From Agromyces bracchium (GTDB taxonomy: Bacteria; Actinomycetota; Actinomycetes; Actinomycetales; Microbacteriaceae), in the NCBI RefSeq assembly GCF_009709675.1, contig NZ_WMLB01000003.1, positions 1 to 64,000 on the forward strand: a stretch of 64,000 bases of DNA, in the 5' to 3' direction. Within the stretch, counting starts at the first letter, position 1. Each line of letters starts with the position of its first letter. The position numbers and the translations under genes were made by a program. This document shows, in pieces, positions 1 to 64,000 of the stretch. The notes under the pieces are model-generated. The model searched no databases and had not been told where the DNA came from. It saw nothing but the letters and a program-made list of their open reading frames with translations.

Positions 1-43
1 GACGGGAATCGAACCCGCGCTGTCTGCTTGGGAAGCAGAAGTT
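1..43 (-). repeat. att-like direct repeat: detached 3' half of tRNA-Gly
   Basis: Bases 1-43 are identical to 6887-6929, covering the anticodon stem-loop, T-arm and most of the acceptor 3' strand of tRNA-Gly(CCC). After base 43 the sequence diverges and no D-arm or 5' acceptor strand follows, so this copy cannot make a tRNA. The repeat may extend left beyond the window. It is read as the distal attachment site of the island. Confidence 0.85.
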
Positions 44-103
44 ATCCAGTAGTGATTCACTCGACTTCACTCGGGCTCACGAGGCCCGGAATCACGGGGG
101 AGT

Positions 104-159
104 GTGAACTCGAGTGAACCAACGTGTTCTCGATTTTGTGACTATTAAGTGACTACGAG
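104..159. other. candidate integrase arm-type sites, left end
   Basis: Bases 138-155 read GTGACTA-TTAA-GTGACTA, two direct heptamers with an 11-bp period. Just before them, 104-119 read GTGAAC-TCGA-GTGAAC, with a 10-bp period. The 31-bp block 129-159 recurs at 6684-6714 with two mismatches. Paired direct repeats one helical turn apart, near an att core, are the usual layout of tyrosine-recombinase arm-type sites, and the reverse complement TAGTCAC resembles the lambda arm consensus. The remaining bases of 44-403 hold no supportable gene. Confidence 0.4.
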
Positions 160-403
160 CTCCGTCCAGCCTGCTTCGGGATCAGCGCGAACCGAGTTCG
201 TTCCGGGCGGTCGACCGCCGGTCTCTCATCGCACGCTTCACCATAATGGCGAGGTCGATTGACCCGCCAACGGCACAGCGGCCGGATCGCGTCGGGGGGG
301 CGTGCGAACGGATGGCGCGTTGGGAGCAGTCTGAGCCTCGCGGTTCCCTCGAGCTGTGGGAGGTGAGATTGAGATTGTGGCTGGGTCGCCCATCTCTCGC
401 CGG

Positions 404-907
404 TCAGCTGCTGTGCCGCCACTTCTTCCATGCGGATACAGCGATCCTTGGCACGCTCAGATGGCCCCATTGGAACGCCTTGACCAAGCCCCAGATGACC
501 GCGGCCATCGCGGCCACCCAGGTGAGGTGCGGGCCGATGCTCATCCAGCCGACGGCGTGAACGATGTGGTTGTCGGCGTCGCTGATGATGCCCGTCGGCT
601 GGTAACCGGCGCTGATGGAGCCGCCGGGCTCGACCCACCCGTCGAGACGGATGTCGGTCTTCGTAATGGTCTGATCGTCGGACACCCAGGTGCCGATGCT
701 GCTGCAGCCTCGACGGGTCTCCTGGCAGTACTCCTCGGTGAAGGTTCCCCAGATGACCGGTTCCCGCGCGTCGATCGTGTTGATCACCGCAAGCGTGAGA
801 AAGACCACGGCGAATGCACCGATCACCACGTAGGTCATGACTTGGCCGACGACCCGAAGCCTGCGCGATCGGGCGCTTCCGAGACGACCACGCCGGCTAC
901 TCGACAT
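404..907 (-). CDS. hypothetical membrane protein
   Basis: The product is a 167-residue protein of unknown family. After a basic N-terminus (SSSRRGRLG) there is one clear membrane segment (about residues 20-46, with VVIGAFAVVFLTLAV). An extracytoplasmic region of about 90 residues with two cysteines (YCQET, GCSSIG) follows, then a second hydrophobic segment (WVAAMAAVIWGLV) and a short basic tail. This gives a two-pass topology with an outside loop. The ATG at 907 is chosen because it directly precedes the basic stretch; an ATG at 937 preceded by GGTGG is a real alternative. It stands alone in the island, facing the att end. No function can be assigned. Confidence 0.6.
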   Translation of the reverse strand: MSSSRRGRLGSARSRRLRVVGQVMTYVVIGAFAVVFLTLAVINTIDAREPVIWGTFTEEYCQETRRGCSSIGTWVSDDQTITKTDIRLDGWVEPGGSISAGYQPTGIISDADNHIVHAVGWMSIGPHLTWVAAMAAVIWGLVKAFQWGHLSVPRIAVSAWKKWRHSS

Positions 908-1156
908 CACAGCGGCCGCCGTTCTGCGTACCGCCATTCCTCGTCCACCGAGTGATCCTACGGCCCCAACGAGACATGGCCGAACAGCGGTGCTCCGGGG
1001 TTGGCTCCCAATAGCTATCAACGCAATCGAAGGTGAGCGCTAGGTTGACCGCCGAGGGACCGGCTATCGGTCGGCGAGCGATCGCACGCAGAATGGGTCC
1101 GATGAACGAGAAGAGGCGCGCGCCGCTCGAAGAGTGTGATCTTGGTGGGATGACAC

Positions 1157-1576
1157 GTGGCTGACCACTTCGAGGCTGACGACTTCTACACGGGTCCGCC
1201 TCTGCAGTCCGGCATGGTCGAATCGGCCGAGCGGCTCCTGGGAGTGCGACTCCCGCTCGCGTACACGGAACTGCTCCACCATAGGAATGGCGGCATTCCG
1301 CGGCGTCGTTGCTTCCCGACACACTTCCCGACTTCCTGGGCGCCGGACCACTTCGAGATCAGCGCGATTCGCGGAATCGGCGGTGAGTGGGGGATCGACT
1401 CGACAGGTGGGCTCGGGAGCACCGACTTGATCGCGGAGTGGGGCTACCCGGCAATCGGCGTGGTTCTCTGCGATATGCCCTCAGGCGGGCACGATGCCGT
1501 GATGCTGCGTTCGTCCTCGTCGTATACGCCCGCATGTCGTCCTCCGCCGACTCGTGACGGCGGTGGACTGACGGCC
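1157..1576 (+). pseudogene. truncated SMI1/KNR4 (SUKH) family immunity-type protein
   Basis: From the GTG at 1157 (preceded by GGTGGG) about 117 residues match the SUKH fold: an N-terminal helix with LGVRLPLAYTELL and HRNGG, then a central strand region ending in EWGYPAIGV and the hallmark SGGHDAVML. The family normally continues with L-D-Y and a further 20-40 residues ending in a C-terminal helix. Here the homology stops at about base 1508 and the frame runs on as low-complexity Ser/Pro, then antisense through the marR gene to 1984. SUKH proteins are mainly immunity proteins for polymorphic toxins or contact-dependent inhibition, but no toxin gene is nearby. It is probably a broken remnant. 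Confidence 0.6.
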
Positions 1577-2077
1577 TCAGAGGCCGAGGAGTACGAGGTC
1601 CTCGGGTGGAGGCTCCGCTGCGGCGGCCGCGAACACCGCGAAGGCGCGCGCGACGATCTCGGCATCCTCGGGCGTCAAACGGCGGAGGACCTCGGAGATC
1701 TCGCTCCGACGCCGGTCGGTGACTTCCACGACGAGTTGCGCACCTTTCGGCGTGAGGTGGACCAGCACCTCACGCCTGCTGGTCGGGCTCGCTTCCCGCA
1801 CCACCCATCCCTGCTGCTCCATCCGGTCCATCGAGCGGGTGAAGGTCGATGGCACGGAGCGGACGCGCTTGGCCAACTCCCCGATCCGCATCGGCCCGTT
1901 GCCGGCGAGGATAACCAACACCCGGAACTGCGGCAGGGTGACCAGATCGAGCGTCTCGGACAGGGAGCGGGCGACCAGGCCTAGGAGCGCGCGCGACGTG
2001 GTCAGGGTGGCCTCGACCGGGTCGCCCTGCAGTGCCCGCTCGATCCGTACCGGATCGTGGCCGGACTCGTGTTGCAT
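1577..2077 (-). CDS. MarR family transcriptional regulator
   Basis: A 166-residue winged-helix regulator of MarR type. After an N-terminal helix comes TLPQFRVLVILAG, then the recognition region with MRIGELAKRV, SVPSTFTRSMDRMEQQGWV and the wing (REASPTSRREVLVHLTPKG), then the C-terminal dimerisation helix. The length is standard for the family. ATG 2077 is chosen because it begins a typical MarR N-terminus; no strong ribosome site is visible. It is divergent from the oxidoreductase operon at 2277, and palindromic DNA lies between them, so it probably represses itself and that operon, as MarR proteins usually do, with release by a small phenolic or oxidising ligand (inferred). Its 3' end is convergent with the broken SUKH gene. 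Confidence 0.88.
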   Translation of the reverse strand: MQHESGHDPVRIERALQGDPVEATLTTSRALLGLVARSLSETLDLVTLPQFRVLVILAGNGPMRIGELAKRVRSVPSTFTRSMDRMEQQGWVVREASPTSRREVLVHLTPKGAQLVVEVTDRRRSEISEVLRRLTPEDAEIVARAFAVFAAAAAEPPPEDLVLLGL

Positions 2078-2119
2078 GTCGGAAGTGTCGCACACCCCGG
2101 CGGCGACTGGACCGTGTCG

Positions 2120-2180
2120 CGTGCAAAACGCAACACTACGCATTGCACAACAGTTGCATTGATGCAATCATTGCGGTATC
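2120..2180. promoter_or_regulatory. candidate MarR operator/divergent promoter region
   Basis: Bases 2154-2167 form an inverted repeat TTGCAT-TG-ATGCAA with two 6-bp arms. Related TTGCA/TGCAA half-sites flank it (GTGCAAAACGCAACA around 2121 and ATTGC around 2170). The cluster sits between the marR start and the 2277 operon, where a MarR autorepressor would bind. Confidence 0.5.
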
Positions 2181-2276
2181 AACCCGCTGCCCTGACTGGT
2201 TCGCTGTTGCATCACCACGGGTAGGCGTCTGGAGATCGCGAATCACCTGGGCTTGGCCAGCGAGGAGTGATCGCTG

Positions 2277-3308
2277 ATGCAACGTCCCGCAGAGTCCACC
2301 CGGACGACGGCACCAACCACAGTACGGATGAGAGCGGTCGTGCGTCACGACTACGGCGGCCCCGAGTCCTTGCAGCTCGCCGAAGCCGCCGTCCCGACCC
2401 CGACCGCGGGGCAGGTTCTCATCGAGGTCCGCGCTGCGGGATTGGATCGGGGCGCGTGGCACCTGATGGCGGGGCTGCCCTACCTGACCCGGCTGATGTT
2501 CGGTCTGCGGCGGCCGAGGCAACCGATTCTCGGGATGGAGGTCGCAGGAACCGTCGCCGCCGTCGGCGACGGCGTGTCCCGATTCGCCGTCGGTGACGAC
2601 GTGTTCGGAACCGCCGACGGCAGCTTCGCCGAGTTCGCCGTCGCCGACGCGGCGAAGCTCGCCCTGAAGCCGGCGTCGGTCGATGTCGAGGGCGCCGCGG
2701 TCGTCGCCGTCTCTGGTCTGACGGCGCTGCAGGCGGTTCAGGACGTCGGCGAGGTTCAGGCGGGGCAACGCGTGCTCGTGATCGGCGCCTCGGGCGGTGT
2801 CGGCAGCTTCGCCGTGCAGATCGCCGCGCACGCGGGGGCGGCGGTCACCGGTGTCGCCAGCGGAGCCAAGGCCGACTTCGTCAGGTCGCTGGGCGCGACC
2901 GACGTGATCGACTACACGAGCACCGACATCACCGCGACGACCGATCGATTCGATCTCATCATCGACACGAACGGACGGCGCAAGGTGCGGCTGCTGCAAC
3001 GCATCCTCACCCCCACGGGCACGCTCGTCATCGTGGGCGGCGAGGACGGCGGGAAGCTCACCGGCGGCATCCAGCGACAACTCGGCGCGCCGATCCGGTC
3101 ACTGTCCACCCGCCGCCGCCTCACCTTCTTCATCTCGACCGCGAACCCTGCCCGGATGGAGCAACTCGCACACCTCCTCGAGGACGGAGTCATCACCCCT
3201 GCGGTGGGCGCCCGGTATTCGCTGGGTGAGGCGCGTCGTGCGATGACCGACCTACTCGCGGGCCGGATCGCCGGCAAAGCCGTCATCCGGATCCCCGACG
3301 CCGCCTGA
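2277..3308 (+). CDS. NAD(P)-dependent alcohol dehydrogenase / quinone oxidoreductase (MDR family)
   Basis: A 343-residue zinc-independent medium-chain reductase. The GroES-like N-terminal half (MRAVVRHDYGGPESLQL, GMEVAGTVAAVGDGV) is followed by a Rossmann domain with the nucleotide motif GASGGVGSFAVQ. The catalytic-zinc cysteine and histidine ligands of true alcohol dehydrogenases are not evident. It probably reduces a quinone or an alpha,beta-unsaturated carbonyl with NADPH in the cytosol. The ATG at 2277 has GAGGAG nine bases upstream; an internal Met at 2328 would give a shorter form. It is the first gene of a three-gene unit (22 bases before the next) divergent from MarR, so it is likely induced by the MarR ligand. 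Confidence 0.88.
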   Translation: MQRPAESTRTTAPTTVRMRAVVRHDYGGPESLQLAEAAVPTPTAGQVLIEVRAAGLDRGAWHLMAGLPYLTRLMFGLRRPRQPILGMEVAGTVAAVGDGVSRFAVGDDVFGTADGSFAEFAVADAAKLALKPASVDVEGAAVVAVSGLTALQAVQDVGEVQAGQRVLVIGASGGVGSFAVQIAAHAGAAVTGVASGAKADFVRSLGATDVIDYTSTDITATTDRFDLIIDTNGRRKVRLLQRILTPTGTLVIVGGEDGGKLTGGIQRQLGAPIRSLSTRRRLTFFISTANPARMEQLAHLLEDGVITPAVGARYSLGEARRAMTDLLAGRIAGKAVIRIPDAA

Positions 3309-3329
3309 CATCCAGATCGGAACGAACCC

Positions 3330-4052
3330 ATGACTGCTACCACCATGACCCGCGCCATCGACGACACGACGTCCAGGACCGCCGCACGCACCGCCGGCAT
3401 CGGCTACCTGGCGATCTTCGTCCTGGCGATCTTCGCCAACTTCCTCGTCCGGCAGACGATGATCGATCCCACTGACGCCGCGGGCACGGCGACCAACGTG
3501 TCCGAGTCCGAGCTCCTCTTCCGATCGGGCATCGCCGCGTTCGTGGTGATCTTCCTCGTCGACGTCCCCGTGGCATGGGCCCTGTACGTGGTCTTCCGCC
3601 CCGGCGGTGCATTGCGATCGCTGCTGGCCGCGTGGTTCCGGATCGTCTACACCGTCTTCCTCGGCGTCGCCGCGGTGTTCCTGTTCCTCGGCCTGCAGCT
3701 GGTGACCGATCCCGCGGGCGAAGCGGGGAATGCCGACGCCGGGATGCTGATGTTCGAGGGCTTCAACTACACCTGGCTGGTCGGACTGATCGCGTTCGGG
3801 GTGCACCTGATCCTGCTCGGCCGACTCATCGTGAAGTCGGGACTCGCCCCGAAATGGATCGGATGGGCGCTGACTATCGCCGGGGTCGCCTACGGGATCG
3901 ACACGCTCGCCTACACGTTGCTGCCCAACTACGCATCGATCGCCGGCGTCATGCTCGCCCTCGTCGCCATCCCGTCGGTCATCGCCGAACTGTCGTTCAT
4001 GGTCTGGCTGCTGCTGACCGGGTTCAAGCGATCGCCGTCGACCGCATCATGA
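3330..4052 (+). CDS. DUF4386 family integral membrane protein
   Basis: A 240-residue protein with about six membrane segments: TAGIGYLAIFVLAIFANFLV, a segment at FVVIFLVDVPVAWALYVV, FRIVYTVFLGVAAVFLFLG, YTWLVGLIAFGVHLILLGRL, WIGWALTIAGVAYGI and a last one ending FMVWLLLTGF. The order and spacing fit DUF4386, a membrane family of unknown function often found beside redox or resistance genes. It is translationally coupled to the following hydrolase by an ATGA overlap at 4049-4052, so the two may act together at the membrane. The function is unknown. Confidence 0.8.
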   Translation: MTATTMTRAIDDTTSRTAARTAGIGYLAIFVLAIFANFLVRQTMIDPTDAAGTATNVSESELLFRSGIAAFVVIFLVDVPVAWALYVVFRPGGALRSLLAAWFRIVYTVFLGVAAVFLFLGLQLVTDPAGEAGNADAGMLMFEGFNYTWLVGLIAFGVHLILLGRLIVKSGLAPKWIGWALTIAGVAYGIDTLAYTLLPNYASIAGVMLALVAIPSVIAELSFMVWLLLTGFKRSPSTAS

Positions 4053-5593
4053 CCGGGGCCCCCATGCTGGGCCTGCTCGCCGTCCTCACGCTCGGGCTCA
4101 GCGGGGCGTCGCCCGCGAGTGCCCCCGACAACACGTCGATCGACGCGTTCATCGCGCAGGAGATGCCGGTCGCCGGAGTGCCGGGACTTGCGTATGCCGT
4201 CGTGGAAGACGGCGAGGTCTCCGCCGTCGGCGCACACGGCGTGGTCCGAGCCGGCAGTGACGTCGACGTGACAACGGACACGCCCTTCCTTAGCGGCTCG
4301 ATCTCCAAGAGCTTCACCGCGCTCGCTGTGATGCAGCTCGTCGAGGCAGGCTCCATCGGGTTGGACGAGCGGTTGTCGCGGCACCTCGCCGACTTCGACG
4401 GCCAGCCCGCCGGCGACATCACCATCCGGGAACTGCTGAGCCACACCAGCGGATACTCCACCCTCCAGGGCAACGCCTCCCACACCGATACGGGCGGCGG
4501 GACGGATGAACTCGCACGGATCGTCGACGCACTCGCCGCGGTGGCGCCCGCTCACGCCCCCGGCGAGCGGTGGGAGTACTCGAACACGAACTACCAGATC
4601 CTCGGCCGCGTGATCGAGGTCGCCAGCGGCGAGGAGTACCAGGCGTACGTCGAGGAGAACCTCCTCGACCCCATCGGCATGATCGACAGTTTCGTCGCCG
4701 ACGGCGGCACCTACGACACCATGGCCACCGGTCACCGGCCTTGGTTCTGGACCAAGCTCCCGCTCAGCGAGAACACCACCGACCGAACCACCGCGCCGCA
4801 GGGCGGAATCATCGCGAGCGCCACCGATCTCGCCCGATACCTGCAGACGATGATGAACGGCGAAGACGACATCCTCACCGCCGAGAACAAGGCGCTGATG
4901 ATGCGCCCCGCCAGCACCGCGTCGCCGTTTTACGGCCTCGGCTGGTTCATCGACTCGGACAACGGGACCGTCTGGCACTCCGGGGCGACCCCGGGCAACG
5001 AAACGCTCGCCACGATGATGCCGACCGAGAACCGGGCCGTCGTCGTGCTGGTCAACGGAGGAAGCGGCATGGGGTTCGGGGAGACCACCGAACTCCGCAA
5101 CGGCATCACCGCCCGAGCGCTCGACCTCGAGTACGACGGTGAAGGGTCGCGGTGGTTCCAGCAGATCACCTTCATCGCTCTGGTGCTCTCGCCGTTCGCG
5201 TATCTGTTCAGCATGATCTGGGCATGGCGCCGGCGCGAGCAGCTCCGCGCCAAGACGGGCTTCGCGGGGACCTTCAGCCTGTGGTTTCCGCTGCTCACCA
5301 CCGTCGTCGCGGCCTGGGTGATCGTCAGCCTGGTCCCCGGCCTGCTCGGCTCCCCCATCGGCACCATCGCGCTGTTCCAACCCGATCTCGGCCTCGCCCT
5401 GATCGCCACCGCCATCATGGGGGTGCTGTGGGCCGTCTTCCGGCTCGGGGTGGCATACACCGGCCGATCATCACGACAACGGCGTGACGGCGCGAAGGCC
5501 GGGACCGAAGATCAGCCCGAGACCATCACCGACGCATCAGCCGCCGTCGACGGCGCCGAGCCTCACGAGGTCATCGGACGCGCCCGCCCGTAA
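4049..5593 (+). CDS. membrane-anchored serine hydrolase (beta-lactamase class C / DD-peptidase fold)
   Basis: A 514-residue protein. It has a signal peptide (residues about 1-25, MLGLLAVLTLGLSGASPASA) and then a class-C serine hydrolase domain with the catalytic tetrad S84-I-S-K87, the Y177-S-N motif and the late HSGATPG motif that replaces KTG. The C-terminus adds about three membrane segments (ITFIALVLSPFAYLF, FPLLTTVVAAWVIVSLV, LALIATAIMGVLWAVF), so the catalytic domain faces outward. The family includes esterases, D-amino-acid peptidases and penicillin-binding-like proteins, and the substrate here is not predictable. The ATG overlaps the stop of the DUF4386 gene. Together with the MDR reductase they form a probable MarR-controlled unit. 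Confidence 0.88.
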   Translation: MTGAPMLGLLAVLTLGLSGASPASAPDNTSIDAFIAQEMPVAGVPGLAYAVVEDGEVSAVGAHGVVRAGSDVDVTTDTPFLSGSISKSFTALAVMQLVEAGSIGLDERLSRHLADFDGQPAGDITIRELLSHTSGYSTLQGNASHTDTGGGTDELARIVDALAAVAPAHAPGERWEYSNTNYQILGRVIEVASGEEYQAYVEENLLDPIGMIDSFVADGGTYDTMATGHRPWFWTKLPLSENTTDRTTAPQGGIIASATDLARYLQTMMNGEDDILTAENKALMMRPASTASPFYGLGWFIDSDNGTVWHSGATPGNETLATMMPTENRAVVVLVNGGSGMGFGETTELRNGITARALDLEYDGEGSRWFQQITFIALVLSPFAYLFSMIWAWRRREQLRAKTGFAGTFSLWFPLLTTVVAAWVIVSLVPGLLGSPIGTIALFQPDLGLALIATAIMGVLWAVFRLGVAYTGRSSRQRRDGAKAGTEDQPETITDASAAVDGAEPHEVIGRARP

Positions 5594-5899
5594 GCCGGCC
5601 CCGAAGCCAGCGCAGACTTGGCGATTCTTCGAAGTCCACGGTTCGGCGTCGAACGACCCCCTGCGCCGACGCTCGTCGCGCAGCGATTGCCCGTTTCCCA
5701 TCGCCTGGAGGTGGAAGAGAACGCCAACCAAACGGCGCCTCACCCGCACGCGACGCCCCCAAGCGTGCACCGACCGCACAGGGATCCCCGGCGAGCAGAT
5801 TGAGTCACGGGGCTTGAACCCGAAACTCACTCCGCGGAGGGATCCTCTCCGGCCGCGATCCGGCGTCGAGTTCTCTGGGCCGCGTACGGTCGAGGTGTG
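5594..5899. other. intergenic stretch without a supportable gene
   Basis: About 306 bases between the serine hydrolase and the DUF6226 gene. Open frames here have no recognisable domain and overlap one another on both strands. No tRNA, hairpin terminator or repeat was seen. Confidence 0.5.
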
Positions 5900-6541
5900 A
5901 TGGGCTACGAGCGACCCGCGCTCCCGGCGGGTGTGTATGTCGATGAGGATGGCACTCCGATCGAGTACGGCAACCGGTGGGGCGTGAACGGGCCTCCTGA
6001 GGACGCCTACTCGCGCACCAGCAACCTCGATCGCTTCGCGGGCCTGCACACGGTCGCGCATGCGTTGATCGAGTGGCTGCGGAGTGTGTTCGATGTCGAC
6101 GTCGACGCTGGCCCGCACGTGGCAGCGGATCTGCTTCTCCGACCCGACGATCCGGTTCACTCGGTGCGGTTGACGCCCAGGTCGGCCGAGTCTGCGCCGC
6201 TGACGTTCGTGCTGACCTCGTTCCCGGGCGTCTACCTGCACGCGGGGGCGCTGCACGATTTCCACTTCCCGGTGTGCGGGTGCGATGCGTGTGATGACGA
6301 CGTCCGTTCCCTCGCCGAAGAGCTGGAGTGGACGGTGCGGACGGTCGTCACCGGCCACTACGGCGAGTCCGTGAACCCACGTGCGAGCGGCTGGCTCGGG
6401 TACCGCTTGGAAGAACCCGGCGTCCGCACCAGCTCGGGTCAGTCTCGAACGGACGAAGTCTCGGTCGAGCGCCTCGAACGCGCCCGCCACCTCGTTCCCG
6501 CTGATGGGCTGTGGCGCCCGTGGCCTGCGCTGGCGCGCTGA
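5900..6541 (+). CDS. DUF6226 family protein
   Basis: A 213-residue soluble protein that resembles DUF6226, a family I associate with Microbacteriaceae. Features recalled from the family are an N-terminal RPALPAGVYVDEDG, then PPEDAYSR, HTVAHALIEWLR, a central LTPR, and the conserved HDFHFPVCGCDACDD with three closely spaced cysteines (CGCDAC) that could bind metal. Start ATG 5900 follows GAGG; GTG at 5897 is equally possible. The function is unknown. It is the last coding gene of the island before tRNA-Gly. Confidence 0.75.
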   Translation: MGYERPALPAGVYVDEDGTPIEYGNRWGVNGPPEDAYSRTSNLDRFAGLHTVAHALIEWLRSVFDVDVDAGPHVAADLLLRPDDPVHSVRLTPRSAESAPLTFVLTSFPGVYLHAGALHDFHFPVCGCDACDDDVRSLAEELEWTVRTVVTGHYGESVNPRASGWLGYRLEEPGVRTSSGQSRTDEVSVERLERARHLVPADGLWRPWPALAR

Positions 6542-6683
6542 CCAATCTTCGATCACTCAATCGTCTGCTGCCGGCGACGGCGGCGGACCGAACCTTCGCA
6601 CCGAGCTCGTCACGCGGTCGGTGAACCAGTGCTCGAGCCGGTGATCACGACGGTGTTGTTAGCTCCGCTGAGGCGAGGATTCG

Positions 6684-6714
6684 CTCGAATTTGTGACCAT
6701 TAAGTGACTACGAG
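6684..6714. other. candidate integrase arm-type site, right end
   Basis: This 31-bp block repeats 129-159 in the same orientation with two mismatches. Its core, 6693-6710, reads GTGACCA-TTAA-GTGACTA. It lies about 170 bases from the tRNA-borne core repeat. The surrounding bases 6542-6880 hold only a 38-codon frame on the minus strand (6700-6816) with no recognisable domain, so the stretch is treated as non-coding end sequence of the island. Confidence 0.4.
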
Positions 6715-6880
6715 AGCGATTTCGCAATCTAGAGTCGCGGCTCCGTTGGAGTCGAAATCCCTGATCAGCGCCGCGAATCTATCGAGGTGCGTCCGCGTGG
6801 ACTGTTTCCGTGCCATATGTGGGATTGCGCGCCTGCTACCGGAGCACAGAAAGGGCCTCTGATCAGGCGATTTGCGAAGA

Positions 6881-6950
6881 GCCGATGACGGGAATCGAAC
6901 CCGCGCTGTCTGCTTGGGAAGCAGAAGTTCTACCATTGAACTACATCGGC
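6881..6950 (-). tRNA. tRNA-Gly (CCC anticodon)
   Basis: Reading the minus strand from 6950 gives a complete cloverleaf. There is a 7-bp acceptor stem (GCCGATG with CATCGGC), a D-arm with GTTC/GAAC, an anticodon stem TCTGC/GCAGA holding the loop TTCCCAA (anticodon CCC), and a T-arm GCGGG/CCCGT with loop TTCGATT. CCA is not encoded. The 3' end faces the island and serves as its attachment site, and the tRNA is left functional. Confidence 0.95.
6887..6929 (-). repeat. att-like direct repeat inside tRNA-Gly
   Basis: Identical over 43 bases to window positions 1-43. It covers the anticodon loop to near the 3' end of the tRNA, the usual crossover zone for tyrosine integrases. Confidence 0.85.
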
Positions 6951-7020
6951 ATGCGGCATCCGATGACGCCGCGGACACCATCGTAGCAAGGCGCGGGCAC
7001 CCCCTCGGTAGGCTGACCTC

Positions 7021-7626
7021 GTGCTTCTCTCGGATCGCGACATCAGGGCCGAACTCGACCGCGAGCGCATCCGGCTCGACCCGTACGACCCCGCGATGAT
7101 CCAGCCGTCGTCGATCGACGTGCGCCTCGACCGGTACTTCCGGCTGTTCGACAACCACAAGTACCCGTTCATCGACCCGGCGGAGGACCAGCCCGAGCTC
7201 ACGCACCTCATCGACGTGCGGCCCGACGAGGCGTTCGTGCTGCACCCGGGCGAGTTCGTCCTGGCATCGACGTTCGAGGCCGTGACCCTGCCCGACGACG
7301 TCGCCGCGCGCCTCGAGGGCAAGAGCTCGCTCGGCCGACTGGGCCTGCTGACCCACTCCACGGCGGGTTTCATCGACCCCGGCTTCACCGGTCACGTCAC
7401 GCTCGAGCTGAGCAACGTCGCGACGCTGCCGATCAAGCTCTGGCCGGGCATGAAGATCGGCCAGCTGTGCTTCTTCCGCCTGTCGTCGCCGAGCGAGCGT
7501 CCGTACGGGTCGCCCGCCTACGCGAGCAGGTACCAGGGCCAGCGCGGCCCGACGGCGTCGCGGTCGTTCCAGAACTTCAGCCGGGCGGATGTCGGCGTGA
7601 CCGACGCCGGCGCCGCCGGAGCGTAG
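7021..7626 (+). CDS. dcd: dCTP deaminase (dUMP-forming type)
   Basis: A 201-residue enzyme of pyrimidine deoxynucleotide synthesis. Visible motifs are GKSSLGR (100-106), the nucleotide-binding and catalytic region [19 protein letters not shown] with the presumed catalytic Glu129, and the C-terminal [11 protein letters not shown] that closes over the nucleotide. Actinobacterial relatives such as the Mycobacterium tuberculosis enzyme deaminate and dephosphorylate dCTP directly to dUMP, and the sequence and length (about 190-200) fit that class. Start is GTG 7021. The stop is followed five bases later by a glycosyltransferase start. It is a core gene lying immediately outside the island. Confidence 0.95.
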
Positions 7627-7631
7627 CGCGC

Positions 7632-8699
7632 GTGAGCGACCTCGTCCTCGCCCATGACTACCTCGTCCAGATGGGCGGTGCGGAGCGCGTCGTCGCCGAG
7701 TGGGCGGCGGGATTCGGGGCGTCGCGAGTCGTCACGCTCGCCTACCGCCCCGAGACGACGTTCGAGGCGTTCCGCGACCTCGACGTGCAGGCGAGCATGC
7801 CGACCGCGCTGGCCGGCCAGGTCGAGCGGATGCTTCCGGCGCTGCCGGCGATCGCCGCCCGGACGACGGTCTCGGGTGGCGATGTCGCCCTCGCGTCGTC
7901 GAGCGGCTGGGCGCACCGGTTCCGCTACGAGATGCCGTACGTCGTCTACGTGCACAGCCCGGCGCGGTGGCTGTACGCCGCCGACGACTACCGGCTGCGG
8001 CTGAGCGCCGTGCGGCGCGCCGGGCTCGCGGTCAGCACGCCGATCCTCCGCCGCGGCGACGCCGAGGCGATGGCCCGGGCGACCGCGATCGTCGCCAACT
8101 CCGAAGTGACCCGTGAGCGAATCCGCGACGCCTACGGCCTCGACTCGACCGTCGTGCATCCTCCTGTCGAGCCGGTGGCGACGGATGCCGCGGCCCCCGC
8201 CCGCGACCTCCCCGACGCGTTCGCCGTGGTGGTCGCTCGAGACCGCGGCTACAAGAACGTGCGCCTCGCCGTCGACGCCGCTCGTGAGGCGGGACTGGCG
8301 ATCGCCGTCGTCGGCGCGGGGTCCGAGACGCTCGACGATCCCGAGGCGGGCGTCCACGGGCTCGGACGCCTCAGCGACGCCGAGCTCTGCTGGGTCTACC
8401 GGGAGGCGGCCGTGGTCATCGGCGCGGGTCGGGAGGACTTCGGCCTCACGGTGCTCGAGGCGGCACTCGAGGGCACTCCCGCCGCCACGTCCGCGGCTGG
8501 TGGGTACCTCGAGACGGTGAAGCCCGGCGTGAGCGGCGCGCTCGCGGCATCCGCCACCGTCGCCGATCTCGCGGAGGCGATCAGGCTCGCGCGCGGTGCC
8601 GACCCGACCGCGGTGCGGGACTGGGGGAGCACCTTCCGCAGGGATGCGCATGTCGCGGGCATCGAGCGGGTCATCGACCTCGCGCTGAGAACGACGTAG
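7632..8699 (+). CDS. glycosyltransferase family 4 protein
   Basis: A 355-residue GT-B enzyme starting GTG SDLVLAHDYLVQMGGAERVV, the acceptor-side signature of mannosyl or rhamnosyl-type GT4 transferases (WbaZ-like). The C-terminal nucleotide-sugar domain shows ARDRGYKNVRLAVDAA and the EX7E region around REDFGLTVLEAALEGTP. No membrane segment is present, so it is cytoplasmic or peripheral. It directly follows dcd and may be co-transcribed with it. It is the first of the many glycosyltransferases that dominate the next 30 kb. Confidence 0.9.
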   Translation: MSDLVLAHDYLVQMGGAERVVAEWAAGFGASRVVTLAYRPETTFEAFRDLDVQASMPTALAGQVERMLPALPAIAARTTVSGGDVALASSSGWAHRFRYEMPYVVYVHSPARWLYAADDYRLRLSAVRRAGLAVSTPILRRGDAEAMARATAIVANSEVTRERIRDAYGLDSTVVHPPVEPVATDAAAPARDLPDAFAVVVARDRGYKNVRLAVDAAREAGLAIAVVGAGSETLDDPEAGVHGLGRLSDAELCWVYREAAVVIGAGREDFGLTVLEAALEGTPAATSAAGGYLETVKPGVSGALAASATVADLAEAIRLARGADPTAVRDWGSTFRRDAHVAGIERVIDLALRTT

Positions 8700-8746
8700 G
8701 CGACCAGCTCCGATCGGAGGAACGGTCGAGTGGGTACTGTAGCGGC

Positions 8747-9454
8747 ATGACGACCGAGCCCGCCGCGCCCCGACCCCGCTGGCGGCGGGTTCTCGGGAGC
8801 TTCTGGGGCCAGTTGCTGCTCGCCTTCCTCGTCGTCGGCCTGATCCTGACCTTCCTCGCGAAGCCGTACGTGGTGCCGTCGGGCTCGATGCTCGAGACCC
8901 TCGAGCCGGGGGATCGGATCCTCGTGAACCGGATCGCCTTCCTGGGATCCGAGCCGGTCACCGGCGACATCATCGTGTTCGACGCCGACGATGCGTGGGA
9001 CGTCCCCGCCTCGGCACCGACCGATCCGATCCGAACGGCGTTGCGCTGGGTCGGTGAGGTCACCGGCTTCGGCCCGTCAGGGCCGCACACGCTCGTGAAG
9101 CGGGTGATCGGATCCTCGGGTGAGGTGGTCGCCTGCTGCGACGCGACGGGAGCGGTGCTGGTCGACGGCCGTCCCATCGACGAGCCCTACGTCTCCAACG
9201 ACTTCGCATTCGAGGAGGGAACCCTCGACTGCACGACGACGCCGCGGTCCTCGCGCTGTTTCGACGAGGTCACTGTGCCCGACGAGTCCTACCTCGTGCT
9301 CGGGGACAATCGATCCGGCTCGCGGGATTCGGCCTACGCTTGTCGCTCTGCCGACGCGAGCGACGATTGCTGGCGATGGGCGTCGCACGCTGGGATCGTC
9401 GGCGAGGTGGCCGCCGTCCTCTGGCCGATCCCACGTTGGGGGGCGCTCGGCTAG
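8747..9454 (+). CDS. lepB: signal peptidase I
   Basis: A 235-residue S26 serine peptidase. One N-terminal membrane anchor (residues about 21-40, LLLAFLVVGLILTFLAKP) precedes PSGSMLETL with catalytic Ser47. The general base is Lys118 in LVKRVIG, and the late GDNRSGSRDS motif is intact. It cleaves signal peptides on the outer membrane face. A TACTGT -10-like box lies about 10 bases before the ATG. It stands beside the HprK-like gene and a Tat-exported protein, so it may process that locus's exported products, though a housekeeping role is equally likely. Confidence 0.93.
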   Translation: MTTEPAAPRPRWRRVLGSFWGQLLLAFLVVGLILTFLAKPYVVPSGSMLETLEPGDRILVNRIAFLGSEPVTGDIIVFDADDAWDVPASAPTDPIRTALRWVGEVTGFGPSGPHTLVKRVIGSSGEVVACCDATGAVLVDGRPIDEPYVSNDFAFEEGTLDCTTTPRSSRCFDEVTVPDESYLVLGDNRSGSRDSAYACRSADASDDCWRWASHAGIVGEVAAVLWPIPRWGALG

Positions 9455-9496
9455 GATCGGGCCGCAACGGGCGCCATCGCGCGAGAGGATGAACGC

Positions 9497-9523
9497 ATGG
9501 ATCTGCGCGAGACGGTTCGATGA
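9497..9523 (+). CDS. possible 8-codon leader peptide coupled to the HprK-like gene
   Basis: ATG 9497 preceded by GAGAGGA opens a frame M-D-L-R-E-T-V-R that stops at 9521-9523, overlapping the next start in an ATGA. It could be a translation-coupling leader. It is too short for any homology argument and may be chance. Confidence 0.2.
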   Translation: MDLRETVR

Positions 9524-10623
9524 CCACGGCACATCGCGCCTCCCCCGAGCATCTCGACGTGACGGCGATCGGCGTCACGGTGCGCATCCACTTCGCGCCG
9601 GACGTGCCCGAGGGAACGCGCACGCGAGTCGCCGAAGCCTGGGCGGACGCGGTAGTGGACGCCGAGGGCGCCGACGCAGCCGTCGAGGTCGATTCGGATA
9701 CCCCGATCGAATCGATGCTCGAACGGCTCTCGGTCCGCGTCACGCTCGCGGCGCTCGCACACCAGCGGGGCGAGTTGATCATGATGCACGCCGCAGGTGT
9801 CGCGATGGACGACGGCCGCGTGGTCGCGTTCGTCGGTCCGTCCGGCCGTGGGAAGACGACCCTGAGCGCCACCCTCGGGGCGCACTTCGGCTACGTCTCC
9901 GACGAGACCGTTGCGGTCGACCGCGACCTCACCGTGCACGCGTACCGCAAGCCGCTTTCGAAGGTGCGCTCGAACGGCCCGAAGGAACAGGTCGCGCCGC
10001 GTCGCGCCGGGCTGATGGACCTGCCGGTCGCACCGCTGAGACTCGCGGCGCTCGTCCTGCTCGATCGTCAGCCGGACGTCTCCGCACCCGAGCTGACGCG
10101 GGTTCCGGTGATCGACGCCATCGCCGAGCTGGTTCCGCAGTTGAGCTATGTCACCGACTTCGAGGCTCCATTGCAGCGTCTCGCAGCACTGTGCGACGCC
10201 GTCGGCGGCGTCTGGCGTGTGACCTATGGTGAGGCGGCGACGGTGGTTCCTCTGATCCCGGAGCTGTTCAGCGCACCGCCGGGTGCCGCTCGCTCATGGA
10301 GGCCGCTCGAGCCTGCCCAGGGCGAAACCTGGACGAGTACGACCGACTTCCGGTGGGGGCCGGTTTCCGACGCCATCGCCGCCGACGGAAGCGTTGCGGT
10401 CATGAGCGACGGCGTGCTTCGCGTGCTCGCGGGCATCGCTCCTTCGATCTGGCTGGGCATCGGGAGGGGTTCGACGTTCGAGCAGCTCGTGACGCAGACG
10501 ATCGCGGAATTCGGCCACCCGCCCGCAGGGGACGCCTCAGGTCTGGTCGGCGGGGTGATCGATGAGCTGCTCAGCGCCGGACTGGTCGTTCGAGGAGATC
10601 GATCGGGTCGAGCGGCAGTCTGA
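9520..10623 (+). CDS. HprK-like P-loop kinase with C-terminal PqqD-like domain
   Basis: A 367-residue protein. Residues about 85-250 resemble the HPr kinase/PEP carboxykinase-like fold: EL-IMMHAAGVAM, then the P-loop GPSGRGKT (106-113), an acidic patch at YVSDETVAV, and a region corresponding to the HprK-related kinases seen in uncharacterised peptide-modification clusters. Residues about 265-355 (PVSDAIAADGSVAVMSDG, then a helical end with VIDELLSAGLVV) look like a PqqD domain, the usual leader-peptide recognition element. True HPr regulation of the PTS is unlikely since no HPr partner is present. It runs convergent to the Tat-exported Cys-rich gene, with a shared hairpin between. Kinase assignment is by fold only and the substrate is unknown. 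Confidence 0.75.
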   Translation: MTTAHRASPEHLDVTAIGVTVRIHFAPDVPEGTRTRVAEAWADAVVDAEGADAAVEVDSDTPIESMLERLSVRVTLAALAHQRGELIMMHAAGVAMDDGRVVAFVGPSGRGKTTLSATLGAHFGYVSDETVAVDRDLTVHAYRKPLSKVRSNGPKEQVAPRRAGLMDLPVAPLRLAALVLLDRQPDVSAPELTRVPVIDAIAELVPQLSYVTDFEAPLQRLAALCDAVGGVWRVTYGEAATVVPLIPELFSAPPGAARSWRPLEPAQGETWTSTTDFRWGPVSDAIAADGSVAVMSDGVLRVLAGIAPSIWLGIGRGSTFEQLVTQTIAEFGHPPAGDASGLVGGVIDELLSAGLVVRGDRSGRAAV

Positions 10624-10710
10624 CACCGGGGCTCAGTCATCGAGGCTGCCCGTGACGCCCGTTGGTCCGACGAGCTCGACGAACTGGGCCACACGTCGCT
10701 GGCACGGAAA

Positions 10711-10739
10711 ACGCTCGGCCGGAGTGTCCGGCCGAGCGT
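10711..10739. terminator. bidirectional intrinsic terminator hairpin
   Basis: Perfect 12-bp stem ACGCTCGGCCGG / CCGGCCGAGCGT with a 5-base loop AGTGT. On the minus strand it is followed by TTTTCC, so it best ends the gene at 10760-11242. On the plus strand it lies about 90 bases past the HprK-like stop. Confidence 0.8.
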
Positions 10740-10759
10740 CTTCCGTTGGTACGCGAAAC

Positions 10760-11242
10760 TCAGGCGGCGCAGCGGCCGTCCGTGCAGTCGGAGATGTCGC
10801 TCGTGGGGATCTTGTCGTCGACGATGGGGGTGCCGCCATCGACGGTGTAGGTGATCTCGAGGAAGTTACCGCTGTTGGTGCTGTTGAACAGGTACTGGCC
10901 CGTCTCGGTTCCCGCGGTGAAGCAGATCGGGAAGGTGACGCCCGGGCCCGGGGTGAACACCGAGCCGTTGGCCTTCTCGACGTTCGTGACGCAGATCTCG
11001 GACGTCGTGTCGGGACAGACCGTGCCGTCGGTCGTGAAGGTGAGGTAGTAGCCCCACGGGTCCCCGGTCGACTGCCCGGGGCACTTGCATGCGTTCTGGC
11101 CGATGATGACGTTGGGGATACAGCTCGCGGCGGCGGTGGGTGCGTTGACGGCGACGGCGACAGCGGGAACTGCCCAAGCCATCGCCTTCGTGACGGTCCG
11201 GCGGCTGACGCCGGGCAGTTCAGAGTTCTGGGTCTCGGTCAT
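10760..11242 (-). CDS. Tat-exported cysteine-rich protein of unknown function
   Basis: A 160-residue protein. Its N-terminus carries a twin-arginine motif S-R-R-T-V-T-K (residues 13-19), then a weakly hydrophobic core (AMAWAVPAVAVAVNAP) and a cleavage-like AAAS near residue 40. The mature part holds eight cysteines (41, 52, 54, 76, 84, 107, 153, 158), including CKC and a final DCTDGRC, and is beta-rich with Thr/Gly/Asn. Tat export means it crosses the membrane folded, so disulfides or another modification may be set before or during export. The operon behind it encodes a MauE-thioredoxin fusion that could supply this. The ATG has GAAGGA nine bases upstream. No family was recognised. It may be a surface component or the substrate of the neighbouring kinase/PqqD set. 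Confidence 0.75.
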   Translation of the reverse strand: MTETQNSELPGVSRRTVTKAMAWAVPAVAVAVNAPTAAASCIPNVIIGQNACKCPGQSTGDPWGYYLTFTTDGTVCPDTTSEICVTNVEKANGSVFTPGPGVTFPICFTAGTETGQYLFNSTNSGNFLEITYTVDGGTPIVDDKIPTSDISDCTDGRCAA

Positions 11243-11358
11243 GGCCTCTGGTCCTTCGACGAGTGTGCTGTGAGGTTCGTGTGATATGGGTAACGCTCGT
11301 GAATGCTATCGCATGCTGAGGAATGCGCAACACTCGTCGGAGCCCCCACGTACGGGGG

Positions 11359-12216
11359 TCAGAATCGTTGCCGAAGGAGTTCCCGGACGCCACGGATCGG
11401 ACGATTGAGGAACTCGTAGAAGACGTCGCGACGCGTCGGTGGGCGGCCGAGCTGGTGTTCGAGGTGGGTTCGGTTGACCAGGGGGGCGCGGAGGACGAGC
11501 GCGACGCGAGCACTCAAGCTCTGCTCCGCCAGGATCCGCCCCCACCACTCCTCGACGCGACCACCGCCCTCGGTGACGGCCTTCCAGAGCTTGAACTCGC
11601 GGGCTCCTCGGTGAGCGTCGAGCCGGCCGAACGCCGCATCGAACGCCAGACGAGCGTCGAGCACGTCGACTTCACGCTCGATCTCGTTCCGGCGTTCCGA
11701 GTCGGCGTCGGACCATGCGCCATCGAGCTCCGAGCGCTGGCGCGAGCGTGCGGCGTTGAGGATTGCGATGACCGCCTGAGAAGTCAGGTCCGGTGCGGCG
11801 CAGCTCACGCCGGAGACGTCGACTGCGCCACGTGATGACCACAGCCGGTCGAACGCCTGCTCGGGCGGGATGCCGATGCCGGGAAACGATCGGTGCACGT
11901 CGAGGTAGCCCCACGTGTCGTGCAGGTAGGTCTGGGCGTGGCCGAAGGGAGAGCCGCCGACGAACGTGCTGTAGATCCGCCAACCTCGCGCGCGAAGCGC
12001 GGTGTCGAGCGCGTCGATCTGTCCGGGATCAACCAAGATGTCGATGTCGGTGCCCGGTGATGCGTTCTTTCGGATCGAGCGGTCGACGGTGTCCCCCTTG
12101 ATGTGGAGGAGGCGGACGCCGACCTGCCCGGCGAGCGTCTGCACCGCTGCCCTGCCGAGATGGAGACGCACGGCATGAGGCACCGTCGCCGACGCGGAAT
12201 CGGCGTCGACGTTCAC
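11359..12216 (-). CDS. nucleotidyltransferase family protein (NTP_transf_5-like)
   Basis: A 285-residue protein with a minimal nucleotidyltransferase core: an N-terminal helix, LLHIKGDTV, and the metal-binding GTDIDILVDP with the paired aspartates. A partner acidic strand follows near YLDVHRSFPGI, then helical bundle sequence. It fits the uncharacterised family (PF14907-like) that recurs beside HprK-related kinases, PqqD proteins and lasso-peptide or exosortase loci. It presumably transfers a nucleotide or related group to an unknown acceptor. Start is GTG 12216, and it lies 40 bases after the BY-kinase as last gene of the minus-strand operon from 16402. Confidence 0.78.
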   Translation of the reverse strand: MNVDADSASATVPHAVRLHLGRAAVQTLAGQVGVRLLHIKGDTVDRSIRKNASPGTDIDILVDPGQIDALDTALRARGWRIYSTFVGGSPFGHAQTYLHDTWGYLDVHRSFPGIGIPPEQAFDRLWSSRGAVDVSGVSCAAPDLTSQAVIAILNAARSRQRSELDGAWSDADSERRNEIEREVDVLDARLAFDAAFGRLDAHRGAREFKLWKAVTEGGGRVEEWWGRILAEQSLSARVALVLRAPLVNRTHLEHQLGRPPTRRDVFYEFLNRPIRGVRELLRQRF

Positions 12217-12256
12217 GCCGACGCCCCGTCGACGATGGAGTCGGGTGCCGGCATCG

Positions 12257-13672
12257 CTAGGCCGACTCGGCTGCCGCGCGGGTGGACGACCGCTTCCGGC
12301 TCTCGCCCTTCACGTACTCCTGCACGTAGGCCGCGGAGGCGTAGGGCGACGCGTCGCCGCCCTTCCTCGGCACCTTGTTCAGTACGAGCCCGAGTGCGCG
12401 GCCGTTCGCCTTGTGGACGGCGTCGAGCGCCTTCTCGACGAAGTCGTAGTTGGTCTTCCCGACGCCGACGACGAGCAGGGCCCCGTCGGCCTGTTGCGTG
12501 AGCACGGCACCGTCGGTCACTGCGAGCAGCGGCGGCGCGTCGATGATGACGGTGGCGTGCTTCGCCAGATCCTCGAGGAGCTGGCGCATTCGCGCGGACC
12601 CGAGCACCTCGCTCGGGTTCGGCGGGATCGTCCCGGCCGCGAGCACGAGCAGGTGCGGGTCGTGCGGTGTCCGTTGGAGCACGTCGGCGACCGCCGCACG
12701 CCCGGTCAGGACATCGCTCAGGCCGGCCCCTCCCGGCAGTTCGAGGTTGGTCGCCACCGTCGGCCGGCGGAGGTCGCCGTCGACCAGGACGACCGGCTCG
12801 CCGCTGCGGGCCAGAGTGAGCGCGAGGTTGCAGGCGATGGTCGACTTGCCATCACCCGGCAACGGGCTGGAGACGACGATCTTGCGCGGCGGGTTGTCGA
12901 CATCCATGAAGCGGAGGTTCGTGCGAAGTGATCGCAGAGCCTCGGCAACCGGGAAGGCGCGCTCTCCGGCGGTATCGGTCAGGAGCTTGCTCGCGCCTGT
13001 GAGGGCGTTCGACGACGGGATCACTCCCATGACCGGGACATGGAGCTTCGACTCGACGTCGTCGGTCGCCCTGACGCGCCGGTCGGATGCGGTGCGGGTC
13101 AGGGCGAACGCGATGCCGGCGCCGAGACCGAGAACGCCGCCGACGATGAGGGCCGTTCGGGTGTCCGGGAAGACCGGAACGGTCGGAACGGTGGCCGCGG
13201 CGGCGGCGTAGATGCTGATCTCGGTCGGGGTGTCCTCGCCGTCGACGACTGCCACGGTCGCGGCGAGCGCGTCGATCCATGCTTGAGCGAGGGCCGCGGC
13301 TTCCTGCGGAGTGCTCGCCTGAGCCGTGAACCGGATGATGGCGGTGCTCTGCGGGTTCTCGACCGTGATCCTCGAGGCGACCGATGCGGGGCTTTCGGTG
13401 AGCCCCAGATCGTCGATGACGCGCTCCGCCACTTCCTCCCACCCGGCCATGTCGATCAGGGTCGGCACCTTCAAGCGGGCGGAGCTGTCATCGTTCAGGA
13501 GCTGACCGTTCTCGTATTCGGTCTTCGCCTGCACGACACCACTCGCGGTCGCCTCGTAGACCGGGGTCTGCAAGAGCGACCAGCCGTACGCGGTGCCGAT
13601 GCCGAGCAGGGTCATCAGGGCGATGGCCAGCCAGTGGCGACGCAATCCGCGAAGGTAGTCGCGCAGCTCCAT
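12257..13672 (-). CDS. polysaccharide chain-length regulator / BY-type tyrosine autokinase
   Basis: A 471-residue fusion. The N-terminal Wzz part has two membrane segments (about 13-33 and 173-191) around an extracytoplasmic region. The C-terminal cytoplasmic kinase has Walker A PLPGDGKST (270-278), Walker A' VLVDGDLRRP (295-304) and a Walker B-like VIIDAPPLL. The tail carries a small tyrosine cluster (Y-A-S-A-A-Y-V-Q-E-Y) for autophosphorylation. Such proteins control polymer length and export of exo- or capsular polysaccharide. The partner phosphatase is probably the low-molecular-weight PTP at 35074. It lies 17 bases after the Wzy gene, with an AGGGGGCGG ribosome site. Confidence 0.92.
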   Translation of the reverse strand: MELRDYLRGLRRHWLAIALMTLLGIGTAYGWSLLQTPVYEATASGVVQAKTEYENGQLLNDDSSARLKVPTLIDMAGWEEVAERVIDDLGLTESPASVASRITVENPQSTAIIRFTAQASTPQEAAALAQAWIDALAATVAVVDGEDTPTEISIYAAAAATVPTVPVFPDTRTALIVGGVLGLGAGIAFALTRTASDRRVRATDDVESKLHVPVMGVIPSSNALTGASKLLTDTAGERAFPVAEALRSLRTNLRFMDVDNPPRKIVVSSPLPGDGKSTIACNLALTLARSGEPVVLVDGDLRRPTVATNLELPGGAGLSDVLTGRAAVADVLQRTPHDPHLLVLAAGTIPPNPSEVLGSARMRQLLEDLAKHATVIIDAPPLLAVTDGAVLTQQADGALLVVGVGKTNYDFVEKALDAVHKANGRALGLVLNKVPRKGGDASPYASAAYVQEYVKGESRKRSSTRAAAESA

Positions 13673-13689
13673 GCCGCCCCCTCGAGGTG

Positions 13690-15093
13690 TCAGCGTCCGT
13701 CGGCCGAGCGGCCGACGGCTCTATCGTATGGCAGCGTAAACGACCGGCCCCGTGGATCGGTCGGTGGAGCGAGTCCGGCGGCATCGGTGTCGGATGGATT
13801 CGACGAGCGTTGCAGGGCCATGGCACCGAGGCAGATCCCGGCGATGACGAAGGGCACCGACGTCTGTACGCCGGCCCAGAAGAGGTCGAACTGGGCTTGG
13901 ACGATCCGGCTGAGCACCGCCGCGAGGGCGAGCGTGCCGTAGGCCTTGTCGACCCGCCACAGTACGACCGTGAATCCGATCCACATCGTGATGAACGCCG
14001 CCAGTCCGACCAAACCGGCGGAGGCGGCCACCTCGAGCTCGGCCTGGGGCGGTTGGTAGGGCAGCGTCGGGTCGACGTACCAGAACCGCAGGCCGTGTCC
14101 GAAGATCGGGGCGTGCTTCCAGTACGCATAGACCTCGCGGAACCACTCCAGTCGCTGGAACGTCGAATTGTGCTGGTTCTGCGATTCGACCTGTTCGAGC
14201 ACCATCGACACCGTGAGCCAGATCGCCGGCACCGCGAGTGCCAGCAGCAGCCTCGACTGGCCGCCGCGGCGAACCAGGATCACGATGGCTGCGACGACGA
14301 GTCCGATCCACGCCTGCCGCGACTGGCTCATCGCGATCGCGATGAGCAGAAGCCAGAGCGCCGGGCGCGTCCACCGCGTCGACAGGCCGGCCCACGGGGG
14401 GTGCACGTACGCGATCAGTGCGACGAATGCGAGCGCGGTGCCGACGAAGTTCTTGTGCATCGGCCACGGGATGTCGGGGTAGACCGGGCCGAAATTCCCA
14501 CCCGCGTACTGGAGGACTCCGGTGATGATCGTGCCCGCGGCGAGCACGCACCCGGCGGCGATCATCGCGGTGAACGCCCATCTGGCGTAGCCCGCGCGCC
14601 CGATCGCCCAGCCGACCACGAGGGCGCCGGAGATCAGCAGCCAGGCGTGGAACCATTCGACGGTGTTCTGCACGAACGGGTTCACGATCACGGTGAAGAG
14701 CGTCGCGAACTGGTACCCGAGGTTGAACCACAGCATCGCCCGGAGTTCGCGACTGTAGGGCCGATGGCCGAGCAGCACGGCCGTGCCGAACGCGGCGGCC
14801 AGCGCGACGTCCGAAGCCGAGACGTCGCTGCCGCCGAAACCGGCCCGTTGGGCGACGAAGAGCGCGGGCATCGCCATGAGCGCGATCGCGAGCGGCTTCG
14901 ACGTGGTGACGACGACACCGACGATGAGCGCGGCGATCGCGATGCCCGTGACGAGTGCACCTTCGCCGGCGCGATCGAGGAGGACGTAGGTGGCGACCAC
15001 CGTGCCGATGGCCAGAAGCGACCAGCGCCAGAGCGCCGCCCACCAGTCGGCGGCGCGCTCGCGGAATCGGACCGGAGGGGCATCCGCGCGCAT
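13690..15093 (-). CDS. O-antigen ligase / Wzy-type polymerase family membrane protein
   Basis: A 467-residue protein with about ten to twelve membrane segments. A long outside loop near residues 300-345 has the Wzy_C signatures (FQRLEWFREVYAYW, HAPIFGHGL), followed by ELEVAASAGLVGLAAF. It would polymerise undecaprenyl-linked repeat units on the outer face or ligate glycans. The ATG overlaps the stop of the PqqD gene (ATGA at 15092-15095), and BY-kinase follows downstream, the usual partner. The hydrophilic C-terminus is short and not conserved. Confidence 0.88.
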   Translation of the reverse strand: MRADAPPVRFRERAADWWAALWRWSLLAIGTVVATYVLLDRAGEGALVTGIAIAALIVGVVVTTSKPLAIALMAMPALFVAQRAGFGGSDVSASDVALAAAFGTAVLLGHRPYSRELRAMLWFNLGYQFATLFTVIVNPFVQNTVEWFHAWLLISGALVVGWAIGRAGYARWAFTAMIAAGCVLAAGTIITGVLQYAGGNFGPVYPDIPWPMHKNFVGTALAFVALIAYVHPPWAGLSTRWTRPALWLLLIAIAMSQSRQAWIGLVVAAIVILVRRGGQSRLLLALAVPAIWLTVSMVLEQVESQNQHNSTFQRLEWFREVYAYWKHAPIFGHGLRFWYVDPTLPYQPPQAELEVAASAGLVGLAAFITMWIGFTVVLWRVDKAYGTLALAAVLSRIVQAQFDLFWAGVQTSVPFVIAGICLGAMALQRSSNPSDTDAAGLAPPTDPRGRSFTLPYDRAVGRSADGR

Positions 15094-15356
15094 CAGGTCG
15101 CCTCCTCGACGAGCAGCCCACGGGCGACGAGGTCGTCGAGGAATGCATCAACGTGGGATGCGATGTCCTCGGCGGGGCCGGCCACCTGGCCGATGACACG
15201 GTCGACGAGGTACTCACGGTCGCCCTGCGTCGCCTCGGTGAAGATCAACGCCGCGACGCCGTCCAGCACGAGGATCGGCCCATCGGGCAACGGTGCGAGG
15301 TAGATCGCATCTCCGGATGCCTCGAGGCCGACGTCCGCCGCGAGCGCGTACCGCAT
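15093..15356 (-). CDS. PqqD-like peptide chaperone (RiPP recognition element fold)
   Basis: An 87-residue protein. It has an N-terminal beta hairpin (IYLAPLPDGPILVLDGVAAL) with the typical G-V-A-A-L-I-F, then a three-helix end (EYLVDRVIGQV, IASHVDAFLDDLVARGLL). This is the length and pattern of stand-alone PqqD/RRE proteins that bind leader peptides for modifying enzymes. The start ATG 15356 overlaps the stop of the MauE-thioredoxin gene, and its own stop overlaps the Wzy start, so translation is tightly coupled. A second PqqD-like domain is fused to the HprK-like protein at 9520. No radical-SAM enzyme or classical RiPP precursor is visible. Confidence 0.72.
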   Translation of the reverse strand: MRYALAADVGLEASGDAIYLAPLPDGPILVLDGVAALIFTEATQGDREYLVDRVIGQVAGPAEDIASHVDAFLDDLVARGLLVEEAT

Positions 15357-16402
15357 CAGCCCGGCGACGCCTCGCCCGGCGGACGCTCGCCGTGCAGGCT
15401 CTCGTAGATGTCGCCGACGAACGAGACGACCGCCTGTTCTCCCTGCGCGGGACCGCCGGCCAGCATCCCGTCGACGCCGAGCAGCACCGCTGCCGGCGTT
15501 CCCCAGTCTGCGATCGAGGCCCGCACGTTGCTGTCCCAATCGTGCAGCGACTGCGGGTGCGTGACCTCGGTGAGCTTGCTCTCCTCCGGCCCCGGCGCGA
15601 GCAGGAGACGAACGTCGAGTTCGGGCAGGAGCGCTCGGAACTCGGGGACGCGCTCGACGACGGCCAGGCATGGAGCGCAGGTCTCGGAGAGCGCGAGAAG
15701 AAGCATCGGTCGGGTGCGCGAGAGCTTCCGCAGGTTCGACGGAGTGCCATCACCGAGGATGACCGGGATCGCGGGCGTCCTCGTGCGGATGTAGTCGAGC
15801 GGCTCGTCGGCGGTCTCATGCGTTCCGATCACCGTCGTGCTCGCGTCCACGGTCGGACTCGGGTCGGTGATTTCCCGCTCCGGGGTGCGCCAGACGATGA
15901 GCGCGGACGTGAACGCGGCCGCGGCGAGTGCCACGAGCCAGACCCAATCGGCGCCGAGGGCGACGAGCGCACCGCCGACGAGGGGCGCCGCCCAGAGCGT
16001 GGCCGCAGCGACGAGGGCGAGGAGCAGCAGCCACGCGTTGCGGAGCAACGTCACCCCGGTGACCGGCGCCGATTCGCCGAAGCATGCGCAGGTGGCATCC
16101 TCGCCGGTCTGCCTGGCCTTCGACCAGGCTTTGCCGACCAGCCAGGTGTACGCGGCCATCAGCACGGCGCAGACGAGCGCGGCGAGCGCGCCGAGCAGTC
16201 CGCCGAGGAGGGCCAGCGCGAGACCGAGCAGAAGTTCGCCCCACGGGTGCAGCCGCAGCAGCCATCCTCGACGGAACGCGGCCGGGACGCCCAGCTCGGC
16301 CCACCCTGCGAGGTCGTCCGGTCGGCGTAGCTTGCCCACGGCGCTGGCGATCATGACCGCGGCGAGGATGAGCGCGGGGGCGGCGATGAGAGCGGTCGGC
16401 AC
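15356..16402 (-). CDS. MauE/DoxX-like redox membrane protein fused to thioredoxin-like domain
   Basis: A 348-residue protein. Residues 1-170 are a MauE-type four-helix membrane domain with the paired cysteine motif C105-A-C107-F-G. Residues about 205-330 form a thioredoxin/TlpA fold with the active site C242-A-P-C245, topologically outside if the membrane part is N-terminal and even-pass. MauE relatives hand electrons or disulfides across the membrane, for example in methylamine dehydrogenase maturation. Here a plausible target is the eight-cysteine exported protein at 10760. It heads the minus-strand operon (MauE-Trx, PqqD, Wzy, BY-kinase, nucleotidyltransferase), divergent from the ABC exporter. 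Confidence 0.85.
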   Translation of the reverse strand: MPTALIAAPALILAAVMIASAVGKLRRPDDLAGWAELGVPAAFRRGWLLRLHPWGELLLGLALALLGGLLGALAALVCAVLMAAYTWLVGKAWSKARQTGEDATCACFGESAPVTGVTLLRNAWLLLLALVAAATLWAAPLVGGALVALGADWVWLVALAAAAFTSALIVWRTPEREITDPSPTVDASTTVIGTHETADEPLDYIRTRTPAIPVILGDGTPSNLRKLSRTRPMLLLALSETCAPCLAVVERVPEFRALLPELDVRLLLAPGPEESKLTEVTHPQSLHDWDSNVRASIADWGTPAAVLLGVDGMLAGGPAQGEQAVVSFVGDIYESLHGERPPGEASPG

Positions 16403-16484
16403 GGGATGATCCTACAGAGGCCCCCCGTATACACTCAGTCTTTCGCGGGTCCGGTCGGGGCTCGGCCGCAGCGACGAGGGAACG
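16403..16484. promoter_or_regulatory. divergent promoter region of the polysaccharide/PqqD operon and ABC exporter
   Basis: The 82 bases separate two divergent starts. A palindromic GTATAC followed by ACT lies near 16429, giving a TATAC-type -10 box on either strand. GACGAGGGAACG precedes the plus-strand ATG. Confidence 0.4.
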
Positions 16485-18299
16485 ATGGGAAAACGAGCAC
16501 AGGGGGGCGAAGGGCTCTTCTCCCAGTTGCGGCGACTGCTCGCGACCGCCGGTGCGCACCCCGCCGCCTGGGTTGCGACGACCGTGATGGCTTCGCTCGT
16601 GCTCGCCGGGCTCGACACCCTGGGCGTTGCCGCGATGGTGCCGCTCACCCAGCTCATCGGCGGGGCCGAAGCCGACACGGGCGCGCTCGCCGTCATCTCG
16701 GACGTCGTCGGCACGACCGATCCCACGGTGCTCATCCCGATCGTGGCCGCCGCGGTGGCCGTGCTGTTCGTGGTGAAGAGCGTCGCATCGCTCATCTTCC
16801 GCTGGCAGTTGCTCGGCCGCACCACGCGGGTGTCCGCGGACGCCGCATCGGCACTGCTCCGCGGCTACGTGCTCGCGCCGTACGCCGCGCACCGCGCTCG
16901 TCGGCTGCGCGAAATCTACCGGAGCGTCAGCGACTCCGTGACGCAGGCGACGTCCGTGCTGCTCTCCGTCGTCAGCATCTGCACCGACGTCGCCGTGCTG
17001 ATCGCGATCACGGTCGTGCTCGCGGTCACCGACCCGGTGGTCACGATCGTGACCGTCGTCGTGTTCGGCATCTTCGTGCTCGGGCTGCAGCGCCTGCTGC
17101 GTCGCAGGCAGACCCGCCTCGGTGAGGAGGCCGCGGAGGTCAGCCTCGAGGCGTGGCAGTACCTGTTGCCGAGCCTCGACGGATTCCGGGAGGCTCGTCT
17201 CAGCTCGCGCGGGGAGGACTTCGTCGCGGGCTACCGGAGGGCGCGGTTGCGCGGGGCGCGCCTCGGTCGCGACATGGGGCTCATCAGCGACATCCCGCGG
17301 TACACGCTCGAGATCGGATTCGTCGTCGCGATCGCCGGCATCTCCATCTACCTGTTCAACGTCGGAACCGCGGCGCAGGCGCTCGTCGTGCTCGGCGTGT
17401 TCGCCGCGGCCGCGCTTCGTGCGCTGCCGACGCTCACGCGCGTGTCATCGAACATCGCCACGCTGCGGACGGGGCAGGCGGGCCTGCGCATCTTCCTCGC
17501 CGCGGCCGACGAGGTGCGGACCGGTGGACAGCATGACGAGCGGCCGCGCGACGAGACCCGGTATCGGGGCGATCTCGTCCTCGAGGGCGTCCAGTTCCGC
17601 TACCCCGACGCGGACGTGCCGGTGCTCGACGGCCTGTCGCTCCGGATTCCGCAGAATACCACGATCGCGTTCGTGGGCTCGAGCGGCGCGGGGAAGAGCA
17701 CCCTCATCGACCTGGTGCTCGGGTTGCTGCAGCCGACCCGTGGGTCGATCGAGTGCGGGGGCCGGCCCATCGCCGACGACCTCGCCGGCTGGTACGCCGG
17801 GCTGGGCGTCGTGCCGCAGGACGTGTTCCTCTTCAACGACACGGTTGCGGCGAACGTGTCGTTCGAGGTCGAACCCGACCGCATCGACCTCGATCGCGTC
17901 CGCGAGGCCCTCGCGATGGCGCAGCTCGAGGACATCGTCGGATCGATGCCCGACGGGGTGCAGACGGTCGTCGGCGAACGCGGGGTCCGCCTCTCGGGCG
18001 GTCAGCGCCAGCGTCTGGGGATCGCGCGTGCGCTCTATCGTCGCCCGAACGTGCTGGTGCTCGATGAGGCGACCTCCGCACTCGACAACGCGACCGAGCA
18101 CCAGATCTCCGAGACGCTCGCGAAGCTGGGCGGCACCATGACGATCCTGATCGTGGCGCACCGGTTGTCGACCGTCCGGCATGCCGACACGTTGGTGTTC
18201 CTCAAGGACGGTCGCATCGAGGCGCAGGGGGCGTTCGACCAGGTGCGCGCGACGAACGCCGAGTTCGCCCGGCTCGTCGAGCTCGGCCGACTCGACTGA
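16485..18299 (+). CDS. ABC transporter, fused permease and ATPase (exporter type; possible lipid-linked glycan flippase)
   Basis: A 604-residue half-transporter. An N-terminal six-helix membrane domain covers residues about 20-320 (WVATTVMASLVLAGLDTL, LIAITVVLAVTDPVVTIV, LEIGFVVAIAGISIYLF). The nucleotide-binding domain has Walker A GSSGAGKST (about 400), Q-loop VPQDVFLF, signature LSGGQ (about 503), Walker B VLVLDEATSAL and the switch His in VAHRLS. It should work as a homodimer. The family covers MsbA, peptide exporters and PglK-type flippases. No Wzx flippase is visible in this locus, so a PglK-like role is possible; export of a modified peptide is the alternative, given the PqqD genes on the other side of the shared promoter. 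Confidence 0.88.
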   Translation: MGKRAQGGEGLFSQLRRLLATAGAHPAAWVATTVMASLVLAGLDTLGVAAMVPLTQLIGGAEADTGALAVISDVVGTTDPTVLIPIVAAAVAVLFVVKSVASLIFRWQLLGRTTRVSADAASALLRGYVLAPYAAHRARRLREIYRSVSDSVTQATSVLLSVVSICTDVAVLIAITVVLAVTDPVVTIVTVVVFGIFVLGLQRLLRRRQTRLGEEAAEVSLEAWQYLLPSLDGFREARLSSRGEDFVAGYRRARLRGARLGRDMGLISDIPRYTLEIGFVVAIAGISIYLFNVGTAAQALVVLGVFAAAALRALPTLTRVSSNIATLRTGQAGLRIFLAAADEVRTGGQHDERPRDETRYRGDLVLEGVQFRYPDADVPVLDGLSLRIPQNTTIAFVGSSGAGKSTLIDLVLGLLQPTRGSIECGGRPIADDLAGWYAGLGVVPQDVFLFNDTVAANVSFEVEPDRIDLDRVREALAMAQLEDIVGSMPDGVQTVVGERGVRLSGGQRQRLGIARALYRRPNVLVLDEATSALDNATEHQISETLAKLGGTMTILIVAHRLSTVRHADTLVFLKDGRIEAQGAFDQVRATNAEFARLVELGRLD

Positions 18300-18311
18300 C
18301 CAGATCTCGGA

Positions 18312-19472
18312 TCAGCCGTCGAGTTCCGGCGCTCTGACGTCGAGGACGTCGCGCAACCTGCGCCAGGCCCACGCCCAGTCATGCGACGTCGCCCAGTCGC
18401 GACCGGCACGGCCCACACGACGGCGCAGCTCGGGATCATCGAGCAGTCGTCGAATCGCAGCGGCGAGTTCGACCGGGTCGTCGGGTGGGACGAGCAGCCC
18501 GGCAGGGCCGGCTGCCTCCGGTATCCCACCCACACGGCTCGCCACGACCGGGATTCCGGTTGCGAGGCCCTCCCCGACGGTCAGGCCACTCGGTTCGGCC
18601 CATCGAGAGGGAACGCAGAGCACGTCGGCGGTGCGGAGCAGTGCGGGCAGCGCGGTTCGATCGACGAAAGGACGGAACTCCACGCGGGGACCCGACATCG
18701 CCGCGAGCGTGCGCAAGTCGGACTCGTACTCGGTGAGCGGGGCGCCCGGATCGAATCCCCCGCTGCCGACGACGACGACCTCGAGTTCGGACGGTCCGAA
18801 CCCCGCGACCGCCCGCAACAGCGTGTCGACGCCCTTGGCCGGCACGACGCGGCCCACGAACATCACTCGCATCGGCCGCTCGTCCGAGTGCCCCGCGAAG
18901 GGGGTGAACCTGGCGACGTCGACGGCATTCCCGACGACGTGCACCTTGCCCTCGTTCCCTCGCCCGACCAGGTCACGGGTGCGCGCGGCGAGGTCTCCGC
19001 TGACGCACACGATCGCGTGGGCCGGGGCGAGCGTTCTCGCTGCCTCGCGTCGGGAGTAGGTGCGCAGCAACTCGTTGTGCGCGTAGAGCACGACCCGATG
19101 GTCGGTGTCGCGCAGCAGCCAGGGCAGCTGCGGCGCGTTGTGCGCGAGCACGGTCGACGGGGGCTCCGAACGGAGCGCGGCGACGAGGGGGCGGAAGTAG
19201 GCCGCCGCGCCGAGACGGGGCAGTGCGAGTCGACCGAGCGCCGGATCGAGGTACTGGCGCGCCCTTACCGAGACGTGGCGGCCGGAGTACTCGATGACGT
19301 CGGCGCTGTCGTATCGGGGCCGGAACGTCGAGCGCTCGATGACGACGGCGTGCCGTTCGTCGCCGCACGCGCTCGCCGCCCGTGCGAGGCCGTCGACCAC
19401 GGTCGGGATCGCGGATCCGGTGCGCGGGGAGAAGTGATCCCACGGCGTGATCGTGTGGATGACCCGGGTCAT
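18312..19472 (-). CDS. glycosyltransferase family 4 protein
   Basis: A 386-residue GT-B enzyme. The N-terminal acceptor domain starts MTRVIHTITPWDHFSPRTGS. The donor domain has MFVGRVVPAKGVDTLLRAV, VVVVGSGGFDPG and the EX7E motif in EPSGLTVGEGLATGIPVVAS. ATG 19472 is chosen as it begins the Rossmann strand; the open frame upstream to 19733 has unrelated composition. It runs convergent with the ABC exporter (12-base gap), so it is a separate unit, divergent from 19624. Confidence 0.88.
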   Translation of the reverse strand: MTRVIHTITPWDHFSPRTGSAIPTVVDGLARAASACGDERHAVVIERSTFRPRYDSADVIEYSGRHVSVRARQYLDPALGRLALPRLGAAAYFRPLVAALRSEPPSTVLAHNAPQLPWLLRDTDHRVVLYAHNELLRTYSRREAARTLAPAHAIVCVSGDLAARTRDLVGRGNEGKVHVVGNAVDVARFTPFAGHSDERPMRVMFVGRVVPAKGVDTLLRAVAGFGPSELEVVVVGSGGFDPGAPLTEYESDLRTLAAMSGPRVEFRPFVDRTALPALLRTADVLCVPSRWAEPSGLTVGEGLATGIPVVASRVGGIPEAAGPAGLLVPPDDPVELAAAIRRLLDDPELRRRVGRAGRDWATSHDWAWAWRRLRDVLDVRAPELDG

Positions 19473-19623
19473 GTCGTGACGACGCGCACCAGCGACGCGC
19501 TGCCACCCTTCATGGCGACAGTCTACGGTCGCGGGTCTGCGTCGGAGTCGGTCGTGACGTCGGGTCGGCCGGCGGGCCTTCGTGGGCGGATGGCGCGCCG
19601 GTCGGCGTCGGTAGGCTCTCCCC

Positions 19624-20481
19624 GTGCGGGTAGGCGATTCGATCAAGGCGGTCCAGCGCCGTTGGAACACGCTCCAGAGTCGCAATCCGGTCACCTTGTG
19701 GGCGCACCGCACGTGGGCCGACGTCACGAGCACGCTGTCTCCGTCGGACTTCTGGTACGGGCGCTACCCCCACACGTTCCTGGAGCGGCGCCCGCCGGAG
19801 CCGGACGAGTCCCCCTCCGAGGTGCCCGAGATCATCTGGTGCTTCTGGACGGGCGCCAACCCGCTCACGCCGAATCGTGCCGAAAGCCTCGCCCAGATGC
19901 GGGAGATCAACCCGGGTACACCGGTGGAGCTGATCACCCCGGATCGCCTGCCGGACTTCGTGCTGCCGACGCATCCGCTTCACGCGGCATACGACGACCT
20001 CTCGCTTGTCCACCGGTCGGACTACCTGCGCGCGTACTTCCTGCATCACCACGGGGGCGGGTACTCGGACCTCAAGCAGCTGAGGGGGCCGTGGCGTGGA
20101 CCGATGAACCGTCTCCGGGACTCGGACGCATGGCTTCTGGGGCCAGCTCTGACAGACCCGGCGTGGGCGGGACAAGCCCCTGAGCGCCTCGGCGCGCACC
20201 TCAGAAGGTACTACCGGCGGATCGCCTCCGAGAGCACGCTCATCGCGAAGTCGCACTCGCCTCTCACGGCGGAGTGGCTTCGTGAGGTCGACCGACGGCT
20301 CGACTACTTCGCGCCCGCCCTGGCCGAAACCGACGGCGGCACCTGGGGGCAGGCTCCCGACTATCCGATCACGTGGACCGGCCTGCTCGCCGACGTGCTG
20401 CACCCGCTGTGCCTGAAGCACGGCAATCGGATCGTCCTCGACGGGTCGGTCGCATGGAACGAGAGCGCACCGTACCGGTAG
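19624..20481 (+). CDS. GT32-type capsular polysaccharide glycosyltransferase
   Basis: A 285-residue protein of the family that includes yeast Och1 and capsular polysaccharide synthesis proteins. The motifs are EIIWCFWTGANPLTPNR (donor strand), then SDYLRAYFLHHHGGGYSDL, in which the usual DxD of the family appears as YSDL, and a late ALAETDGGTWG. It is a single-domain, soluble, retaining-type enzyme. Start is GTG 19624, first codon of the conserved frame. It probably adds one sugar to a repeat unit. The degenerate DxD could alter metal use and is worth noting. Confidence 0.8.
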   Translation: MRVGDSIKAVQRRWNTLQSRNPVTLWAHRTWADVTSTLSPSDFWYGRYPHTFLERRPPEPDESPSEVPEIIWCFWTGANPLTPNRAESLAQMREINPGTPVELITPDRLPDFVLPTHPLHAAYDDLSLVHRSDYLRAYFLHHHGGGYSDLKQLRGPWRGPMNRLRDSDAWLLGPALTDPAWAGQAPERLGAHLRRYYRRIASESTLIAKSHSPLTAEWLREVDRRLDYFAPALAETDGGTWGQAPDYPITWTGLLADVLHPLCLKHGNRIVLDGSVAWNESAPYR

Positions 20482-20520
20482 GCCGGGGCGGTCGAACCGT
20501 CCGACGACCGCGAGCATGCG

Positions 20521-21525
20521 TCATCCGCTCGGGGCGGTCACGCGATCGAGGGCGTCGAGCAGCGGCGCACTCGCGATCGGGTCCACTTTTCGGCAGAACG
20601 GAGACCCCGACGCGGTCAGGGTTCCGAGGTCGTGGAGCGTCCAGGTCGTCGGCTCGTCGCGCGCGACGTCCCAGACCGAGTGGCTGACCGGCGGGAGTTC
20701 GGCCGGTGGACCGTGCCATGCGAGCGGTGTGACGAACGCCGACTCGTCCGGAATGATCGTGCGTCGATACAGGCGGCGAAGCCGCGATCCGGGCGCGAGG
20801 TCCGTGTCCAACAGTCGATCCAGTTCCGGTCGGCGAAGCGCGAGCCACTGGCTGCCGTACCAGCACGGCCTCTGCGGGTTGAAGGGCGAGGGCATGCGGC
20901 GCAGGCCCCAGTGGACGCCCCGCCCCCGCGTGACGGTTCGGACGCTGAACAGCGGTTCCATCCGCAACGCGACGGCGTCGCGCACCCGACGGAGGAACTC
21001 CCCGCCCCGACCGGTCAGCCGGATGCCGAGCCTGGCCGCCGGAGTGCGGAACCACCGGTATTCGTAGCGTGTGAGCGTGTCGGAGCCGGTTCCACGTCGG
21101 CGGCCCCATCGTGGCGTGTATCGGAGCGGCTCGGCCTCGCCGATCCAACCGTCGGCGGCCATCGCCTCGTCCTCCCAGTCCTCCAGCGGGCGGACCGGGT
21201 AGTCCTGACCCGAGATGAGGCAGACGAGGTCCGGGTCGGTCCGCTCGCGAGCCGTGGCCAAGGCGCTCAGCATGGCCTCGACCAGCTCCCACGAGCCCCA
21301 ATCGGCCGGGAGCCCGTGCTCGACGATCTCGATGCGCGAGTCGGGGTCGTGACGGGGGAAGGGTTCGCGCCGGGCGTCGTGCGCGATGAGGACTCGTGCG
21401 TCGGGACTCGAGGCGAGGATCGCCGCCGCGAGACGGCTGACCTGAGCCCAGTCCTTGTGGCTCAGGATCACGTAGCATGCGCGAGGCCGAGGGGCTGGCG
21501 AGGGCGAAGATTCACCTGAGTCCAC
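20521..21525 (-). CDS. GT14 (core-2/I-branching-like) beta-1,6-N-acetylglucosaminyltransferase family protein
   Basis: About 334 residues. Recognisable parts are ACYVILSHKDWAQVSRL at the start, ARVLIAHDARREP, LVCLISGQDYPVRPLEDWE (the characteristic S-G-x-D-x-P motif), YGSQWLALRR, and TIIPDESAFVTPL near the end, matching bacterial GT14 enzymes. Bacterial members add branching sugars to surface polymers. The start is set at GTG 21525 just before the conserved region, since the longer frame to 21648 would run into the divergent gene at 21611. It is read divergently from that GT2. Confidence 0.85.
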   Translation of the reverse strand: MDSGESSPSPAPRPRACYVILSHKDWAQVSRLAAAILASSPDARVLIAHDARREPFPRHDPDSRIEIVEHGLPADWGSWELVEAMLSALATARERTDPDLVCLISGQDYPVRPLEDWEDEAMAADGWIGEAEPLRYTPRWGRRRGTGSDTLTRYEYRWFRTPAARLGIRLTGRGGEFLRRVRDAVALRMEPLFSVRTVTRGRGVHWGLRRMPSPFNPQRPCWYGSQWLALRRPELDRLLDTDLAPGSRLRRLYRRTIIPDESAFVTPLAWHGPPAELPPVSHSVWDVARDEPTTWTLHDLGTLTASGSPFCRKVDPIASAPLLDALDRVTAPSG

Positions 21526-21610
21526 CCCGCCAGCATAGGATCGACAGGCGCGTGGGCGATCGCGCAGGCGACCGGAGCCGATCCATTCCGGGCGGGTGGA
21601 GCTGGGGAGC

Positions 21611-22570
21611 ATGGACGAGGCACTTCGGCTCAGCGTGTGCGTCGTCACCTACGAGCGGGAGACGTTCCTCGAGCGGTGCCTGGCCGCGCTCGCCGGCGAA
21701 CTCGACGAAGGCGCAGAGGTCGTGGTGGTCGATGCCTCGAAGGAGGACCATGCGCGTGCGGCACGTGCGGTCATGCCCTCGGCGACGTACGTGCATGCGC
21801 CCGGGCTGGCCGGATGGATGACCCGGTCGCGCAACGAGGCGCTTCGGCACGTCCGCGGCGAGATCGTCGCCTTCCTCGACGACGACGTGGTCGTGCGGCC
21901 CGGATGGCAGTCCGCCCTCGAGGCGGCCTTCGCGATCGACGCAGTCGCGGCAGTCGCCGGACGCACCTGCAATGGACTGCCCGGAGAGGAACGATACGAC
22001 CGTGAGATCGGTCGCCTCCTGCCCGACGGCACGCTCACGGACGGGTTCGCTGCGGAGGGTTCCGAGCTCGTCGACGTCGACCACGGCATCGGTGCGAACA
22101 TGTCGTTCCGCCGATCGGTCCTCGCCGAGCTCGGCGGGTTCCGCGACGACTACCCCGGCACCGCGCTTCGCGAGGACACCGACATCTTCCTCAGGGTGCG
22201 GGCACTCGGTGCCCGTTCGGTGTTCGCGCCGGCGGCGGTGGTCGACCATCGCCCGGCCCCGCACGTGCGGGGCGCCCGGTTCGATACGCGCTACAAGCTG
22301 TACGGCCGTCGCAACCACATGGTCCTGCTGGCCCGCGAAGCGGGCATCGGCTCGCGCACGCTGTGGAACTGGGTCGGGGCCCAGTTCCGGAACGTCGGCA
22401 GCGCGAGCGGACTGCGCGCGCGAGTCATGCGCCTCGCGGTGACGATCGTCGGGGTCGCGTGGGGCGCCGGCGCGATGCTGAAGGATGCACGGTGGCGGCC
22501 CACGCCGCCGCGGCGCAGGGACCGGACGGGCGACGAGCTGCGGCGCATCCTCAGCGGCGTTCCCGCCTGA
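21611..22570 (+). CDS. glycosyltransferase family 2 protein
   Basis: About 319 residues. The GT-A fold shows LSVCVVTYERETFLERCL, VVVVDASKE, SRNEALRHVRGEIVAFLDDDV (the DxD-type metal motif as DDD) and the acceptor-side GANMSFRRSVLAELGGF with EDTDIFLRV. A C-terminal amphipathic segment (RLAVTIVGVAWGAGAML) may touch the membrane. ATG 21611 is used; GTG 21596 in the same frame is an alternative and neither has a well-spaced ribosome site. It is convergent with the GT4 ending at 22584. Confidence 0.88.
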   Translation: MDEALRLSVCVVTYERETFLERCLAALAGELDEGAEVVVVDASKEDHARAARAVMPSATYVHAPGLAGWMTRSRNEALRHVRGEIVAFLDDDVVVRPGWQSALEAAFAIDAVAAVAGRTCNGLPGEERYDREIGRLLPDGTLTDGFAAEGSELVDVDHGIGANMSFRRSVLAELGGFRDDYPGTALREDTDIFLRVRALGARSVFAPAAVVDHRPAPHVRGARFDTRYKLYGRRNHMVLLAREAGIGSRTLWNWVGAQFRNVGSASGLRARVMRLAVTIVGVAWGAGAMLKDARWRPTPPRRRDRTGDELRRILSGVPA

Positions 22571-22583
22571 GCGCGACCTTCGC

Positions 22584-23732
22584 CTAGTCGTCGAGGATCC
22601 GGAGCAGCGCCGAGGCGGTCGCCGACCAAGTGAACTCGCCCGCTCGTTCCGCGGCGGCGCGCTTCATCGACGTGAGCAGACCGCGATCCCGCACCCAACC
22701 CTCGAGCACGGCCGCGACCTGATCAGGTGCATCGGCGTCGACGAGCGCTCCGGCGTTGCCGACCCCCTCGGGAATGCCGCCCTTCCGAGCGGCGATGATC
22801 GCACAGCCGGAAGCCATGGCCTCGAGGCTGGTGAGGGGGAACGGCTCGTCGACACGCGAGAGGACGCAGGCCACATCGTGCTGCCTGATCTGCTCGGCGA
22901 GTTCCTCGTGGGGCATCCAGCCGAGCATGGTCCCATCGGCGGACTCCATCGCGTCGCGCACGCTGTCGGCGTATGCGGCAGCATCCTCTGCGCTGTACCC
23001 GAACGTTCGCACCGCGCCGATGAGGGTGATCTCGACCGGGAGCCCTGCCTGGCGCAGTCGCGCCACGGCGGCGGCCGCGACCTCATGCCCCTTGTTGGGA
23101 TCGATGCGTCCGTGGGTGATTACCCGCACCGGATCACGGACCTCGAGGTAGTCGGACCGCGGGAGGAACCGTTCGTGGTCGACTCCGCTGTGGATCACGG
23201 TGATCGGCGTGGACGGAAGGTACCGTTCGCTGGTCCAGTCGACGACCGCCTGGCTCACGGCGACGACCGCGACGCGGTCCGACAGCGACGCGAACGGTCG
23301 GGTCTCGGCGCCCTCGAGCCTGTTGTGCAACCAGAGCACGGTACGCTTCGACAGGCCCGCATCGGCCAATCGGTCGGCGGTGCCCGGGTCGTTCGCCACC
23401 ACGATGGCATCGATCGGATCCGGGATGGAGCGGAGCGCGCGCGTCACCCCCCGCAGGTACGGGCCGTAGTCGTGCCACGTCCATCCCTTCAGGCGCGCGT
23501 GGGCGGTGTTCGCCTTGCGAAGGAGCGTCGGCATCGGGTGCGCCGAGCCGTGCCGGAGACGGAGGACGTTCCCCTCCGGGAAGACCTCGTTGCCGTCGTC
23601 GGGCGCGATGATCGTGACCGTATGCCCCGATCGCTGCAGCTCACCCGCGAGGTGCCGCGTGATGGTCGCGATGGCACCGGCCCATTCGGCGCTGTAGTAC
23701 TCGCCGAGCGGAAGGACGAATGCGAGGTGCAT
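22584..23732 (-). CDS. glycosyltransferase family 4 protein
   Basis: A 382-residue GT-B enzyme starting MHLAFVLPLGEYYSAEWAGA, with donor-domain VITHGRIDPNKGHEVAAAA, VEITLIGAVR and EPFPLTSLEAMASGCAI (EX7E). It starts three bases after the stop of the next upstream gene, so it is the last of a four-gene minus-strand unit (27076 to 22584). No membrane segment. The acceptor is unknown. Confidence 0.88.
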   Translation of the reverse strand: MHLAFVLPLGEYYSAEWAGAIATITRHLAGELQRSGHTVTIIAPDDGNEVFPEGNVLRLRHGSAHPMPTLLRKANTAHARLKGWTWHDYGPYLRGVTRALRSIPDPIDAIVVANDPGTADRLADAGLSKRTVLWLHNRLEGAETRPFASLSDRVAVVAVSQAVVDWTSERYLPSTPITVIHSGVDHERFLPRSDYLEVRDPVRVITHGRIDPNKGHEVAAAAVARLRQAGLPVEITLIGAVRTFGYSAEDAAAYADSVRDAMESADGTMLGWMPHEELAEQIRQHDVACVLSRVDEPFPLTSLEAMASGCAIIAARKGGIPEGVGNAGALVDADAPDQVAAVLEGWVRDRGLLTSMKRAAAERAGEFTWSATASALLRILDD

Positions 23733-23735
23733 GGC

Positions 23736-24905
23736 TCAGCCCGCCTCGGTCTCGCGGACACCCGCGGCGCTCGCGAGGCCGTCCCATGTTCTCGCCCACG
23801 TGAGGGATTCCGCGCGTCGGCGGGCGCGTGCACCCCATGCTGCCCTCGCCTCCGGGTCGCGGATGAGTCCGTCGAGGACATCGGCGAGCGCTCCCGCGTC
23901 ATCGCGGGGGAAGAGGAGTCCGGCGTCCGAGATCAGTTCGGGCGTCCCGCCGGTGGCGCTGCCGACCACCGCCTGGCCGCTGGCGAGGCCCTCCAGGATC
24001 GTCAGCGCGCAGGGCTCGTCCCAGCGCGACGGCGTGACGTGGATGTCGCTCGCCGCGAGCGCGCCGGCGATCCGGGTGCGATCCAGGTGCCCGGTGCGCA
24101 CCACCTCGATGCCCTGCTGCTCGAGATCGGCGATGCGTGCGTTCAGCCGGTCGTAGAACGGGTTGCCCGCCGAGAATCCGAAGTTCGTGTCGCCGACGAT
24201 CTGAAGGCGGAACCGCGTACCGCGTTCTGCGACTCGGACGCAGGCATCCGCCAGGATGTCAGGCGCCTTCTCGACGGAGAGCCGCCCGACGAAGCCCACG
24301 GTCGGGATCGGCGAGGTCCGCTCGGTGCCGAACTGCTCGGTGTCGACGCCGTTGAGCACCGTCGATACGGTGAACGGACGCAGCTTGTAGATCTGCTCGA
24401 TCGCGCGCGCGACATACGCGCTGACCGCGACCGAACGGAGCCGCCGGTCGCGCGCGTACTGGCGACGGAACCGATCGCTCGACATCTCCAGGTTGTGGAA
24501 CCAGTGCACGACCTGCACCGACGGAAGGCGTCGGCTGAGGAAGACCGCGACCTCCGGGTCGTTGTTCACGATCGCGACCTGCGGGCGGAGCCGCTTGAGC
24601 TCGGCCAGCACGTCGTGCGCGTAGACCCACTGGTCCGGCGCCCGCCAGCCGGTCAGCCGGCGGCGGATCCGTAGCAACTTGGCCGGCAGCGGTGACGGCC
24701 ACTTGATGGCGCGCACGAACCGCAACCCGGGCCACTCGTACTCGTCGACGCCGATGGCCTTGCGGGTGATGACCGGGCAGTCATATCCCTGCGCGAGCGC
24801 GACGCGACCCACGTTGAGCACGCACGTCGCGATGGCGCCGCTCACGACGGGCGTGAACGTCTCGCGGCTGTTGTTGACGAACACGATCGTCGGCTTGCCC
24901 GCCAT
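23736..24905 (-). CDS. glycosyltransferase family 4 protein
   Basis: A 389-residue GT-B enzyme. The N-terminus KPTIVFVNNSRETFTPVVSG is followed by QVVHWFHNLEM and VAVSAYVARAIEQIY. The donor half has VGFVGRLSVEKAPDILADA, LQIVGDTNFGFS and EPCALTILEGLASGQAVVG (EX7E). ATG 24905 has GAGGGAG about nine bases upstream, which decides against longer in-frame forms reaching 25154. Third gene of the four-gene unit. Confidence 0.88.
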   Translation of the reverse strand: MAGKPTIVFVNNSRETFTPVVSGAIATCVLNVGRVALAQGYDCPVITRKAIGVDEYEWPGLRFVRAIKWPSPLPAKLLRIRRRLTGWRAPDQWVYAHDVLAELKRLRPQVAIVNNDPEVAVFLSRRLPSVQVVHWFHNLEMSSDRFRRQYARDRRLRSVAVSAYVARAIEQIYKLRPFTVSTVLNGVDTEQFGTERTSPIPTVGFVGRLSVEKAPDILADACVRVAERGTRFRLQIVGDTNFGFSAGNPFYDRLNARIADLEQQGIEVVRTGHLDRTRIAGALAASDIHVTPSRWDEPCALTILEGLASGQAVVGSATGGTPELISDAGLLFPRDDAGALADVLDGLIRDPEARAAWGARARRRAESLTWARTWDGLASAAGVRETEAG

Positions 24906-24982
24906 GTGGTGTCGCTCCCTCTGCGTCCGTCCAGCACCGAGGCCAGAGTAGTGCAGGCCACTCGTCGATCCCGCCACTCGGA

Positions 24983-25921
24983 TCATCCCGCGGGCGCTCC
25001 GGGGCGCTCGGTGCTCGCGCCCAGCCGGGCGTGCCTGAGGGCGCCGTCGACCAGTCCGGTCGGCGCGACGCGAAGCGCCCAGGCGATCTCGCGTGCGGCC
25101 GCGCCAGGCTTTCCTCGACGAACCTCGGCCTTCGCGCTTCGTAGTGCTCGCCACCAGGCGAACCGCCGATTCTTGCGCAGGCTCTCGGAGAGCGCTTCGA
25201 CCAGTTCGCCGTCTCCTCGCTCGGTGGCAGCGGCGCGATGCAGGAGCAGCACCCGCTCGATGGCGCGGACGAGTTCACGGTGTCGGCGGGTGACCGATCC
25301 CGGATGCGCACGATAGTCGACGAGCCCGCGTGGCACGAACGCGAACTCGCCGAGTTGGCCGAGACGCAGTACGAGATCGAGGTCCTGCGCCAGCCTGAAC
25401 GCAGGATGGAATCCCCCGACCCTGTCGAGAGATGCTCGACGCACGAGGAGGTTCGGCGCGATGATGCCGGTCGTGCGACGGGCGATGCCCGTTCGATCGA
25501 CCTGGGTCTGGTCGGCTTCGAGGAGGACCGAACCTGCCTCGTCGATGACCCGCATCCCGCAGTAGGCCGCCACCGCGTGCGGAGCCGCCTCGAGCGCGGC
25601 GGTCTGCAATGCCAGTCGATCTCGATCCCAGCGATCGTCGTCGTCGAGGAACGCGACGTACTCGCCCTTCGCATGCGCGATGCCCAGGTTGCGCGCGGTG
25701 GAGACGTTCGACTCAGGCACGCTCAGCACGAGCGCTTCCGGCACGATCATGCGCACTGCTTTCATGACCGGTTCTGCATCCGGCAGGCCGTTGACGACGA
25801 TGATCATCTCGACCGGTTGGTGTCGTTGCGTCACCACGGAATGGAGTGCTTCGGCCAGGTACTCGCTGACGCGGTTCGTGGCCATCACGACGCTCACGAG
25901 GAGGGGACTGCCGTCCGACAT
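24983..25921 (-). CDS. glycosyltransferase family 2 protein
   Basis: About 312 residues. The GT-A core has LVSVVMATNRVSEYLAEAL, MIIVVNGLPDA, STARNLGIAHAKGEYVAFLDDDD (DxD-type motif) and the acceptor region APNLLVRRASLDRVGGF. The C-terminal 80 residues are basic and helical. ATG 25921 is chosen; GTG 25927 is in frame and equally possible. It begins nine bases after the upstream GT4 stop, within the same minus-strand unit. Confidence 0.87.
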   Translation of the reverse strand: MSDGSPLLVSVVMATNRVSEYLAEALHSVVTQRHQPVEMIIVVNGLPDAEPVMKAVRMIVPEALVLSVPESNVSTARNLGIAHAKGEYVAFLDDDDRWDRDRLALQTAALEAAPHAVAAYCGMRVIDEAGSVLLEADQTQVDRTGIARRTTGIIAPNLLVRRASLDRVGGFHPAFRLAQDLDLVLRLGQLGEFAFVPRGLVDYRAHPGSVTRRHRELVRAIERVLLLHRAAATERGDGELVEALSESLRKNRRFAWWRALRSAKAEVRRGKPGAAAREIAWALRVAPTGLVDGALRHARLGASTERPGAPAG

Positions 25922-25930
25922 GCGCACAGT

Positions 25931-27076
25931 CTAGGGTCGTGACATCGCGCGGTCGTCGGGTCCCTCCAGTCGCCGGAGCACGCTCGCCATCGCGTCGACC
26001 CGCTCGCTCCAATCGGTGAGCGGCCCGTCCACACGATCCGGGAAGCGCCACCGGGCGGGCAGGGCGGCAGCCACGGCATCCACGAAATCGATGCCGCCGG
26101 CGACCGTGACGCGCGGATCGTCGACGTCGCGGAACCCGGCGACCGCCGTCGAGACGACGGGCCGCCCGACCGCCTGGTACTCGTAGAGCTTGATCGGGTC
26201 GAGGCTGTCGGTGAAGGTCGTGACGACGTGCGGCACCACCAGCACGTCCGCGTGCTGCAGGTAGCCGACGACCCGATCGCGCCGTCGTGGTCCGAGCAGC
26301 ACCACGCCTGCGGCACGAAGTTGCTCGCGCTCGACCGGCGTCAGGGCGTCCGGGCCGACGAGCACGAGGGAGGCATCCGGCCGGATGGCACGCGCCGTCG
26401 ACGCGCAGAGCTCGACGTCGAGGCGATCGCGGTGCAGGGTGCCGAGGTAGAGCGCGACGGGGCCGTCCGGCAGGTCGCTCGGCCTCGGCATCGGCCGACG
26501 GTACGCCGCCGCATCGACCGCGTTGGGGATGAGGGCCACCTCTCGGACCGACGCCTTGCGCCGGGCCAGTTCGGGCGAGCAGACGACGACCTCGCCGGCG
26601 AGCCGCATGAGCGTCGCCTCGCTCGCAGCGAGACGCTCGAGCTCGGCGGCGGGGCGGTCGGCGACCAGCCAGTCGTCGGTGACGTCGTAGAGGGTGGGCC
26701 AGCCGGTCCGCTCGGCGAGTAGGGCCATGCCCGGGTCGTTGATCCAGAGCAGCGGATGCCGCATGCCGAGACGTCCGGCCGCGCGCATGATGCCGCGAGC
26801 GAGTCGGTCGTCGGCGCCGGGATCCAGCCGGCGAGGCAGCCGCTTCGTCAGTTGCAGCCGGTGCAGGCGACCCGGTGCGACGCCGTCGATCTCGCCCAGC
26901 CCGGCTCCGACGCGTGGGCGGCGCTTCGACCGGAGGTCGTGCGTCGGGTCAGCGGGCGGCTCGACGAACAGCACGCGGAGCGCCGGATCGCGTGCGAGGA
27001 GTCCGGCGACGAGGTGCTGGTTGCGCCGCCAGACCTGATCCCAGCTCTCGAGCGAGACGACGATGAGATCGGGCAT
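25931..27076 (-). CDS. glycosyltransferase family 4-like protein
   Basis: A 381-residue protein of the GT-B type resembling UDP-galactopyranose mannosyl/galactosyl-like transferases. It shows IVVSLESWDQVWRRNQHLV at the start, TLYDVTDDWLVA, VVVCSPELARRK, LIPNAVDAAAYRRP, then VALYLGTLHRDRLDVELCA and the donor motif DSLDPIKLYEYQAVGRPVVST. The start ATG has GGAG six to eight bases upstream. It is the first gene of the 27076-22584 unit and divergent from the GT4 at 27178, with a promoter in the 101 bases between. Confidence 0.86.
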   Translation of the reverse strand: MPDLIVVSLESWDQVWRRNQHLVAGLLARDPALRVLFVEPPADPTHDLRSKRRPRVGAGLGEIDGVAPGRLHRLQLTKRLPRRLDPGADDRLARGIMRAAGRLGMRHPLLWINDPGMALLAERTGWPTLYDVTDDWLVADRPAAELERLAASEATLMRLAGEVVVCSPELARRKASVREVALIPNAVDAAAYRRPMPRPSDLPDGPVALYLGTLHRDRLDVELCASTARAIRPDASLVLVGPDALTPVEREQLRAAGVVLLGPRRRDRVVGYLQHADVLVVPHVVTTFTDSLDPIKLYEYQAVGRPVVSTAVAGFRDVDDPRVTVAGGIDFVDAVAAALPARWRFPDRVDGPLTDWSERVDAMASVLRRLEGPDDRAMSRP

Positions 27077-27177
27077 GCGGCTCCATCCGCGGAGGGGGTG
27101 ACGATTCAGGGTAGCCGACGGGTGAGGCCTCGCCGCGAGCGGCCGGGACGCCGGATATCGTGGTGCCGGGAGGACCG

Positions 27178-28302
27178 ATGCGCATCGTGCAGATCGTGCC
27201 GTTCATCGGCCCGGGAAGCGGAGTCGCCGGCGTCGCATGGAACCTGGATCGCGAGTTCCGGGCGCTCGGGGCGGAAGTGGAGAACTTCACGCTGGCGTCG
27301 GCGACGCGTGGGTTGCGTCAGGTCCGGGTCCGCGGATGGCGCACCGCGCGCATCGCGCAGGCGCAGCGCATGATCTGGTTCAGCGTCATCGGTACCCGCC
27401 GTGCGAAGGCCTTCCTCGCCGAGCGGCCAGATGCGGTCTCCATCTGCCATAACAACGCGATGGTCGGCGACGTCTACGTCAACCACGGGGTGCTGCTGGC
27501 CGCGATGCGCGCCCGCGGAAACTCGACCCTGCGCTTCCTCCGCGATCCGACGCACATCTTCACGCACGTTCGGGACGTGATCCGCTATCGCTCGGACATC
27601 CACCGCCGCGTCGTGGTGCTGAGCGACGCCGAGATCGACGTGCTGAAACGGACCTACGGCCGGGTGCGGCCTCCGATCACCGTGATCCCCAACGGCGTGG
27701 ACCTCGAGCGGTTCCGGCCCCCCACCGATGTCGAGCGTCGCGAGGCGCGGGAACGGTTCCAGCTCGACGACGAGCACCGGGTCGCGGTCTTCGTGGGCCA
27801 CGAGTTCGACCGCAAGGGCCTGCCGATCGTGCTCGAGGCGATGGCGTCGGCACCGACCGTCCTGCTCATGGTCGTCGGCGGGAACGCACGGCTCCTCGAA
27901 CGGGCGAAAGCGGACGCCGAGCGTCTGGGGGTCGCCGATCGCGTCCTCTTCGTGGGTCAGCGCGGCGAGGTGCGGCCGTTCCTCTCGGCGGCAGATATGT
28001 TCGTGCTGCCCAGCCACTACGAGTCCAGCGGACTCGTCTTCCTCGAGGCGCTCGCGTGCGGGCTCCCCGTCGTGGCGACCTCGGTCGGCGTGGCCGCCGA
28101 ACTCGTGCGCGACGGCGAGAACGGATTCCTCGTCGGACACGACGCCGCCGAGATCGCCCGCCGGTTGGAGCAGCTCGCGGGCGAGGACCTCGCCCCGTGG
28201 CGTGAGCGTGCGCGTGCGAGCGTCGCCGGATGGACCTGGGCCGACGTCGCCCGCCGCTACCTCGAACTCGCCGCGCAGGTCGCTGCCGAGCGGGATCGTT
28301 GA
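27178..28302 (+). CDS. glycosyltransferase family 4 protein (paralogue A)
   Basis: A 374-residue GT-B enzyme. Its N-terminus MRIVQIVPFIGPGSGVAGVA and internal VSICHNNAMVGDVYVNHG closely match the protein encoded on the opposite strand at 29377-30594. The donor half shows VAVFVGHEFDRKGLPIVLEA and ESSGLVFLEALACGLPVVAT (EX7E). ATG 27178 follows GGGAGGACCG. The two paralogues flank another GT4 in inverted orientation, suggesting local duplication and inversion. Confidence 0.88.
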   Translation: MRIVQIVPFIGPGSGVAGVAWNLDREFRALGAEVENFTLASATRGLRQVRVRGWRTARIAQAQRMIWFSVIGTRRAKAFLAERPDAVSICHNNAMVGDVYVNHGVLLAAMRARGNSTLRFLRDPTHIFTHVRDVIRYRSDIHRRVVVLSDAEIDVLKRTYGRVRPPITVIPNGVDLERFRPPTDVERREARERFQLDDEHRVAVFVGHEFDRKGLPIVLEAMASAPTVLLMVVGGNARLLERAKADAERLGVADRVLFVGQRGEVRPFLSAADMFVLPSHYESSGLVFLEALACGLPVVATSVGVAAELVRDGENGFLVGHDAAEIARRLEQLAGEDLAPWRERARASVAGWTWADVARRYLELAAQVAAERDR

Positions 28303-28342
28303 GGCCCGTTCGCCCCGGAGCCCGCGAAGGGCCGCGGTCGAC

Positions 28343-29380
28343 TCAGCGCAACACGCTGCGATACACCCGTTCCGTACCCGCGGCCTGGGCGGCCAACGAG
28401 AAGCGCTGCTGCTGTGCCGACCGCACGTCGACGCCGAGGGCCGCCCGGGACTCGGCGTCGTCAGCGAGGTGCCGGAGCATCCGTCCGGCGTCGGCGTCGT
28501 CGTCGGCTGCGAACAGGCAGCGCTCCTCGAGCCCCTCGAAGACGTCGAGGTGACCCGCGGCGCCCGCCGCGACGACCGGGAGTCCGCCCGCCATCGCCTC
28601 GATCACCGTGAGGCCGAGGCCTTCGATCGGGCACGGCGCGATGAGCAGCCCGGCGCGATCCATGACGTCGGGCAGGTCGGCGCGGTAGCCGAGGAATCGC
28701 ACCGCGTGCCCGATGCCCAGCTCGTCCGCCAATGCCTCGAGTGCGGCCTGCTCGGGGCCCTGCCCCGCGATCTCCAGGTCCCACCCGGCGCGCGCCAGTC
28801 CTGCGGCGGCGAAGGCGCGGATGCCGACGTGCCCGTGCTTCTCCGGCTGCAACCGCTGTGCCATGAGCACGGTGCGCCCTCGAAGCGACCCGTCGCGGAT
28901 CGGTCGCGTCTCGACGCCGGAGTGCACCACGGTGCTGTCCCCGTCGATCGCCGCCGCGACCGCGCGGCTGATCGAGATCTGCGCGTCGACGAACGGCCGC
29001 ACGAGCAGGCTGACGGGAACCGGGCCGACGCGCCCGTGCGGCTTCGCGAAGTGGCGGGTCGCGACCACGGACGGGCGTCGGGCACGACCCGCGAGACCGG
29101 CAGCGACACCGAGTTCGGCGGCCGTCATGTGCGTGTTGACGACGTCGAATCCCGACGCGAGCCGGCGAACCGCGCGCGCGACGTCCTGCGTGCGGGTCGC
29201 GGCGGCGTGGGGCACCCCGATCGGATCGAGCGACTCGCGCATCGGCTCGACGGCGCCACCGATCACCGTGACCTCGTGCCCGTCCGTGCGCTGCTGGCGT
29301 GCGAGGCGGAGGACGAAGCGCTCGACGCCCGAGTACCCGTCGGAACGGATCGCGTGCAGGATGCGCAACGACGCGCTCAC
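28343..29380 (-). CDS. glycosyltransferase family 4 protein
   Basis: A 345-residue GT-B enzyme. The GTG 29380 start overlaps the TGA of the upstream GT4 (GTGA), which decides it over longer frames. The N-terminus is ASLRILHAIRSDGYSGVERF, then FDVVNTHMTAAELGVAAGL and TVVHSGVETRPIRDG. The donor domain has VLMAQRLQPEKHGHVGIRA and EGLGLTVIEAMAGGLPVVAA (EX7E). It is translationally coupled to paralogue B and convergent with paralogue A. Confidence 0.87.
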   Translation of the reverse strand: MSASLRILHAIRSDGYSGVERFVLRLARQQRTDGHEVTVIGGAVEPMRESLDPIGVPHAAATRTQDVARAVRRLASGFDVVNTHMTAAELGVAAGLAGRARRPSVVATRHFAKPHGRVGPVPVSLLVRPFVDAQISISRAVAAAIDGDSTVVHSGVETRPIRDGSLRGRTVLMAQRLQPEKHGHVGIRAFAAAGLARAGWDLEIAGQGPEQAALEALADELGIGHAVRFLGYRADLPDVMDRAGLLIAPCPIEGLGLTVIEAMAGGLPVVAAGAAGHLDVFEGLEERCLFAADDDADAGRMLRHLADDAESRAALGVDVRSAQQQRFSLAAQAAGTERVYRSVLR

Positions 29381-30594
29381 CGGGTCCGCCGCTGCTGGCG
29401 AAGGTCCGAAAGCAGTTCGAGGTAGCGGTCGGCGATCGCCGGCCATCCGTGTTCCTCGGCCGTGCGACGTGATCGGTCGTGCCATTCGGAGAGATCGCGC
29501 TGCGAGAGGTCGTGCAGGCGTGCGCCGATCTGCGCGGGGTCGAGGTCGACGAGGTGCCCGTTCTCGCCGTCGACGACCAGCTCAGGCGCGAACCCCACCC
29601 GCGTCGCGACGACGGGGAGCCCGCAGGCGAGCGCCTCGAGGAAGACGAGCCCGCTCGACTCGTAATGGCTCGGCAGGACGAACACGTCGGCGGCGTGATA
29701 GTAGGGCACGACGTCTGATCGGCGCCCGACGAAGGCGACCCGTTCGGCCACTCCGTGACGGCGAGCGACCTCTTCCGCCTGCCGGATCATCGCGGGCGTA
29801 CCGCCGACCACGATGAGGCCGACTCCGGGGGCACCGACGAGCGCCTCCATCACGAGTGGCAGGCCCTTCCGCTCGAACTCGTGGCCCACGAACACCGCGA
29901 GCATGAGATGGTCGGGCAGGCCGATCTCGGCGCGCGCGGCGGATCGCTCCGCCGACGTGGCCGGACTGAACATCTCCGTGTCGACCCCGTTCGGGATCAC
30001 CCGGATGGGTGGACGCACCCGGCCGTAGGTCGACACGAGCAGCTCCGCCTCGTGCTCCGTGAGGGCGATCACGGCGCGGTGGGCGCTCCCGCGGTACCGC
30101 ATGCGGTCGCGAGCCGTGGTGAACAGGTGCACGGGATTTCGCACCATCCGCCAGAAGTAGTTCCCGCGAGCGCGCATGGCGACCTGGAGCAGGCCGTGGT
30201 TCACGTAGACGTCGCCGGCGAGCACGTCGTTGTGGCAGATGCTGACGGCGCCCGGTCGTTCGGCGAGGAAGCGCTTCGCCCTGGCGGTGCCGACCGTGCT
30301 GAACCAGATCACGTTCCGTGCCCGCTCGAGGTGGGTGCCGATCGCCGACCTCCGGCGATCGCGAGGGGCCCGACCCGCCGTCGCGGCGGTGAAGCGCTCG
30401 ACGGTTGCGCCCCTGGCGCGGAACTCGCGTTCGAGGTTGAACGCCACTCCCTCGACACCGCTCCCGCGCGTGATGGCCGGTGCGATCTGCACGATGTGCA
30501 GCGCGTTCGTCGCCGCGGCATCGGAGTGGATCGCGTCGGCGGGCAGCGCTTCCGGCAGTTCGGAGGCGTTCGACGCCTCGGATGCTGCACCCAC
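29377..30594 (-). CDS. glycosyltransferase family 4 protein (paralogue B)
   Basis: A 405-residue GT-B enzyme, paralogous over its length to 27178-28302: HIVQIAPAITRGSGVEGVAF, VSICHNDVLAGDVYVNHGL, YGRVRPPIRVIPNGVD, VFVGHEFERKGLPLVMEAL and HYESSGLVFLEALACGLPVV. It carries an extra N-terminal stretch of about 30 residues. Start GTG 30594 has GGGAGAG five bases upstream. It likely uses a related acceptor to paralogue A. It is the first gene of a two-gene unit. Confidence 0.88.
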   Translation of the reverse strand: MGAASEASNASELPEALPADAIHSDAAATNALHIVQIAPAITRGSGVEGVAFNLEREFRARGATVERFTAATAGRAPRDRRRSAIGTHLERARNVIWFSTVGTARAKRFLAERPGAVSICHNDVLAGDVYVNHGLLQVAMRARGNYFWRMVRNPVHLFTTARDRMRYRGSAHRAVIALTEHEAELLVSTYGRVRPPIRVIPNGVDTEMFSPATSAERSAARAEIGLPDHLMLAVFVGHEFERKGLPLVMEALVGAPGVGLIVVGGTPAMIRQAEEVARRHGVAERVAFVGRRSDVVPYYHAADVFVLPSHYESSGLVFLEALACGLPVVATRVGFAPELVVDGENGHLVDLDPAQIGARLHDLSQRDLSEWHDRSRRTAEEHGWPAIADRYLELLSDLRQQRRTR

Positions 30595-30715
30595 GTCTCT
30601 CCCTGCGCTTCACGGCCGTGCGGCGCCCCGGCCCGCCGGAACTCAGCAGCAACCCTATCCCGACCGACCTGACGGCGGCCCAGCGCGTCGAACCCAGCCC
30701 GTATGCTCGGTTCTC

Positions 30716-31795
30716 GTGCAGGACAACGCTGGCGATCGGTCCCGCCGGGCTCCGGCGTTGCTCACCATCGCAACCGTCGCGACCGCGGCGCCGATGGGCG
30801 CGTCGGTCTACGAGGCGCGCATCGCCGAGCGCGCAGCGGGCGTCCTCGGCGACGGCTGGGCGGTCCGCAGGGCGGTGTTCCGCTCGATGAACTCCTCCCT
30901 CCCCGGCAATCGCCGCCTGCCGTTCGGCGCCGTCACGAGAGCGTCGTCGGGGGTTCGCCGGCAGCTGGGCCGCCTGCTGTACCCCGGCGACACGCTCACC
31001 CACCGGATGAACCTCGAACTGCCGCCGGCGCCCGACGGCGACGTCATCACCCTCCACGACGTCGTCGCGTGGAGGTTCCCCGACGAGTCGCCGCCGGTCG
31101 CGGCAGCTGCCGAGGAGGCGCGTCGAGCGGACGCCGTCATCTGCGTGTCGGAGTTCAGCGCGAACGAGGCCGTCGAGTTCCTCGGCATCCGCGACCCGCG
31201 CGTCGTGCACAACGGCATCGACGAGGCCTTCTTCGACGCCGCCCCCCTGAGCGAGGCCCAGCGGGCGGAGCTGCGGCTGCCCGAGCGCTACGTGCTGCAC
31301 GCCGGCGGCGCGTCGAGCCGCAAGAACCTGCCGGCGCTCGCCGAGGCGTGGCCGATCGTGCATCGGGAGCGCCCGGACCTCGTGCTCGTGCTCAGCGGGC
31401 CGCCTCATCCGAGGCGCACTGCGCTCTTCGAGGGCATGCCCGGCACGCGGCTGCTGGGCCGCGTCGCCGACGGCATCGTCCCGGGGCTCGTCGCAGGGGC
31501 GGCGGCCGTCGTCGTCCCCTCGCTCTACGAGGGGTTCGGGCTGCCCGTCCTCGAGGCCATGGCCGCCAACGTGCCCGTGGTCGCCGCGCGCACGAGCAGT
31601 CTCCCAGAGGTCGCCGGCGACGCCGCCCTGCTCGTCGAACCGACAGGACGGGGCGTCGCCGACGGGCTCCTCTCGGTCACCCGCGACGACCCGGCGATCG
31701 CCGCGCTCGTGGCTGCCGGGCGATCGCGGGCCGCCGGGTTCACGTGGGACGCTTCAGCGCGCGGGCATGCGGAGGTGTGGCGCTCGCTCGCCTGA
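30716..31795 (+). CDS. glycosyltransferase family 4 (GT4) mannosyltransferase-like protein
   Basis: A 359-residue GT-B enzyme starting GTG QDNAGDRSRRAPALLTIATV. It has GDVITLHDVVAWRFPDE and AVICVSEFSANEAVEFLGI in the acceptor half, and YVLHAGGASSRKNLPALAEA and SLYEGFGLPVLEAMAANVPVVAA (EX7E) in the donor half. These features match the mannosyltransferase-B group (WbdB/MtfB-like). It is divergent from paralogue B and convergent with the three-domain glycosyltransferase at 31808. Confidence 0.87.
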   Translation: MQDNAGDRSRRAPALLTIATVATAAPMGASVYEARIAERAAGVLGDGWAVRRAVFRSMNSSLPGNRRLPFGAVTRASSGVRRQLGRLLYPGDTLTHRMNLELPPAPDGDVITLHDVVAWRFPDESPPVAAAAEEARRADAVICVSEFSANEAVEFLGIRDPRVVHNGIDEAFFDAAPLSEAQRAELRLPERYVLHAGGASSRKNLPALAEAWPIVHRERPDLVLVLSGPPHPRRTALFEGMPGTRLLGRVADGIVPGLVAGAAAVVVPSLYEGFGLPVLEAMAANVPVVAARTSSLPEVAGDAALLVEPTGRGVADGLLSVTRDDPAIAALVAAGRSRAAGFTWDASARGHAEVWRSLA

Positions 31796-31807
31796 TCGGC
31801 GTCGAGG

Positions 31808-34800
31808 TCACGCGTGCTCGTAGCGCGCGCGATACGCCGCCGCGACGCCCGGCCAACTGAACTCGGGCACTCGGGCATGACCCGTGCGCGCGAGCCGCGT
31901 TCGGAGTTCGGCATCGTCGTGGATCCGGCGCAGGGCGTCCGCGAGGGCGTCGCGGTCGAGGGGGTCGACGAGGAGCCCGTCGACGCCGTCGTGCACGAAC
32001 TCCGGACCTCCCCCGCGGTTGGTCATGATGAGGGCGGCACGGGCGCGCCAGGCCTCGAGGGCGACGATGCCGAACGGCTCGAGTCGACTTGGAACCGCGA
32101 CCGCGATCGACCGCTGCATCACGTCATCGACCTGCGCGGGGTCGAGGCGGCCGAGGAGTTCGGCACGCCCTTCGAGGCCGAGGTCGGTGATCCGTCGCTC
32201 GATCGTGCCGCGCTCGGGCCCGTCGCCGCCGATGAGGAGTCGCGTGTCGTCGGGGAGTCCGGCATCGGCGAAGGCGTCGAGCAGCAGGTCGAAGCCCTTC
32301 AGGGGGCCGAGGCGGCCGACCGCGGCGAAGTACGCCCGGGGGTCGTCGAGGGCGCTGAGCCGGTGCGCCGGGTCGGGGCGTCCGACGGTCGTCGCGACCC
32401 CGTTCGGCACCACGCTGCCGCCGACCAGACCGTACGACGTGCGCAGCTCGTCGAGCACCCACTCCGATGGTGCGGTGACGAACCGCGCGCGCGCGATCGC
32501 GGCGCGAAGCGCACGCCGAAGCAGGGCGGACCGCGCGAACGCGCCCCGATCGTCGGCCGAGGTCTCGCCGTGCGAGGTCACGGCGATCGGCAGTCGCCAG
32601 AGTCGACCGAGCACGAGCCCGTAGACGCCGTTCGGCCCGAAGCAGTGGACGTGGAGCAGCTCGGGCCGGAACGACCGCCGGGCCCGCGACCACGCGAGCC
32701 AGGCCGAGGGCACGGTGCGAACAAGGGACAGCAACGAGCGGAGGTTGCGGGCCGGCAACGGCGTCGGCAGGTGTCGCACGACGACGCCGTCGACGTCGCG
32801 AGTCCCGAGATGCTCGCCCCGGTCGACCGACCACACCTCGACCACGGTGTCGGGCCGCTGCGAGAGTTCGTGCGCGACTTGGCGGACGTGCTCCTCGACG
32901 CCACCGAAATGCGGGGCGTACGACGACGTGACGAGCGCGATCCTGCGCACGGTCGCGGCGGACTCGCTGCCCGAGGCATCCGCTCGCCGGAATCGCGCCT
33001 CTACCCGCACCGGACCGAGCCGGTAGAGCGCCGCCCGCCGCCGCGCGGCTCGGCCGCGCTCGCCGGGGAGCACGATCGAACGCACCGTCGCGCCGAGCCA
33101 CTGTCCGGCTCGCGCCCACTGCCATCCGGCCGTGCCGAAGTGCTTGCGGAGGAACCGCTCCTGCGAGGCGTGGAAGTGCGCCTCGCGCCGGCGCGGATCG
33201 CCGCCCGTCCCCGCGCCGACGTGCACCGCGCGCGCCTCGGGCACGACCGCGTGCCGCCATCCGAGCCGGTGCGCGCGGTAGGCCCAGTCGGCCTCCTCGG
33301 CGTAGAGGAAGTACTGCTCGTCGAACCATCCCACCTGCTCGAGGGCCTCGGCACGGAGCAGCATGACCGAGCCGATCACGTACGACGGGTCGCGGCGGAG
33401 CCGCGCGAGTCCGAGTGCTTCGAGCCACGTACCCGACGGCGACGGCAGCCACCACTCGACGCGCGCCTCGCGGCCCTCGTCATCGACCTGGGCGGGCCCG
33501 ACGCTCGCGAGGTCGGGGCGCGCGCGCAGCGCGCGGTGCAGCCGTGCGACGTCGTCCACCGAGATCTCGGCGTCGGGGTTCAGCAGCAGCACGTCGGCGC
33601 CGGGCGCGATCCGGTTCGCGAGCCCGTGGTTCACGCCGGCCGCGAAGCCGCCGTTGCGGCCGGGATCGAGGTAGCGCACGCCGAGCTCGTCGCAGAGCTC
33701 GCGGATCGCGGGCAGCGACGAGTTGTCGACGACCGTGACCGGAAGGCCCGCGACCGGCTCGAGCGCGCGACGCAGCAGCTCGGGCGAACCGTAGGCGACG
33801 ACGATGACCTCGAGCGTGGGCGTCGGTTCCGGGGCGACGGATGCCTCGTGCACGATCGAACGGTACAGGTCGAGGTAGTCGCGGCCGACCGCGCCCCAGC
33901 TGCACTCCTCTGCACGTGCGAAGCCGGCCTCTCGCAGCGCCGCGGCGCGCGAGCCGGATGCCTCGACGAGCGCTTCGGCGAGGGCGGCCGCGTCGCCGGT
34001 CGGCACGACGATCCCGGCGCCGCCGACCACGTCGGGGAGAGCGCCCGCGTCGCTCGCGACGACCGGCACGCCGCAGGCCATCGCCTCGATGGCGACCCGG
34101 CCGAACTGCTCCGTCCACGACGGCGTCGGCAGCGAGGGCACGGCGAGCACGTCGAACGAGCGCAGGACCTCGGGGATGTCGGCCGGGTCGACGGCGCCGA
34201 CGAGCTCGACGCGGTCCGAGACGCCTGCGGATGCCGCGCGTTCGGGCAGCTCGGAGGCCAGCGGGCCAGTTCCGGCGACGCGCAGGCGCAGGCGGGGCTC
34301 GCGCGCGAGCGCGTCGAGCAGCAGGAGCAGGCCCTTCTCCGGCACGAGCCGGCCGATGAAGCCCACGGTGATCGGCGGGGCGGGGTCTCGATACGGCGCT
34401 GGCGCGCCTACTCGACCGCCGGGTGCGGTCGCGGCATCCGCCGGCCCTGGAGCATCCGCCGGACGGAACCGCTCGAGGTCGACGCCCAGCGGGATCACGC
34501 GCGCACGGCCGACGAAGCCCTTGTCCTCCGCGATGCGCGCCGCCTCCGAGTTGCAGGCCGAGACGCCCGAGGCGGCGCGGAGCGCCCGCCGCTCGAGCCA
34601 GCGGAACGGGATCGGGTAGCGCTTGCGGAGGTTCTGCGCGGTGTAGAGCACCACAGGCGTGCGACGGGCCCGCTTGCGCAGCGCGCGCAGGAGCAGGATC
34701 TCGGCGGTCGCGAGCGCGAAGGGTTCCTCGTGCACGTCGATGACGTCGAAGTCCCCGCCGAGGGCGCGCCAGAGCGGGATCGGGTCGTAGAGGAAGAGCG

Positions 34801-34993
34801 CCGGATGCCGCCCCAGCGTGCGCACGCCGCGCACTCGCTCGTCGGGGCGGGCCTGCAGCGTCACGGGAGCGCCGCCGGCGTGCCACCGACGGGCGCAGCA
34901 CAGCTCGACGTCGACGCCGAGCGCGGTGAGCGCACGCTCGCGACCGCGCCACTCGTCGACGACGGCACTGTGCGAGACCCTGAGTACGCGCAC
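31808..34993 (-). CDS. three-domain glycosyltransferase, GT4-GT2-GT4 fusion
   Basis: A 1061-residue protein with three complete transferase modules. Residues about 1-390 are GT4 (MRVLRVSHSAVVDEW, donor motif VGFIGRLVPEKGLLLLLDA, EQFGRVAIEAMACGVPVV). Residues about 392-650 are GT2 of rhamnosyl type (LEVIVVAYGSPELLRRAL, VTVVDNSS, ADVLLLNPDAEI, VIGSVMLLRAEALEQVGWFD, FLYAEEADW). Residues about 680-1061 are a second GT4 (IALVTSSYAPHFGGVEEHV, FAAVGRLGPLKGFDLLLDA, EPFGIVALEAWRARAALIM). No membrane segment is present. Such a protein could add three sugars in succession. The ATG follows AGAGGGGG. A palindromic repeat is translated in the linker of the first GT4 (about residues 191-203). It is divergent from the phosphatase at 35074. 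Confidence 0.9.
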   Translation of the reverse strand: MRVLRVSHSAVVDEWRGRERALTALGVDVELCCARRWHAGGAPVTLQARPDERVRGVRTLGRHPALFLYDPIPLWRALGGDFDVIDVHEEPFALATAEILLLRALRKRARRTPVVLYTAQNLRKRYPIPFRWLERRALRAASGVSACNSEAARIAEDKGFVGRARVIPLGVDLERFRPADAPGPADAATAPGGRVGAPAPYRDPAPPITVGFIGRLVPEKGLLLLLDALAREPRLRLRVAGTGPLASELPERAASAGVSDRVELVGAVDPADIPEVLRSFDVLAVPSLPTPSWTEQFGRVAIEAMACGVPVVASDAGALPDVVGGAGIVVPTGDAAALAEALVEASGSRAAALREAGFARAEECSWGAVGRDYLDLYRSIVHEASVAPEPTPTLEVIVVAYGSPELLRRALEPVAGLPVTVVDNSSLPAIRELCDELGVRYLDPGRNGGFAAGVNHGLANRIAPGADVLLLNPDAEISVDDVARLHRALRARPDLASVGPAQVDDEGREARVEWWLPSPSGTWLEALGLARLRRDPSYVIGSVMLLRAEALEQVGWFDEQYFLYAEEADWAYRAHRLGWRHAVVPEARAVHVGAGTGGDPRRREAHFHASQERFLRKHFGTAGWQWARAGQWLGATVRSIVLPGERGRAARRRAALYRLGPVRVEARFRRADASGSESAATVRRIALVTSSYAPHFGGVEEHVRQVAHELSQRPDTVVEVWSVDRGEHLGTRDVDGVVVRHLPTPLPARNLRSLLSLVRTVPSAWLAWSRARRSFRPELLHVHCFGPNGVYGLVLGRLWRLPIAVTSHGETSADDRGAFARSALLRRALRAAIARARFVTAPSEWVLDELRTSYGLVGGSVVPNGVATTVGRPDPAHRLSALDDPRAYFAAVGRLGPLKGFDLLLDAFADAGLPDDTRLLIGGDGPERGTIERRITDLGLEGRAELLGRLDPAQVDDVMQRSIAVAVPSRLEPFGIVALEAWRARAALIMTNRGGGPEFVHDGVDGLLVDPLDRDALADALRRIHDDAELRTRLARTGHARVPEFSWPGVAAAYRARYEHA
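34384..34422. repeat. REP-type palindromic element within a coding sequence
   Basis: GGTCTCGATACG ... CTACTCGACC is the same palindromic element found repeatedly at 42-47 kb and at 58.8 kb. Here it is read as G-G-R-V-G-A-P-A-P-Y-R-D, in the loop between the two Rossmann domains of the first GT4 module. Confidence 0.75.
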
Positions 34994-35073
34994 CGCACCC
35001 CCTCTAGAATCCTTTGCAGAAACCTTATCCGGGGCCCCGCTCCCCGGTCGTGGCGAGCCGGGGGTGATCGCGC

Positions 35074-35802
35074 ATGGATTCCGACGAGTTCCGCGTGCTC
35101 GTGGTCTGCACCGGCAACATCAATCGCTCGGCCCTCGCCGCCGCACTCCTCCGCACCTGGGCCGACTGGTACCTGCCGACGGATGTCGCGGCCCGCGTCG
35201 TGGTCTCGAGCGCCGGTCTCGCGGCGCCAGCGGGCCGGCCCATGCGCAGCCGCACGCGCGTGATCGCCGAGCGGCTCGGCGCCGACGGGCGGTCGCATCG
35301 CGCCGCCCAGGTCGACGAGCGCACGATCCGGCGCGCCGACCTGGTGCTCGCGGCGGACGTCGTCCACCGCGACGGCGTGCTCGGCATCGTGCCGTCGATG
35401 CTGCGGTCGACGTTCACTATTCGCGAAGCGGGTGGAATCGCCGCACGACTGGGTCCGGCACCGGCACCGGCATCGGCCGACGAACTCCGCGACCGGATCG
35501 CCGCTTACAGTCGCCGCCGCGAGCTGGGTGCGGCCAACGACGGCGACATCACCGACCCCCAGGGACGCGACGACGACGCCTACCGCGACATGGCCCGCGA
35601 GGAGGTGCCGCCGTTGACCGCCATCGCCGCGTCGCTGTTCGGGATGCCGGAGGCCGAGGTCGACGCGGTGCTGGCGACGGTCGCGGACCCGGACGCGTTC
35701 CCGTTCGAGGGCCTCGAGCGGCGCGAGGCACCGGGCGGCGGAGCCGCCGGGGCGCCGCCGACCGAACGCCGTCGCCGCTGGTTCGGCAGGCGCACCACGT
35801 GA
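35074..35802 (+). CDS. low-molecular-weight protein-tyrosine phosphatase family protein
   Basis: A 242-residue protein with the active-site loop C12-T-G-N-I-N-R18-S19 (CX5R-S), a conserved S-A-G-L strand, and a downstream D-P acid loop (ITDPQGRDDDAYRDM). Classical enzymes are about 160 residues; this one has about 40 residues inserted before the DP loop and a disordered basic tail rich in Gly, Pro and Arg. In polysaccharide loci such phosphatases dephosphorylate the BY-kinase, which here is encoded 21 kb away at 12257. The GTGA overlap with the next GT4 at 35799-35802 couples translation. Confidence 0.9.
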   Translation: MDSDEFRVLVVCTGNINRSALAAALLRTWADWYLPTDVAARVVVSSAGLAAPAGRPMRSRTRVIAERLGADGRSHRAAQVDERTIRRADLVLAADVVHRDGVLGIVPSMLRSTFTIREAGGIAARLGPAPAPASADELRDRIAAYSRRRELGAANDGDITDPQGRDDDAYRDMAREEVPPLTAIAASLFGMPEAEVDAVLATVADPDAFPFEGLERREAPGGGAAGAPPTERRRRWFGRRTT

Positions 35803-36977
35803 GCGCGCAGGAGCGACGGCTGCGCGTGCTGCACCTCGACCACACCGATGCGGCCGGCGGGGCCGAGCTGGCGCTCGTGCGGATGCTCCAGGCCCGACCC
35901 GACTGGACAGCCATACTGCAGACGCCCCCGCTCGCCTCCGGCCCGAGCGTGTGGGACGCGATGCCGCCTGGAGTGCCGCGGCGGGCCGTCGGCGTCCGGC
36001 AGCCTGCGGGCGCGAGCTCGGGGGGCCCGCTCGCCCTACTCGGGTTCGCGGCGCGTCTCGCGGTGCAGGCGATCGCCGTCCGCACGTCCGCGGCGTTCCG
36101 GACCGCCGATCTCGTCGACGCGAACACCGCGCGCGCGGCGGCCTACGGCGCGCTCGTCGCGCGGCTCTCCCGGACGCCGTTCGTCGTGCACCTGCGCGAC
36201 CTCGTCGAGCCCGAGGCACTCGGCGGCGCCGGGCATGCCCTCATGACCCGAGTCGTGCTGCCGCGCGCCGATGGCGTCCTCGCGAACTCGGGAGCCACGC
36301 TGGCCTCGGCGCGGCCGTACCTCCGGCCCGACGCGATCGCCGAGGTCGTGCCGAGTGCGTCAGGACTCACGGTCGGTGCGGCGCTGCGCCTCAGCGCCGA
36401 CGAGCCGCTGCGCACCGTCGGCATGCTCGCCCGCATCGATCCGTGGAAGGGCCAGGCCGAGCTCCTCGAGGCGTTCGCTCGCGCGTTCGCCGGTCGTGAC
36501 ATCCGCCTGCAGTTCGCCGGTGGCGCGCCATTCGGGCACGAGGCGTACCTCGAGTCGCTGCGAAGCCGGGCCGACGAGCTCGGCATCGGCGCGCAGGTCG
36601 ACCTGCTCGGGCACGTCGACGACGTGCCGAGGCTGCTCGACAGCTGGGACGTCGCCGTGCAGTACTCCACGCGCGCCGAGCCGCTCGGCCAGAACGTGCT
36701 GCAGTACCTCGCCGCCGGTCGCGTCGTCATCGCGGCCGACGAGGGCGGGCCGACCGAGTGGGTCGCCGATGGCGAGAACGGACTGCTCGTGCCGCCGCGC
36801 GACGTGGACGCGCTCGCCGCCGTGTTCACGCGGCTCGACGAAGACCCCGCGCTCCGCGCCCGCCTCTCCGGCGCGGCCGCGGCCACTCCGGGCCTGCTCG
36901 ACGACCTCGCGGTCGCGCGGGCCCACCTCGAGGTGTACGACCGCGTGCTCGCGGCGCCGGGGAGGCCCGTTCCCTGA
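35799..36977 (+). CDS. glycosyltransferase family 4 protein
   Basis: A 392-residue GT-B enzyme. GTG 35799 overlaps the phosphatase stop. The N-terminal half has LRVLHLDHTDAAGGAELALV and FVVHLRDLVEPEALGG. The donor half has TVGMLARIDPWKGQAELLEA, IRLQFAGGAPFG and EPLGQNVLQYLAAGRVVIAA, in which the usual EX7E appears as E-x-L-G-x-N-V-L-Q, so the second acidic residue seems replaced. Second gene of a three-gene plus-strand unit. Confidence 0.86.
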   Translation: MSAQERRLRVLHLDHTDAAGGAELALVRMLQARPDWTAILQTPPLASGPSVWDAMPPGVPRRAVGVRQPAGASSGGPLALLGFAARLAVQAIAVRTSAAFRTADLVDANTARAAAYGALVARLSRTPFVVHLRDLVEPEALGGAGHALMTRVVLPRADGVLANSGATLASARPYLRPDAIAEVVPSASGLTVGAALRLSADEPLRTVGMLARIDPWKGQAELLEAFARAFAGRDIRLQFAGGAPFGHEAYLESLRSRADELGIGAQVDLLGHVDDVPRLLDSWDVAVQYSTRAEPLGQNVLQYLAAGRVVIAADEGGPTEWVADGENGLLVPPRDVDALAAVFTRLDEDPALRARLSGAAAATPGLLDDLAVARAHLEVYDRVLAAPGRPVP

Positions 36978-37020
36978 GTGGCTCTGGAGCGGTGTCGACG
37001 CCGACGCCTACGATGAGCGG

Positions 37021-37896
37021 GTGCCCGAGCCCCCCTACCTCTCCGTGATCATCCCCGCACGAGACGCGGGGGCGACCATCGGCACCCAGCTCGAGGCCCT
37101 GGCGGCACAGAACTGGCAGGGTCGATGGGAGGTGATCGTCGCCGACAACGGCTCGCGGGACGATACCGTCTCCCGGGCGGAGCAATGGCGCGACCGGCTC
37201 CCAGGACTGCGGGTGGTCGACGCCTCGTCGGTACCGGGCGCCAGCCATGCCAGGAACGTGGCCGCCGAGATCGCGTCGGGCGACTACCTGCTGTTCCTCG
37301 ATGCCGACGACGTCGCCGAGCCGGGGTGGCTGGCGGCGATGGCCGCCGCGGCCGCCGAGCACTCGTTCATCGCCGGAGTGTCCACCCCGGTGCACGAGAC
37401 CGCATCCGACTCGCAGTCCGGGATGGGACGGACCACCCGGTGGTCGGCGATCCTGCCGTCGAAGGGCTTCCTCGACGCGGCCGCCACCAACAACCTCGGC
37501 GTCAGTGCGAACGTCTGGCACGAGGTCGGCGGGTTCCGCGAGTCCATGCTCGCGGGCATGGACACGGCGTTCTGCTGGGACGTGCAACTGCTCGGTCACC
37601 CGCTCGTCCGCGTCGACCGGGCGCACGTCAGCTATCGGATGCGGACGTCCCTTCGCGAACTCTGGAGCCAGCAGTACCGATGGGGCATCGGCTCGGTCCA
37701 GCTCTACGTGCTCTTCCGCGAGCATGGCGTCCCGCGTTCGTCCACGTTCGGAGGGATCGTGCGCGTACTCGGCTTGGTCGCGATGGCCCCGTTCTCGATC
37801 TGGTCGGTCGATGGACGCCGGGACTGGGTCGGTCGAGCGGCGCGACGTGCGGGGCGGATCGCCGGCTCGATCCGGTTCCGCGTGTTCATGCTCTGA
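37021..37896 (+). CDS. glycosyltransferase family 2 protein
   Basis: A 291-residue GT-A enzyme starting GTG PEPPYLSVIIPARDAGATIG, with WEVIVADNGSRDDTV, SHARNVAAEIASGDYLLFLDADD (DxD) and the acceptor-side NNLGVSANVWHEVGGF, and a C-terminal hydrophobic segment (IVRVLGLVAMAPFSIW) that could anchor it to the membrane. Third gene of the unit from 35074, 43 bases after the preceding stop. This is the right boundary of the polysaccharide locus. Confidence 0.87.
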   Translation: MPEPPYLSVIIPARDAGATIGTQLEALAAQNWQGRWEVIVADNGSRDDTVSRAEQWRDRLPGLRVVDASSVPGASHARNVAAEIASGDYLLFLDADDVAEPGWLAAMAAAAAEHSFIAGVSTPVHETASDSQSGMGRTTRWSAILPSKGFLDAAATNNLGVSANVWHEVGGFRESMLAGMDTAFCWDVQLLGHPLVRVDRAHVSYRMRTSLRELWSQQYRWGIGSVQLYVLFREHGVPRSSTFGGIVRVLGLVAMAPFSIWSVDGRRDWVGRAARRAGRIAGSIRFRVFML

Positions 37897-37919
37897 CCGA
37901 TCGGTGATGGCGGAGACCC

Positions 37920-38870
37920 TCAGGCCGCACCCGCACCGGCACCCGCACCCGTAACGGCCGCGCTACGGAGGTCAAGCGCGAGTCGATCGAGCCCTTCCGT
38001 CCCACCCGTCACGAACGCCGTGACCGCGTCGAGCGTGGCATCCGCCCCGAGCACACGGTTGTGTCCGGCGCCGCCGGTGAGGACGAGCCGCGAGCGCGCG
38101 CCGTGCGCGTCGTGCAGGCGGATGCCCTCGCTCGCGGGCACCTCGCGGTCGGCGCGGTCGTGCACGACGAGCAGCGGCACCCGCTCGGGCAGCGGGTACG
38201 CGGCGCCGTCGAAGCGCGGCCACGGGTCGGTCAGGTCGGGCAGGATGCGTCGCGCGAAGCGCGCGGCGAGCGCATCGGCGGTGGTGGGGCCGACGCCGAC
38301 GCGCTGCGCGAAGGCGTCGACGAGGAATCGGGCGCGGGAGGGTCCGGCGACGGCGACCAGCCCACCGGCGGTGATGCCGTCGACGATCGCCGCTCGCGCC
38401 GCCATGGCGCCGAACGAGTGACCGATGATCGTGTGGAAGCGACCCTCGCGGGCCTGGAGCGCGTCGATCGCGGCCAGCCAGTCGCGGATGTCGGTGCGCC
38501 GGCCAGGCGACTCGCCGTTGGCGGGCGCCTCGAACGCGAGGAGGCGGAAGCCCTCTGCACGTAGCTCGCGCACGATCGGCGCGAACTGCGAGGCGCGGCC
38601 GCGCCATCCGTGCACCAGCAGGATCGTGTCGGGCCCGCTGCCCCATGCGTAGGTCGCGAGGTCGCGCCCGCGCACGCGGACCGTGCCGCGCTTCGCCGAC
38701 TCGTGGACGGCACGGTCGGCGGGACGGACCGGAAGGCGGCCGCCGACGCGCATGAAGAGCGGCAGGGCGAGGGCGGCGGATGCCTCGGGGGAGGCGAACT
38801 CGGCGGCGCGGATGGCGGCGACGCGGCTCAGGAGCGCGGCGGTGGTGGCGGCCTCGGTGATGGTGGTCAC
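37920..38870 (-). CDS. alpha/beta hydrolase
   Basis: A 316-residue alpha/beta-fold hydrolase. The oxyanion strand is ILLVHGWRGRASQF, the nucleophile elbow IIGHSFGAMAARAA, the acid probably in LLVVHDRADREV, and the catalytic His in GGAGHNRVLG. The N-terminal 80 residues lie outside the fold. GTG 38870 is selected because GGAG lies six bases before it; a TTG at 38885 is the in-frame alternative. The C-terminal tail is a run of Gly-Ala encoded by a simple hexamer repeat. It is divergent from a TetR regulator whose palindromes lie between, so it is probably induced by that regulator's ligand. The substrate is unknown. Confidence 0.87.
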   Translation of the reverse strand: MTTITEAATTAALLSRVAAIRAAEFASPEASAALALPLFMRVGGRLPVRPADRAVHESAKRGTVRVRGRDLATYAWGSGPDTILLVHGWRGRASQFAPIVRELRAEGFRLLAFEAPANGESPGRRTDIRDWLAAIDALQAREGRFHTIIGHSFGAMAARAAIVDGITAGGLVAVAGPSRARFLVDAFAQRVGVGPTTADALAARFARRILPDLTDPWPRFDGAAYPLPERVPLLVVHDRADREVPASEGIRLHDAHGARSRLVLTGGAGHNRVLGADATLDAVTAFVTGGTEGLDRLALDLRSAAVTGAGAGAGAA

Positions 38871-38890
38871 GATGACTCCGATCAATGAAT

Positions 38891-38925
38891 ACGAACGGTC
38901 GTACGTTGAGTATACGAACGTTCGT
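38891..38925. promoter_or_regulatory. paired palindromic operators for the divergent TetR regulator
   Basis: Bases 38914-38925 are a perfect 12-bp palindrome ACGAACGTTCGT. Bases 38891-38902 are a second copy with one mismatch (ACGAACGGTCGT), 23 bases away centre to centre, about two helical turns. Both lie between the hydrolase and tetR starts and should repress both. Confidence 0.75.
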
Positions 38926-38941
38926 GCGTAAAATCGAGAGG

Positions 38942-39613
38942 GTGAGCACGGGAATCTCGATCGACGTCGCCGACGGCCGACGCGCCAGGGGCGACGCGTC
39001 GCGTCGCCAGGTGCTCGCCGCGGCCGTCGACCTCGCCTCCGTCGAAGGGCTCGACCAGCTCTCGATCGCCCGCATCGCCGACGCCGCGTCGGTCTCGAAG
39101 AGCGGCGTCGCGACGCTGTTCGGCAGCAAGGAGCGCCTGCAGCTCGCGACCGTCGAGGCCGCGCGTCTGCGCTTCGTCGAGACGGTCGTCGAGCCCGCGC
39201 GGGAGCTTCCCCGTGGACTCGGCCGGGTGCTCGCGCTGGCCGACCGCTGGATCGCGTACTCGCGCGGGCGCGTGTTCCCCGGCGGATGCTTCTTCGCCGA
39301 GGCGGCCGCCGACTTCGACGCCAAGCCCGGGCCGGTGCACGACGCCCTCGATCGGGCCCTCGCCGACTGGAGCGGTTACCTCGCGGCCTCTCTCGCCCAC
39401 GCGCGCTCGCTCGGAGAGCTGCCCGCGCTCGACGACCCCGACCAGCTCGCGTTCGAGTTCAACGCGCTCCTCGACCTCGCCAACCGCGACTCGGTCATGC
39501 GCGGCTCGAACGCCTCGTACGCGCGCGCCCGTCGCGGCATCGCCGCGCGCCTCCGTGCCGCGGGCGCCGACCCGGCCTCGGTCGACGTCTTCGCCGCCGC
39601 CTCCGACGCCTGA
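38942..39613 (+). CDS. TetR/AcrR family transcriptional regulator
   Basis: A 223-residue regulator. The N-terminal HTH spans about residues 18-62 (RRQVLAAAVDLASVEGLDQLSIARIADAASVSKSGVATLFGSKERL, in three helices). The C-terminal ligand domain (DRWIAYSRGRVFPGGCFF, LALADWSGYLAASLAHA) resembles the TetR_C_6 group. GTG 38942 gives the usual spacing to the HTH; an upstream in-frame codon would place operator sequence inside the gene. It controls itself and the divergent hydrolase. Confidence 0.9.
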   Translation: MSTGISIDVADGRRARGDASRRQVLAAAVDLASVEGLDQLSIARIADAASVSKSGVATLFGSKERLQLATVEAARLRFVETVVEPARELPRGLGRVLALADRWIAYSRGRVFPGGCFFAEAAADFDAKPGPVHDALDRALADWSGYLAASLAHARSLGELPALDDPDQLAFEFNALLDLANRDSVMRGSNASYARARRGIAARLRAAGADPASVDVFAAASDA

Positions 39614-39684
39614 CGCCGGCACCTGCGTCGCCCTGCCGATCGCGCAGTGATGTAGTGCGGGCGCGGGATGCCTTCTCTGCGCGA

Positions 39685-39725
39685 TGGCGGTGGAAAGGTA
39701 TTCGCGGTTCACCTTTCCACCGCCA
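39685..39725. terminator. long perfect hairpin between convergent genes
   Basis: A 15-bp perfect stem TGGCGGTGGAAAGGT / ACCTTTCCACCGCCA encloses an 11-base loop, located between tetR and the convergent ferredoxin reductase gene. It lacks a T-tract, so it may be a factor-assisted terminator or a mobile palindrome. Confidence 0.5.
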
Positions 39726-39802
39726 ACCGGAAGCGGAAACCGAGCGGCTCCGGCGTAGGGCCGCGCGAATCGCCCCATCCGCCCACGGCTCGGCCGACGG
39801 GC

Positions 39803-39866
39803 GCGCTTGCGCTCCGGGACACCTGGTCGCGGCGCGGCGCTTGCGTTCCGGGACACCCGGTCGCGG
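39803..39866. repeat. tandem direct repeat, two copies of a 34-bp unit
   Basis: GCGCTTGCGYTCCGGGACAC followed by CYGGTCGCGG occurs at 39803-39832 and 39837-39866 with two differences. The block is noncoding, just before the 3' end of the ferredoxin reductase gene on the other strand. Confidence 0.7.
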
Positions 39867-39898
39867 GCCGGCGCGTCTGTGCGGCGGGGCCGTCGCGG

Positions 39899-41323
39899 TC
39901 AGCCGGCGACGAGCGCGCCGTCGCGCGAGAGGTCGACCTGCTCGTCGCGCGGCACGACCTTCACGCGCTCGCGCGCGACCGGGCCCTCGAATGCCTCACC
40001 GAGCGAGCGCTCGTGCGCGTCGAGGGCGAGCCATCCGGCCCAGGTCGTGAAGCGGATGCCGCGGGCCTCGAGCAGCTCGAGCACCTCGTCGCCGTCGGCC
40101 GCATCGACCGTCGGCGCGACGCCGGGTGCCGCGAGAGCGCCGGCCGAGGCATCCGCCACCAGGTTCGTGATCGTCTCGAGCGCGTCTCCCTTGGTGTGGC
40201 CGATGAGTCCGACGGGGCCGCGCTTGATCCAGCCCGTCGCGTAGACGCCGGCGACGGGGGCGCCGGAGGCATCCGTCACCCGCCCGCCGTCGTTCGGGAT
40301 GACGCGGGCCGACTCGTCGAACGGCACGCCGTCGATCGGCGAGCTCGCGTAGCCGACGGCGCGGTACACGGCCTGTACAGGTACCTCGACGAACTCGCCC
40401 GTGCCCGCGACCGAGCCGTCGCCGACCGGGCGGGTCCGCTCGAAGCGCACCGCCTCCACGGCGTCGGTGCCGAGCACCTCGACGGGCGAGTGGAAGAAGT
40501 GCAGGTGCAGGCGACGGGACGCGGTCGGCTCCCAGTCGGAGGGCTTGCGCCATCCGTTGAGGGTGCGCGTCATGACCTTGACCTGGTTGTTCGTCGCGAG
40601 CAGGTGCGCGGCGTGTTCGTCGCCCTCGGCCCGGTCGAAGTCGTCATCGTAGACCACGATGTCGACGTCGGGCACCTCGCCGAGCTCGCGCAGCTCGATC
40701 GGCGTGAACTTCACCTGCGACGGGCCTCGGCGTCCGAAGACGTGCACGTCGGTGACGGGCGAGGCGAGGAGGCCCGCGTGCACGTTCGCGGGGATGTCGG
40801 TCGAGAGCAGGTCGGCCGGGTGCTTCGCGAGCACGCGCGCCACGTCGAGCGCGACGTTGCCGTTGCCGATGACCGCGATCGACTCGGCCTCGAGCGGCCA
40901 GTCGCGCGGCACGTCGGGGTGGCCGTCGTACCAGGCGACGAGGTCGGCGGCGCCGTACGAGCCGGGCAGGTCGATGCCGGGGATGTCGAGGGGGGCGTCC
41001 TTCAGCGCGCCCGTGGCGAAGATCACGGCGTCGTAGCGCTCGCGGAGCTCGTCGACCGTGACGTCGCGACCCACCTCGACGTTGCCGATGAGGCGGATCG
41101 TGCCCTCGTCGAGCATCTCGTGCAGCGAGTTCACGATGCCCTTGATGCGCGGGTGGTCGGGCGCGACGCCGTAGCGGATCAGGCCGTACGGCGCGGGCAG
41201 CGACTCGAACAGGTCGATCGCGACCTGCCCGCCGGCCTCGTCGACCTGGCGGCGCAGGATGTTGCCCGCGTAGATGCCGGCGGGGCCGGCGCCGACGATC
41301 GCGACACGGAGGTGGAGGGTCAT
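39899..41323 (-). CDS. fprA: ferredoxin--NADP(+) reductase (adrenodoxin reductase type)
   Basis: A 474-residue flavoprotein. The N-terminal FAD site is VAIVGAGPAGIYAGNIL, then APYGLIRYGVAPDHPRIKG. The NADP site is VIGNGNVALDVARVL, with RRGPSQVKFT, and the C-terminal FAD-contact region is GVYATGWIKRGPVGLIGHTK. It resembles mycobacterial FprA and would pass NADPH electrons through ferredoxin to the sulfite reductase encoded at the head of this minus-strand cluster. ATG 41323 is fixed by the first Rossmann strand. It lies 60 bases after cobA and may have its own ribosome loading. Confidence 0.93.
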   Translation of the reverse strand: MTLHLRVAIVGAGPAGIYAGNILRRQVDEAGGQVAIDLFESLPAPYGLIRYGVAPDHPRIKGIVNSLHEMLDEGTIRLIGNVEVGRDVTVDELRERYDAVIFATGALKDAPLDIPGIDLPGSYGAADLVAWYDGHPDVPRDWPLEAESIAVIGNGNVALDVARVLAKHPADLLSTDIPANVHAGLLASPVTDVHVFGRRGPSQVKFTPIELRELGEVPDVDIVVYDDDFDRAEGDEHAAHLLATNNQVKVMTRTLNGWRKPSDWEPTASRRLHLHFFHSPVEVLGTDAVEAVRFERTRPVGDGSVAGTGEFVEVPVQAVYRAVGYASSPIDGVPFDESARVIPNDGGRVTDASGAPVAGVYATGWIKRGPVGLIGHTKGDALETITNLVADASAGALAAPGVAPTVDAADGDEVLELLEARGIRFTTWAGWLALDAHERSLGEAFEGPVARERVKVVPRDEQVDLSRDGALVAG

Positions 41324-41382
41324 GAGGGCATGGCCTTTCGAAGGGGAGTGCGGGGAGGGTCTGGGCACGGGTGGACGGTCGG

Positions 41383-42291
41383 TCAGTCGAGGGCCGGCGG
41401 TGCCGTGAGGGCGGATGCCGCGAGCTCGGCGGGCGCGTACGGACTCAGCCGCACCACGTCGCCGACCACCACGACCGCGGGCGACCGCACGCCCCGCGCC
41501 GCCGCCTGGTGTGCGATCGTGCCGAGCGTGCCGATCGTCACTCGTTGGCGAGGGCCGTATCCATCCTCCACGATCGCGACGGGGCAGTCGGCACCGCGCT
41601 CGCCGCGGGCGAGCGTGATCGCGGAGTTCGCGAGCGTGCCCACGCCCATGAGCAGCACGACCGTGTGGTCGCGCCCGCCGCCGAGCGACTGGATCTGGTC
41701 GTGGCCGGTGACGACGGTGAACGTCGTCGCGAGCCCGCGGTGGGTGAGCGGGATGCCCGCGATCGCGGGTACCGACACCGCGCTCGTGATGCCGGGCACG
41801 ACCTCGACGTCGACGCCGCGCTCGCGGCAGTAGGCGAGCTCTTCACCGCCGCGACCGAAGACGTACGGGTCGCCGCCCTTCAGCCGCACGACACGCTTGC
41901 CGTCGCGGGCCAACGTCACGAGCAACTCGTTGATCGCGTCCTGCGGCACGGCGTGGTGGCCCGGCAGCTTGCCGACATCGACGACCTCGGCGCGAAGCTC
42001 GACCCCCTCGGCGGCGAGGCCGTCGAGCACCGAGCGGGCGCCGAGACGGTCGGCGACGATCACGTCGGCCGCTTCGAGCGCGCGGAGGCCGCGCAGCGTG
42101 AGCAGTCCGGGGTCGCCGGGGCCCGCGCCGACGAGTGCGACGTGGCCCTTCCGGTCGTCTCCGGTGGTCGAGTAGCGAGCGTCAGCGAGCGTATCGAGAC
42201 CTGGTGCGTCGGTCTCGATACGCGCCTGCGGCGCTACTCGACCACCGGGGAGCTCCGGCGCTACTCGACCACCGGGGATGTTCTCGGTCAT
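41383..42291 (-). CDS. cobA: uroporphyrinogen-III C-methyltransferase, with translated palindromic-repeat N-terminus
   Basis: A 302-residue SAM-dependent enzyme making precorrin-2, the siroheme precursor needed by sulfite reductase. The core begins at about residue 50 with GHVALVGAGPGDPGLLTLRG, then VIVADRLG, VRLKGGDPYVFGRGGEE and GIPLTHRG. Usual CobA/SUMT proteins are about 250 residues. Here residues 1-48 come from palindromic repeats read in frame (P-G-G-R-V-A-P-x2-R-I-E-T, G-L-D-T). ATG 42291 overlaps the permease stop (ATGA). Confidence 0.93.
   Translation of the reverse strand: MTENIPGGRVAPELPGGRVAPQARIETDAPGLDTLADARYSTTGDDRKGHVALVGAGPGDPGLLTLRGLRALEAADVIVADRLGARSVLDGLAAEGVELRAEVVDVGKLPGHHAVPQDAINELLVTLARDGKRVVRLKGGDPYVFGRGGEELAYCRERGVDVEVVPGITSAVSVPAIAGIPLTHRGLATTFTVVTGHDQIQSLGGGRDHTVVLLMGVGTLANSAITLARGERGADCPVAIVEDGYGPRQRVTIGTLGTIAHQAAARGVRSPAVVVVGDVVRLSPYAPAELAASALTAPPALD
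42161..42275. repeat. composite REP-type palindromic element, translated in cobA
   Basis: Arms at 42161-42201 (GGTGGTCGAGTAGC ... GTATCGAGACC) and 42211-42248 (GGTCTCGATACG ... CTACTCGACCACCGG), plus a partial arm at 42253-42275. All lie inside the first 48 codons of cobA. Confidence 0.85.
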
Positions 42292-43256
42292 GGGGTTCCT
42301 CCCGTGAGTCCGCGGCGGCGCAGCATCCCGCGCTCGACCGGGGCGAAGACGAGCAGCTCGATCACGACGCCGATGGCGAGGATCACGAGGATCGTGCCGA
42401 GCACGCTCGCGAGGTCGGCGAGGTCGCGGCCCTGCTGCAGCAGCGAGCCGACGCCGAAGCCGATCGACCCGCCGAACGCGATGATCTCGGCCGCCATGAG
42501 CGAGCGCCACGAGAACGCCCACCCCTGCTTGAGGCCGGCGAGATACCCGGGCAGGGCGGCCGGCAGCACGACGGATGCCGCGAGCTCGAAGCGCGACGCG
42601 CCGAGCACGGTGCCGACCCGGCGCAGCTGCGGCGGCACCTGGGCGACGCCCGCGACGAGTCCGTTCACGATCGACGGGATCGCGCCCATGAGCACGACGA
42701 AGTACACCGTGGCATCCGAGAGCCCGAACCAGAGGATCGCGGCGGGCACCCACGCGACCGACGGCAGCACCTGCAGGCCCGAGATGAGCGGGCCGAGGGC
42801 CCGACGGAGCGGCGCCCATTCGGCGAGCAGCAGACCGAGCGGCGTGCCGACGGCGACCGCGATGAGGAAGCCGAGGACGCCGCGCTCGAGGCTCGTCGAG
42901 ATGGCGAGCTGCAGGCGGCCGTCGTCCCACGCCTCCCCGAGTGCGGCCGCGACGTCGAGCGGGCCGGGTGCGAGGTCGGGGCGCGGCTGCGCGATGACCG
43001 TGTACGCCTGCCAGGCCGCGACCAGGACGACGAGCAGCAGCACGGGCGGCAGGACGCCGTCGATCGCGCGGCGCCACCACGGGGTGCGGCGCTCGGCGGT
43101 CGTCTGCAGCCGGTCGAGGCCGGCCATCTCCGTGTCGAGATCACGGCCCGTTGGTCGAGTAGGACCCGAAGGGCCCGTATCGAGACCCGGCGAGGGGGTC
43201 TCGATACGCTCGCTGTCGCTCGCTACTCGACCGGCGGGGAGCACATCATGCGGCAT
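42288..43256 (-). CDS. ABC transporter permease (sulfonate/taurine/nitrate type), extended N-terminus
   Basis: A 322-residue permease. The N-terminal 60 residues are hydrophilic and largely repeat-encoded (GRVASDSERIETPSPGLDT). Six membrane segments follow, from VLPPVLLLVVLVAAWQA, with the EAA-like loop AALPGYLAGLKQGWAFSWR and the late AEIIAFGGSIGFG. It is SsuC/TauC-like. In this sulfate-assimilation context it probably imports sulfonates or sulfate. The start lies within the last codons of the ATPase gene (11-base overlap) and the stop overlaps cobA. Confidence 0.88.
   Translation of the reverse strand: MPHDVLPAGRVASDSERIETPSPGLDTGPSGPTRPTGRDLDTEMAGLDRLQTTAERRTPWWRRAIDGVLPPVLLLVVLVAAWQAYTVIAQPRPDLAPGPLDVAAALGEAWDDGRLQLAISTSLERGVLGFLIAVAVGTPLGLLLAEWAPLRRALGPLISGLQVLPSVAWVPAAILWFGLSDATVYFVVLMGAIPSIVNGLVAGVAQVPPQLRRVGTVLGASRFELAASVVLPAALPGYLAGLKQGWAFSWRSLMAAEIIAFGGSIGFGVGSLLQQGRDLADLASVLGTILVILAIGVVIELLVFAPVERGMLRRRGLTGGTP
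43151..43238. repeat. composite REP-type palindromic element, translated in the permease gene
   Basis: Two arms, 43151-43187 (TTGGTCGAGTAGG ... GTATCGAGACC) and 43197-43238 (GGTCTCGATACG ... CGCTACTCGACC), sit in the first 40 codons of the permease gene. Confidence 0.85.
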
Positions 43257-43995
43257 TGCGGCGGATCTCCCTTCGCAGGTGCTCGGTGATCTCGACCGAG
43301 AGCTCGGACACGGTGGGCGACTCGATGCGTCGGGGGCCGTCGTCGGCGATGCGCCACTCGTTCACGATGCGGCCCGGGCGGCTCGACATGAGCAGCACGC
43401 GCTGCCCGAGTCGCGCCGCCTCGCGCACGTTGTGCGTGACGAACACGATCGTGCGGCCCGTCTCGCGCCAGACGCGCTCGAGCTCCTCGTGCAGCAGGTC
43501 GCGCGTGATGGCGTCGAGCGCGGCGAACGGCTCGTCCATGAGCAGCACCGAGCGGTCCTGCGCGAGGGCGCGCGCGAGCGCGACACGCTGCCGCATGCCG
43601 CCGGAGAGCTCGTGCGGGCGCTTGTCGGCGGCATCCGCGAGGTGCACGAGGTCGAGCAGTTCGAGCGCGCGGGCACGGCGCGCGGGTCGCGCGAGGCCGG
43701 CGTCGCCGAAGCGCAGCGCGAGCTCGACGTTGCGCCGGGCGCTGAGCCACGGCAGCAGCGACGCCTCCTGGAACATGACCGCGGCGCGGCCGTCGACCTC
43801 GATCGTGCCGGTGCTCGGCTGCTCGAGGCCGGCGATGAGTGAGAGGAGCGTCGACTTGCCGCAGCCCGACGCGCCGAGCAGGCACGCGAACTCGCCCGGT
43901 GCGACCGAGAGGTCGATCCCGTCGAGCACGACCGGGCCGTCGGCGGCGTACTGCTTGCCGACGCCGGTGAGGCGGATGGCGGGTGCCGCGGTCAT
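43246..43995 (-). CDS. ABC transporter ATP-binding protein (SsuB/TauB type)
   Basis: A 249-residue ATPase with Walker A GASGCGKST, Q-loop MFQEASLLPW, signature LSGGMRQR, Walker B VLLMDEPFAALD and the switch His in VFVTHNVREA. The Q-loop sequence and length are typical of sulfonate, taurine and nitrate importers. ATG 43995 overlaps the stop of the binding-protein gene (ATGA). No palindromic repeat is inserted here, unlike its neighbours. Confidence 0.92.
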   Translation of the reverse strand: MTAAPAIRLTGVGKQYAADGPVVLDGIDLSVAPGEFACLLGASGCGKSTLLSLIAGLEQPSTGTIEVDGRAAVMFQEASLLPWLSARRNVELALRFGDAGLARPARRARALELLDLVHLADAADKRPHELSGGMRQRVALARALAQDRSVLLMDEPFAALDAITRDLLHEELERVWRETGRTIVFVTHNVREAARLGQRVLLMSSRPGRIVNEWRIADDGPRRIESPTVSELSVEITEHLRREIRRNAA

Positions 43996-45098
43996 CGCGC
44001 ACCCCCGTCCAGTCCGGCGGCGTCGATCGGGTCGAGCCCGGAGCCGGCTCGGACGGCGTCGAGCGGCCCGAGGTCGAGGATGCCGGCGAGGTCGCCGCCC
44101 TCCGCGGTCCCGGCCGCGACGGCGTTCCGCTGGAGCACGGGCAGCGTGGCCGCGAACGGATCCACCGTGGGCGCGACGTGCGCGAGCGCACGCTCGAGCA
44201 CGGCGTCGGGCAGCGGAGCGCCTGCGTCGGCCGCCAGCCGTGCGTTCACGAGGGCCGGCACCTCGTCGGGGTGCGCCGAGATCCAATCGACGGATGCCGC
44301 GTGCCCGGCGACGAGCGCCGCGACCGCGTCGGGGTGCGCCTCGAGGTACTCGGCGCGCACGACGAGCAGCGTCGTCGGGAACGCGCCGCCCGGCCAGAGG
44401 TCCGCTTCGTCGACGAGCACGTTCGCGCCCGCCTCGATGACGAGCCGTGACGCCCACGGCTCCGGCAGCCACGCACCGTCGATCGCGCCGGTCGTGAACA
44501 ACTGGAGCGTGCGCGCGTTCTCGGTCGGCACGATGTCGACGTCGCCGCCGCCGGTCGGCGAGGTCTCGAGGCCGTGGTCGGCGAGCCAGGTGCGGAGCGC
44601 GACGTCCTGCGTGTTGCCGAGTTGGGGCGTCGCGAGCGTCGCGCCCCGGAGGTCGTCGGCGTCGTCGATGCCATCGCGCACGACCAGTGCGGCACCTCCG
44701 CCGACGGCGCCCGCGACGATCCGGAGCGAGCTGCCGCCCGACTGCACGAAGCTGTTGATCGCCGGGCTCGGGCCGAGGTATGCGGCATCGATCGCGCCGG
44801 CGCTCAGCGCCTCGACGGCGGCCGGACCGGCGTTGAACGCCTGCGGCTCGAGTGCGGTCCCGCCGAGCTCGTCGGCGATGGCGCCGGTCTCGAGGCCGAC
44901 GAGCGCGGGCAGGTGCGTGACGTTGGCGAAGTAGCCGAGGCGGAGGGCGGAGGCATCCGTCGCCCCTGCGGCCCCCGGGCCCTCGGCGGCCGCGCGCCCG
45001 ACCGATCCGATCACCACGGGCACGATGACGATCGCCGCGGCGACCGCGACGCCGGCGACGAGTTCGCCGAGCTGTGCACCGAGCCCGCGGCCGGTCAC
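43992..45098 (-). CDS. ABC transporter substrate-binding protein (SsuA/NrtA-like)
   Basis: A 368-residue exported protein. It has an N-terminal membrane anchor or signal (LVAGVAVAAAIVIVPVVIG, residues about 12-30) without a lipobox cysteine, then the NMT1/SsuA-like fold: LRLGYFANVTHLPALVGLETG, DAAYLGPSPAINSFVQSGG, DDLRGATLATPQLGNTQDVAL and GAWLPEPWASRLV. The N-T-Q-D motif is typical of sulfonate/nitrate binding proteins; sulfur oxyanions or sulfonates are expected from the operon. GTG 45098 overlaps the cysN stop (GTGA). Confidence 0.9.
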   Translation of the reverse strand: MTGRGLGAQLGELVAGVAVAAAIVIVPVVIGSVGRAAAEGPGAAGATDASALRLGYFANVTHLPALVGLETGAIADELGGTALEPQAFNAGPAAVEALSAGAIDAAYLGPSPAINSFVQSGGSSLRIVAGAVGGGAALVVRDGIDDADDLRGATLATPQLGNTQDVALRTWLADHGLETSPTGGGDVDIVPTENARTLQLFTTGAIDGAWLPEPWASRLVIEAGANVLVDEADLWPGGAFPTTLLVVRAEYLEAHPDAVAALVAGHAASVDWISAHPDEVPALVNARLAADAGAPLPDAVLERALAHVAPTVDPFAATLPVLQRNAVAAGTAEGGDLAGILDLGPLDAVRAGSGLDPIDAAGLDGGAR

Positions 45099-46540
45099 GC
45101 CGTCGACTCCACGACGATGCCGGCGGCGAGGGTCGCGCCGTCCTGCGGGTGGATGACGAGGAACGCCCCCGCACGGCGGTGCGCGGCGTACGGCTCGGCG
45201 GCGAGGTCGGCCGCGAGCTTCAGGCGGACGAGCCCGATGTCGTTCGTCGCGAGCGACGCGGTCGGCGTCGTCTCGAGCGTGTCGAGGTCGAGGCGCCCGC
45301 GGATGTCGGTGACGATCGCCTGAACGGTCGTGGTGCCGTGCTTCACGAGCACGCGCGCACCCGTCGTGAGCGGACGCCCGTCGAGCTGGAACACGTCGGC
45401 GTCGAGTTCGCGCCGCGGCGCGGGAAGCGACCCGGCCGCCGCGATCACCGCGCCGCGCGCGGCGTCGACGGGGTCGGCGAGTTCGAGCGCGACCGAGAGC
45501 GGGGCGGATGCCTCGGCGAGCGCCTCGGACCCGCGGCGGATGCCCGTGACCGTCGTCCGCACGCCGGCGGGGAATACCTCGACCGGGTCGCCGACCGTCA
45601 CCGTGCCCGACTCGATGCGGCCCGCGAACGCCCGGTGGTCGCGGAAGTCCTCCACCGGTGGTCGAGTAGCACCGGAGGCGCGTACCGAGACCTCCGGTGC
45701 CGACAGCTCGGGCGACAGCCCGCCCTGCGGGCGAATCACGAGCTGCACGGGCAGGCGGAGCGCTTCGAGGTCGGTCTCGAGCTCGTCGATCGTGCTCAGC
45801 TCCTCGAGCAGCTCGAGGAGCGACGGCCCGTCGTACCAGGGCGTGTTCGCCGAGCGCTCGACCACGTTGTCGCCCGCGAGCGCCGAGACCGGGATGACGT
45901 GCGCGTCGGGCAGGCCGAGGTCGCGCGCGAGCGCGGCGACCTCCGCCGCCACGGACTCGAACGCGGCGCGGTCGTAGCCGACGAGGTCGATCTTGTTCAC
46001 CGCGACGATCACGTGCGGCACGCGCAGCAGCTGCACGACCGCGAGGTGCCGGCGGGTCTGCTCGAGCACGCCGTTGCGCACGTCGACGAGCACGACGACC
46101 GCGTCGGCCGTGGCCGAGCCCGTGACCATGTTGCGCGTGTACTGCACGTGGCCGGGGCAGTCGGCAAGGATGAACGACCGCCGGCCGGTCGTGAAGTAGC
46201 GGTAGGCGACGTCGATCGTGATGCCCTGCTCGCGCTCCGCACGCAGCCCGTCGGTGAGCAGCGCGAAGTCGATCGCGCCGGGCTCGCCGCCGAAGCCGCG
46301 CTCGGCTGAGGTGCGCGCGACCGACTCGAGCTGGTCGGCGAGGATCGCCTTCGAGTCGTGCAGCAGGCGGCCGACGAGCGTCGACTTGCCGTCGTCGACC
46401 GAGCCGGCGGTCGCGAAACGGAACAGCGTGCCCGTGGGTCGAGTAGGACGCGAAGCGCCCGTATCGAGACCCGTTCGCGCGATTGAGGTCTCGATACGCT
46501 CGCTGGCGCTCGCTACTCGACCACCGGTGTGCTCGCTCAT
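45095..46540 (-). CDS. cysN: sulfate adenylyltransferase subunit 1 (GTPase), with two translated palindromic inserts
   Basis: A 481-residue regulatory GTPase of ATP sulfurylase. The G domain has Walker A GSVDDGKST (46-54), switch II ADCPGHVQYTRNM and the base motif NKIDLVG. EF-Tu-like domains II and III follow (FRDHRAFAGRIESGTVTVGD). Residues 5-37 are encoded by a palindromic repeat (GGRVASASERIET, GLDTGASRPTRPTG). A second repeat adds about 18 residues (SAPEVSVRASGATRPPVE) before the conserved FRDHRAF strand of domain II. No fused APS-kinase domain. ATG 46540 overlaps the cysD stop. Confidence 0.94.
   Translation of the reverse strand: MSEHTGGRVASASERIETSIARTGLDTGASRPTRPTGTLFRFATAGSVDDGKSTLVGRLLHDSKAILADQLESVARTSAERGFGGEPGAIDFALLTDGLRAEREQGITIDVAYRYFTTGRRSFILADCPGHVQYTRNMVTGSATADAVVVLVDVRNGVLEQTRRHLAVVQLLRVPHVIVAVNKIDLVGYDRAAFESVAAEVAALARDLGLPDAHVIPVSALAGDNVVERSANTPWYDGPSLLELLEELSTIDELETDLEALRLPVQLVIRPQGGLSPELSAPEVSVRASGATRPPVEDFRDHRAFAGRIESGTVTVGDPVEVFPAGVRTTVTGIRRGSEALAEASAPLSVALELADPVDAARGAVIAAAGSLPAPRRELDADVFQLDGRPLTTGARVLVKHGTTTVQAIVTDIRGRLDLDTLETTPTASLATNDIGLVRLKLAADLAAEPYAAHRRAGAFLVIHPQDGATLAAGIVVESTA
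45655..45699. repeat. REP-type palindromic element inside cysN domain II
   Basis: CCGGTGGTCGAGTAGC ... CGTACCGAGACCTCCGGTG is inserted in frame before the FRDHRAF strand. Its arms have drifted somewhat (TACCGAGACC instead of TATCGAGACC), suggesting an older insertion than those at the gene starts. Confidence 0.7.
46434..46527. repeat. composite REP-type palindromic element at the cysN start
   Basis: Arms 46434-46472 and 46487-46527, the second ending CTACTCGACCACCGG, lie within codons 5-37 of cysN. Confidence 0.85.
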
Positions 46541-47577
46541 CAGAAGTACCCGTCCTTCTTGCGATCCTCCATGGCCGCCTCGGACAGGCGGTCGTCGGCG
46601 CGGGTCGCGCCGCGTTCGGTGAGGGTGGATGCCGCGACCTCGCGCACGATGTCCGTCACCGTGGCCGCATCCGAGACGACCGCGCCGGTGCAGCTCAGGT
46701 CGCCCACGGTGCGGTAGCGGACGGTGCGGCGCTCGACCGTCTCGCCGGCGCGCGGCGCCGAGACGTCGCTCACCGCGAGCCACATGCCGTCGCGCGCATA
46801 CACGTCGCGCTCGTGCGCGAAGTACAGCGGCGGCAGCGCGATGCCCTCGCGCTCGATGTAGCGCCACACGTCGAGCTCGGTCCAGTTCGAGATCGGGAAC
46901 GCGCGCACGTGCTGTCCGACCGTGTGCCGGCCGTTGTAGAGCGTCCAGAGCTCCGGCCGCTGGTTGCGCGGGTCCCACTGGCCGAACTCGTCGCGCAGCG
47001 AGATGATGCGCTCCTTGGCGCGCGCCTTGTCCTCGTCGCGGCGGGCGCCGCCGAAGACCGCGTCGTGCCGGCCGGCCGCGATCGCGTCGAGCAGCGGTTG
47101 GGTCTGCAGCGGGTTCCGCGTGCCGTCGGCACGCTCCTGCAGGCGGCCGTCGTCGAGGTAGTCCTGCACCGAGGCGACCTCGAGACGGATGCCGAGTCGC
47201 TCGACGGTCTCGTCGCGGAACCGCAGCACCTCGGGGAAGTTGTGGCCGGTGTCGACGTGCAGCACCGGGAACGGGACCTTCGCGGGCCAGAACGCCTTGG
47301 TCGCCAGGTGCAGCACGACGACGGAGTCCTTGCCGCCCGAGAAGAGCAGGACCGGACGCTCGAACTCGGCGACGACCTCGCGGATCACGTGGATCGCCTC
47401 GGCCTCGAGCACGTCGAGGGCGTCGAGCCTCTCGGCGGTCGAGTAGGACGCGCCAGCGCCCGTATCGAGACCTTGCACACGGGCGGTCTCGATACGCGCC
47501 TCCGGTGCTACTCGACCACCGGGGATTGGCTCGCCGGCGCTCGCTACTCGACCACCGGGGATGATGCTCTCGGTCAT
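46540..47577 (-). CDS. cysD: sulfate adenylyltransferase subunit 2, with translated palindromic N-terminus
   Basis: A 345-residue catalytic subunit that forms APS from sulfate and ATP. The PP-loop is SGGKDSVVVLHLA (SGGKDS at 80-85). Further hallmarks are VLHVDTGHNFPEVL, RRDEDKARAKERIIS, and the terminal segment with DDRLSEAAMEDRKKDGYF. Family proteins are about 300 residues; here residues 8-48 are repeat-derived (GGRVAS, GGRVAPEARIET, GLDTG). ATG 47577 overlaps the cysH stop. Confidence 0.95.
   Translation of the reverse strand: MTESIIPGGRVASAGEPIPGGRVAPEARIETARVQGLDTGAGASYSTAERLDALDVLEAEAIHVIREVVAEFERPVLLFSGGKDSVVVLHLATKAFWPAKVPFPVLHVDTGHNFPEVLRFRDETVERLGIRLEVASVQDYLDDGRLQERADGTRNPLQTQPLLDAIAAGRHDAVFGGARRDEDKARAKERIISLRDEFGQWDPRNQRPELWTLYNGRHTVGQHVRAFPISNWTELDVWRYIEREGIALPPLYFAHERDVYARDGMWLAVSDVSAPRAGETVERRTVRYRTVGDLSCTGAVVSDAATVTDIVREVAASTLTERGATRADDRLSEAAMEDRKKDGYF
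47435..47558. repeat. triple-arm REP-type palindromic element at the cysD start
   Basis: Arms at 47435-47472, 47485-47522 and 47531-47558 carry the GGTCGAGTAG / TATCGAGACC or inverse signatures. Together they occupy most of codons 7-48 of cysD. Confidence 0.85.
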
Positions 47578-48329
47578 AGGTGCAACCCGCATTCCGTCTT
47601 GGCGAGGCCGGCCCAGCGGCCGGACCTCGGGTCCTCGCCCGCGGCGACGGGCTTCGTGCACGGCTCGCAGCCGATGGAGGGGTAGCCGTGCGACATCAGG
47701 AGGTTGACGGGCACCTGGTGCGCGCCCGCGTAGTCGAGGAGGTCGTCGAACGTCCAGGCCGCGACGGGGTTGACCTTCACGAGTCCGTTCCGCTCGTCGT
47801 ACGTGACGAGCGGGGTGAGCGTGCGCGTCGGCGCCTCATCTCGGCGGACGCCCGTGAACCACACCTCGTACCCGCCGAGCGAGCGCTGCAACGGCTCGAC
47901 CTTGCGGCGCGCGCAGCACAGCGCGGGGTCGCGGGCGAACAGCTCTGCGCCGAACTCCGCGTCCTGTTCGGCGACGGTCTGCTCGGGCAGCACGTCGACC
48001 ACGCGCACGTCGAGCTGCCGGGCGACCTCGTCGCGCGTGACGGTCGTCTCGGCGAAGTGGTAGCCGGTGTCGAGGAACAGGACGTCGACACCGGGCAGGT
48101 GCTGAGCCACCAGGTGGGGGAGCGCGGCGTCGGCCATCGAGCAGGCGACGGCCGCGGCATCCGTTGCGAAGTTCGCCGCGACCCACGCGACGACCTCGGC
48201 GGGGGATGCCTCGTGGTCGGTCAGGCTGCCGAGCGCCGCGTTGCCGGCCTCGGCGAGGGCGCGGAGCTCGTCGGCCGAGCGGCGAACGGTGGACCGGGTG
48301 GAAGCCACCCCGATGTTGCGCGCGCTCAT
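47574..48329 (-). CDS. cysH: adenylyl-sulfate (APS) reductase, 4Fe-4S type
   Basis: A 251-residue PAPS/APS reductase family enzyme. Core motifs are VLFLDTGYHFAETTVTRDEV, FTGVRRDEAPTR and the C-terminal redox ECGLHL. The cysteine pairs CCARRK and GCEPC are the [4Fe-4S] ligands that mark the APS-using type, consistent with the absence of an APS kinase (cysC) in the operon. It converts APS to sulfite and AMP with thioredoxin. ATG 48329 overlaps the sulfite reductase stop. Confidence 0.94.
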   Translation of the reverse strand: MSARNIGVASTRSTVRRSADELRALAEAGNAALGSLTDHEASPAEVVAWVAANFATDAAAVACSMADAALPHLVAQHLPGVDVLFLDTGYHFAETTVTRDEVARQLDVRVVDVLPEQTVAEQDAEFGAELFARDPALCCARRKVEPLQRSLGGYEVWFTGVRRDEAPTRTLTPLVTYDERNGLVKVNPVAAWTFDDLLDYAGAHQVPVNLLMSHGYPSIGCEPCTKPVAAGEDPRSGRWAGLAKTECGLHL

Positions 48330-50095
48330 CGGAGCGACTCCTCGTCGGCGCGGTGCGCCCACTGGGCGAACGTCTCATCGGCCGCCGCATCACGCTCGTC
48401 GAGGAACCTCGTCACCACGCGCGAGACGTAGTCGGCGATGCCGTCGGCCGTGACCTTGAGGCCGCGCACGGTGCGACCCAGTCCGGCTTCATCCCGGTCC
48501 TGCGACGCGAGTCCGCCGCCGAGGTGCACCTGGTAGCCGGGCACCTGCTCGCCGTCGATCGTGACGAGCTGGCCCTTCAAGCCGATGTCGGCGGTCTGGA
48601 TGCGCGCGCACGAGTTGGGGCATCCGTTCACGTGCAGGCTGATCGGGTGCGGCAGGTCGAAGGCGTCGAGCCGCTCCTCGAGGTCGAGTACTGCCGCCGT
48701 GGCGAACGCTTTCGTCTCGACGATCGCGAGCTTGCAGAACTCGATGCCCGTGCACGCGATCGTGCCGCGGCGGATGAGGCTCGGCCGCGCCTGAAGCCCG
48801 AGCTCGTCGAGGCCCGCGATGAGCGACTCGACGCGGTCCTCGGGGATGTCGAGGATGACGACCTTCTGGTGCGGCGTCGTGCGCAGGCGCGTCGAGCCGT
48901 GCGCCTCGACGAGCTCGGCGAGCTTCGTCAGCGTCGGGCCGGAGACGCGGCCGACGATGGGCGTCGCGCCGACGTAGAACCGGCCGTCCTTCTGCCGGTG
49001 CACGCCGACGTGGTCGCCGGTCGTCACGGGCGTCGGCGCGGCCGGGCCATCCGGGAGGGCGTACCCGAGGTACTCGGTCTCGAGCACCTCGCGGAACTTC
49101 GGGGCGCCCCAGTCGGCCAGCAGGAACTTCAGGCGCGCCTTGTTGCGAAGCCGCCGGTAGCCGTAGTCGCGGAAGATCTGCGCGACGCCGTGCCAGGCGT
49201 CGGCGACGCGGTCGGGGGCGACGAACACGCCGAGTCGCTCGGCGAGGCGAGGCGCCGTCGAGAGCCCGCCGCCGACCCACAGGTCGTATCCGACGCCGAG
49301 CGTCGGGTGCTCGACCGCGACGAACGCGACGTCGTTGATCTCGTGCACGACGTCCTGGCTGGGGTGGCCGGTGATCGCCGACTTGAACTTGCGCGGCAGG
49401 TTCGCGAGCGACTCGTCGCCGATGAACCGCGAGGTGATCTCGTCGATCTGCGGGGTCGGGTCGATGAGCTCGTCGGCGGCGATGCCCGCGACCGGGGAGC
49501 CGAGGACGACGCGCGGCACGTCGCCGCACGCCTCGGTCGTGCCGAGGCCGACCGCCTCGAGCCGGCGCCAGATCTCGGGGACGTCCTCGACGCGGATCCA
49601 GTGCAGCTGGACGTTCTGCCGATCGGTGAGGTCGGCGGTGTCGCGGCCGAACTCGGTCGAGATGCCGCCGATGACCCGCAGCTGCTCGGTCGTCAGCTGC
49701 CCGCCGTCGATGCGGACGCGCAGCATGAAGTACTCGTCCTCGAGCTCGTGCGGCTCGAGGGTCGCGGTGCGACCGCCGTCGATGCCGGGCTTGCGCTGCG
49801 TGTAGAGGCCCCACCAGCGGAACCGGCCGTGCAGGTCCGTCGGGTCGATCGACGCGAAGCCGCCGTCGGCGTAGATCCGCTCGATGCGCTCGCGCACCGC
49901 GAGGCCGCCGTCGGCCTGCTTCCACTCCTCGTTCGCGTTGAGCGGGGCCGTGCCGTCGACCTTCCACTGCCCGTTCGGCTTCGCCGAGGGGCGGGGCGGG
50001 CGGATGTCGCGGGCCGGCCGATCAGCGCGCGCGGGACGCTCGGCGCGCTCGGTCCGCGGCGCGCGCGTCGCGGCATCCGTCGTCTCGATCGTCAC
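48326..50095 (-). CDS. sir: assimilatory sulfite reductase (ferredoxin; NirA/Sir type)
   Basis: A 589-residue siroheme/[4Fe-4S] enzyme reducing sulfite to sulfide. Two ferredoxin-like repeats (FMLRVRIDGGQLTTEQLRVI, GVHRQKDGRFYVGATPIVGR) and the cofactor ligands CTGIEFC and GCPNSC are intact. A disordered Arg/Pro-rich N-terminal stretch of about 35 residues precedes the fold. GTG 50095 is selected over longer frames by an excellent GAGGAGGGG about eight bases upstream. It is the first gene of the operon, followed by cysH, cysD, cysN, the ABC genes and cobA through four-base overlaps. Confidence 0.94.
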   Translation of the reverse strand: MTIETTDAATRAPRTERAERPARADRPARDIRPPRPSAKPNGQWKVDGTAPLNANEEWKQADGGLAVRERIERIYADGGFASIDPTDLHGRFRWWGLYTQRKPGIDGGRTATLEPHELEDEYFMLRVRIDGGQLTTEQLRVIGGISTEFGRDTADLTDRQNVQLHWIRVEDVPEIWRRLEAVGLGTTEACGDVPRVVLGSPVAGIAADELIDPTPQIDEITSRFIGDESLANLPRKFKSAITGHPSQDVVHEINDVAFVAVEHPTLGVGYDLWVGGGLSTAPRLAERLGVFVAPDRVADAWHGVAQIFRDYGYRRLRNKARLKFLLADWGAPKFREVLETEYLGYALPDGPAAPTPVTTGDHVGVHRQKDGRFYVGATPIVGRVSGPTLTKLAELVEAHGSTRLRTTPHQKVVILDIPEDRVESLIAGLDELGLQARPSLIRRGTIACTGIEFCKLAIVETKAFATAAVLDLEERLDAFDLPHPISLHVNGCPNSCARIQTADIGLKGQLVTIDGEQVPGYQVHLGGGLASQDRDEAGLGRTVRGLKVTADGIADYVSRVVTRFLDERDAAADETFAQWAHRADEESLR

Positions 50096-50178
50096 GGTTT
50101 CCCCTCCTCGTCCGCGCCCCGTTCGGGGCACGTGTCGACGAAGGTACGGGGGTCCGGCGGATGCCGGAACCCGGCCCC

Positions 50179-50213
50179 GTCACGCACGGTCACCCCGTGT
50201 CACGAGGCGTCGC
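50179..50213. promoter_or_regulatory. phased direct repeats upstream of the sulfate-reduction operon
   Basis: GTCAC occurs at 50179-50183, 50189-50193 and 50199-50203, with a fourth degenerate copy GTCGC at 50209-50213. The spacing is exactly 10 bases, one face of the helix. They lie 84-118 bases upstream of the sir GTG start on the minus strand, where they read GTGAC. This is a likely activator or repressor array. Confidence 0.55.
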
Positions 50214-50363
50214 ACGACGAAATATGACGCGCGCTGCGCGATCCGCCGAACGGCGGGAGAATGGTCGCGCAACCGCCGCGTCCGTCGGTTCCGACAGGCA
50301 CCGGCGGCGGCCGAGCATGGGGGATGACGCCACGACGAGGTGGCGCGGAACCGAGGAGTACCG

Positions 50364-51341
50364 ATGACCACGACGACGACGTCCAGGCCCCCGTTCGACC
50401 CCGAGCTCGAAGCCGTGCTCGGTGCGCTCGCCGAGCAGGTGCCCCCCTCGATCACCCCCGAGATGATCCCCTTCCTCCGGCAGTCGCCGATCATGGGCCC
50501 GGTGGACGAGCTCCTCGCCGAACGCGGCATCACCCGGCGCGACGTGTCGATCTCCGGCTTCCAGGGCGCGGAGATCGTCGTGTCCGTCCTCGCCAAGGAG
50601 GGTCGCGTCGGCACCGGCCCTGGGATCTACCACACGCACGGCGGCGGCATGATCGCGGGCGACCGCTTCGCGGGAGTCGCCGGCGTCGCCGGGATCGCCG
50701 AGTGGATCGATCGCTTCGACGCCGTGGCGGTGACCGTCGAGTACCGCCTCGCGCCCGAGTTCCCGGACCCGTTCCCCGTCGAGGATTGCTACGCCGGGCT
50801 GGTCTGGACGGCCGAGCACGCCGAGGAGCTCGGCATCGACCCCGCGCGCCTCATCATCGCGGGTGCGAGCGCCGGCGGCGGGCTCGCCGCCGGGGTCGCG
50901 CTCCTGGCCCGCGATCGCGGCGGGCCCGCGCTCGCCGGCCAGATGCTCATCTGCCCGATGCTCGACGACCGCGACCAGACGATCTCGACCCGCCAGATCG
51001 ACGGCGTGGGCGTGTGGGACCGCACGTCGAACCTCACAGGCTGGAACGCGCTGCTCGGCGAGCGCCGAGGGGGCGACGACGTGTCGCCGTACGCCGCGCC
51101 GGCGCGCGCGACCGACCACACGGGACTGCCCCCGGCGTTCATCGACTGCGGCAGCGCGGAGGTGTTCCGCGACGAGGACGTCGCCTACGCGACCTCGCTC
51201 TGGGCGGCGGGGGTCCAGGCGGAGCTCCACGTCTGGCCGGGCGGCTTCCACGGGTTCGACATGATGGCGCCCCACGCGGCCATCTCGAAGGCCGCGCCGG
51301 AGGCCCGCACCAACTGGGTCGCGCGGATCTTCGGCGCCTGA
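50364..51341 (+). CDS. alpha/beta hydrolase, HGGG (type IV esterase/lipase) family
   Basis: A 325-residue esterase of the hormone-sensitive-lipase group. The oxyanion motif is THGGGMIAGD, the nucleophile GASAGGGLAAG, the acid probably in FIDCGSAEVFRDED, and the catalytic His in GGFHGFDMM. The N-terminal cap helix region is present. It would cleave short-chain or xenobiotic esters in the cytosol. ATG 50364 has GAGGAG well placed. A strong hairpin follows the stop. It is divergent from the sulfate operon. Confidence 0.92.
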   Translation: MTTTTTSRPPFDPELEAVLGALAEQVPPSITPEMIPFLRQSPIMGPVDELLAERGITRRDVSISGFQGAEIVVSVLAKEGRVGTGPGIYHTHGGGMIAGDRFAGVAGVAGIAEWIDRFDAVAVTVEYRLAPEFPDPFPVEDCYAGLVWTAEHAEELGIDPARLIIAGASAGGGLAAGVALLARDRGGPALAGQMLICPMLDDRDQTISTRQIDGVGVWDRTSNLTGWNALLGERRGGDDVSPYAAPARATDHTGLPPAFIDCGSAEVFRDEDVAYATSLWAAGVQAELHVWPGGFHGFDMMAPHAAISKAAPEARTNWVARIFGA

Positions 51342-51343
51342 GC

Positions 51344-51386
51344 GTCGCGGCCGCGGGCCGCCCGCCTGCCCGCCCGCGGCCGCGAC
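51344..51386 (+). terminator. terminator hairpin after the esterase gene
   Basis: A perfect 15-bp stem GTCGCGGCCGCGGGC / GCCCGCGGCCGCGAC with a 13-base loop begins two bases after the stop codon. It has no T-tract, as is common in high-GC actinobacteria. Confidence 0.7.
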
Positions 51387-51442
51387 GGCACCGTCGATGC
51401 CCCGAGTACAGTGGGGCGAACACGCGCGATGGAGCCGGGAAC

Positions 51443-52450
51443 ATGCAGGAACTCGTCGGTCGGCTGACGGCCCTCGACCCCGAGGCGATCGAGACGCTCA
51501 AGGTCATCTCGTACTTCGACACGCTGCTCGCGGGCTCGGTCGGCGTCGAGACGCTGATCCGGGGCGCCGCCGTGCTGAGCGGTGCGGTCGCGGGGCACGC
51601 CGTCGGCGACCGCCTGCTGCGCATCGCGCCCGACGGGGAGCGCCTGCCGCCGTCGGAGTCGGCGGACGCGGCATCCGCCTGGCCGTCGCGCCCGACCGGC
51701 GACGGCGCGTTCGTCTGGCTGGAGCGCACCGGGCCGGCGCACGCCAACGACGCCATGGTGCTCGAGCGGCTCGCGCTCGCAGTCTCGGTCACGACGGCGC
51801 GCCGTGCGCCCGCCGGAACGGGCGCCGTCGAACTCGCCGTCAGTGCCGCAGCCTCGGCCGACGAGCGGGGAACGGCCGCCGCGCGGCTCCGGCTCGACGG
51901 GCGGACCGTCCGGGCCGTCGCATTGCCGCCGTCCGCCGAGCCGATCCCCCCGGGCCCGACCGCGCTGATCGCGACCGCGCGCGGACTTGCGCGAGCCGTC
52001 CTCGACGCCGACGGGGTCGACGTCCCGGAGGGCGTGCGGGCCGGGATCGGAACGGCCGGCCCACCGGAGCGCCTGCCCGAATCCTGGACGGCCGCGCTGA
52101 TCGCGCTGCGCCTGACGTCGCCGCTCCGGCCCGTCGTCGACGCACGCGACCTCGGCGGCCTGCTGCTCGTCGCGGAGGCCGCCGACCGGTCGGCCGAGCC
52201 GCATCCGGACGCGATCGCCCTCGAACGGCTCGACGACCGTGCACGCGCCGTGCTCGCCGCGTTCGAGGCGACCGGCAGCCTCAGGGCCGTCGCCGCCCGA
52301 CTCGGCATGCACCACTCGACGGTGCAGGCGAAGCTCGACGGACTCGCCGTGGCGCTCGGCTACGACCCGCGCGAGCCCGAGGGGCGCACGCGGCTCGCGC
52401 TCGCCGAGACGCTCGCGGCGCTCGCGCGCCCGGGGCTCGGCGCCGAGTGA
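51443..52450 (+). CDS. PucR-like helix-turn-helix transcriptional regulator
   Basis: A 335-residue protein. The N-terminus (LVGRLTALDPEAIETLKVISYFDTLLAGSVG) and middle resemble the sensory part of PucR/CdaR proteins. The C-terminus carries the PucR-type HTH: RAVLAAFEATGSLRAVAARLGMHHSTVQAKLDGLAVALGYDP (two segments). Such regulators respond to metabolites in catabolic pathways. The target here is unknown; the esterase just upstream on the same strand is a candidate. ATG 51443 begins the conserved frame. Confidence 0.8.
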   Translation: MQELVGRLTALDPEAIETLKVISYFDTLLAGSVGVETLIRGAAVLSGAVAGHAVGDRLLRIAPDGERLPPSESADAASAWPSRPTGDGAFVWLERTGPAHANDAMVLERLALAVSVTTARRAPAGTGAVELAVSAAASADERGTAAARLRLDGRTVRAVALPPSAEPIPPGPTALIATARGLARAVLDADGVDVPEGVRAGIGTAGPPERLPESWTAALIALRLTSPLRPVVDARDLGGLLLVAEAADRSAEPHPDAIALERLDDRARAVLAAFEATGSLRAVAARLGMHHSTVQAKLDGLAVALGYDPREPEGRTRLALAETLAALARPGLGAE

Positions 52451-52499
52451 GCTTTCCGCCTCCGAGTGCGGTCTCGAAGTCCACTCGGGCGCGGAACGC

Positions 52500-53258
52500 T
52501 CACTTCGTGCGGGCGAGCGCCTCCGCGTAGCGGTCGAGCACGATGTCCACGAGCTCGGTGGGCGCGTCGTCGGGGCGCAGCAGGGGCTCGGCGAGCACGT
52601 CTGGCGCAGCGCTCGCCGCGAGGTCCTGGAAGTACCCGGGCGCCAGCAGGTAGCTCGCGGCGGCGACCCTCGTGTCGGTGCCGTGCTCCCCGGCGACGGC
52701 GGCTCGGGCAGCCGCGATCGCGTCGGGCAGCCGCGGCTCGGCCGCCGACAGGAACCCGATCGAGACGTCGGCGACGGACGCCTCGGCCAGCGCGTCGCGC
52801 ACGCGCTCGCAGGCCTCGACGGCGCGCACGTCGCTCGAGCCGGCCACGACGAGCACGACCGGGTCGTGCTCACCCGCTCCGGCCTCGGCGAGACGGCGCT
52901 GCAGGACGGCGATGAGCCGGTCGTCGGGGCCGAGCGCCTCGGCGACGACCACCTCGCGACCGCCCTCGCGGGCCTCCGCCGCGGCCTCGGCGAGGTCGAC
53001 GTGCACGTGGTAGCCGGCGGAGAGCAGCAGGGGCACGATGATCGCGGCTTCGCCCTCGGGGAGCGTGGCGAGCGCGGCCGGCACGTCGGGCTGTTCGACG
53101 TCGACGTGGCAGAGCCGCGTCTCGTGCGCGGCATCCGGCCATCGCTCGGCGACCGCGGCGACCACGGCGTCGTAGAGGCCGCGCACCGCTGCGCGCCCCT
53201 CGGGCGACGAGGTGCCGTGCGACACGGCGACGAGCGCGGGCGGGCGGCGAGGCGTCAT
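52500..53258 (-). CDS. sirohydrochlorin chelatase (CbiX/SirB family)
   Basis: A 252-residue protein with two CbiX-like halves. VAVSHGTSSPEGRAAV carries the catalytic His near the start, and VPLLLSAGYHVHVDLAEA the second His cluster. A repeat of the fold follows (VVLVVAGSSDVRAVEA, ASYLLAPGYFQDL). It inserts iron into sirohydrochlorin to give siroheme for the sulfite reductase, completing the pathway begun by cobA at 41383. ATG 53258 is set by the first strand. A single GTCAC lies about 40 bases upstream, recalling the array before sir. Confidence 0.88.
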   Translation of the reverse strand: MTPRRPPALVAVSHGTSSPEGRAAVRGLYDAVVAAVAERWPDAAHETRLCHVDVEQPDVPAALATLPEGEAAIIVPLLLSAGYHVHVDLAEAAAEAREGGREVVVAEALGPDDRLIAVLQRRLAEAGAGEHDPVVLVVAGSSDVRAVEACERVRDALAEASVADVSIGFLSAAEPRLPDAIAAARAAVAGEHGTDTRVAAASYLLAPGYFQDLAASAAPDVLAEPLLRPDDAPTELVDIVLDRYAEALARTK

Positions 53259-53336
53259 CCGCCCATGGTCGCACTCGGGCCCGCGCACCGCGCGCGTGTC
53301 ACGCCGCATGACGAGCGGAACGACGCCCGGGCTCGC

Positions 53337-55250
53337 TCAGAAGCTCGTGACGAGGTCGCCGAGCACCTCATCGACCTCGGTCGGGTCGGTCGCGTCGTAG
53401 TAGTGGGCGCCCGTCGCGCTCGAGATCGACTGCAAGGTCTTCACGTCGGCGTCGGCGCCGTAGGCGAGCGTGAAGACGAGCACCGGGGTCGAGTGGTGCA
53501 GCTCCTCGAGCGTGTCGAGCATCTGCTGCGACGACGTGCTCGGCGCCTCGGTCTCGTTCCGGCCGTCGCTGAGCAGCACGATCGCGTTGATGCGGTCGGG
53601 GTCCCAGTCGTCGGCCTGTCGCTTGGCGAAGGTGTCGACCGCCTCGTAGAGCGGCGTCCACTCGATCGGCTTCAGCGTCGCGAGCGCGGACTCGAAGTCG
53701 TCGCGGGTGTCGGCGATGTCGGCGACGGCGCTCACCTCGCCGGGTGCGAGCGCCTGCGCGTCGACCTCGGAGAACGCCGCGAGGCCGACCTCGTCGCCGT
53801 CGGAGAAGTGGTCGAGCGACAGCTCGACGGCCTGCTTCGCGGCCTCGAGCTTCGTCTCGCCGGTCTCGATCGGGTCGCCCATCGACCCCGAGACGTCGAG
53901 GAGGAACAGGACGTTGGCGCGCTTGCGCACGTCGGGGAACGCCTCGTGCATCGCCACGACGACCTGCGGTTCGGGGAAGTCGAGGCCGGCATCGGAGGTC
54001 TGGGCGAGCGCGCCGACCTCCTGGACCTCGGCGTCGAGCTCGCCGTTCAGGTCGCGGTAGCCCGTCTCGCGGACAATCGCCTGGCCCTCCTTCGTGCCGG
54101 CGAAGCGCAGGAAGTCCTCAGCGGCGGCGGCTTCGGCCTCGTCGACCCAGCTGCCCGTGAGCACGACGGCCGGGTTGTCGGCGATGTAGAAGCCGTCGCT
54201 CGGGTAGATCGGCACCAGCTGCTCGGCGGGGACGTCGCTCTCGATGCGCGTGACGCCGTCGCGGCTCGTGATGCCGCGGTTGTAGTCCCACACCGACTTC
54301 TCGTCGACGATCACGGCCGAGAGGAAGTCGGCCGCCGAACCGCCGGCGTCGGCGGACTGCCGGGCGTGCCAGAGGAAGTGCTCGGGCGTGGCCATGTAGT
54401 GGCTCGTCGCGAGTTCGTGCTGCTTGACCTCGTCGGTGACCTCGTCGTCGGCGATGTCGTCGACCGTGAGCTCGGCGACCGATCCCGCCGCCGCACCGTA
54501 CGAGGCGAGCATGGCGGCCTCGCCCGAACTCGCGATGACCGGGCTGGTCTTGCCGAGCTTGAACTCGCCCCACTCGGGGTGGTCGAGGTTCGCCCAGACC
54601 TCGGCGTCGTCGGCGGTCTCGAAGACCTCGGCCCACGTGGGCGGCTCCTCGTCCCAGCCGATGGCGGCCGCGAGCGGCTCGGGCATGGCGAGCACGATGT
54701 CGGACGACCCGACGCTCGTCCCCTCCGCGGGCACGTTCGCTCCGCCGCCGGCCTCGCGTGCGACGCCGAGCCAGGACCGGGCGTCGGGGATCCAGACGAC
54801 CGGCCGCTCGTCCTCGGCGGTCTCGGAGAACCCGACGGCGGCCTCCTCGGCGGCGATTCCGGACTTGTCGCGCGAGGCGACGACCGTGACGCACGAACCG
54901 TCGACGTCGCGCGGCTCGGCGTTGTAGCCCTCTGCGAGCCGCTGGACCATCTCGGCGTTCTCGAACGACGACAGCACCGGCACGGTCGTGCAGGGCTCGG
55001 CGCCGGGCTCCGCCGCGGGTTCGTCGTCGGGGAAGACGATGGGCTCGGGCTCGGGTGCCTCGCTCGGCGCCGCGGTGGTGGCGCCCTGGTTCACCAGGAC
55101 CATCGCCGTGACGGCGCCGCCGATGAGGAGGACGGCGGCGATGCCCGCGGCCACGGCGACCTGGACGCCGCGCCGACGGCGTCGACGGCGCTCCTCGCGC
55201 AGTTGACTGCGATCGCGTCGGGCCGGGGGGTGGCTCGGTGCGTCGGTCAT
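53337..55250 (-). CDS. membrane-anchored protein with substrate-binding-like and VWA domains
   Basis: A 637-residue protein. A basic cytoplasmic tail (REERRRRRRRG) and one membrane segment (VQVAVAAGIAAVLLIGGAV, about residues 25-50) precede an extracellular bacterial solute-binding-like domain (about 80-400, with VPVLSSFENAEMV and ADNPAVVLTGSWVDEAEA). A von Willebrand A domain follows (about 430-637) with an intact MIDAS DVSGSMGDP and the later LLSDGRNE. The combination suggests an adhesion or metal-dependent ligand-binding role at the cell surface. ATG 55250 has GGAGGA upstream. The stop is 78 bases from the chelatase gene. The function is unproven. Confidence 0.85.
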   Translation of the reverse strand: MTDAPSHPPARRDRSQLREERRRRRRRGVQVAVAAGIAAVLLIGGAVTAMVLVNQGATTAAPSEAPEPEPIVFPDDEPAAEPGAEPCTTVPVLSSFENAEMVQRLAEGYNAEPRDVDGSCVTVVASRDKSGIAAEEAAVGFSETAEDERPVVWIPDARSWLGVAREAGGGANVPAEGTSVGSSDIVLAMPEPLAAAIGWDEEPPTWAEVFETADDAEVWANLDHPEWGEFKLGKTSPVIASSGEAAMLASYGAAAGSVAELTVDDIADDEVTDEVKQHELATSHYMATPEHFLWHARQSADAGGSAADFLSAVIVDEKSVWDYNRGITSRDGVTRIESDVPAEQLVPIYPSDGFYIADNPAVVLTGSWVDEAEAAAAEDFLRFAGTKEGQAIVRETGYRDLNGELDAEVQEVGALAQTSDAGLDFPEPQVVVAMHEAFPDVRKRANVLFLLDVSGSMGDPIETGETKLEAAKQAVELSLDHFSDGDEVGLAAFSEVDAQALAPGEVSAVADIADTRDDFESALATLKPIEWTPLYEAVDTFAKRQADDWDPDRINAIVLLSDGRNETEAPSTSSQQMLDTLEELHHSTPVLVFTLAYGADADVKTLQSISSATGAHYYDATDPTEVDEVLGDLVTSF

Positions 55251-55352
55251 CGTTCCTCCAGTCGGGACGGCTGGGCTCGATCGTGAGCCTAGCTCAGCAG
55301 CCTGCGACATCGCAGGGAACGTCCACACGGCCCGCGGCGCGCCCGGCGCGCC

Positions 55353-55907
55353 TCAGTCGGTGGCGTTGAGCAGCCCGATGACCACGGCCGTCCACCACGC
55401 CGCCTGCGAGACCACCGCGCTCGCGACGAACCCGAACCTCGCCCGCCCGGGGAGGGTGCGGAACGTCGCCCGCGCCGGGAGCCGGGCGAGGTCGGAGGTC
55501 CACTTCGTGAGCGCGACGCCGTTGAGGCTGAGCACGAGCACGGCGACGAGCTTGACCTGCGTGGCGGTCGAGGCGAGGTCGGGTTCGAGCAGCGCGCCGC
55601 TCGCGAGCAGGCCGGCGAGGCCGACCCAGACCGGCAGGATCATGGTGCGGTCGGCCTGGCGGAGTTCCCGCACGCTGCTCCACCCGGTGGCCCAGAGCAG
55701 CGCGTGCCACTCGATCATGAGCACGGCGCCGAGTCCGACCACGAGCGCCGCGAGGTGGACGAACAGGGCCGCGCCGTGCAGCCAGTCGGGCGGGGCGAGC
55801 ACGGCGCTGAGCCAGACGGCGAGCGCCCAGGCGAGCGTCACCACCGCGTAGGCGATCGCCCGGCCGCGCCGCCTGCGGGCCTGCTTCTGCCTGATGGTGG
55901 TCGTCAC
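55353..55907 (-). CDS. hypothetical integral membrane protein
   Basis: A 184-residue protein with about five membrane segments (IAYAVVTLAWALAVWLSAVL, LFVHLAALVVGLGAVLMIEW, MILPVWVGLAGLLASGALL, QVKLVAVLVLSLNGVALT, AWWTAVVIGLLNA) after a basic N-terminus. Histidines in the second segment (F-V-H-L and I-E-W-H) recall haem or copper-binding membrane proteins of CopD type, but this is not firm. Start is GTG 55907. No family was recognised with confidence. Confidence 0.7.
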   Translation of the reverse strand: MTTTIRQKQARRRRGRAIAYAVVTLAWALAVWLSAVLAPPDWLHGAALFVHLAALVVGLGAVLMIEWHALLWATGWSSVRELRQADRTMILPVWVGLAGLLASGALLEPDLASTATQVKLVAVLVLSLNGVALTKWTSDLARLPARATFRTLPGRARFGFVASAVVSQAAWWTAVVIGLLNATD

Positions 55908-56039
55908 GTCTCGAGCGCCGGCCTCTCGTCAGTCGCACGCGCTCGCGCGTGCGTCCCGTTCCGCTGGCCTCACCATAGCGGGCGCGTGTTTCGCGCTCGG
56001 TCACCCCGGCCTCGAGGCGTCAGGTGCGAGCGGATGCCG

Positions 56040-56831
56040 CTATTCGGCGACGAGCGCGAGCGACGTGTCGCCGCACGGCACGACGTCCGCGCCCCCCGGC
56101 AGCCGGACGGCGTCGGTCACGCGACCCTCGGCCTCCGCCTCGCGCAGCGGCGCGAGCGCCTCGGGGAGTCCGTCGAGCCGCAGCAGCGCTCCGGTCGCCC
56201 GGTGCGGATCGGTCGAGACGACGATGCGCCCCGAGGCGTTGACGACGGTGAGCGTTCGGTCGGCGTCGCGGAGCACCGGCAGGAGCACCTGCTCGAGCCG
56301 GGCCACGTACATGTCGGCGCCGACGAGCCCGATCATGTCGTCGTCGATGGTCACCGGCGTCGTCACGGTGACCGTGTAGTCGTCGGTGCAGAGGTAGTCG
56401 ACGTAGGGCCCGGTCAGGTGCCGCGAGCCGGTGCGCTCGGGCACGCGCCACCACTCGAGCGTCGTGTAGTCGCGGAACGACTCCGCGTCGGGGTCGCTCA
56501 CGGCGTCGAGGCGACGGATGCCGCGGGCGGGCACGCCGCGGAACGGGTTCCCGTCGCTCAGCCACCAGGCCAGGTGCCAGGGCGCGTCGGCGAGGTAGCC
56601 CGGCGCGGCGACGAAGCCGGCGCCCGTGATGAGGGTGCCCGGCCGGTCGAGTTCGGCGGCGACGGTCGCCGCGACGGCGGGGTCGAGGTCGGCGGCGCGC
56701 GGTTCGGGTTCGGCCGAGAGCCGTTCCACGAGGTCGTGCTGCCAGCCGTCGATCAGGGCGAACACGGGGTCGATCACGTCGGCGATGCGCCCGGCGATCG
56801 CGGAGGCGCCGGTGGCGACGGCCTGCGTCAT
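56040..56831 (-). CDS. Cache-type sensory domain protein
   Basis: A 263-residue protein consisting mainly of a dCache-like domain: SFRDYTTLEWWRVPERTGSR, TGPYVDYLCTDDYTVTVTTPV, MIGLVGADMYVARLEQVLL and LTVVNASGRIVVSTDP. Cache domains normally sit outside the cell between membrane segments, but no signal or membrane helix is visible, so this is a cytoplasmic stand-alone form. ATG 56831 overlaps the GntR stop (ATGA), so it is probably a small-molecule sensor working with that regulator over the divergent polyamine-type transporter operon. Confidence 0.78.
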   Translation of the reverse strand: MTQAVATGASAIAGRIADVIDPVFALIDGWQHDLVERLSAEPEPRAADLDPAVAATVAAELDRPGTLITGAGFVAAPGYLADAPWHLAWWLSDGNPFRGVPARGIRRLDAVSDPDAESFRDYTTLEWWRVPERTGSRHLTGPYVDYLCTDDYTVTVTTPVTIDDDMIGLVGADMYVARLEQVLLPVLRDADRTLTVVNASGRIVVSTDPHRATGALLRLDGLPEALAPLREAEAEGRVTDAVRLPGGADVVPCGDTSLALVAE

Positions 56832-57616
56832 GACGTGCTCCCTTCCTCACGTGCGAGGGACGGCGCCGATGCGGCTTCGAGCCGCACCTTCTCGTCGATG
56901 AGCCATTCCACCGCGGAGCCGATGTGCGTCGTGGTCGCGTGGCGGGCGGACGCGGCATCCGCTGCCCGGATCGCGGCGATCACCTCGAGGCGGTGTTCCC
57001 TCGTGCGGTCACGGTACTCCTGTTCGCGCAGGCACATCCAGAGCAGGACGCCCGTCTCGGCCTGGAGGCGCAGCTCCTCGTGCACGAGGCGGGGGGACTG
57101 GCTGATCGCGGCCACCTCGAGTTGGAACCGCCCGACGGCGCGGCGCGCGCCGCCGGGTGAGGCCAGGTCGGCCCGCGCGTCGATCTCGACGAGGCTCTGG
57201 AGGTCGTCGTCGCTCGCGCGGTCGGCGGCGACCTCGGCGGCCATGCCGGCGATCGCGGCGTAGTGGAGCGAGAGGTCGCGGAGCTCGATGCGGCTCATCG
57301 CGCGCACGCGTTCCTCGGTGAGGCGCAGCGAGACGTCGTCGTCGTAGGTGACGAAGCTGCCGCCGTCGCGACCGCGGCGGGTGCGCACGAGTCCCTTGTG
57401 GCGGAGCGCGACGAGCGCCTCGCGCGCGGTGACGGGTGCGACCCCGAGGAACTTCGCCAGGTCGGCCTCGCTGGGGAGGCGCTCGCCGTCGCGGAGCACG
57501 CCGGAGGCGATGGCATCGGTGAGGCGCTGCTCGACGAGCTCGGCGCGGCCTGCACCTTCGAGCGGCGAGAAGACGACGGCGCGGGCGGCGTCGGCGCGCG
57601 CGGTGGCGTGCGGCAT
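56828..57616 (-). CDS. GntR (FadR subfamily) transcriptional regulator
   Basis: A 262-residue regulator. The N-terminal winged helix (LVEQRLTDAIASGVLRDGERLPSEADLAKFLG, then APVTAREALVALRHKGLVRTRRGRDGG) is followed by an FCD-type helical ligand domain with HRLEVIAAIRAADAASARHA near the end. ATG 57616 has GAGGAGGA just upstream. It is divergent from potA, and an inverted repeat overlapping the potA promoter is its likely operator. The coupled Cache protein may modulate it. Confidence 0.9.
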   Translation of the reverse strand: MPHATARADAARAVVFSPLEGAGRAELVEQRLTDAIASGVLRDGERLPSEADLAKFLGVAPVTAREALVALRHKGLVRTRRGRDGGSFVTYDDDVSLRLTEERVRAMSRIELRDLSLHYAAIAGMAAEVAADRASDDDLQSLVEIDARADLASPGGARRAVGRFQLEVAAISQSPRLVHEELRLQAETGVLLWMCLREQEYRDRTREHRLEVIAAIRAADAASARHATTTHIGSAVEWLIDEKVRLEAASAPSLAREEGSTS

Positions 57617-57709
57617 CCGTCCTCCTCGATCGAGCACCCGGGGACCCGCCCACCCCCCGGACTGGGGGCGGTCCCGGCGAATCCGTGATGCGACCGTAAC
57701 ACGAACCTC

Positions 57710-57737
57710 TGGACTATGACATATGGATTCATAGGAT
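57710..57737 (+). promoter_or_regulatory. potA promoter with overlapping inverted-repeat operator
   Basis: TGGACT (57710-57715) and TAGGAT (57732-57737) stand 16 bases apart as -35 and -10 boxes. An inverted repeat CTATG (57714-57718) / CATAG (57730-57734), with an inner TATG-GATT-CATA, covers the spacer and the -10 box, so a bound repressor would block it. This AT-rich island stands out in the surrounding DNA. Confidence 0.6.
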
Positions 57738-57766
57738 TAGGAACCACGCCATCGAAGGAGAGGCCC

Positions 57767-58816
57767 ATGACCGACCCGCAGCCGGCCATCCGGCTCACCG
57801 GACTCACCAAGGAGTTCGGAGCCGTCACCGCCGTCGACCACGTCGATCTCGAGATCGCCGCGGGCGAGTTCTTCTCCATGCTGGGCCCCTCGGGGTCGGG
57901 CAAGACCACCGTGCTCCGGCTCATCGCGGGCTTCGAGCAGCCCACGGGCGGCACGATCGAGCTCTTCGGCGACGACGTCACCAAGCGCGCGCCGTTCGAC
58001 CGCGACGTCAACACGGTCTTCCAGGACTACGCGCTGTTCCCGCACATGAGCGTGCTCGAGAACGTCGCCTACGGCCTCCGCGTTCGCGGCATCGGCCGGA
58101 AGGAGCGCATCGAGCGGGCGCGCCGGGCCCTCGCGTCGGTCCGGCTCGAGCAGATGGGCGACCGGAAGCCCTCGCAGCTCTCCGGCGGCCAGCGCCAGCG
58201 CGTCGCGCTCGCCCGCGCCACGGTCGTCCAGCCCAAGGTGCTGCTCCTCGACGAGCCCCTGGGCGCGCTCGACCTGAAGCTCCGCGAGCAGATGCAGGTC
58301 GAGCTGAAGGAGATCCAGCGCGAGCTCGGCATCACCTTCATCTTCGTCACGCACGACCAGGAGGAGGCGCTCACGCTCTCCGACCGCGTCGCGGTCTTCA
58401 ACAACGGGCGCATCGAGCAGCTCGGCACGCCCGCCGAGCTCTACGAGCGGCCCTCGTCGCGTTTCGTCGCCGACTTCGTCGGCACGTCGAACCTCTTCGA
58501 CGACGCGGTCTCGCGCGAGCTGCTCGGCCGCGGGGGCGTGCACTCCGTGCGCCCCGAGAAGATGTCGGTCGGCTCGGGCGAGACCGGCGCCGACGTGCGC
58601 AACGCCCCGGGCACCGTCGTCGAGACGATCTACCTCGGCAGCGGCATCCGCCTCGTCGTCGACCTCGACGCCGGGGTGCGCGTCAGCGTGCTCGAGCAGA
58701 ACGACCGCAACCGGGTCCACGACGACGAACGCGGCGACCGCGTCGTCGTCAGCTGGCACGACGACGACGTCGTCGCGCTGGGCGGGGCGGATGTCGCATC
58801 CGCGCCGGCCGCCTAG
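57767..58816 (+). CDS. potA: ABC transporter ATP-binding protein (spermidine/putrescine type)
   Basis: A 349-residue ATPase with Walker A GPSGSGKTT, Q-loop VFQDYALFPHMSVLENV, signature LSGGQRQR, Walker B VLLLDEPLGALDLKLRE and a C-terminal TOBE-like domain (SVRPEKMSVGSGETG, IYLGSGIRLVVDLDAG). This is the PotA layout. ATG 57767 is preceded by AAGGAGAGG. First gene of the plus-strand operon potA-D-B-C. Its stop codon overlaps the start of a palindromic repeat. Confidence 0.93.
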   Translation: MTDPQPAIRLTGLTKEFGAVTAVDHVDLEIAAGEFFSMLGPSGSGKTTVLRLIAGFEQPTGGTIELFGDDVTKRAPFDRDVNTVFQDYALFPHMSVLENVAYGLRVRGIGRKERIERARRALASVRLEQMGDRKPSQLSGGQRQRVALARATVVQPKVLLLDEPLGALDLKLREQMQVELKEIQRELGITFIFVTHDQEEALTLSDRVAVFNNGRIEQLGTPAELYERPSSRFVADFVGTSNLFDDAVSRELLGRGGVHSVRPEKMSVGSGETGADVRNAPGTVVETIYLGSGIRLVVDLDAGVRVSVLEQNDRNRVHDDERGDRVVVSWHDDDVVALGGADVASAPAA

Positions 58817-58852
58817 GTCTCGATACGGCCCTGCGGGCCTACTCGACCACCG
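58816..58852. repeat. REP-type palindromic element after potA
   Basis: GGTCTCGATACGGCCC/GGGCCTACTCGACC forms an imperfect hairpin between potA and the binding-protein gene. It is the only copy of this element in the window that lies outside coding sequence, and it may act as an mRNA stability or attenuation element. Confidence 0.8.
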
Positions 58853-58894
58853 AACGCACCACCTCCACCCACCAAGAGAAACCAGGAGAGAACC

Positions 58895-60082
58895 ATGATG
58901 CGCACCCCGCGCACGGCGCGCCGCGGCGCGACCGTCGGCCTGGCGATCGGCTCGATCGCCCTGCTCACCCTGACCGCCTGCGGCACCACGTCGGGCGACT
59001 CCGCGTCGACCGACGAGACCCTCACCGAGCTCGGCGAGGCCGAGGGCCAGGTCTCGATCCTCGCGTGGCCCGGCTACGTCGAGGACGGCTCGAACAGCCC
59101 GGACGTCGACTGGGTCACGCCCTTCGAGGAGGAGACGGGCTGCGAGGTCACCTCGAAGACCTACGGCACCTCCGACGAGGCCGTGAACCTCATGAAGACC
59201 GGCGAGTACGACGTGGTCGCCGCCTCGGGCGACGCGACGCTCCGCCTCATCGCGGGCGGTGACGTGGCTCCCGTCAACACCGACCTCATCCCGAACTACG
59301 AGGGCATCTTCGACTTCCTCAAGGAGAAGGAGTGGAACTCGGTCGACGGGCAGAGCTACGGCGTCCCGCACGGCTACGGCGCCAACCTGCTCATGTACAA
59401 CACGGAGACCTTCGCCGAGGCGCCCACCTCGTGGGACGTCGTGTTCGACAAGGCCGGCGAGAACGCCGGCAAGGTGACCGCCTACGACTCGCCGATCTAC
59501 ATCGCCGACGCGGCCGTCTACCTCATGCACCACCAGCCCGAGCTCGGCATCGAGAACCCCTACGCCCTCGACGAGGAGCAGTTCCAGGCCGCGGTCGACC
59601 TGCTGAAGGTCCAGCGCGAGTCGATCGGCGAGTACTGGTCGGACTACCTCAAGGAGATCCAGGCCTTCGAGACCGGCGACTCGGTCGTCGGCACGACCTG
59701 GCAGGTCATCCAGAACGTGCTCGCCGGCTCGGGTGCGTCGACCGAGGTCGTCCTGCCCGAAGAGGGCGCGACCGGCTGGTCGGACACCTGGATGGTCGCC
59801 TCCGACGCGGCGAACGTAAACTGCGCCTACATGTGGCTCGACTACATCGCGAGCCCCGAGGCCAACGCCACCGCGACCGCCTACTTCGGCGAGGCTCCGT
59901 CGAGCCAGGAGGCCTGCGAGTACCGCGAGGACTGCGAGGCCTACCACGCCGGTGACGAGGAGTACGCCTCGCAGATCTGGTACTGGACGACCCCGATCGC
60001 CGAGTGCGTCGACGGCCGCACCGACGTCGAGTGCGTCGACTACGCGCAGTGGACCGCTGCGTGGCAGGAGATCAAGGGCTGA
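58895..60082 (+). CDS. potD: ABC transporter substrate-binding lipoprotein (spermidine/putrescine type)
   Basis: A 395-residue lipoprotein. The signal with lipobox LLTLTAC puts the lipidated Cys at about residue 29. The mature part follows the PotD/PotF fold: VSILAWPGYVEDG, VTPFEEETGCEVTSKTYGTS, YDVVAASGDATLRLIAGGDV, SYGVPHGYGANLLMYN and WMVASDAANVNCAYMWLDYI. Aromatic and acidic residues lining the site suit a polyamine or another cation; the exact ligand is unproven. GAGAGAACC precedes the start. It is probably the most abundant product of the operon, since hairpins lie on either side. Confidence 0.9.
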   Translation: MMRTPRTARRGATVGLAIGSIALLTLTACGTTSGDSASTDETLTELGEAEGQVSILAWPGYVEDGSNSPDVDWVTPFEEETGCEVTSKTYGTSDEAVNLMKTGEYDVVAASGDATLRLIAGGDVAPVNTDLIPNYEGIFDFLKEKEWNSVDGQSYGVPHGYGANLLMYNTETFAEAPTSWDVVFDKAGENAGKVTAYDSPIYIADAAVYLMHHQPELGIENPYALDEEQFQAAVDLLKVQRESIGEYWSDYLKEIQAFETGDSVVGTTWQVIQNVLAGSGASTEVVLPEEGATGWSDTWMVASDAANVNCAYMWLDYIASPEANATATAYFGEAPSSQEACEYREDCEAYHAGDEEYASQIWYWTTPIAECVDGRTDVECVDYAQWTAAWQEIKG

Positions 60083-60095
60083 CCTGAAGGCCCGC

Positions 60096-60125
60096 GCGGG
60101 CCGGGGAGCACGCTCCCCGGCCCGC
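60096..60125 (+). terminator. hairpin between potD and potB (attenuator or mRNA stabiliser)
   Basis: A perfect 13-bp stem GCGGGCCGGGGAG / CTCCCCGGCCCGC with a 4-base loop lies 14 bases after the potD stop. In binding-protein operons such hairpins protect the upstream message and lower permease expression. Confidence 0.7.
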
Positions 60126-60166
60126 ACACCCCCGTTTCCCCCGAGCACCACCCGACAGGAAGCAGC

Positions 60167-61156
60167 ATGACGATGAACGCGACGGCACCGGCATCCGCTC
60201 GCGGCGCGGCATCCGACCCGCCCGAGCCCGACCGCGCCGACACGGCACCCGGTGGAGCGCCCCGGCGCGGCATCCCGAGGCCGAAGGCGACGCCGGCGCG
60301 CCGTGCGTCGGTCTTCCTCAGCTCGCACCCGCGCGTGCGGCTCGGGTTCCTCCTCGCTGCCCCGCTGTTCTGGCTGGGTCTCGTCTACGTCGTCGCGCTC
60401 GCCGCGCTGCTCGTCACGGCGTTCTGGACGGTGGACAGCTTCACGGGCGAGATCACGACCGAGTGGACGCTCGACAACATCATCACGGTGCTCACCGGGT
60501 CGCTGTACCAGACCGTGACGTTCCGCACGATCGGCGTGGCGCTCCTCGTCACGATCATCGACGTCGCGCTCGCGCTGCCGATCGCGTTCTACATGGCGAA
60601 GGTCGCCTCGCCGCGCGCCCGCCGCATCCTCGTCATCGCCGTGCTGATGCCCCTCTGGGCGAGCTACCTCGTCAAGGCCTACGCCTGGCGCTCGGTGCTC
60701 TCGCAGGACGGCATCCTCGAGTGGGTGCTCGCGCCGTTCGGCCTGCACACGCCCGGCTACGGCCTGCCCGCCACGGTCATCACGCTGTCGTACCTGTGGC
60801 TTCCGTACGTGATCCTGCCGATCTTCGCGGGGCTCGAGCGCGTGCCCGACTCGCTGCTCGAGGCATCCGCCGACCTCGGTGGCAAGACCTGGCCGACCAT
60901 CCGCCACGTCGTCCTCCCGATGGCGCTGCCCGCGATCATCGCCGGCACGATCTTCAGCTTCTCGCTCTCGCTCGGCGACTACATCACGGTGAACATCGTC
61001 GGCGGCGCGAGCCAGATGCTCGGAAACCTCGTCTACACGAACGTGGGCGCGGCCAACAACCTGCCGCTCGCGGCGGCGATCGCGCTCATCCCGATCGCGA
61101 TCATCTTCGGCTACCTCGCGCTCGTGCGTCGCACGGGCGCCCTGGACAACCTCTAA
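60167..61156 (+). CDS. potB: ABC transporter permease (PotB type)
   Basis: A 329-residue permease with six membrane segments from about residue 57 (LGFLLAAPLFWLGLVYVVAL). The EAA loop is DSLLEASADLGGKTWPTIRHVVLP, split as LLEASADLGGKTW and VVLPMALPAI. A disordered cytoplasmic N-terminus of about 45 residues is longer than usual. ATG 60167 has AGGAAG upstream. It pairs with PotC as the transmembrane heterodimer. Confidence 0.9.
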   Translation: MTMNATAPASARGAASDPPEPDRADTAPGGAPRRGIPRPKATPARRASVFLSSHPRVRLGFLLAAPLFWLGLVYVVALAALLVTAFWTVDSFTGEITTEWTLDNIITVLTGSLYQTVTFRTIGVALLVTIIDVALALPIAFYMAKVASPRARRILVIAVLMPLWASYLVKAYAWRSVLSQDGILEWVLAPFGLHTPGYGLPATVITLSYLWLPYVILPIFAGLERVPDSLLEASADLGGKTWPTIRHVVLPMALPAIIAGTIFSFSLSLGDYITVNIVGGASQMLGNLVYTNVGAANNLPLAAAIALIPIAIIFGYLALVRRTGALDNL

Positions 61157-61166
61157 GGGGCGACGG

Positions 61167-61967
61167 ATGCGACTCTCCCGACTCTCGCGCACGACGCTCG
61201 CCATCGTGGCCGGCGCCATCCTCGTGATCGTGTACGTGCCGCTCGGCGTCGTGCTCGTCAACTCGTTCTCGACGTCGACGTCGCTCAGCTGGCCGCCGCC
61301 CGGCTTCACGCTCGAGTGGTGGCAGCGCGCCTTCCAGTCGGCCGGCGCGATGGAGGCCGTCGGCACGAGCGTGTTCGTCGCGATCATCGCGACGGCGATC
61401 GCGCTCGTGCTCGGCACGCTCATCTCGTTCGCGCTGCAGCGCTTCGACTTCTTCGGGCGCCACACGGTGAACCTGCTCGTGATCCTGCCGATCGCGCTGC
61501 CCGGCATCATCACCGGTATCGCGCTGAACAACTTCTTCCGCACGATCATGGGCGTGCCGCTGTCGATCTGGACCGTGGTCATCGCGCACGCCACGTTCTG
61601 CATCGTGACCGTGTTCAACAACGTGATCGCGCGCCTGCGCCGCACCGGTACGAAGCTCGAGGAGGCGTCGGCCGACCTCGGCGCCGGCGTCTGGACGACG
61701 TTCCGGCTCGTGACCTTCCCGCAGCTGCGCTCGGCACTGCTCGCGGGCGGCCTGCTCGCCTTCGCGCTGTCGTTCGACGAGATCATCGTGACGACGTTCA
61801 CCGCCGGGTCGGGGGTCACGACCCTGCCGATCTTCATCCTGAACAACATGTTCCGGCCGAACCAGGCGCCGATCGTGTCGGTCATCGCGGTCGTGCTGGT
61901 GCTCGTCTCGATCATCCCGATCTGGCTCGCGCAGCGGCTCTCCGGAGACGAGCAGCAGCGGCGGTGA
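61167..61967 (+). CDS. potC: ABC transporter permease (PotC type)
   Basis: A 266-residue permease with six membrane segments (LAIVAGAILVIVYVPLGVVL at the start, ISIIPIWLAQRL-like end) and the EAA loop LEEASADLGAGVWTTFRLVTFP. The features NSFSTSTSLSWPPPGFTLEW and AFALSFDEIIVTTFTAG are typical of PotC proteins. It starts 10 bases after potB, with AAGGGGCG upstream. Confidence 0.9.
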   Translation: MRLSRLSRTTLAIVAGAILVIVYVPLGVVLVNSFSTSTSLSWPPPGFTLEWWQRAFQSAGAMEAVGTSVFVAIIATAIALVLGTLISFALQRFDFFGRHTVNLLVILPIALPGIITGIALNNFFRTIMGVPLSIWTVVIAHATFCIVTVFNNVIARLRRTGTKLEEASADLGAGVWTTFRLVTFPQLRSALLAGGLLAFALSFDEIIVTTFTAGSGVTTLPIFILNNMFRPNQAPIVSVIAVVLVLVSIIPIWLAQRLSGDEQQRR

Positions 61968-62069
61968 CCGCGAGGGCGGGGCGCGACCCGCACGCTCCGC
62001 CCCCGCCTCGCGCCGTCCCGCTTCGCCGTCGGCACCTCGATCGGCGGCGCCCGGGTGGAGAATGGGCGC

Positions 62070-62672
62070 ATGGATGCCACGCCGACGTCGTCCTTCTCCG
62101 CCGCGCTGCCCGACTGGCTGGTCGCCGAACTCCCGCGGATCGCGGCCGAACCGCTCCCCGACGACGACGCGCGGATGGCGCTCGCGATCGAGCTCGCGGA
62201 CCGGAACTGGCGGGAGGGCAGCGGCGGCCCGTTCGGGGCGCTCGTCGTCGACGCGGCATCCGGCGAACTGGTCTCCGCAGGCGTGAACCTCGTGCTCTCG
62301 AGCGGGCTGAGCTCGCTGCATGCCGAGGTCACCGCGATCTCGCTCGCGCAGCGCCGGCTCGGCCGGTGGGACCTGGGTGCGGGCGGCGCCGAGCTCGAGC
62401 TCGTCGTCAACTGGGCGACGTGCGTCATGTGCTACGGCGCGACGATGTGGTCGGGGGTGCGGCGACTCGTCCTCGCGGGCGACGGCGAGGAGTGCGAGCG
62501 GCTCACCGGCTTCGACGAGGGCCCGATGCCGGCCGACTGGATGGGCGAGTTCGAGCGCCGCGGCATCCACGTGCACTCGGGCGTGCGACGCGACGAGGCG
62601 ATCGAGGTGTTCCGTGCCTTCGGCGCGTCGGACGCGGTCGTCTACAACGCGCGCGGCGCGACCGAGCGGTAG
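62070..62672 (+). CDS. nucleoside/guanine deaminase-like zinc enzyme (CDA fold)
   Basis: About 200 residues of the cytidine/guanine deaminase superfamily. The zinc motif H-A-E is seen in SLHAEVTAISLAQRRLG and the two ligand cysteines in ATCVMCYGATMWSGV, as in guanine deaminase (GuaD) and tRNA adenosine deaminase relatives. GGPFGALVVDAASGELVSAG is also characteristic. The acidic C-terminal VFRAFGASDAVVYNA is less conserved. ATG 62070 is chosen; GTG 62055 is in frame. It lies 100 bases after potC and may belong to the same physiological module, perhaps acting on an imported amine or base. Confidence 0.85.
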   Translation: MDATPTSSFSAALPDWLVAELPRIAAEPLPDDDARMALAIELADRNWREGSGGPFGALVVDAASGELVSAGVNLVLSSGLSSLHAEVTAISLAQRRLGRWDLGAGGAELELVVNWATCVMCYGATMWSGVRRLVLAGDGEECERLTGFDEGPMPADWMGEFERRGIHVHSGVRRDEAIEVFRAFGASDAVVYNARGATER

Positions 62673-62699
62673 GCCCGGGCGCAGCCGGGGAGCGCCGCG

Positions 62700-63470
62700 A
62701 TGGGGATCGACAACGACGTCTACGACCGGCTCGGCGCGACGTGGTGGGATGAGGAGAATCCCCTGAACGTGCTGCACGGCAGCTTCACCCCCGCGCGGAT
62801 GCGGTACTTCCGGAGGGTCCTCGAAGGGCTGGCCGTGTCCGGCGGCCGGATGCTCGACGTCGGCTGCGGCGCGGGGTTCCTCTCCGAGGAGTTCGCGCGG
62901 TCGGGGTTCTCGGTCACGGGGATCGATCCGTCGCCGGTCGCGATCGCCGCCGCGCGCGCCCACGCCGAGGCCGGTGGGCTCGCCATCGCGTACCGCCTCG
63001 GCAGGGGCGAGGAGGTGCCGCTCGCCGATGCGAGCGTCGACGTGGTCACCTGCTGCGACGTCCTCGAGCACGTGGCCGACGTCGAGCGGGTGGTCGCCGA
63101 GGTGGCTCGGGTGCTCCGGCCCGGCGGCGTGTTCCTGTACGACACGATCAATCGGACCCGGCGCAGCCGGCTGCTCGTCATCCGCGCGATGCAGGAATGG
63201 CGCTGGACGCGGATCACGGACGCCGAGATCCACGACTGGGCGATGTTCATCACCCCGGCCGAGCTCTCGGCGGCGCTCGACCGGCACGGCCTGGCCGCCG
63301 CCGAGACGGTCGGCCTCGCGCCCAGGGCCGGCCTGCCGGCGATCGTGCGCGACCTGCTGCGCACCCGACGGGGCCGGATGAGCTACGGCGAACTGAGTCG
63401 GCGGCTCGACTTCGGCGAGGTCGAGGACGTCCGGGTGTCGTACCTGGGGTACGCGGTCCGGAGCGGATGA
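62700..63470 (+). CDS. class I SAM-dependent methyltransferase (UbiG-like)
   Basis: A 256-residue methyltransferase. Motif I is MLDVGCGAGFLSEEFA, motif II VTCCDVLEHVADVERVV, and motif III VLRPGGVFLYDTINRT. The N-terminal WWDEENPLNVLH and the closing RMRYFRRVLE region match UbiG-type O-methyltransferases. Actinobacteria normally use menaquinone, so ubiquinone synthesis is not implied. It follows the deaminase by 27 bases on the same strand, suggesting a deaminase-methyltransferase pair acting on a small molecule. Confidence 0.87.
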   Translation: MGIDNDVYDRLGATWWDEENPLNVLHGSFTPARMRYFRRVLEGLAVSGGRMLDVGCGAGFLSEEFARSGFSVTGIDPSPVAIAAARAHAEAGGLAIAYRLGRGEEVPLADASVDVVTCCDVLEHVADVERVVAEVARVLRPGGVFLYDTINRTRRSRLLVIRAMQEWRWTRITDAEIHDWAMFITPAELSAALDRHGLAAAETVGLAPRAGLPAIVRDLLRTRRGRMSYGELSRRLDFGEVEDVRVSYLGYAVRSG

Positions 63471-63515
63471 CGCCGGCGACCGGCCCGGACCTCGTCCGGA
63501 CCGGCCGGACCAGCG

Positions 63516-64000
63516 TCAGCGCTCGGGGTGTCCGCCGCGCCGCCCGCCTCGGCCGCCGTGCGCCTCGTGCAGGTGGACGTGCACGTGGACGTCGTCGTGT
63601 CGGCGGCCGTGACCGCGACCGCGCCCGTCGTGCGGGTGCTCGCACGCGTCGACGTCGTGACCGTGGTAGTCGTCGAACGCCGACGGATGCCGCATCGGCC
63701 CGCCGTGCGGCCCGCCGACCGCCCACGGCGGCGTGCCCCATCGGGCGCCGCCGCCGCGCCGCATCCACGGTGCGGGCCCGAAGCCGGGGCCGAACCCGGG
63801 GCCGAAGCCCGGACGACGCCGCCCGCGTCCGCGACGGGGCTCGGGCGTGGACTCGTCCCAGCCGAGTTCGCGGGCCATCGCCTCGAGCGAGGCGATGGTG
63901 GTGGCGTACTCCTCGTCGGAGACGGCCGAGCGCACGCGGTCGCGCACGGCCTGCACGCGCTCGGTAAGCCGGTCGAGCGACTCGCGCCCGGCGTCGGTCA
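63516..64000 (-). CDS. MarR/PadR-like regulator C-terminal part with Gly/His-rich tail (5' end beyond window)
   Basis: The minus-strand frame enters at the right edge with T-D-A-G-R-E-S-L-D-R-L-T-E-R-V-Q-A, the usual wing-to-dimerisation transition of MarR/PadR proteins (L-T-x-x-G). A helix EYATTIASLEAMARELG follows. Beyond this lies an unusual tail: three G-F-G-P repeats, then a His/Asp-rich segment (YHGHDVDACEHPHDGRG, HDDVHVHVHLHEAHGG). The tail could bind nickel, zinc or copper and make the regulator metal-responsive. Family is inferred from a short conserved stretch because the DNA-binding part is outside the window. Confidence 0.7.
   Translation of the reverse strand, partial: TDAGRESLDRLTERVQAVRDRVRSAVSDEEYATTIASLEAMARELGWDESTPEPRRGRGRRRPGFGPGFGPGFGPAPWMRRGGGARWGTPPWAVGGPHGGPMRHPSAFDDYHGHDVDACEHPHDGRGRGHGRRHDDVHVHVHLHEAHGGRGGRRGGHPER

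Follow-up and report, generated by a model that had tools for sequence, protein, structure and literature searches.

Known palindromic repeats within genes

The Rickettsia palindromic elements (RPEs) are repeats of about 150 bp whose in-frame copies in unrelated genes are translated, with several families in one genus, according to the account given in PMC10969869. In-frame palindromes have also been published outside Rickettsia: PMC3733652 describes intragenic REPs and their dimers in Opitutus, Rickettsia, Xanthomonas and other bacteria, where they code for 20-30 or more residues. For instance, the recB genes of two Xanthomonas species carry an intragenic REP at about the same site (PMC3733652). 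The word fragment "actino" is absent from the main text of that paper, and a limited search of the titles and abstract beginnings of open-licence papers returned no description of such elements in Microbacteriaceae.

The host operon and its repeats

The locus is an operon on the minus strand of the window (the whole 64-kb stretch of Agromyces DNA that was analysed). A PAPS-reductase-like gene, named cysH by gene order (47574-48362), has a stop that overlaps the start of cysD (ATGA). It is followed by cysD, for the small subunit of sulfate adenylyltransferase (46540-47577), cysN, for the large subunit (45095-46540), which starts at a TGATG shared with the cysD stop, an ssuA-like gene for a substrate-binding protein (43992-45098), an ssuB-like ABC ATPase gene (43246-43995), an ssuC-like ABC permease gene (42288-43256), and cobA, for uroporphyrinogen-III C-methyltransferase (41383-42291).

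The window contains 10 exact units of the form GGTCGAGTAG-N(4-30)-TATCGAGACC, against a mean of 0 in 100 shuffles. Eight of them form four head-to-head pairs, all within the first 50 codons of a gene, as the earlier note had claimed for cobA, the permease gene, cysN and cysD. The cysD pair (47437-47517) consists of a 36-nt unit on the plus strand (47437-47472) and a 33-nt unit on the minus strand (47485-47517), and that of cysN (46437-46522) of units of 35 nt (46437-46471, plus) and 36 nt (46487-46522, minus). The permease pair (43153-43232) is composed of 35 nt (43153-43187, plus) and 36 nt (43197-43232, minus), and the cobA pair (42166-42243) of 36 nt (42166-42201, plus) and 33 nt (42211-42243, minus). 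Closer to the start there is a lone 5' tag GGTCGAGTAGC, or half unit, on the minus strand of both cysD (47543-47553) and cobA (42260-42270). The internal cysN site that had also been reported is present at 45660-45692 (plus strand) as a degenerate unit with one mismatch, its minus-strand reading being VSVRASGATRP. Another exact unit (34384-34417, minus) lies in frame within a glycosyltransferase ORF (31811-35119, minus). Since the ssuA-like and ssuB-like genes, which separate cysN from the permease gene, hold no exact unit, the repeat-bearing genes are four of six and not consecutive, and the description of four adjacent genes has to be abandoned.

The proteins are longer than their families would require, as had been proposed: 52 residues precede the conserved core in CysD, 36 in CysN, 40 in the permease and 48 in CobA, so that the CysD core starts at about residue 53. 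The family profiles begin after these extensions (CysD TIGR02039 at residue 54, CobA TIGR01469 at 49, CysN TIGR02034 at 41).

Structure and distribution of the family A unit

The family A unit, of about 35 nt (range 30-41 nt), consists of GGTCGAGTAG, a variable hairpin stem and GTATCGAGACC. Both single units and head-to-head pairs are found, the pairs of the window measuring 78-86 nt. The loop of the stem is mostly G-N-A or G-N-N-A; in a simple fold this GNA/GNNA loop is found in 63 of 85 units, and several of the other 22 resemble the same loop with a shifted register. GTAG occupies unit positions 7-10, and its GTA is unpaired in the predicted fold but enclosed by an outer TCGA/TCGA pairing. 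When DNA folding was compared with that of shuffles, three of four single units folded no better and only the pairs did. Single-stranded DNA may be the form in which the unit is recognised. Regarding the flanks, CCGGT usually stands 5' of the unit and forms a boundary on that side; neither a 3'-side boundary nor a target site was found.

The host genome contains 85 exact family A units at 66 sites, 0 occurrences of the reversed pattern, and only 1 unit of families B/C. The count inside versus outside genes, which the earlier note had called for, places 13 of the 66 sites inside genes, by a codon model, and most outside. Units also occur in IMG/VR contigs.

The Y1 transposase (RAYT-type, PF01797) was considered as the mover and rejected: it was found in 0 of 60 congeneric genomes and in 0 of 20 genomes rich in units (5 congeneric and 15 further members of the family), while the same search gave matches in 5 of 14 named control genomes. 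Y2_Tnp (PF04986) gave no match in 18 genomes, but the 14 controls gave none either, so that this search carries no information.

Probable translation of the repeats

Forty-four congeneric operons, drawn from 54 genomes with CysD (ten were left out), offer 176 possible junctions at the four starts, and 150 were examined; the remaining 26 had no gene DNA in the locus, no upstream gene found, or an alignment falling short of the core start. Tags of families A or B are present in 38 of the 150 junctions, which are not independent of each other, always in frame with a start codon located at the stop of the upstream gene. These in-gene repeats are, judging from sequence, very probably translated as protein.

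It could be argued instead that the repeats are untranslated leaders and that translation truly begins downstream of them. According to PMC3733652, a downstream start may hold for many N-terminal REPs, and the window offers an in-frame ATG in the permease gene and a GTG in cysD, three residues into the core. However, 26 of the 38 element-bearing junctions, the window cysN and cobA among them, have no ATG, GTG or TTG downstream of the repeat up to core residue 10, and a downstream start with a Shine-Dalgarno sequence is found in 0 of 38. The upstream coupled starts of cysD and cysN likewise have none (12/12 and 5/5 element-bearing cases), which leaves the leader explanation some ground. It fails to explain why the frame is kept in 38 of 38 junctions, though a single forward frame is open in 24 of them, and it cannot account for the internal sites. 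We regard it as extremely improbable, and the earlier note, which had set its reading against initiation downstream of the repeats, is upheld on this point.

Relatives and recurrence at the same places

Near-identical proteins devoid of palindromes do exist, as a comparison with relatives was expected to reveal. The CysD proteins of genomes G011, G024 and G031 are 97-98% identical to that of the window and have no repeat. The CysN loop measures 72 nt in the window and 39 nt in the same three genomes, a gap of exactly one 33-nt unit, and a gap of the same size separates HutH loops of 78 and 45 nt. These comparisons revealed no base-exact insertion at a target site, because the flanks differ between occupied and empty loops.

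In other species, these gene fronts and the corresponding loops of CysN, HutH and an SNF2 helicase are occupied by different palindrome families (B or C). The loops are stop-free and a multiple of three in length at 20/20 scorable HutH and 19/19 scorable SNF2 loci (20 loci each; one SNF2 locus, L148, is without an upstream flank). In the window the repeat-coded tails are 36-52 residues long, and G028 has tails of up to 106; the longest amplified arrays measure 450 nt, and the SNF2 loop of G058 has up to 150 residues.

This recurrence would be merely apparent if each site had received one old insertion that was inherited and later disappeared from many species, with A, B and C as one old element altered in place or swapped by recombination. 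Many species are occupied at the same positions, the cysD and cobA alleles are clearly common to the window and G028, and a single architecture is common to the three families. Some sites also hold the rarer family of their genome, namely A tags in ssuC of G045 and G019 and in cobA of G048 and G012. However, where B or C occupies these sites, the genome usually has many B/C units (G012, 118; G019, 134; G044, 84; G049, 119; G059, 245; but G007 only 15), whereas the window genome has a single one next to its 85 A units, and occupancy differs between close relatives. One old insertion per site is, in our opinion, unlikely.

Reading frame

A single frame, G-G-R-V-A...R-I-E-T...G-L-D-T, had been proposed for the repeats. 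The exact 5' tags follow it: among the host-genome coding occurrences scanned, GGTCGAGTAG is read GRV in 16/16 and GGTCTCGATA GLD in 7/7. The 3' tags do not, being spread over frames (TATCGAGACC 6, 3 and 3; CTACTCGACC 4 and 5) because unit lengths range from 30 to 41 nt, nor does the degenerate cysN unit, which is read in phase 1. At junctions across the genus, the 5' tags of family A are read in phase 0 in 30/30 (GGTCGAGTAG) and 20/21 (GGTCTCGATA) occurrences, and in the HutH/SNF2 loops in 9/9 and 10/10. Phase 2 is open as well in 85/85 family A units as written, and would give Ser-Ser, or Trp-Ser-Ser with the usual flank.

A strict mechanical frame lock can be discarded. In the HutH/SNF2 loops, 4 of 7 GGTCGAGGAG tags of family C are in phase 2, and family B is read in phase 1, so that insertion itself, considering also the degenerate cysN unit, is not phase-locked. 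Nor does tolerance alone account for the near-exclusive phase of family A, given that phase 2 is just as open.

RNA structure at the start codons

Hairpins located directly after overlapping starts could be regulatory and tune the translation of the four genes, for instance by making initiation dependent on a ribosome that arrives from the upstream gene. Besides this placement, and the lack of Shine-Dalgarno sequences at the element-bearing cysD and cysN starts mentioned above, predicted mRNA structure over +1 to +150 is stronger with the element (mean -73.6 versus -66.5 kcal/mol). However, the start site is not less accessible: pooled predicted accessibility is 0.47 with and 0.40 without the element, slightly more open, and the values for the four starts (0.55/0.51, 0.49/0.51, 0.49/0.52 and 0.46/0.39, with/without) differ in no consistent direction. 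Hairpins that close the start codon are thus rejected, and the RNA-structure function that the earlier note had suggested finds no support in predicted accessibility. At any one start the element is absent from most relatives, and the same elements also lie mid-protein elsewhere. Regulation of this kind seems to us quite improbable.

A known RNA family was rejected as the identity of the repeats: no Rfam match exceeded its gathering score in window positions 40500-48500, and the two hits with E up to 1, both to miRNA families, were far below it.

A probable mobile palindromic family tolerated in coding sequence

The repeats probably constitute a REP-like mobile palindromic family of Microbacteriaceae whose in-frame copies in linkers and loops are tolerated. 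Copies within genes would persist only if the frame is kept and the protein tolerates the added residues. Two kinds of place would offer such tolerance, namely variable loops and, in overlapping genes, which leave no intergenic room for repeats, the variable N-terminal stretch that links the start codon to the conserved domain. The ribosome would then read an N-terminal repeat as a tail that may be nearly neutral for the protein. The most striking case is the cys-ssu-cobA operon with its sulfur-metabolism genes, where insertions of this type would have occurred repeatedly, in various Agromyces species and from more than one palindrome family.

A more ambitious joint reading is possible, but we hold it to be rather doubtful. 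The repeats might represent a RAYT-free REP-like class with very stable single-stranded DNA hairpins (GNA/GNNA), spread across Microbacteriaceae by a non-RAYT machine and generating new protein sequence. Different families would arrive independently at the same coupled starts and loops and seed them, and the two arms would later amplify in step, family A using almost only one coding phase.

Comparison with known systems

Dozens of relatives provide occupied and empty versions of the operon, so the question of whether selfish palindromes create protein becomes directly testable, here with apparent protein-coding palindromes in Actinobacteria. The GTAG REPs and REPINs described in PMC3733652 are also short GTAG palindromes that form head-to-head dimers, lie mostly outside genes with some inside, and terminate neighbouring genes with the TAG of the repeat. 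In the present units, however, GTAG appears internal rather than terminal, the TCGA flanks also pair in the predicted fold, and stems vary widely within one genome. Unlike REPs and REPINs served by RAYTs, they came with no Y1_Tnp protein in any of the genomes searched (60 of the same genus and 15 others of the family), a result that separates plentiful REP-like repeats from the transposases usually credited with moving them.

As compared with the intragenic REPs reported in PMC3733652, the recurrence here extends, within one genus, to three loops and to four gene starts in a single operon, and different families occupy one site. The likeness to the Rickettsia palindromic elements that had been suggested holds for behaviour, and is claimed for behaviour alone: in both cases in-frame palindromes lie in protein-coding genes, as read here from sequence. 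It does not extend to length, which is about 100-150 bp in Rickettsia, whereas the present units measure 30-41 nt and the pairs about 80 nt. The host is also different, being a free-living-type actinobacterial genus, in which repeats of different families recur at the gene starts of a single operon.

Palindromic units in the sulfate-assimilation operon

The window, 64 kb long, opens contig 23 of an Agromyces genome of 4.16 Mb, whose nearest relatives by CysD (97–98%) are Agromyces luteolus (G028) and others. The operon, located on the minus strand, has the order cysH-cysD-cysN-ssuA-like-ssuB-like-ssuC-like-cobA. Ten exact family A units (GGTCGAGTAG-N(4-30)-TATCGAGACC) are present in the window, while none was found in 100 shuffles. 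Eight of them are arranged as head-to-head pairs, one each at the start of cysD, cysN, the permease gene and cobA, and a further unit with one mismatch lies inside cysN. The earlier note described four consecutive genes; four genes do carry pairs, but the pattern scan of the window detected no exact unit in the ssuA-like and ssuB-like genes situated between cysN and the permease gene, so that the pairs occupy four of six. Another exact unit (34384-34417) is within a glycosyltransferase gene. The unit at 58816-58848 is flanked by two ORFs, one ABC transporter ATPase-like and the other substrate-binding-like, in what we read as non-genic DNA.

Probable translation of the gene-front repeats

The four starts were compared in 44 operons (own included), taken from 54 genomes with CysD. 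At 149 of the 150 junctions examined between an upstream stop and the next start, the start codon is at most 15 nt from that stop and shares the reading frame of the protein's conserved core, its offset being identical for nearly all rows of any one gene. The exception is cysN of G040 (L111), where the junction itself is duplicated in tandem, the duplication covering the end of cysD and the start of cysN.

Exact A or B tags were found at 38 junctions (cysD 12, cysN 5, ssuC 15, cobA 6), which are not independent of each other. Initiation downstream of the repeats, the alternative considered in the earlier note, appears unlikely from the sequences: between the last tag and core residue 10, 26 of the 38 tagged junctions contain no ATG, GTG or TTG, and none of the 38 has a start preceded by a Shine-Dalgarno motif. 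The coupled starts themselves are also devoid of this motif in all tagged cysD (12/12) and cysN (5/5) cases and in 3/6 of those of cobA. A single forward frame, the used one, is open in 24/38 tagged junctions, and two are open in 14/38. The mean extension between start codon and core is 51 residues with a tag versus 17 without, eight untagged cysD rows being 5 residues too long, as the script took ATG over an overlapping GTG.

The statement that the repeats are always read in one frame is true of exact family A 5′ tags in coding sequence, in three overlapping sets. They read Gly-Arg-Val in the own genome (16/16), junctions (30/30) and loops (9/9), and Gly-Leu-Asp in 7/7, 20/21 and 10/10 cases, respectively. 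It does not extend to the 3′ tags, which vary, nor to the degenerate cysN unit, which, like families B and C, uses other phases. Yet all 85 units, read forward, also have phase 2 open, at nearly equal codon-likeness (−0.54 vs. −0.51). The simplest guess for the frame preference of family A is selection on the peptide.

Units inside other genes

An exact pattern search of the own genome yielded 85 units (54 distinct, 30–41 nt) at 66 sites, and the pattern read backwards gave no match. Flanks were scored at all 66 sites with a codon model that ranked the true frame first in 59/60 left-out windows, and 25 sites plus the four operon sites were read in detail. Together, these approaches placed 13 of the 66 sites in genes and in frame. 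They comprise the four gene starts of the operon (cysD, cysN, permease, cobA), HutH (histidine ammonia-lyase), two positions within one ORF that combines phosphotransferase and class-III aminotransferase domains, a Clp ATPase, an SNF2 helicase, a LysE-type exporter, the glycosyltransferase of the window, a protoporphyrinogen oxidase (in its N-terminus) and, close to its end, an ABC-F-like ATPase. At 4 of the 25 sites (L005, L082, L084 and L093), the TAG within GGTCGAGTAG terminates the upstream reading frame, generating C-termini such as ...VVE. None of the remaining 37 sites had frame-coherent coding in both flanks, but they may conceal a few extra coding cases.

Seven contig ends (starts of C3, C9 and C33; ends of C3, C16, C28 and C36) have an exact unit no further than about 70 nt away. 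Since the assembly probably breaks at these repeats, 85 units is likely an undercount.

Relatives and recurrence at the same places

The CysD proteins of A. binzhouensis (G011), G024 and G031 have cores 97–98% identical and no repeat. The CysN loop measures 72 nt in the window versus 39 nt in these three genomes, and the HutH loop 78 nt in the own genome versus 45 nt in G024 and G011. Both differences equal exactly one 33-nt unit, but the loop flanks differ in sequence too. A. luteolus shares the cysD and cobA repeats with the window and lacks that of the CysN loop (36 nt). Among 19 named loci inspected around cysD, A tags were present only in A. luteolus.

In other species, palindromes of families B (GGTTGAGGAG...TCTCGAAACC) or C (GGTCGAGGAG...TCTCGAGACC) occupy the starts of cysD, cysN, ssuC and cobA, as well as the loops of HutH, SNF2 and CysN. 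The genomes concerned are mostly rich in B/C units (G012 118, G019 134, G044 84, G049 119, G059 245; G007 only 15), and the window genome has 85 A units versus one B/C. However, the family at a site does not always follow the commoner one of the genome. For instance, A tags occur despite an excess of B/C over A units at ssuC in G045 (3 A, 31 B/C) and G019 (42, 134), and at cobA in G048 (7, 14) and G012 (106, 118).

Both arms can amplify, the SNF2 loop reaching 150 residues (G058) and the CysD extension 106 (G028). In the SNF2 loops of G028 (L147, 87 residues) and G058 (L151, 150), repeat-coded peptides are multiplied on either side of the palindrome centre. The ssuC-like gene start of G048 (L071) contains an in-frame palindrome-like motif coding LVEPVETT, perhaps another repeat family.

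Structure and distribution of the element

The ends of the unit are fixed by the search pattern. Its inner part is variable yet complementary (83% of stem positions paired vs. 60% in shuffles), and 63/85 units close with GNA/GNNA loops (mean 7.3, maximum 13 in 200 shuffles). Loops of these types are exceptionally stable in DNA, which suggests that the form recognised may be single-stranded DNA. Arm complementarity could alternatively be kept by template switching during replication. Folded as DNA, the four window pairs are much more stable than their shuffles (z −4.0 to −5.9), and the four single units tested show no clear gain (z 0.02, 0.04, −1.84 and −0.46). CCGGT is usual at the 5′ flank; nothing is conserved at the 3′ flank. 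In contrast to the head-to-head pairs of the window, G005 (C1:515331-515786 and 2116105-2116688) carries same-orientation arrays spaced by about 100–110 nt.

Units are present in 43/60 same-genus genomes. Sampling the family evenly gave 73/299 genomes and 32/85 genera with units (maximum 627, G104). Y1_Tnp (PF01797) was not found in the own genome, the 60 same-genus genomes and 20 unit-rich genomes (five of the same genus); the search was positive in E. coli and 4/13 other control genomes. The exact unit also occurs in 29 IMG/VR viral-contig stretches (L241-L269), which may represent prophage, contaminating host DNA or carriage by phages.

Persistence of the repeats and comparison with known systems

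The repeats most likely spread and are lost from most coding DNA (13/66 sites are in genes). Because an operon of overlapping genes has no intergenic gap, the lasting places near gene borders would be N-terminal linkers, which differ between genera anyway at the named loci around cysD. Copies keeping the frame would survive as tails or loops outside conserved domains. Alignment to the PDB 1zun chains begins at CysD residue 48 and CysN residue 39, and the CysN loop sits between its two aligned segments (residues 272 and 302). A regulatory role seems less probable and drew no support from modelled start-site accessibility, compared between tagged and untagged starts.

Protein-coding palindromes in Rickettsia were reportedly described by Ogata et al. 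in 2002. The Rickettsia palindromic elements (PMC3733652, PMC10969869) and the intragenic REPs covered by PMC3733652 represent the same type of phenomenon as the in-gene units of Agromyces, and enterobacterial small mobile sequences are also reported to lie inside genes (PMC2759123).
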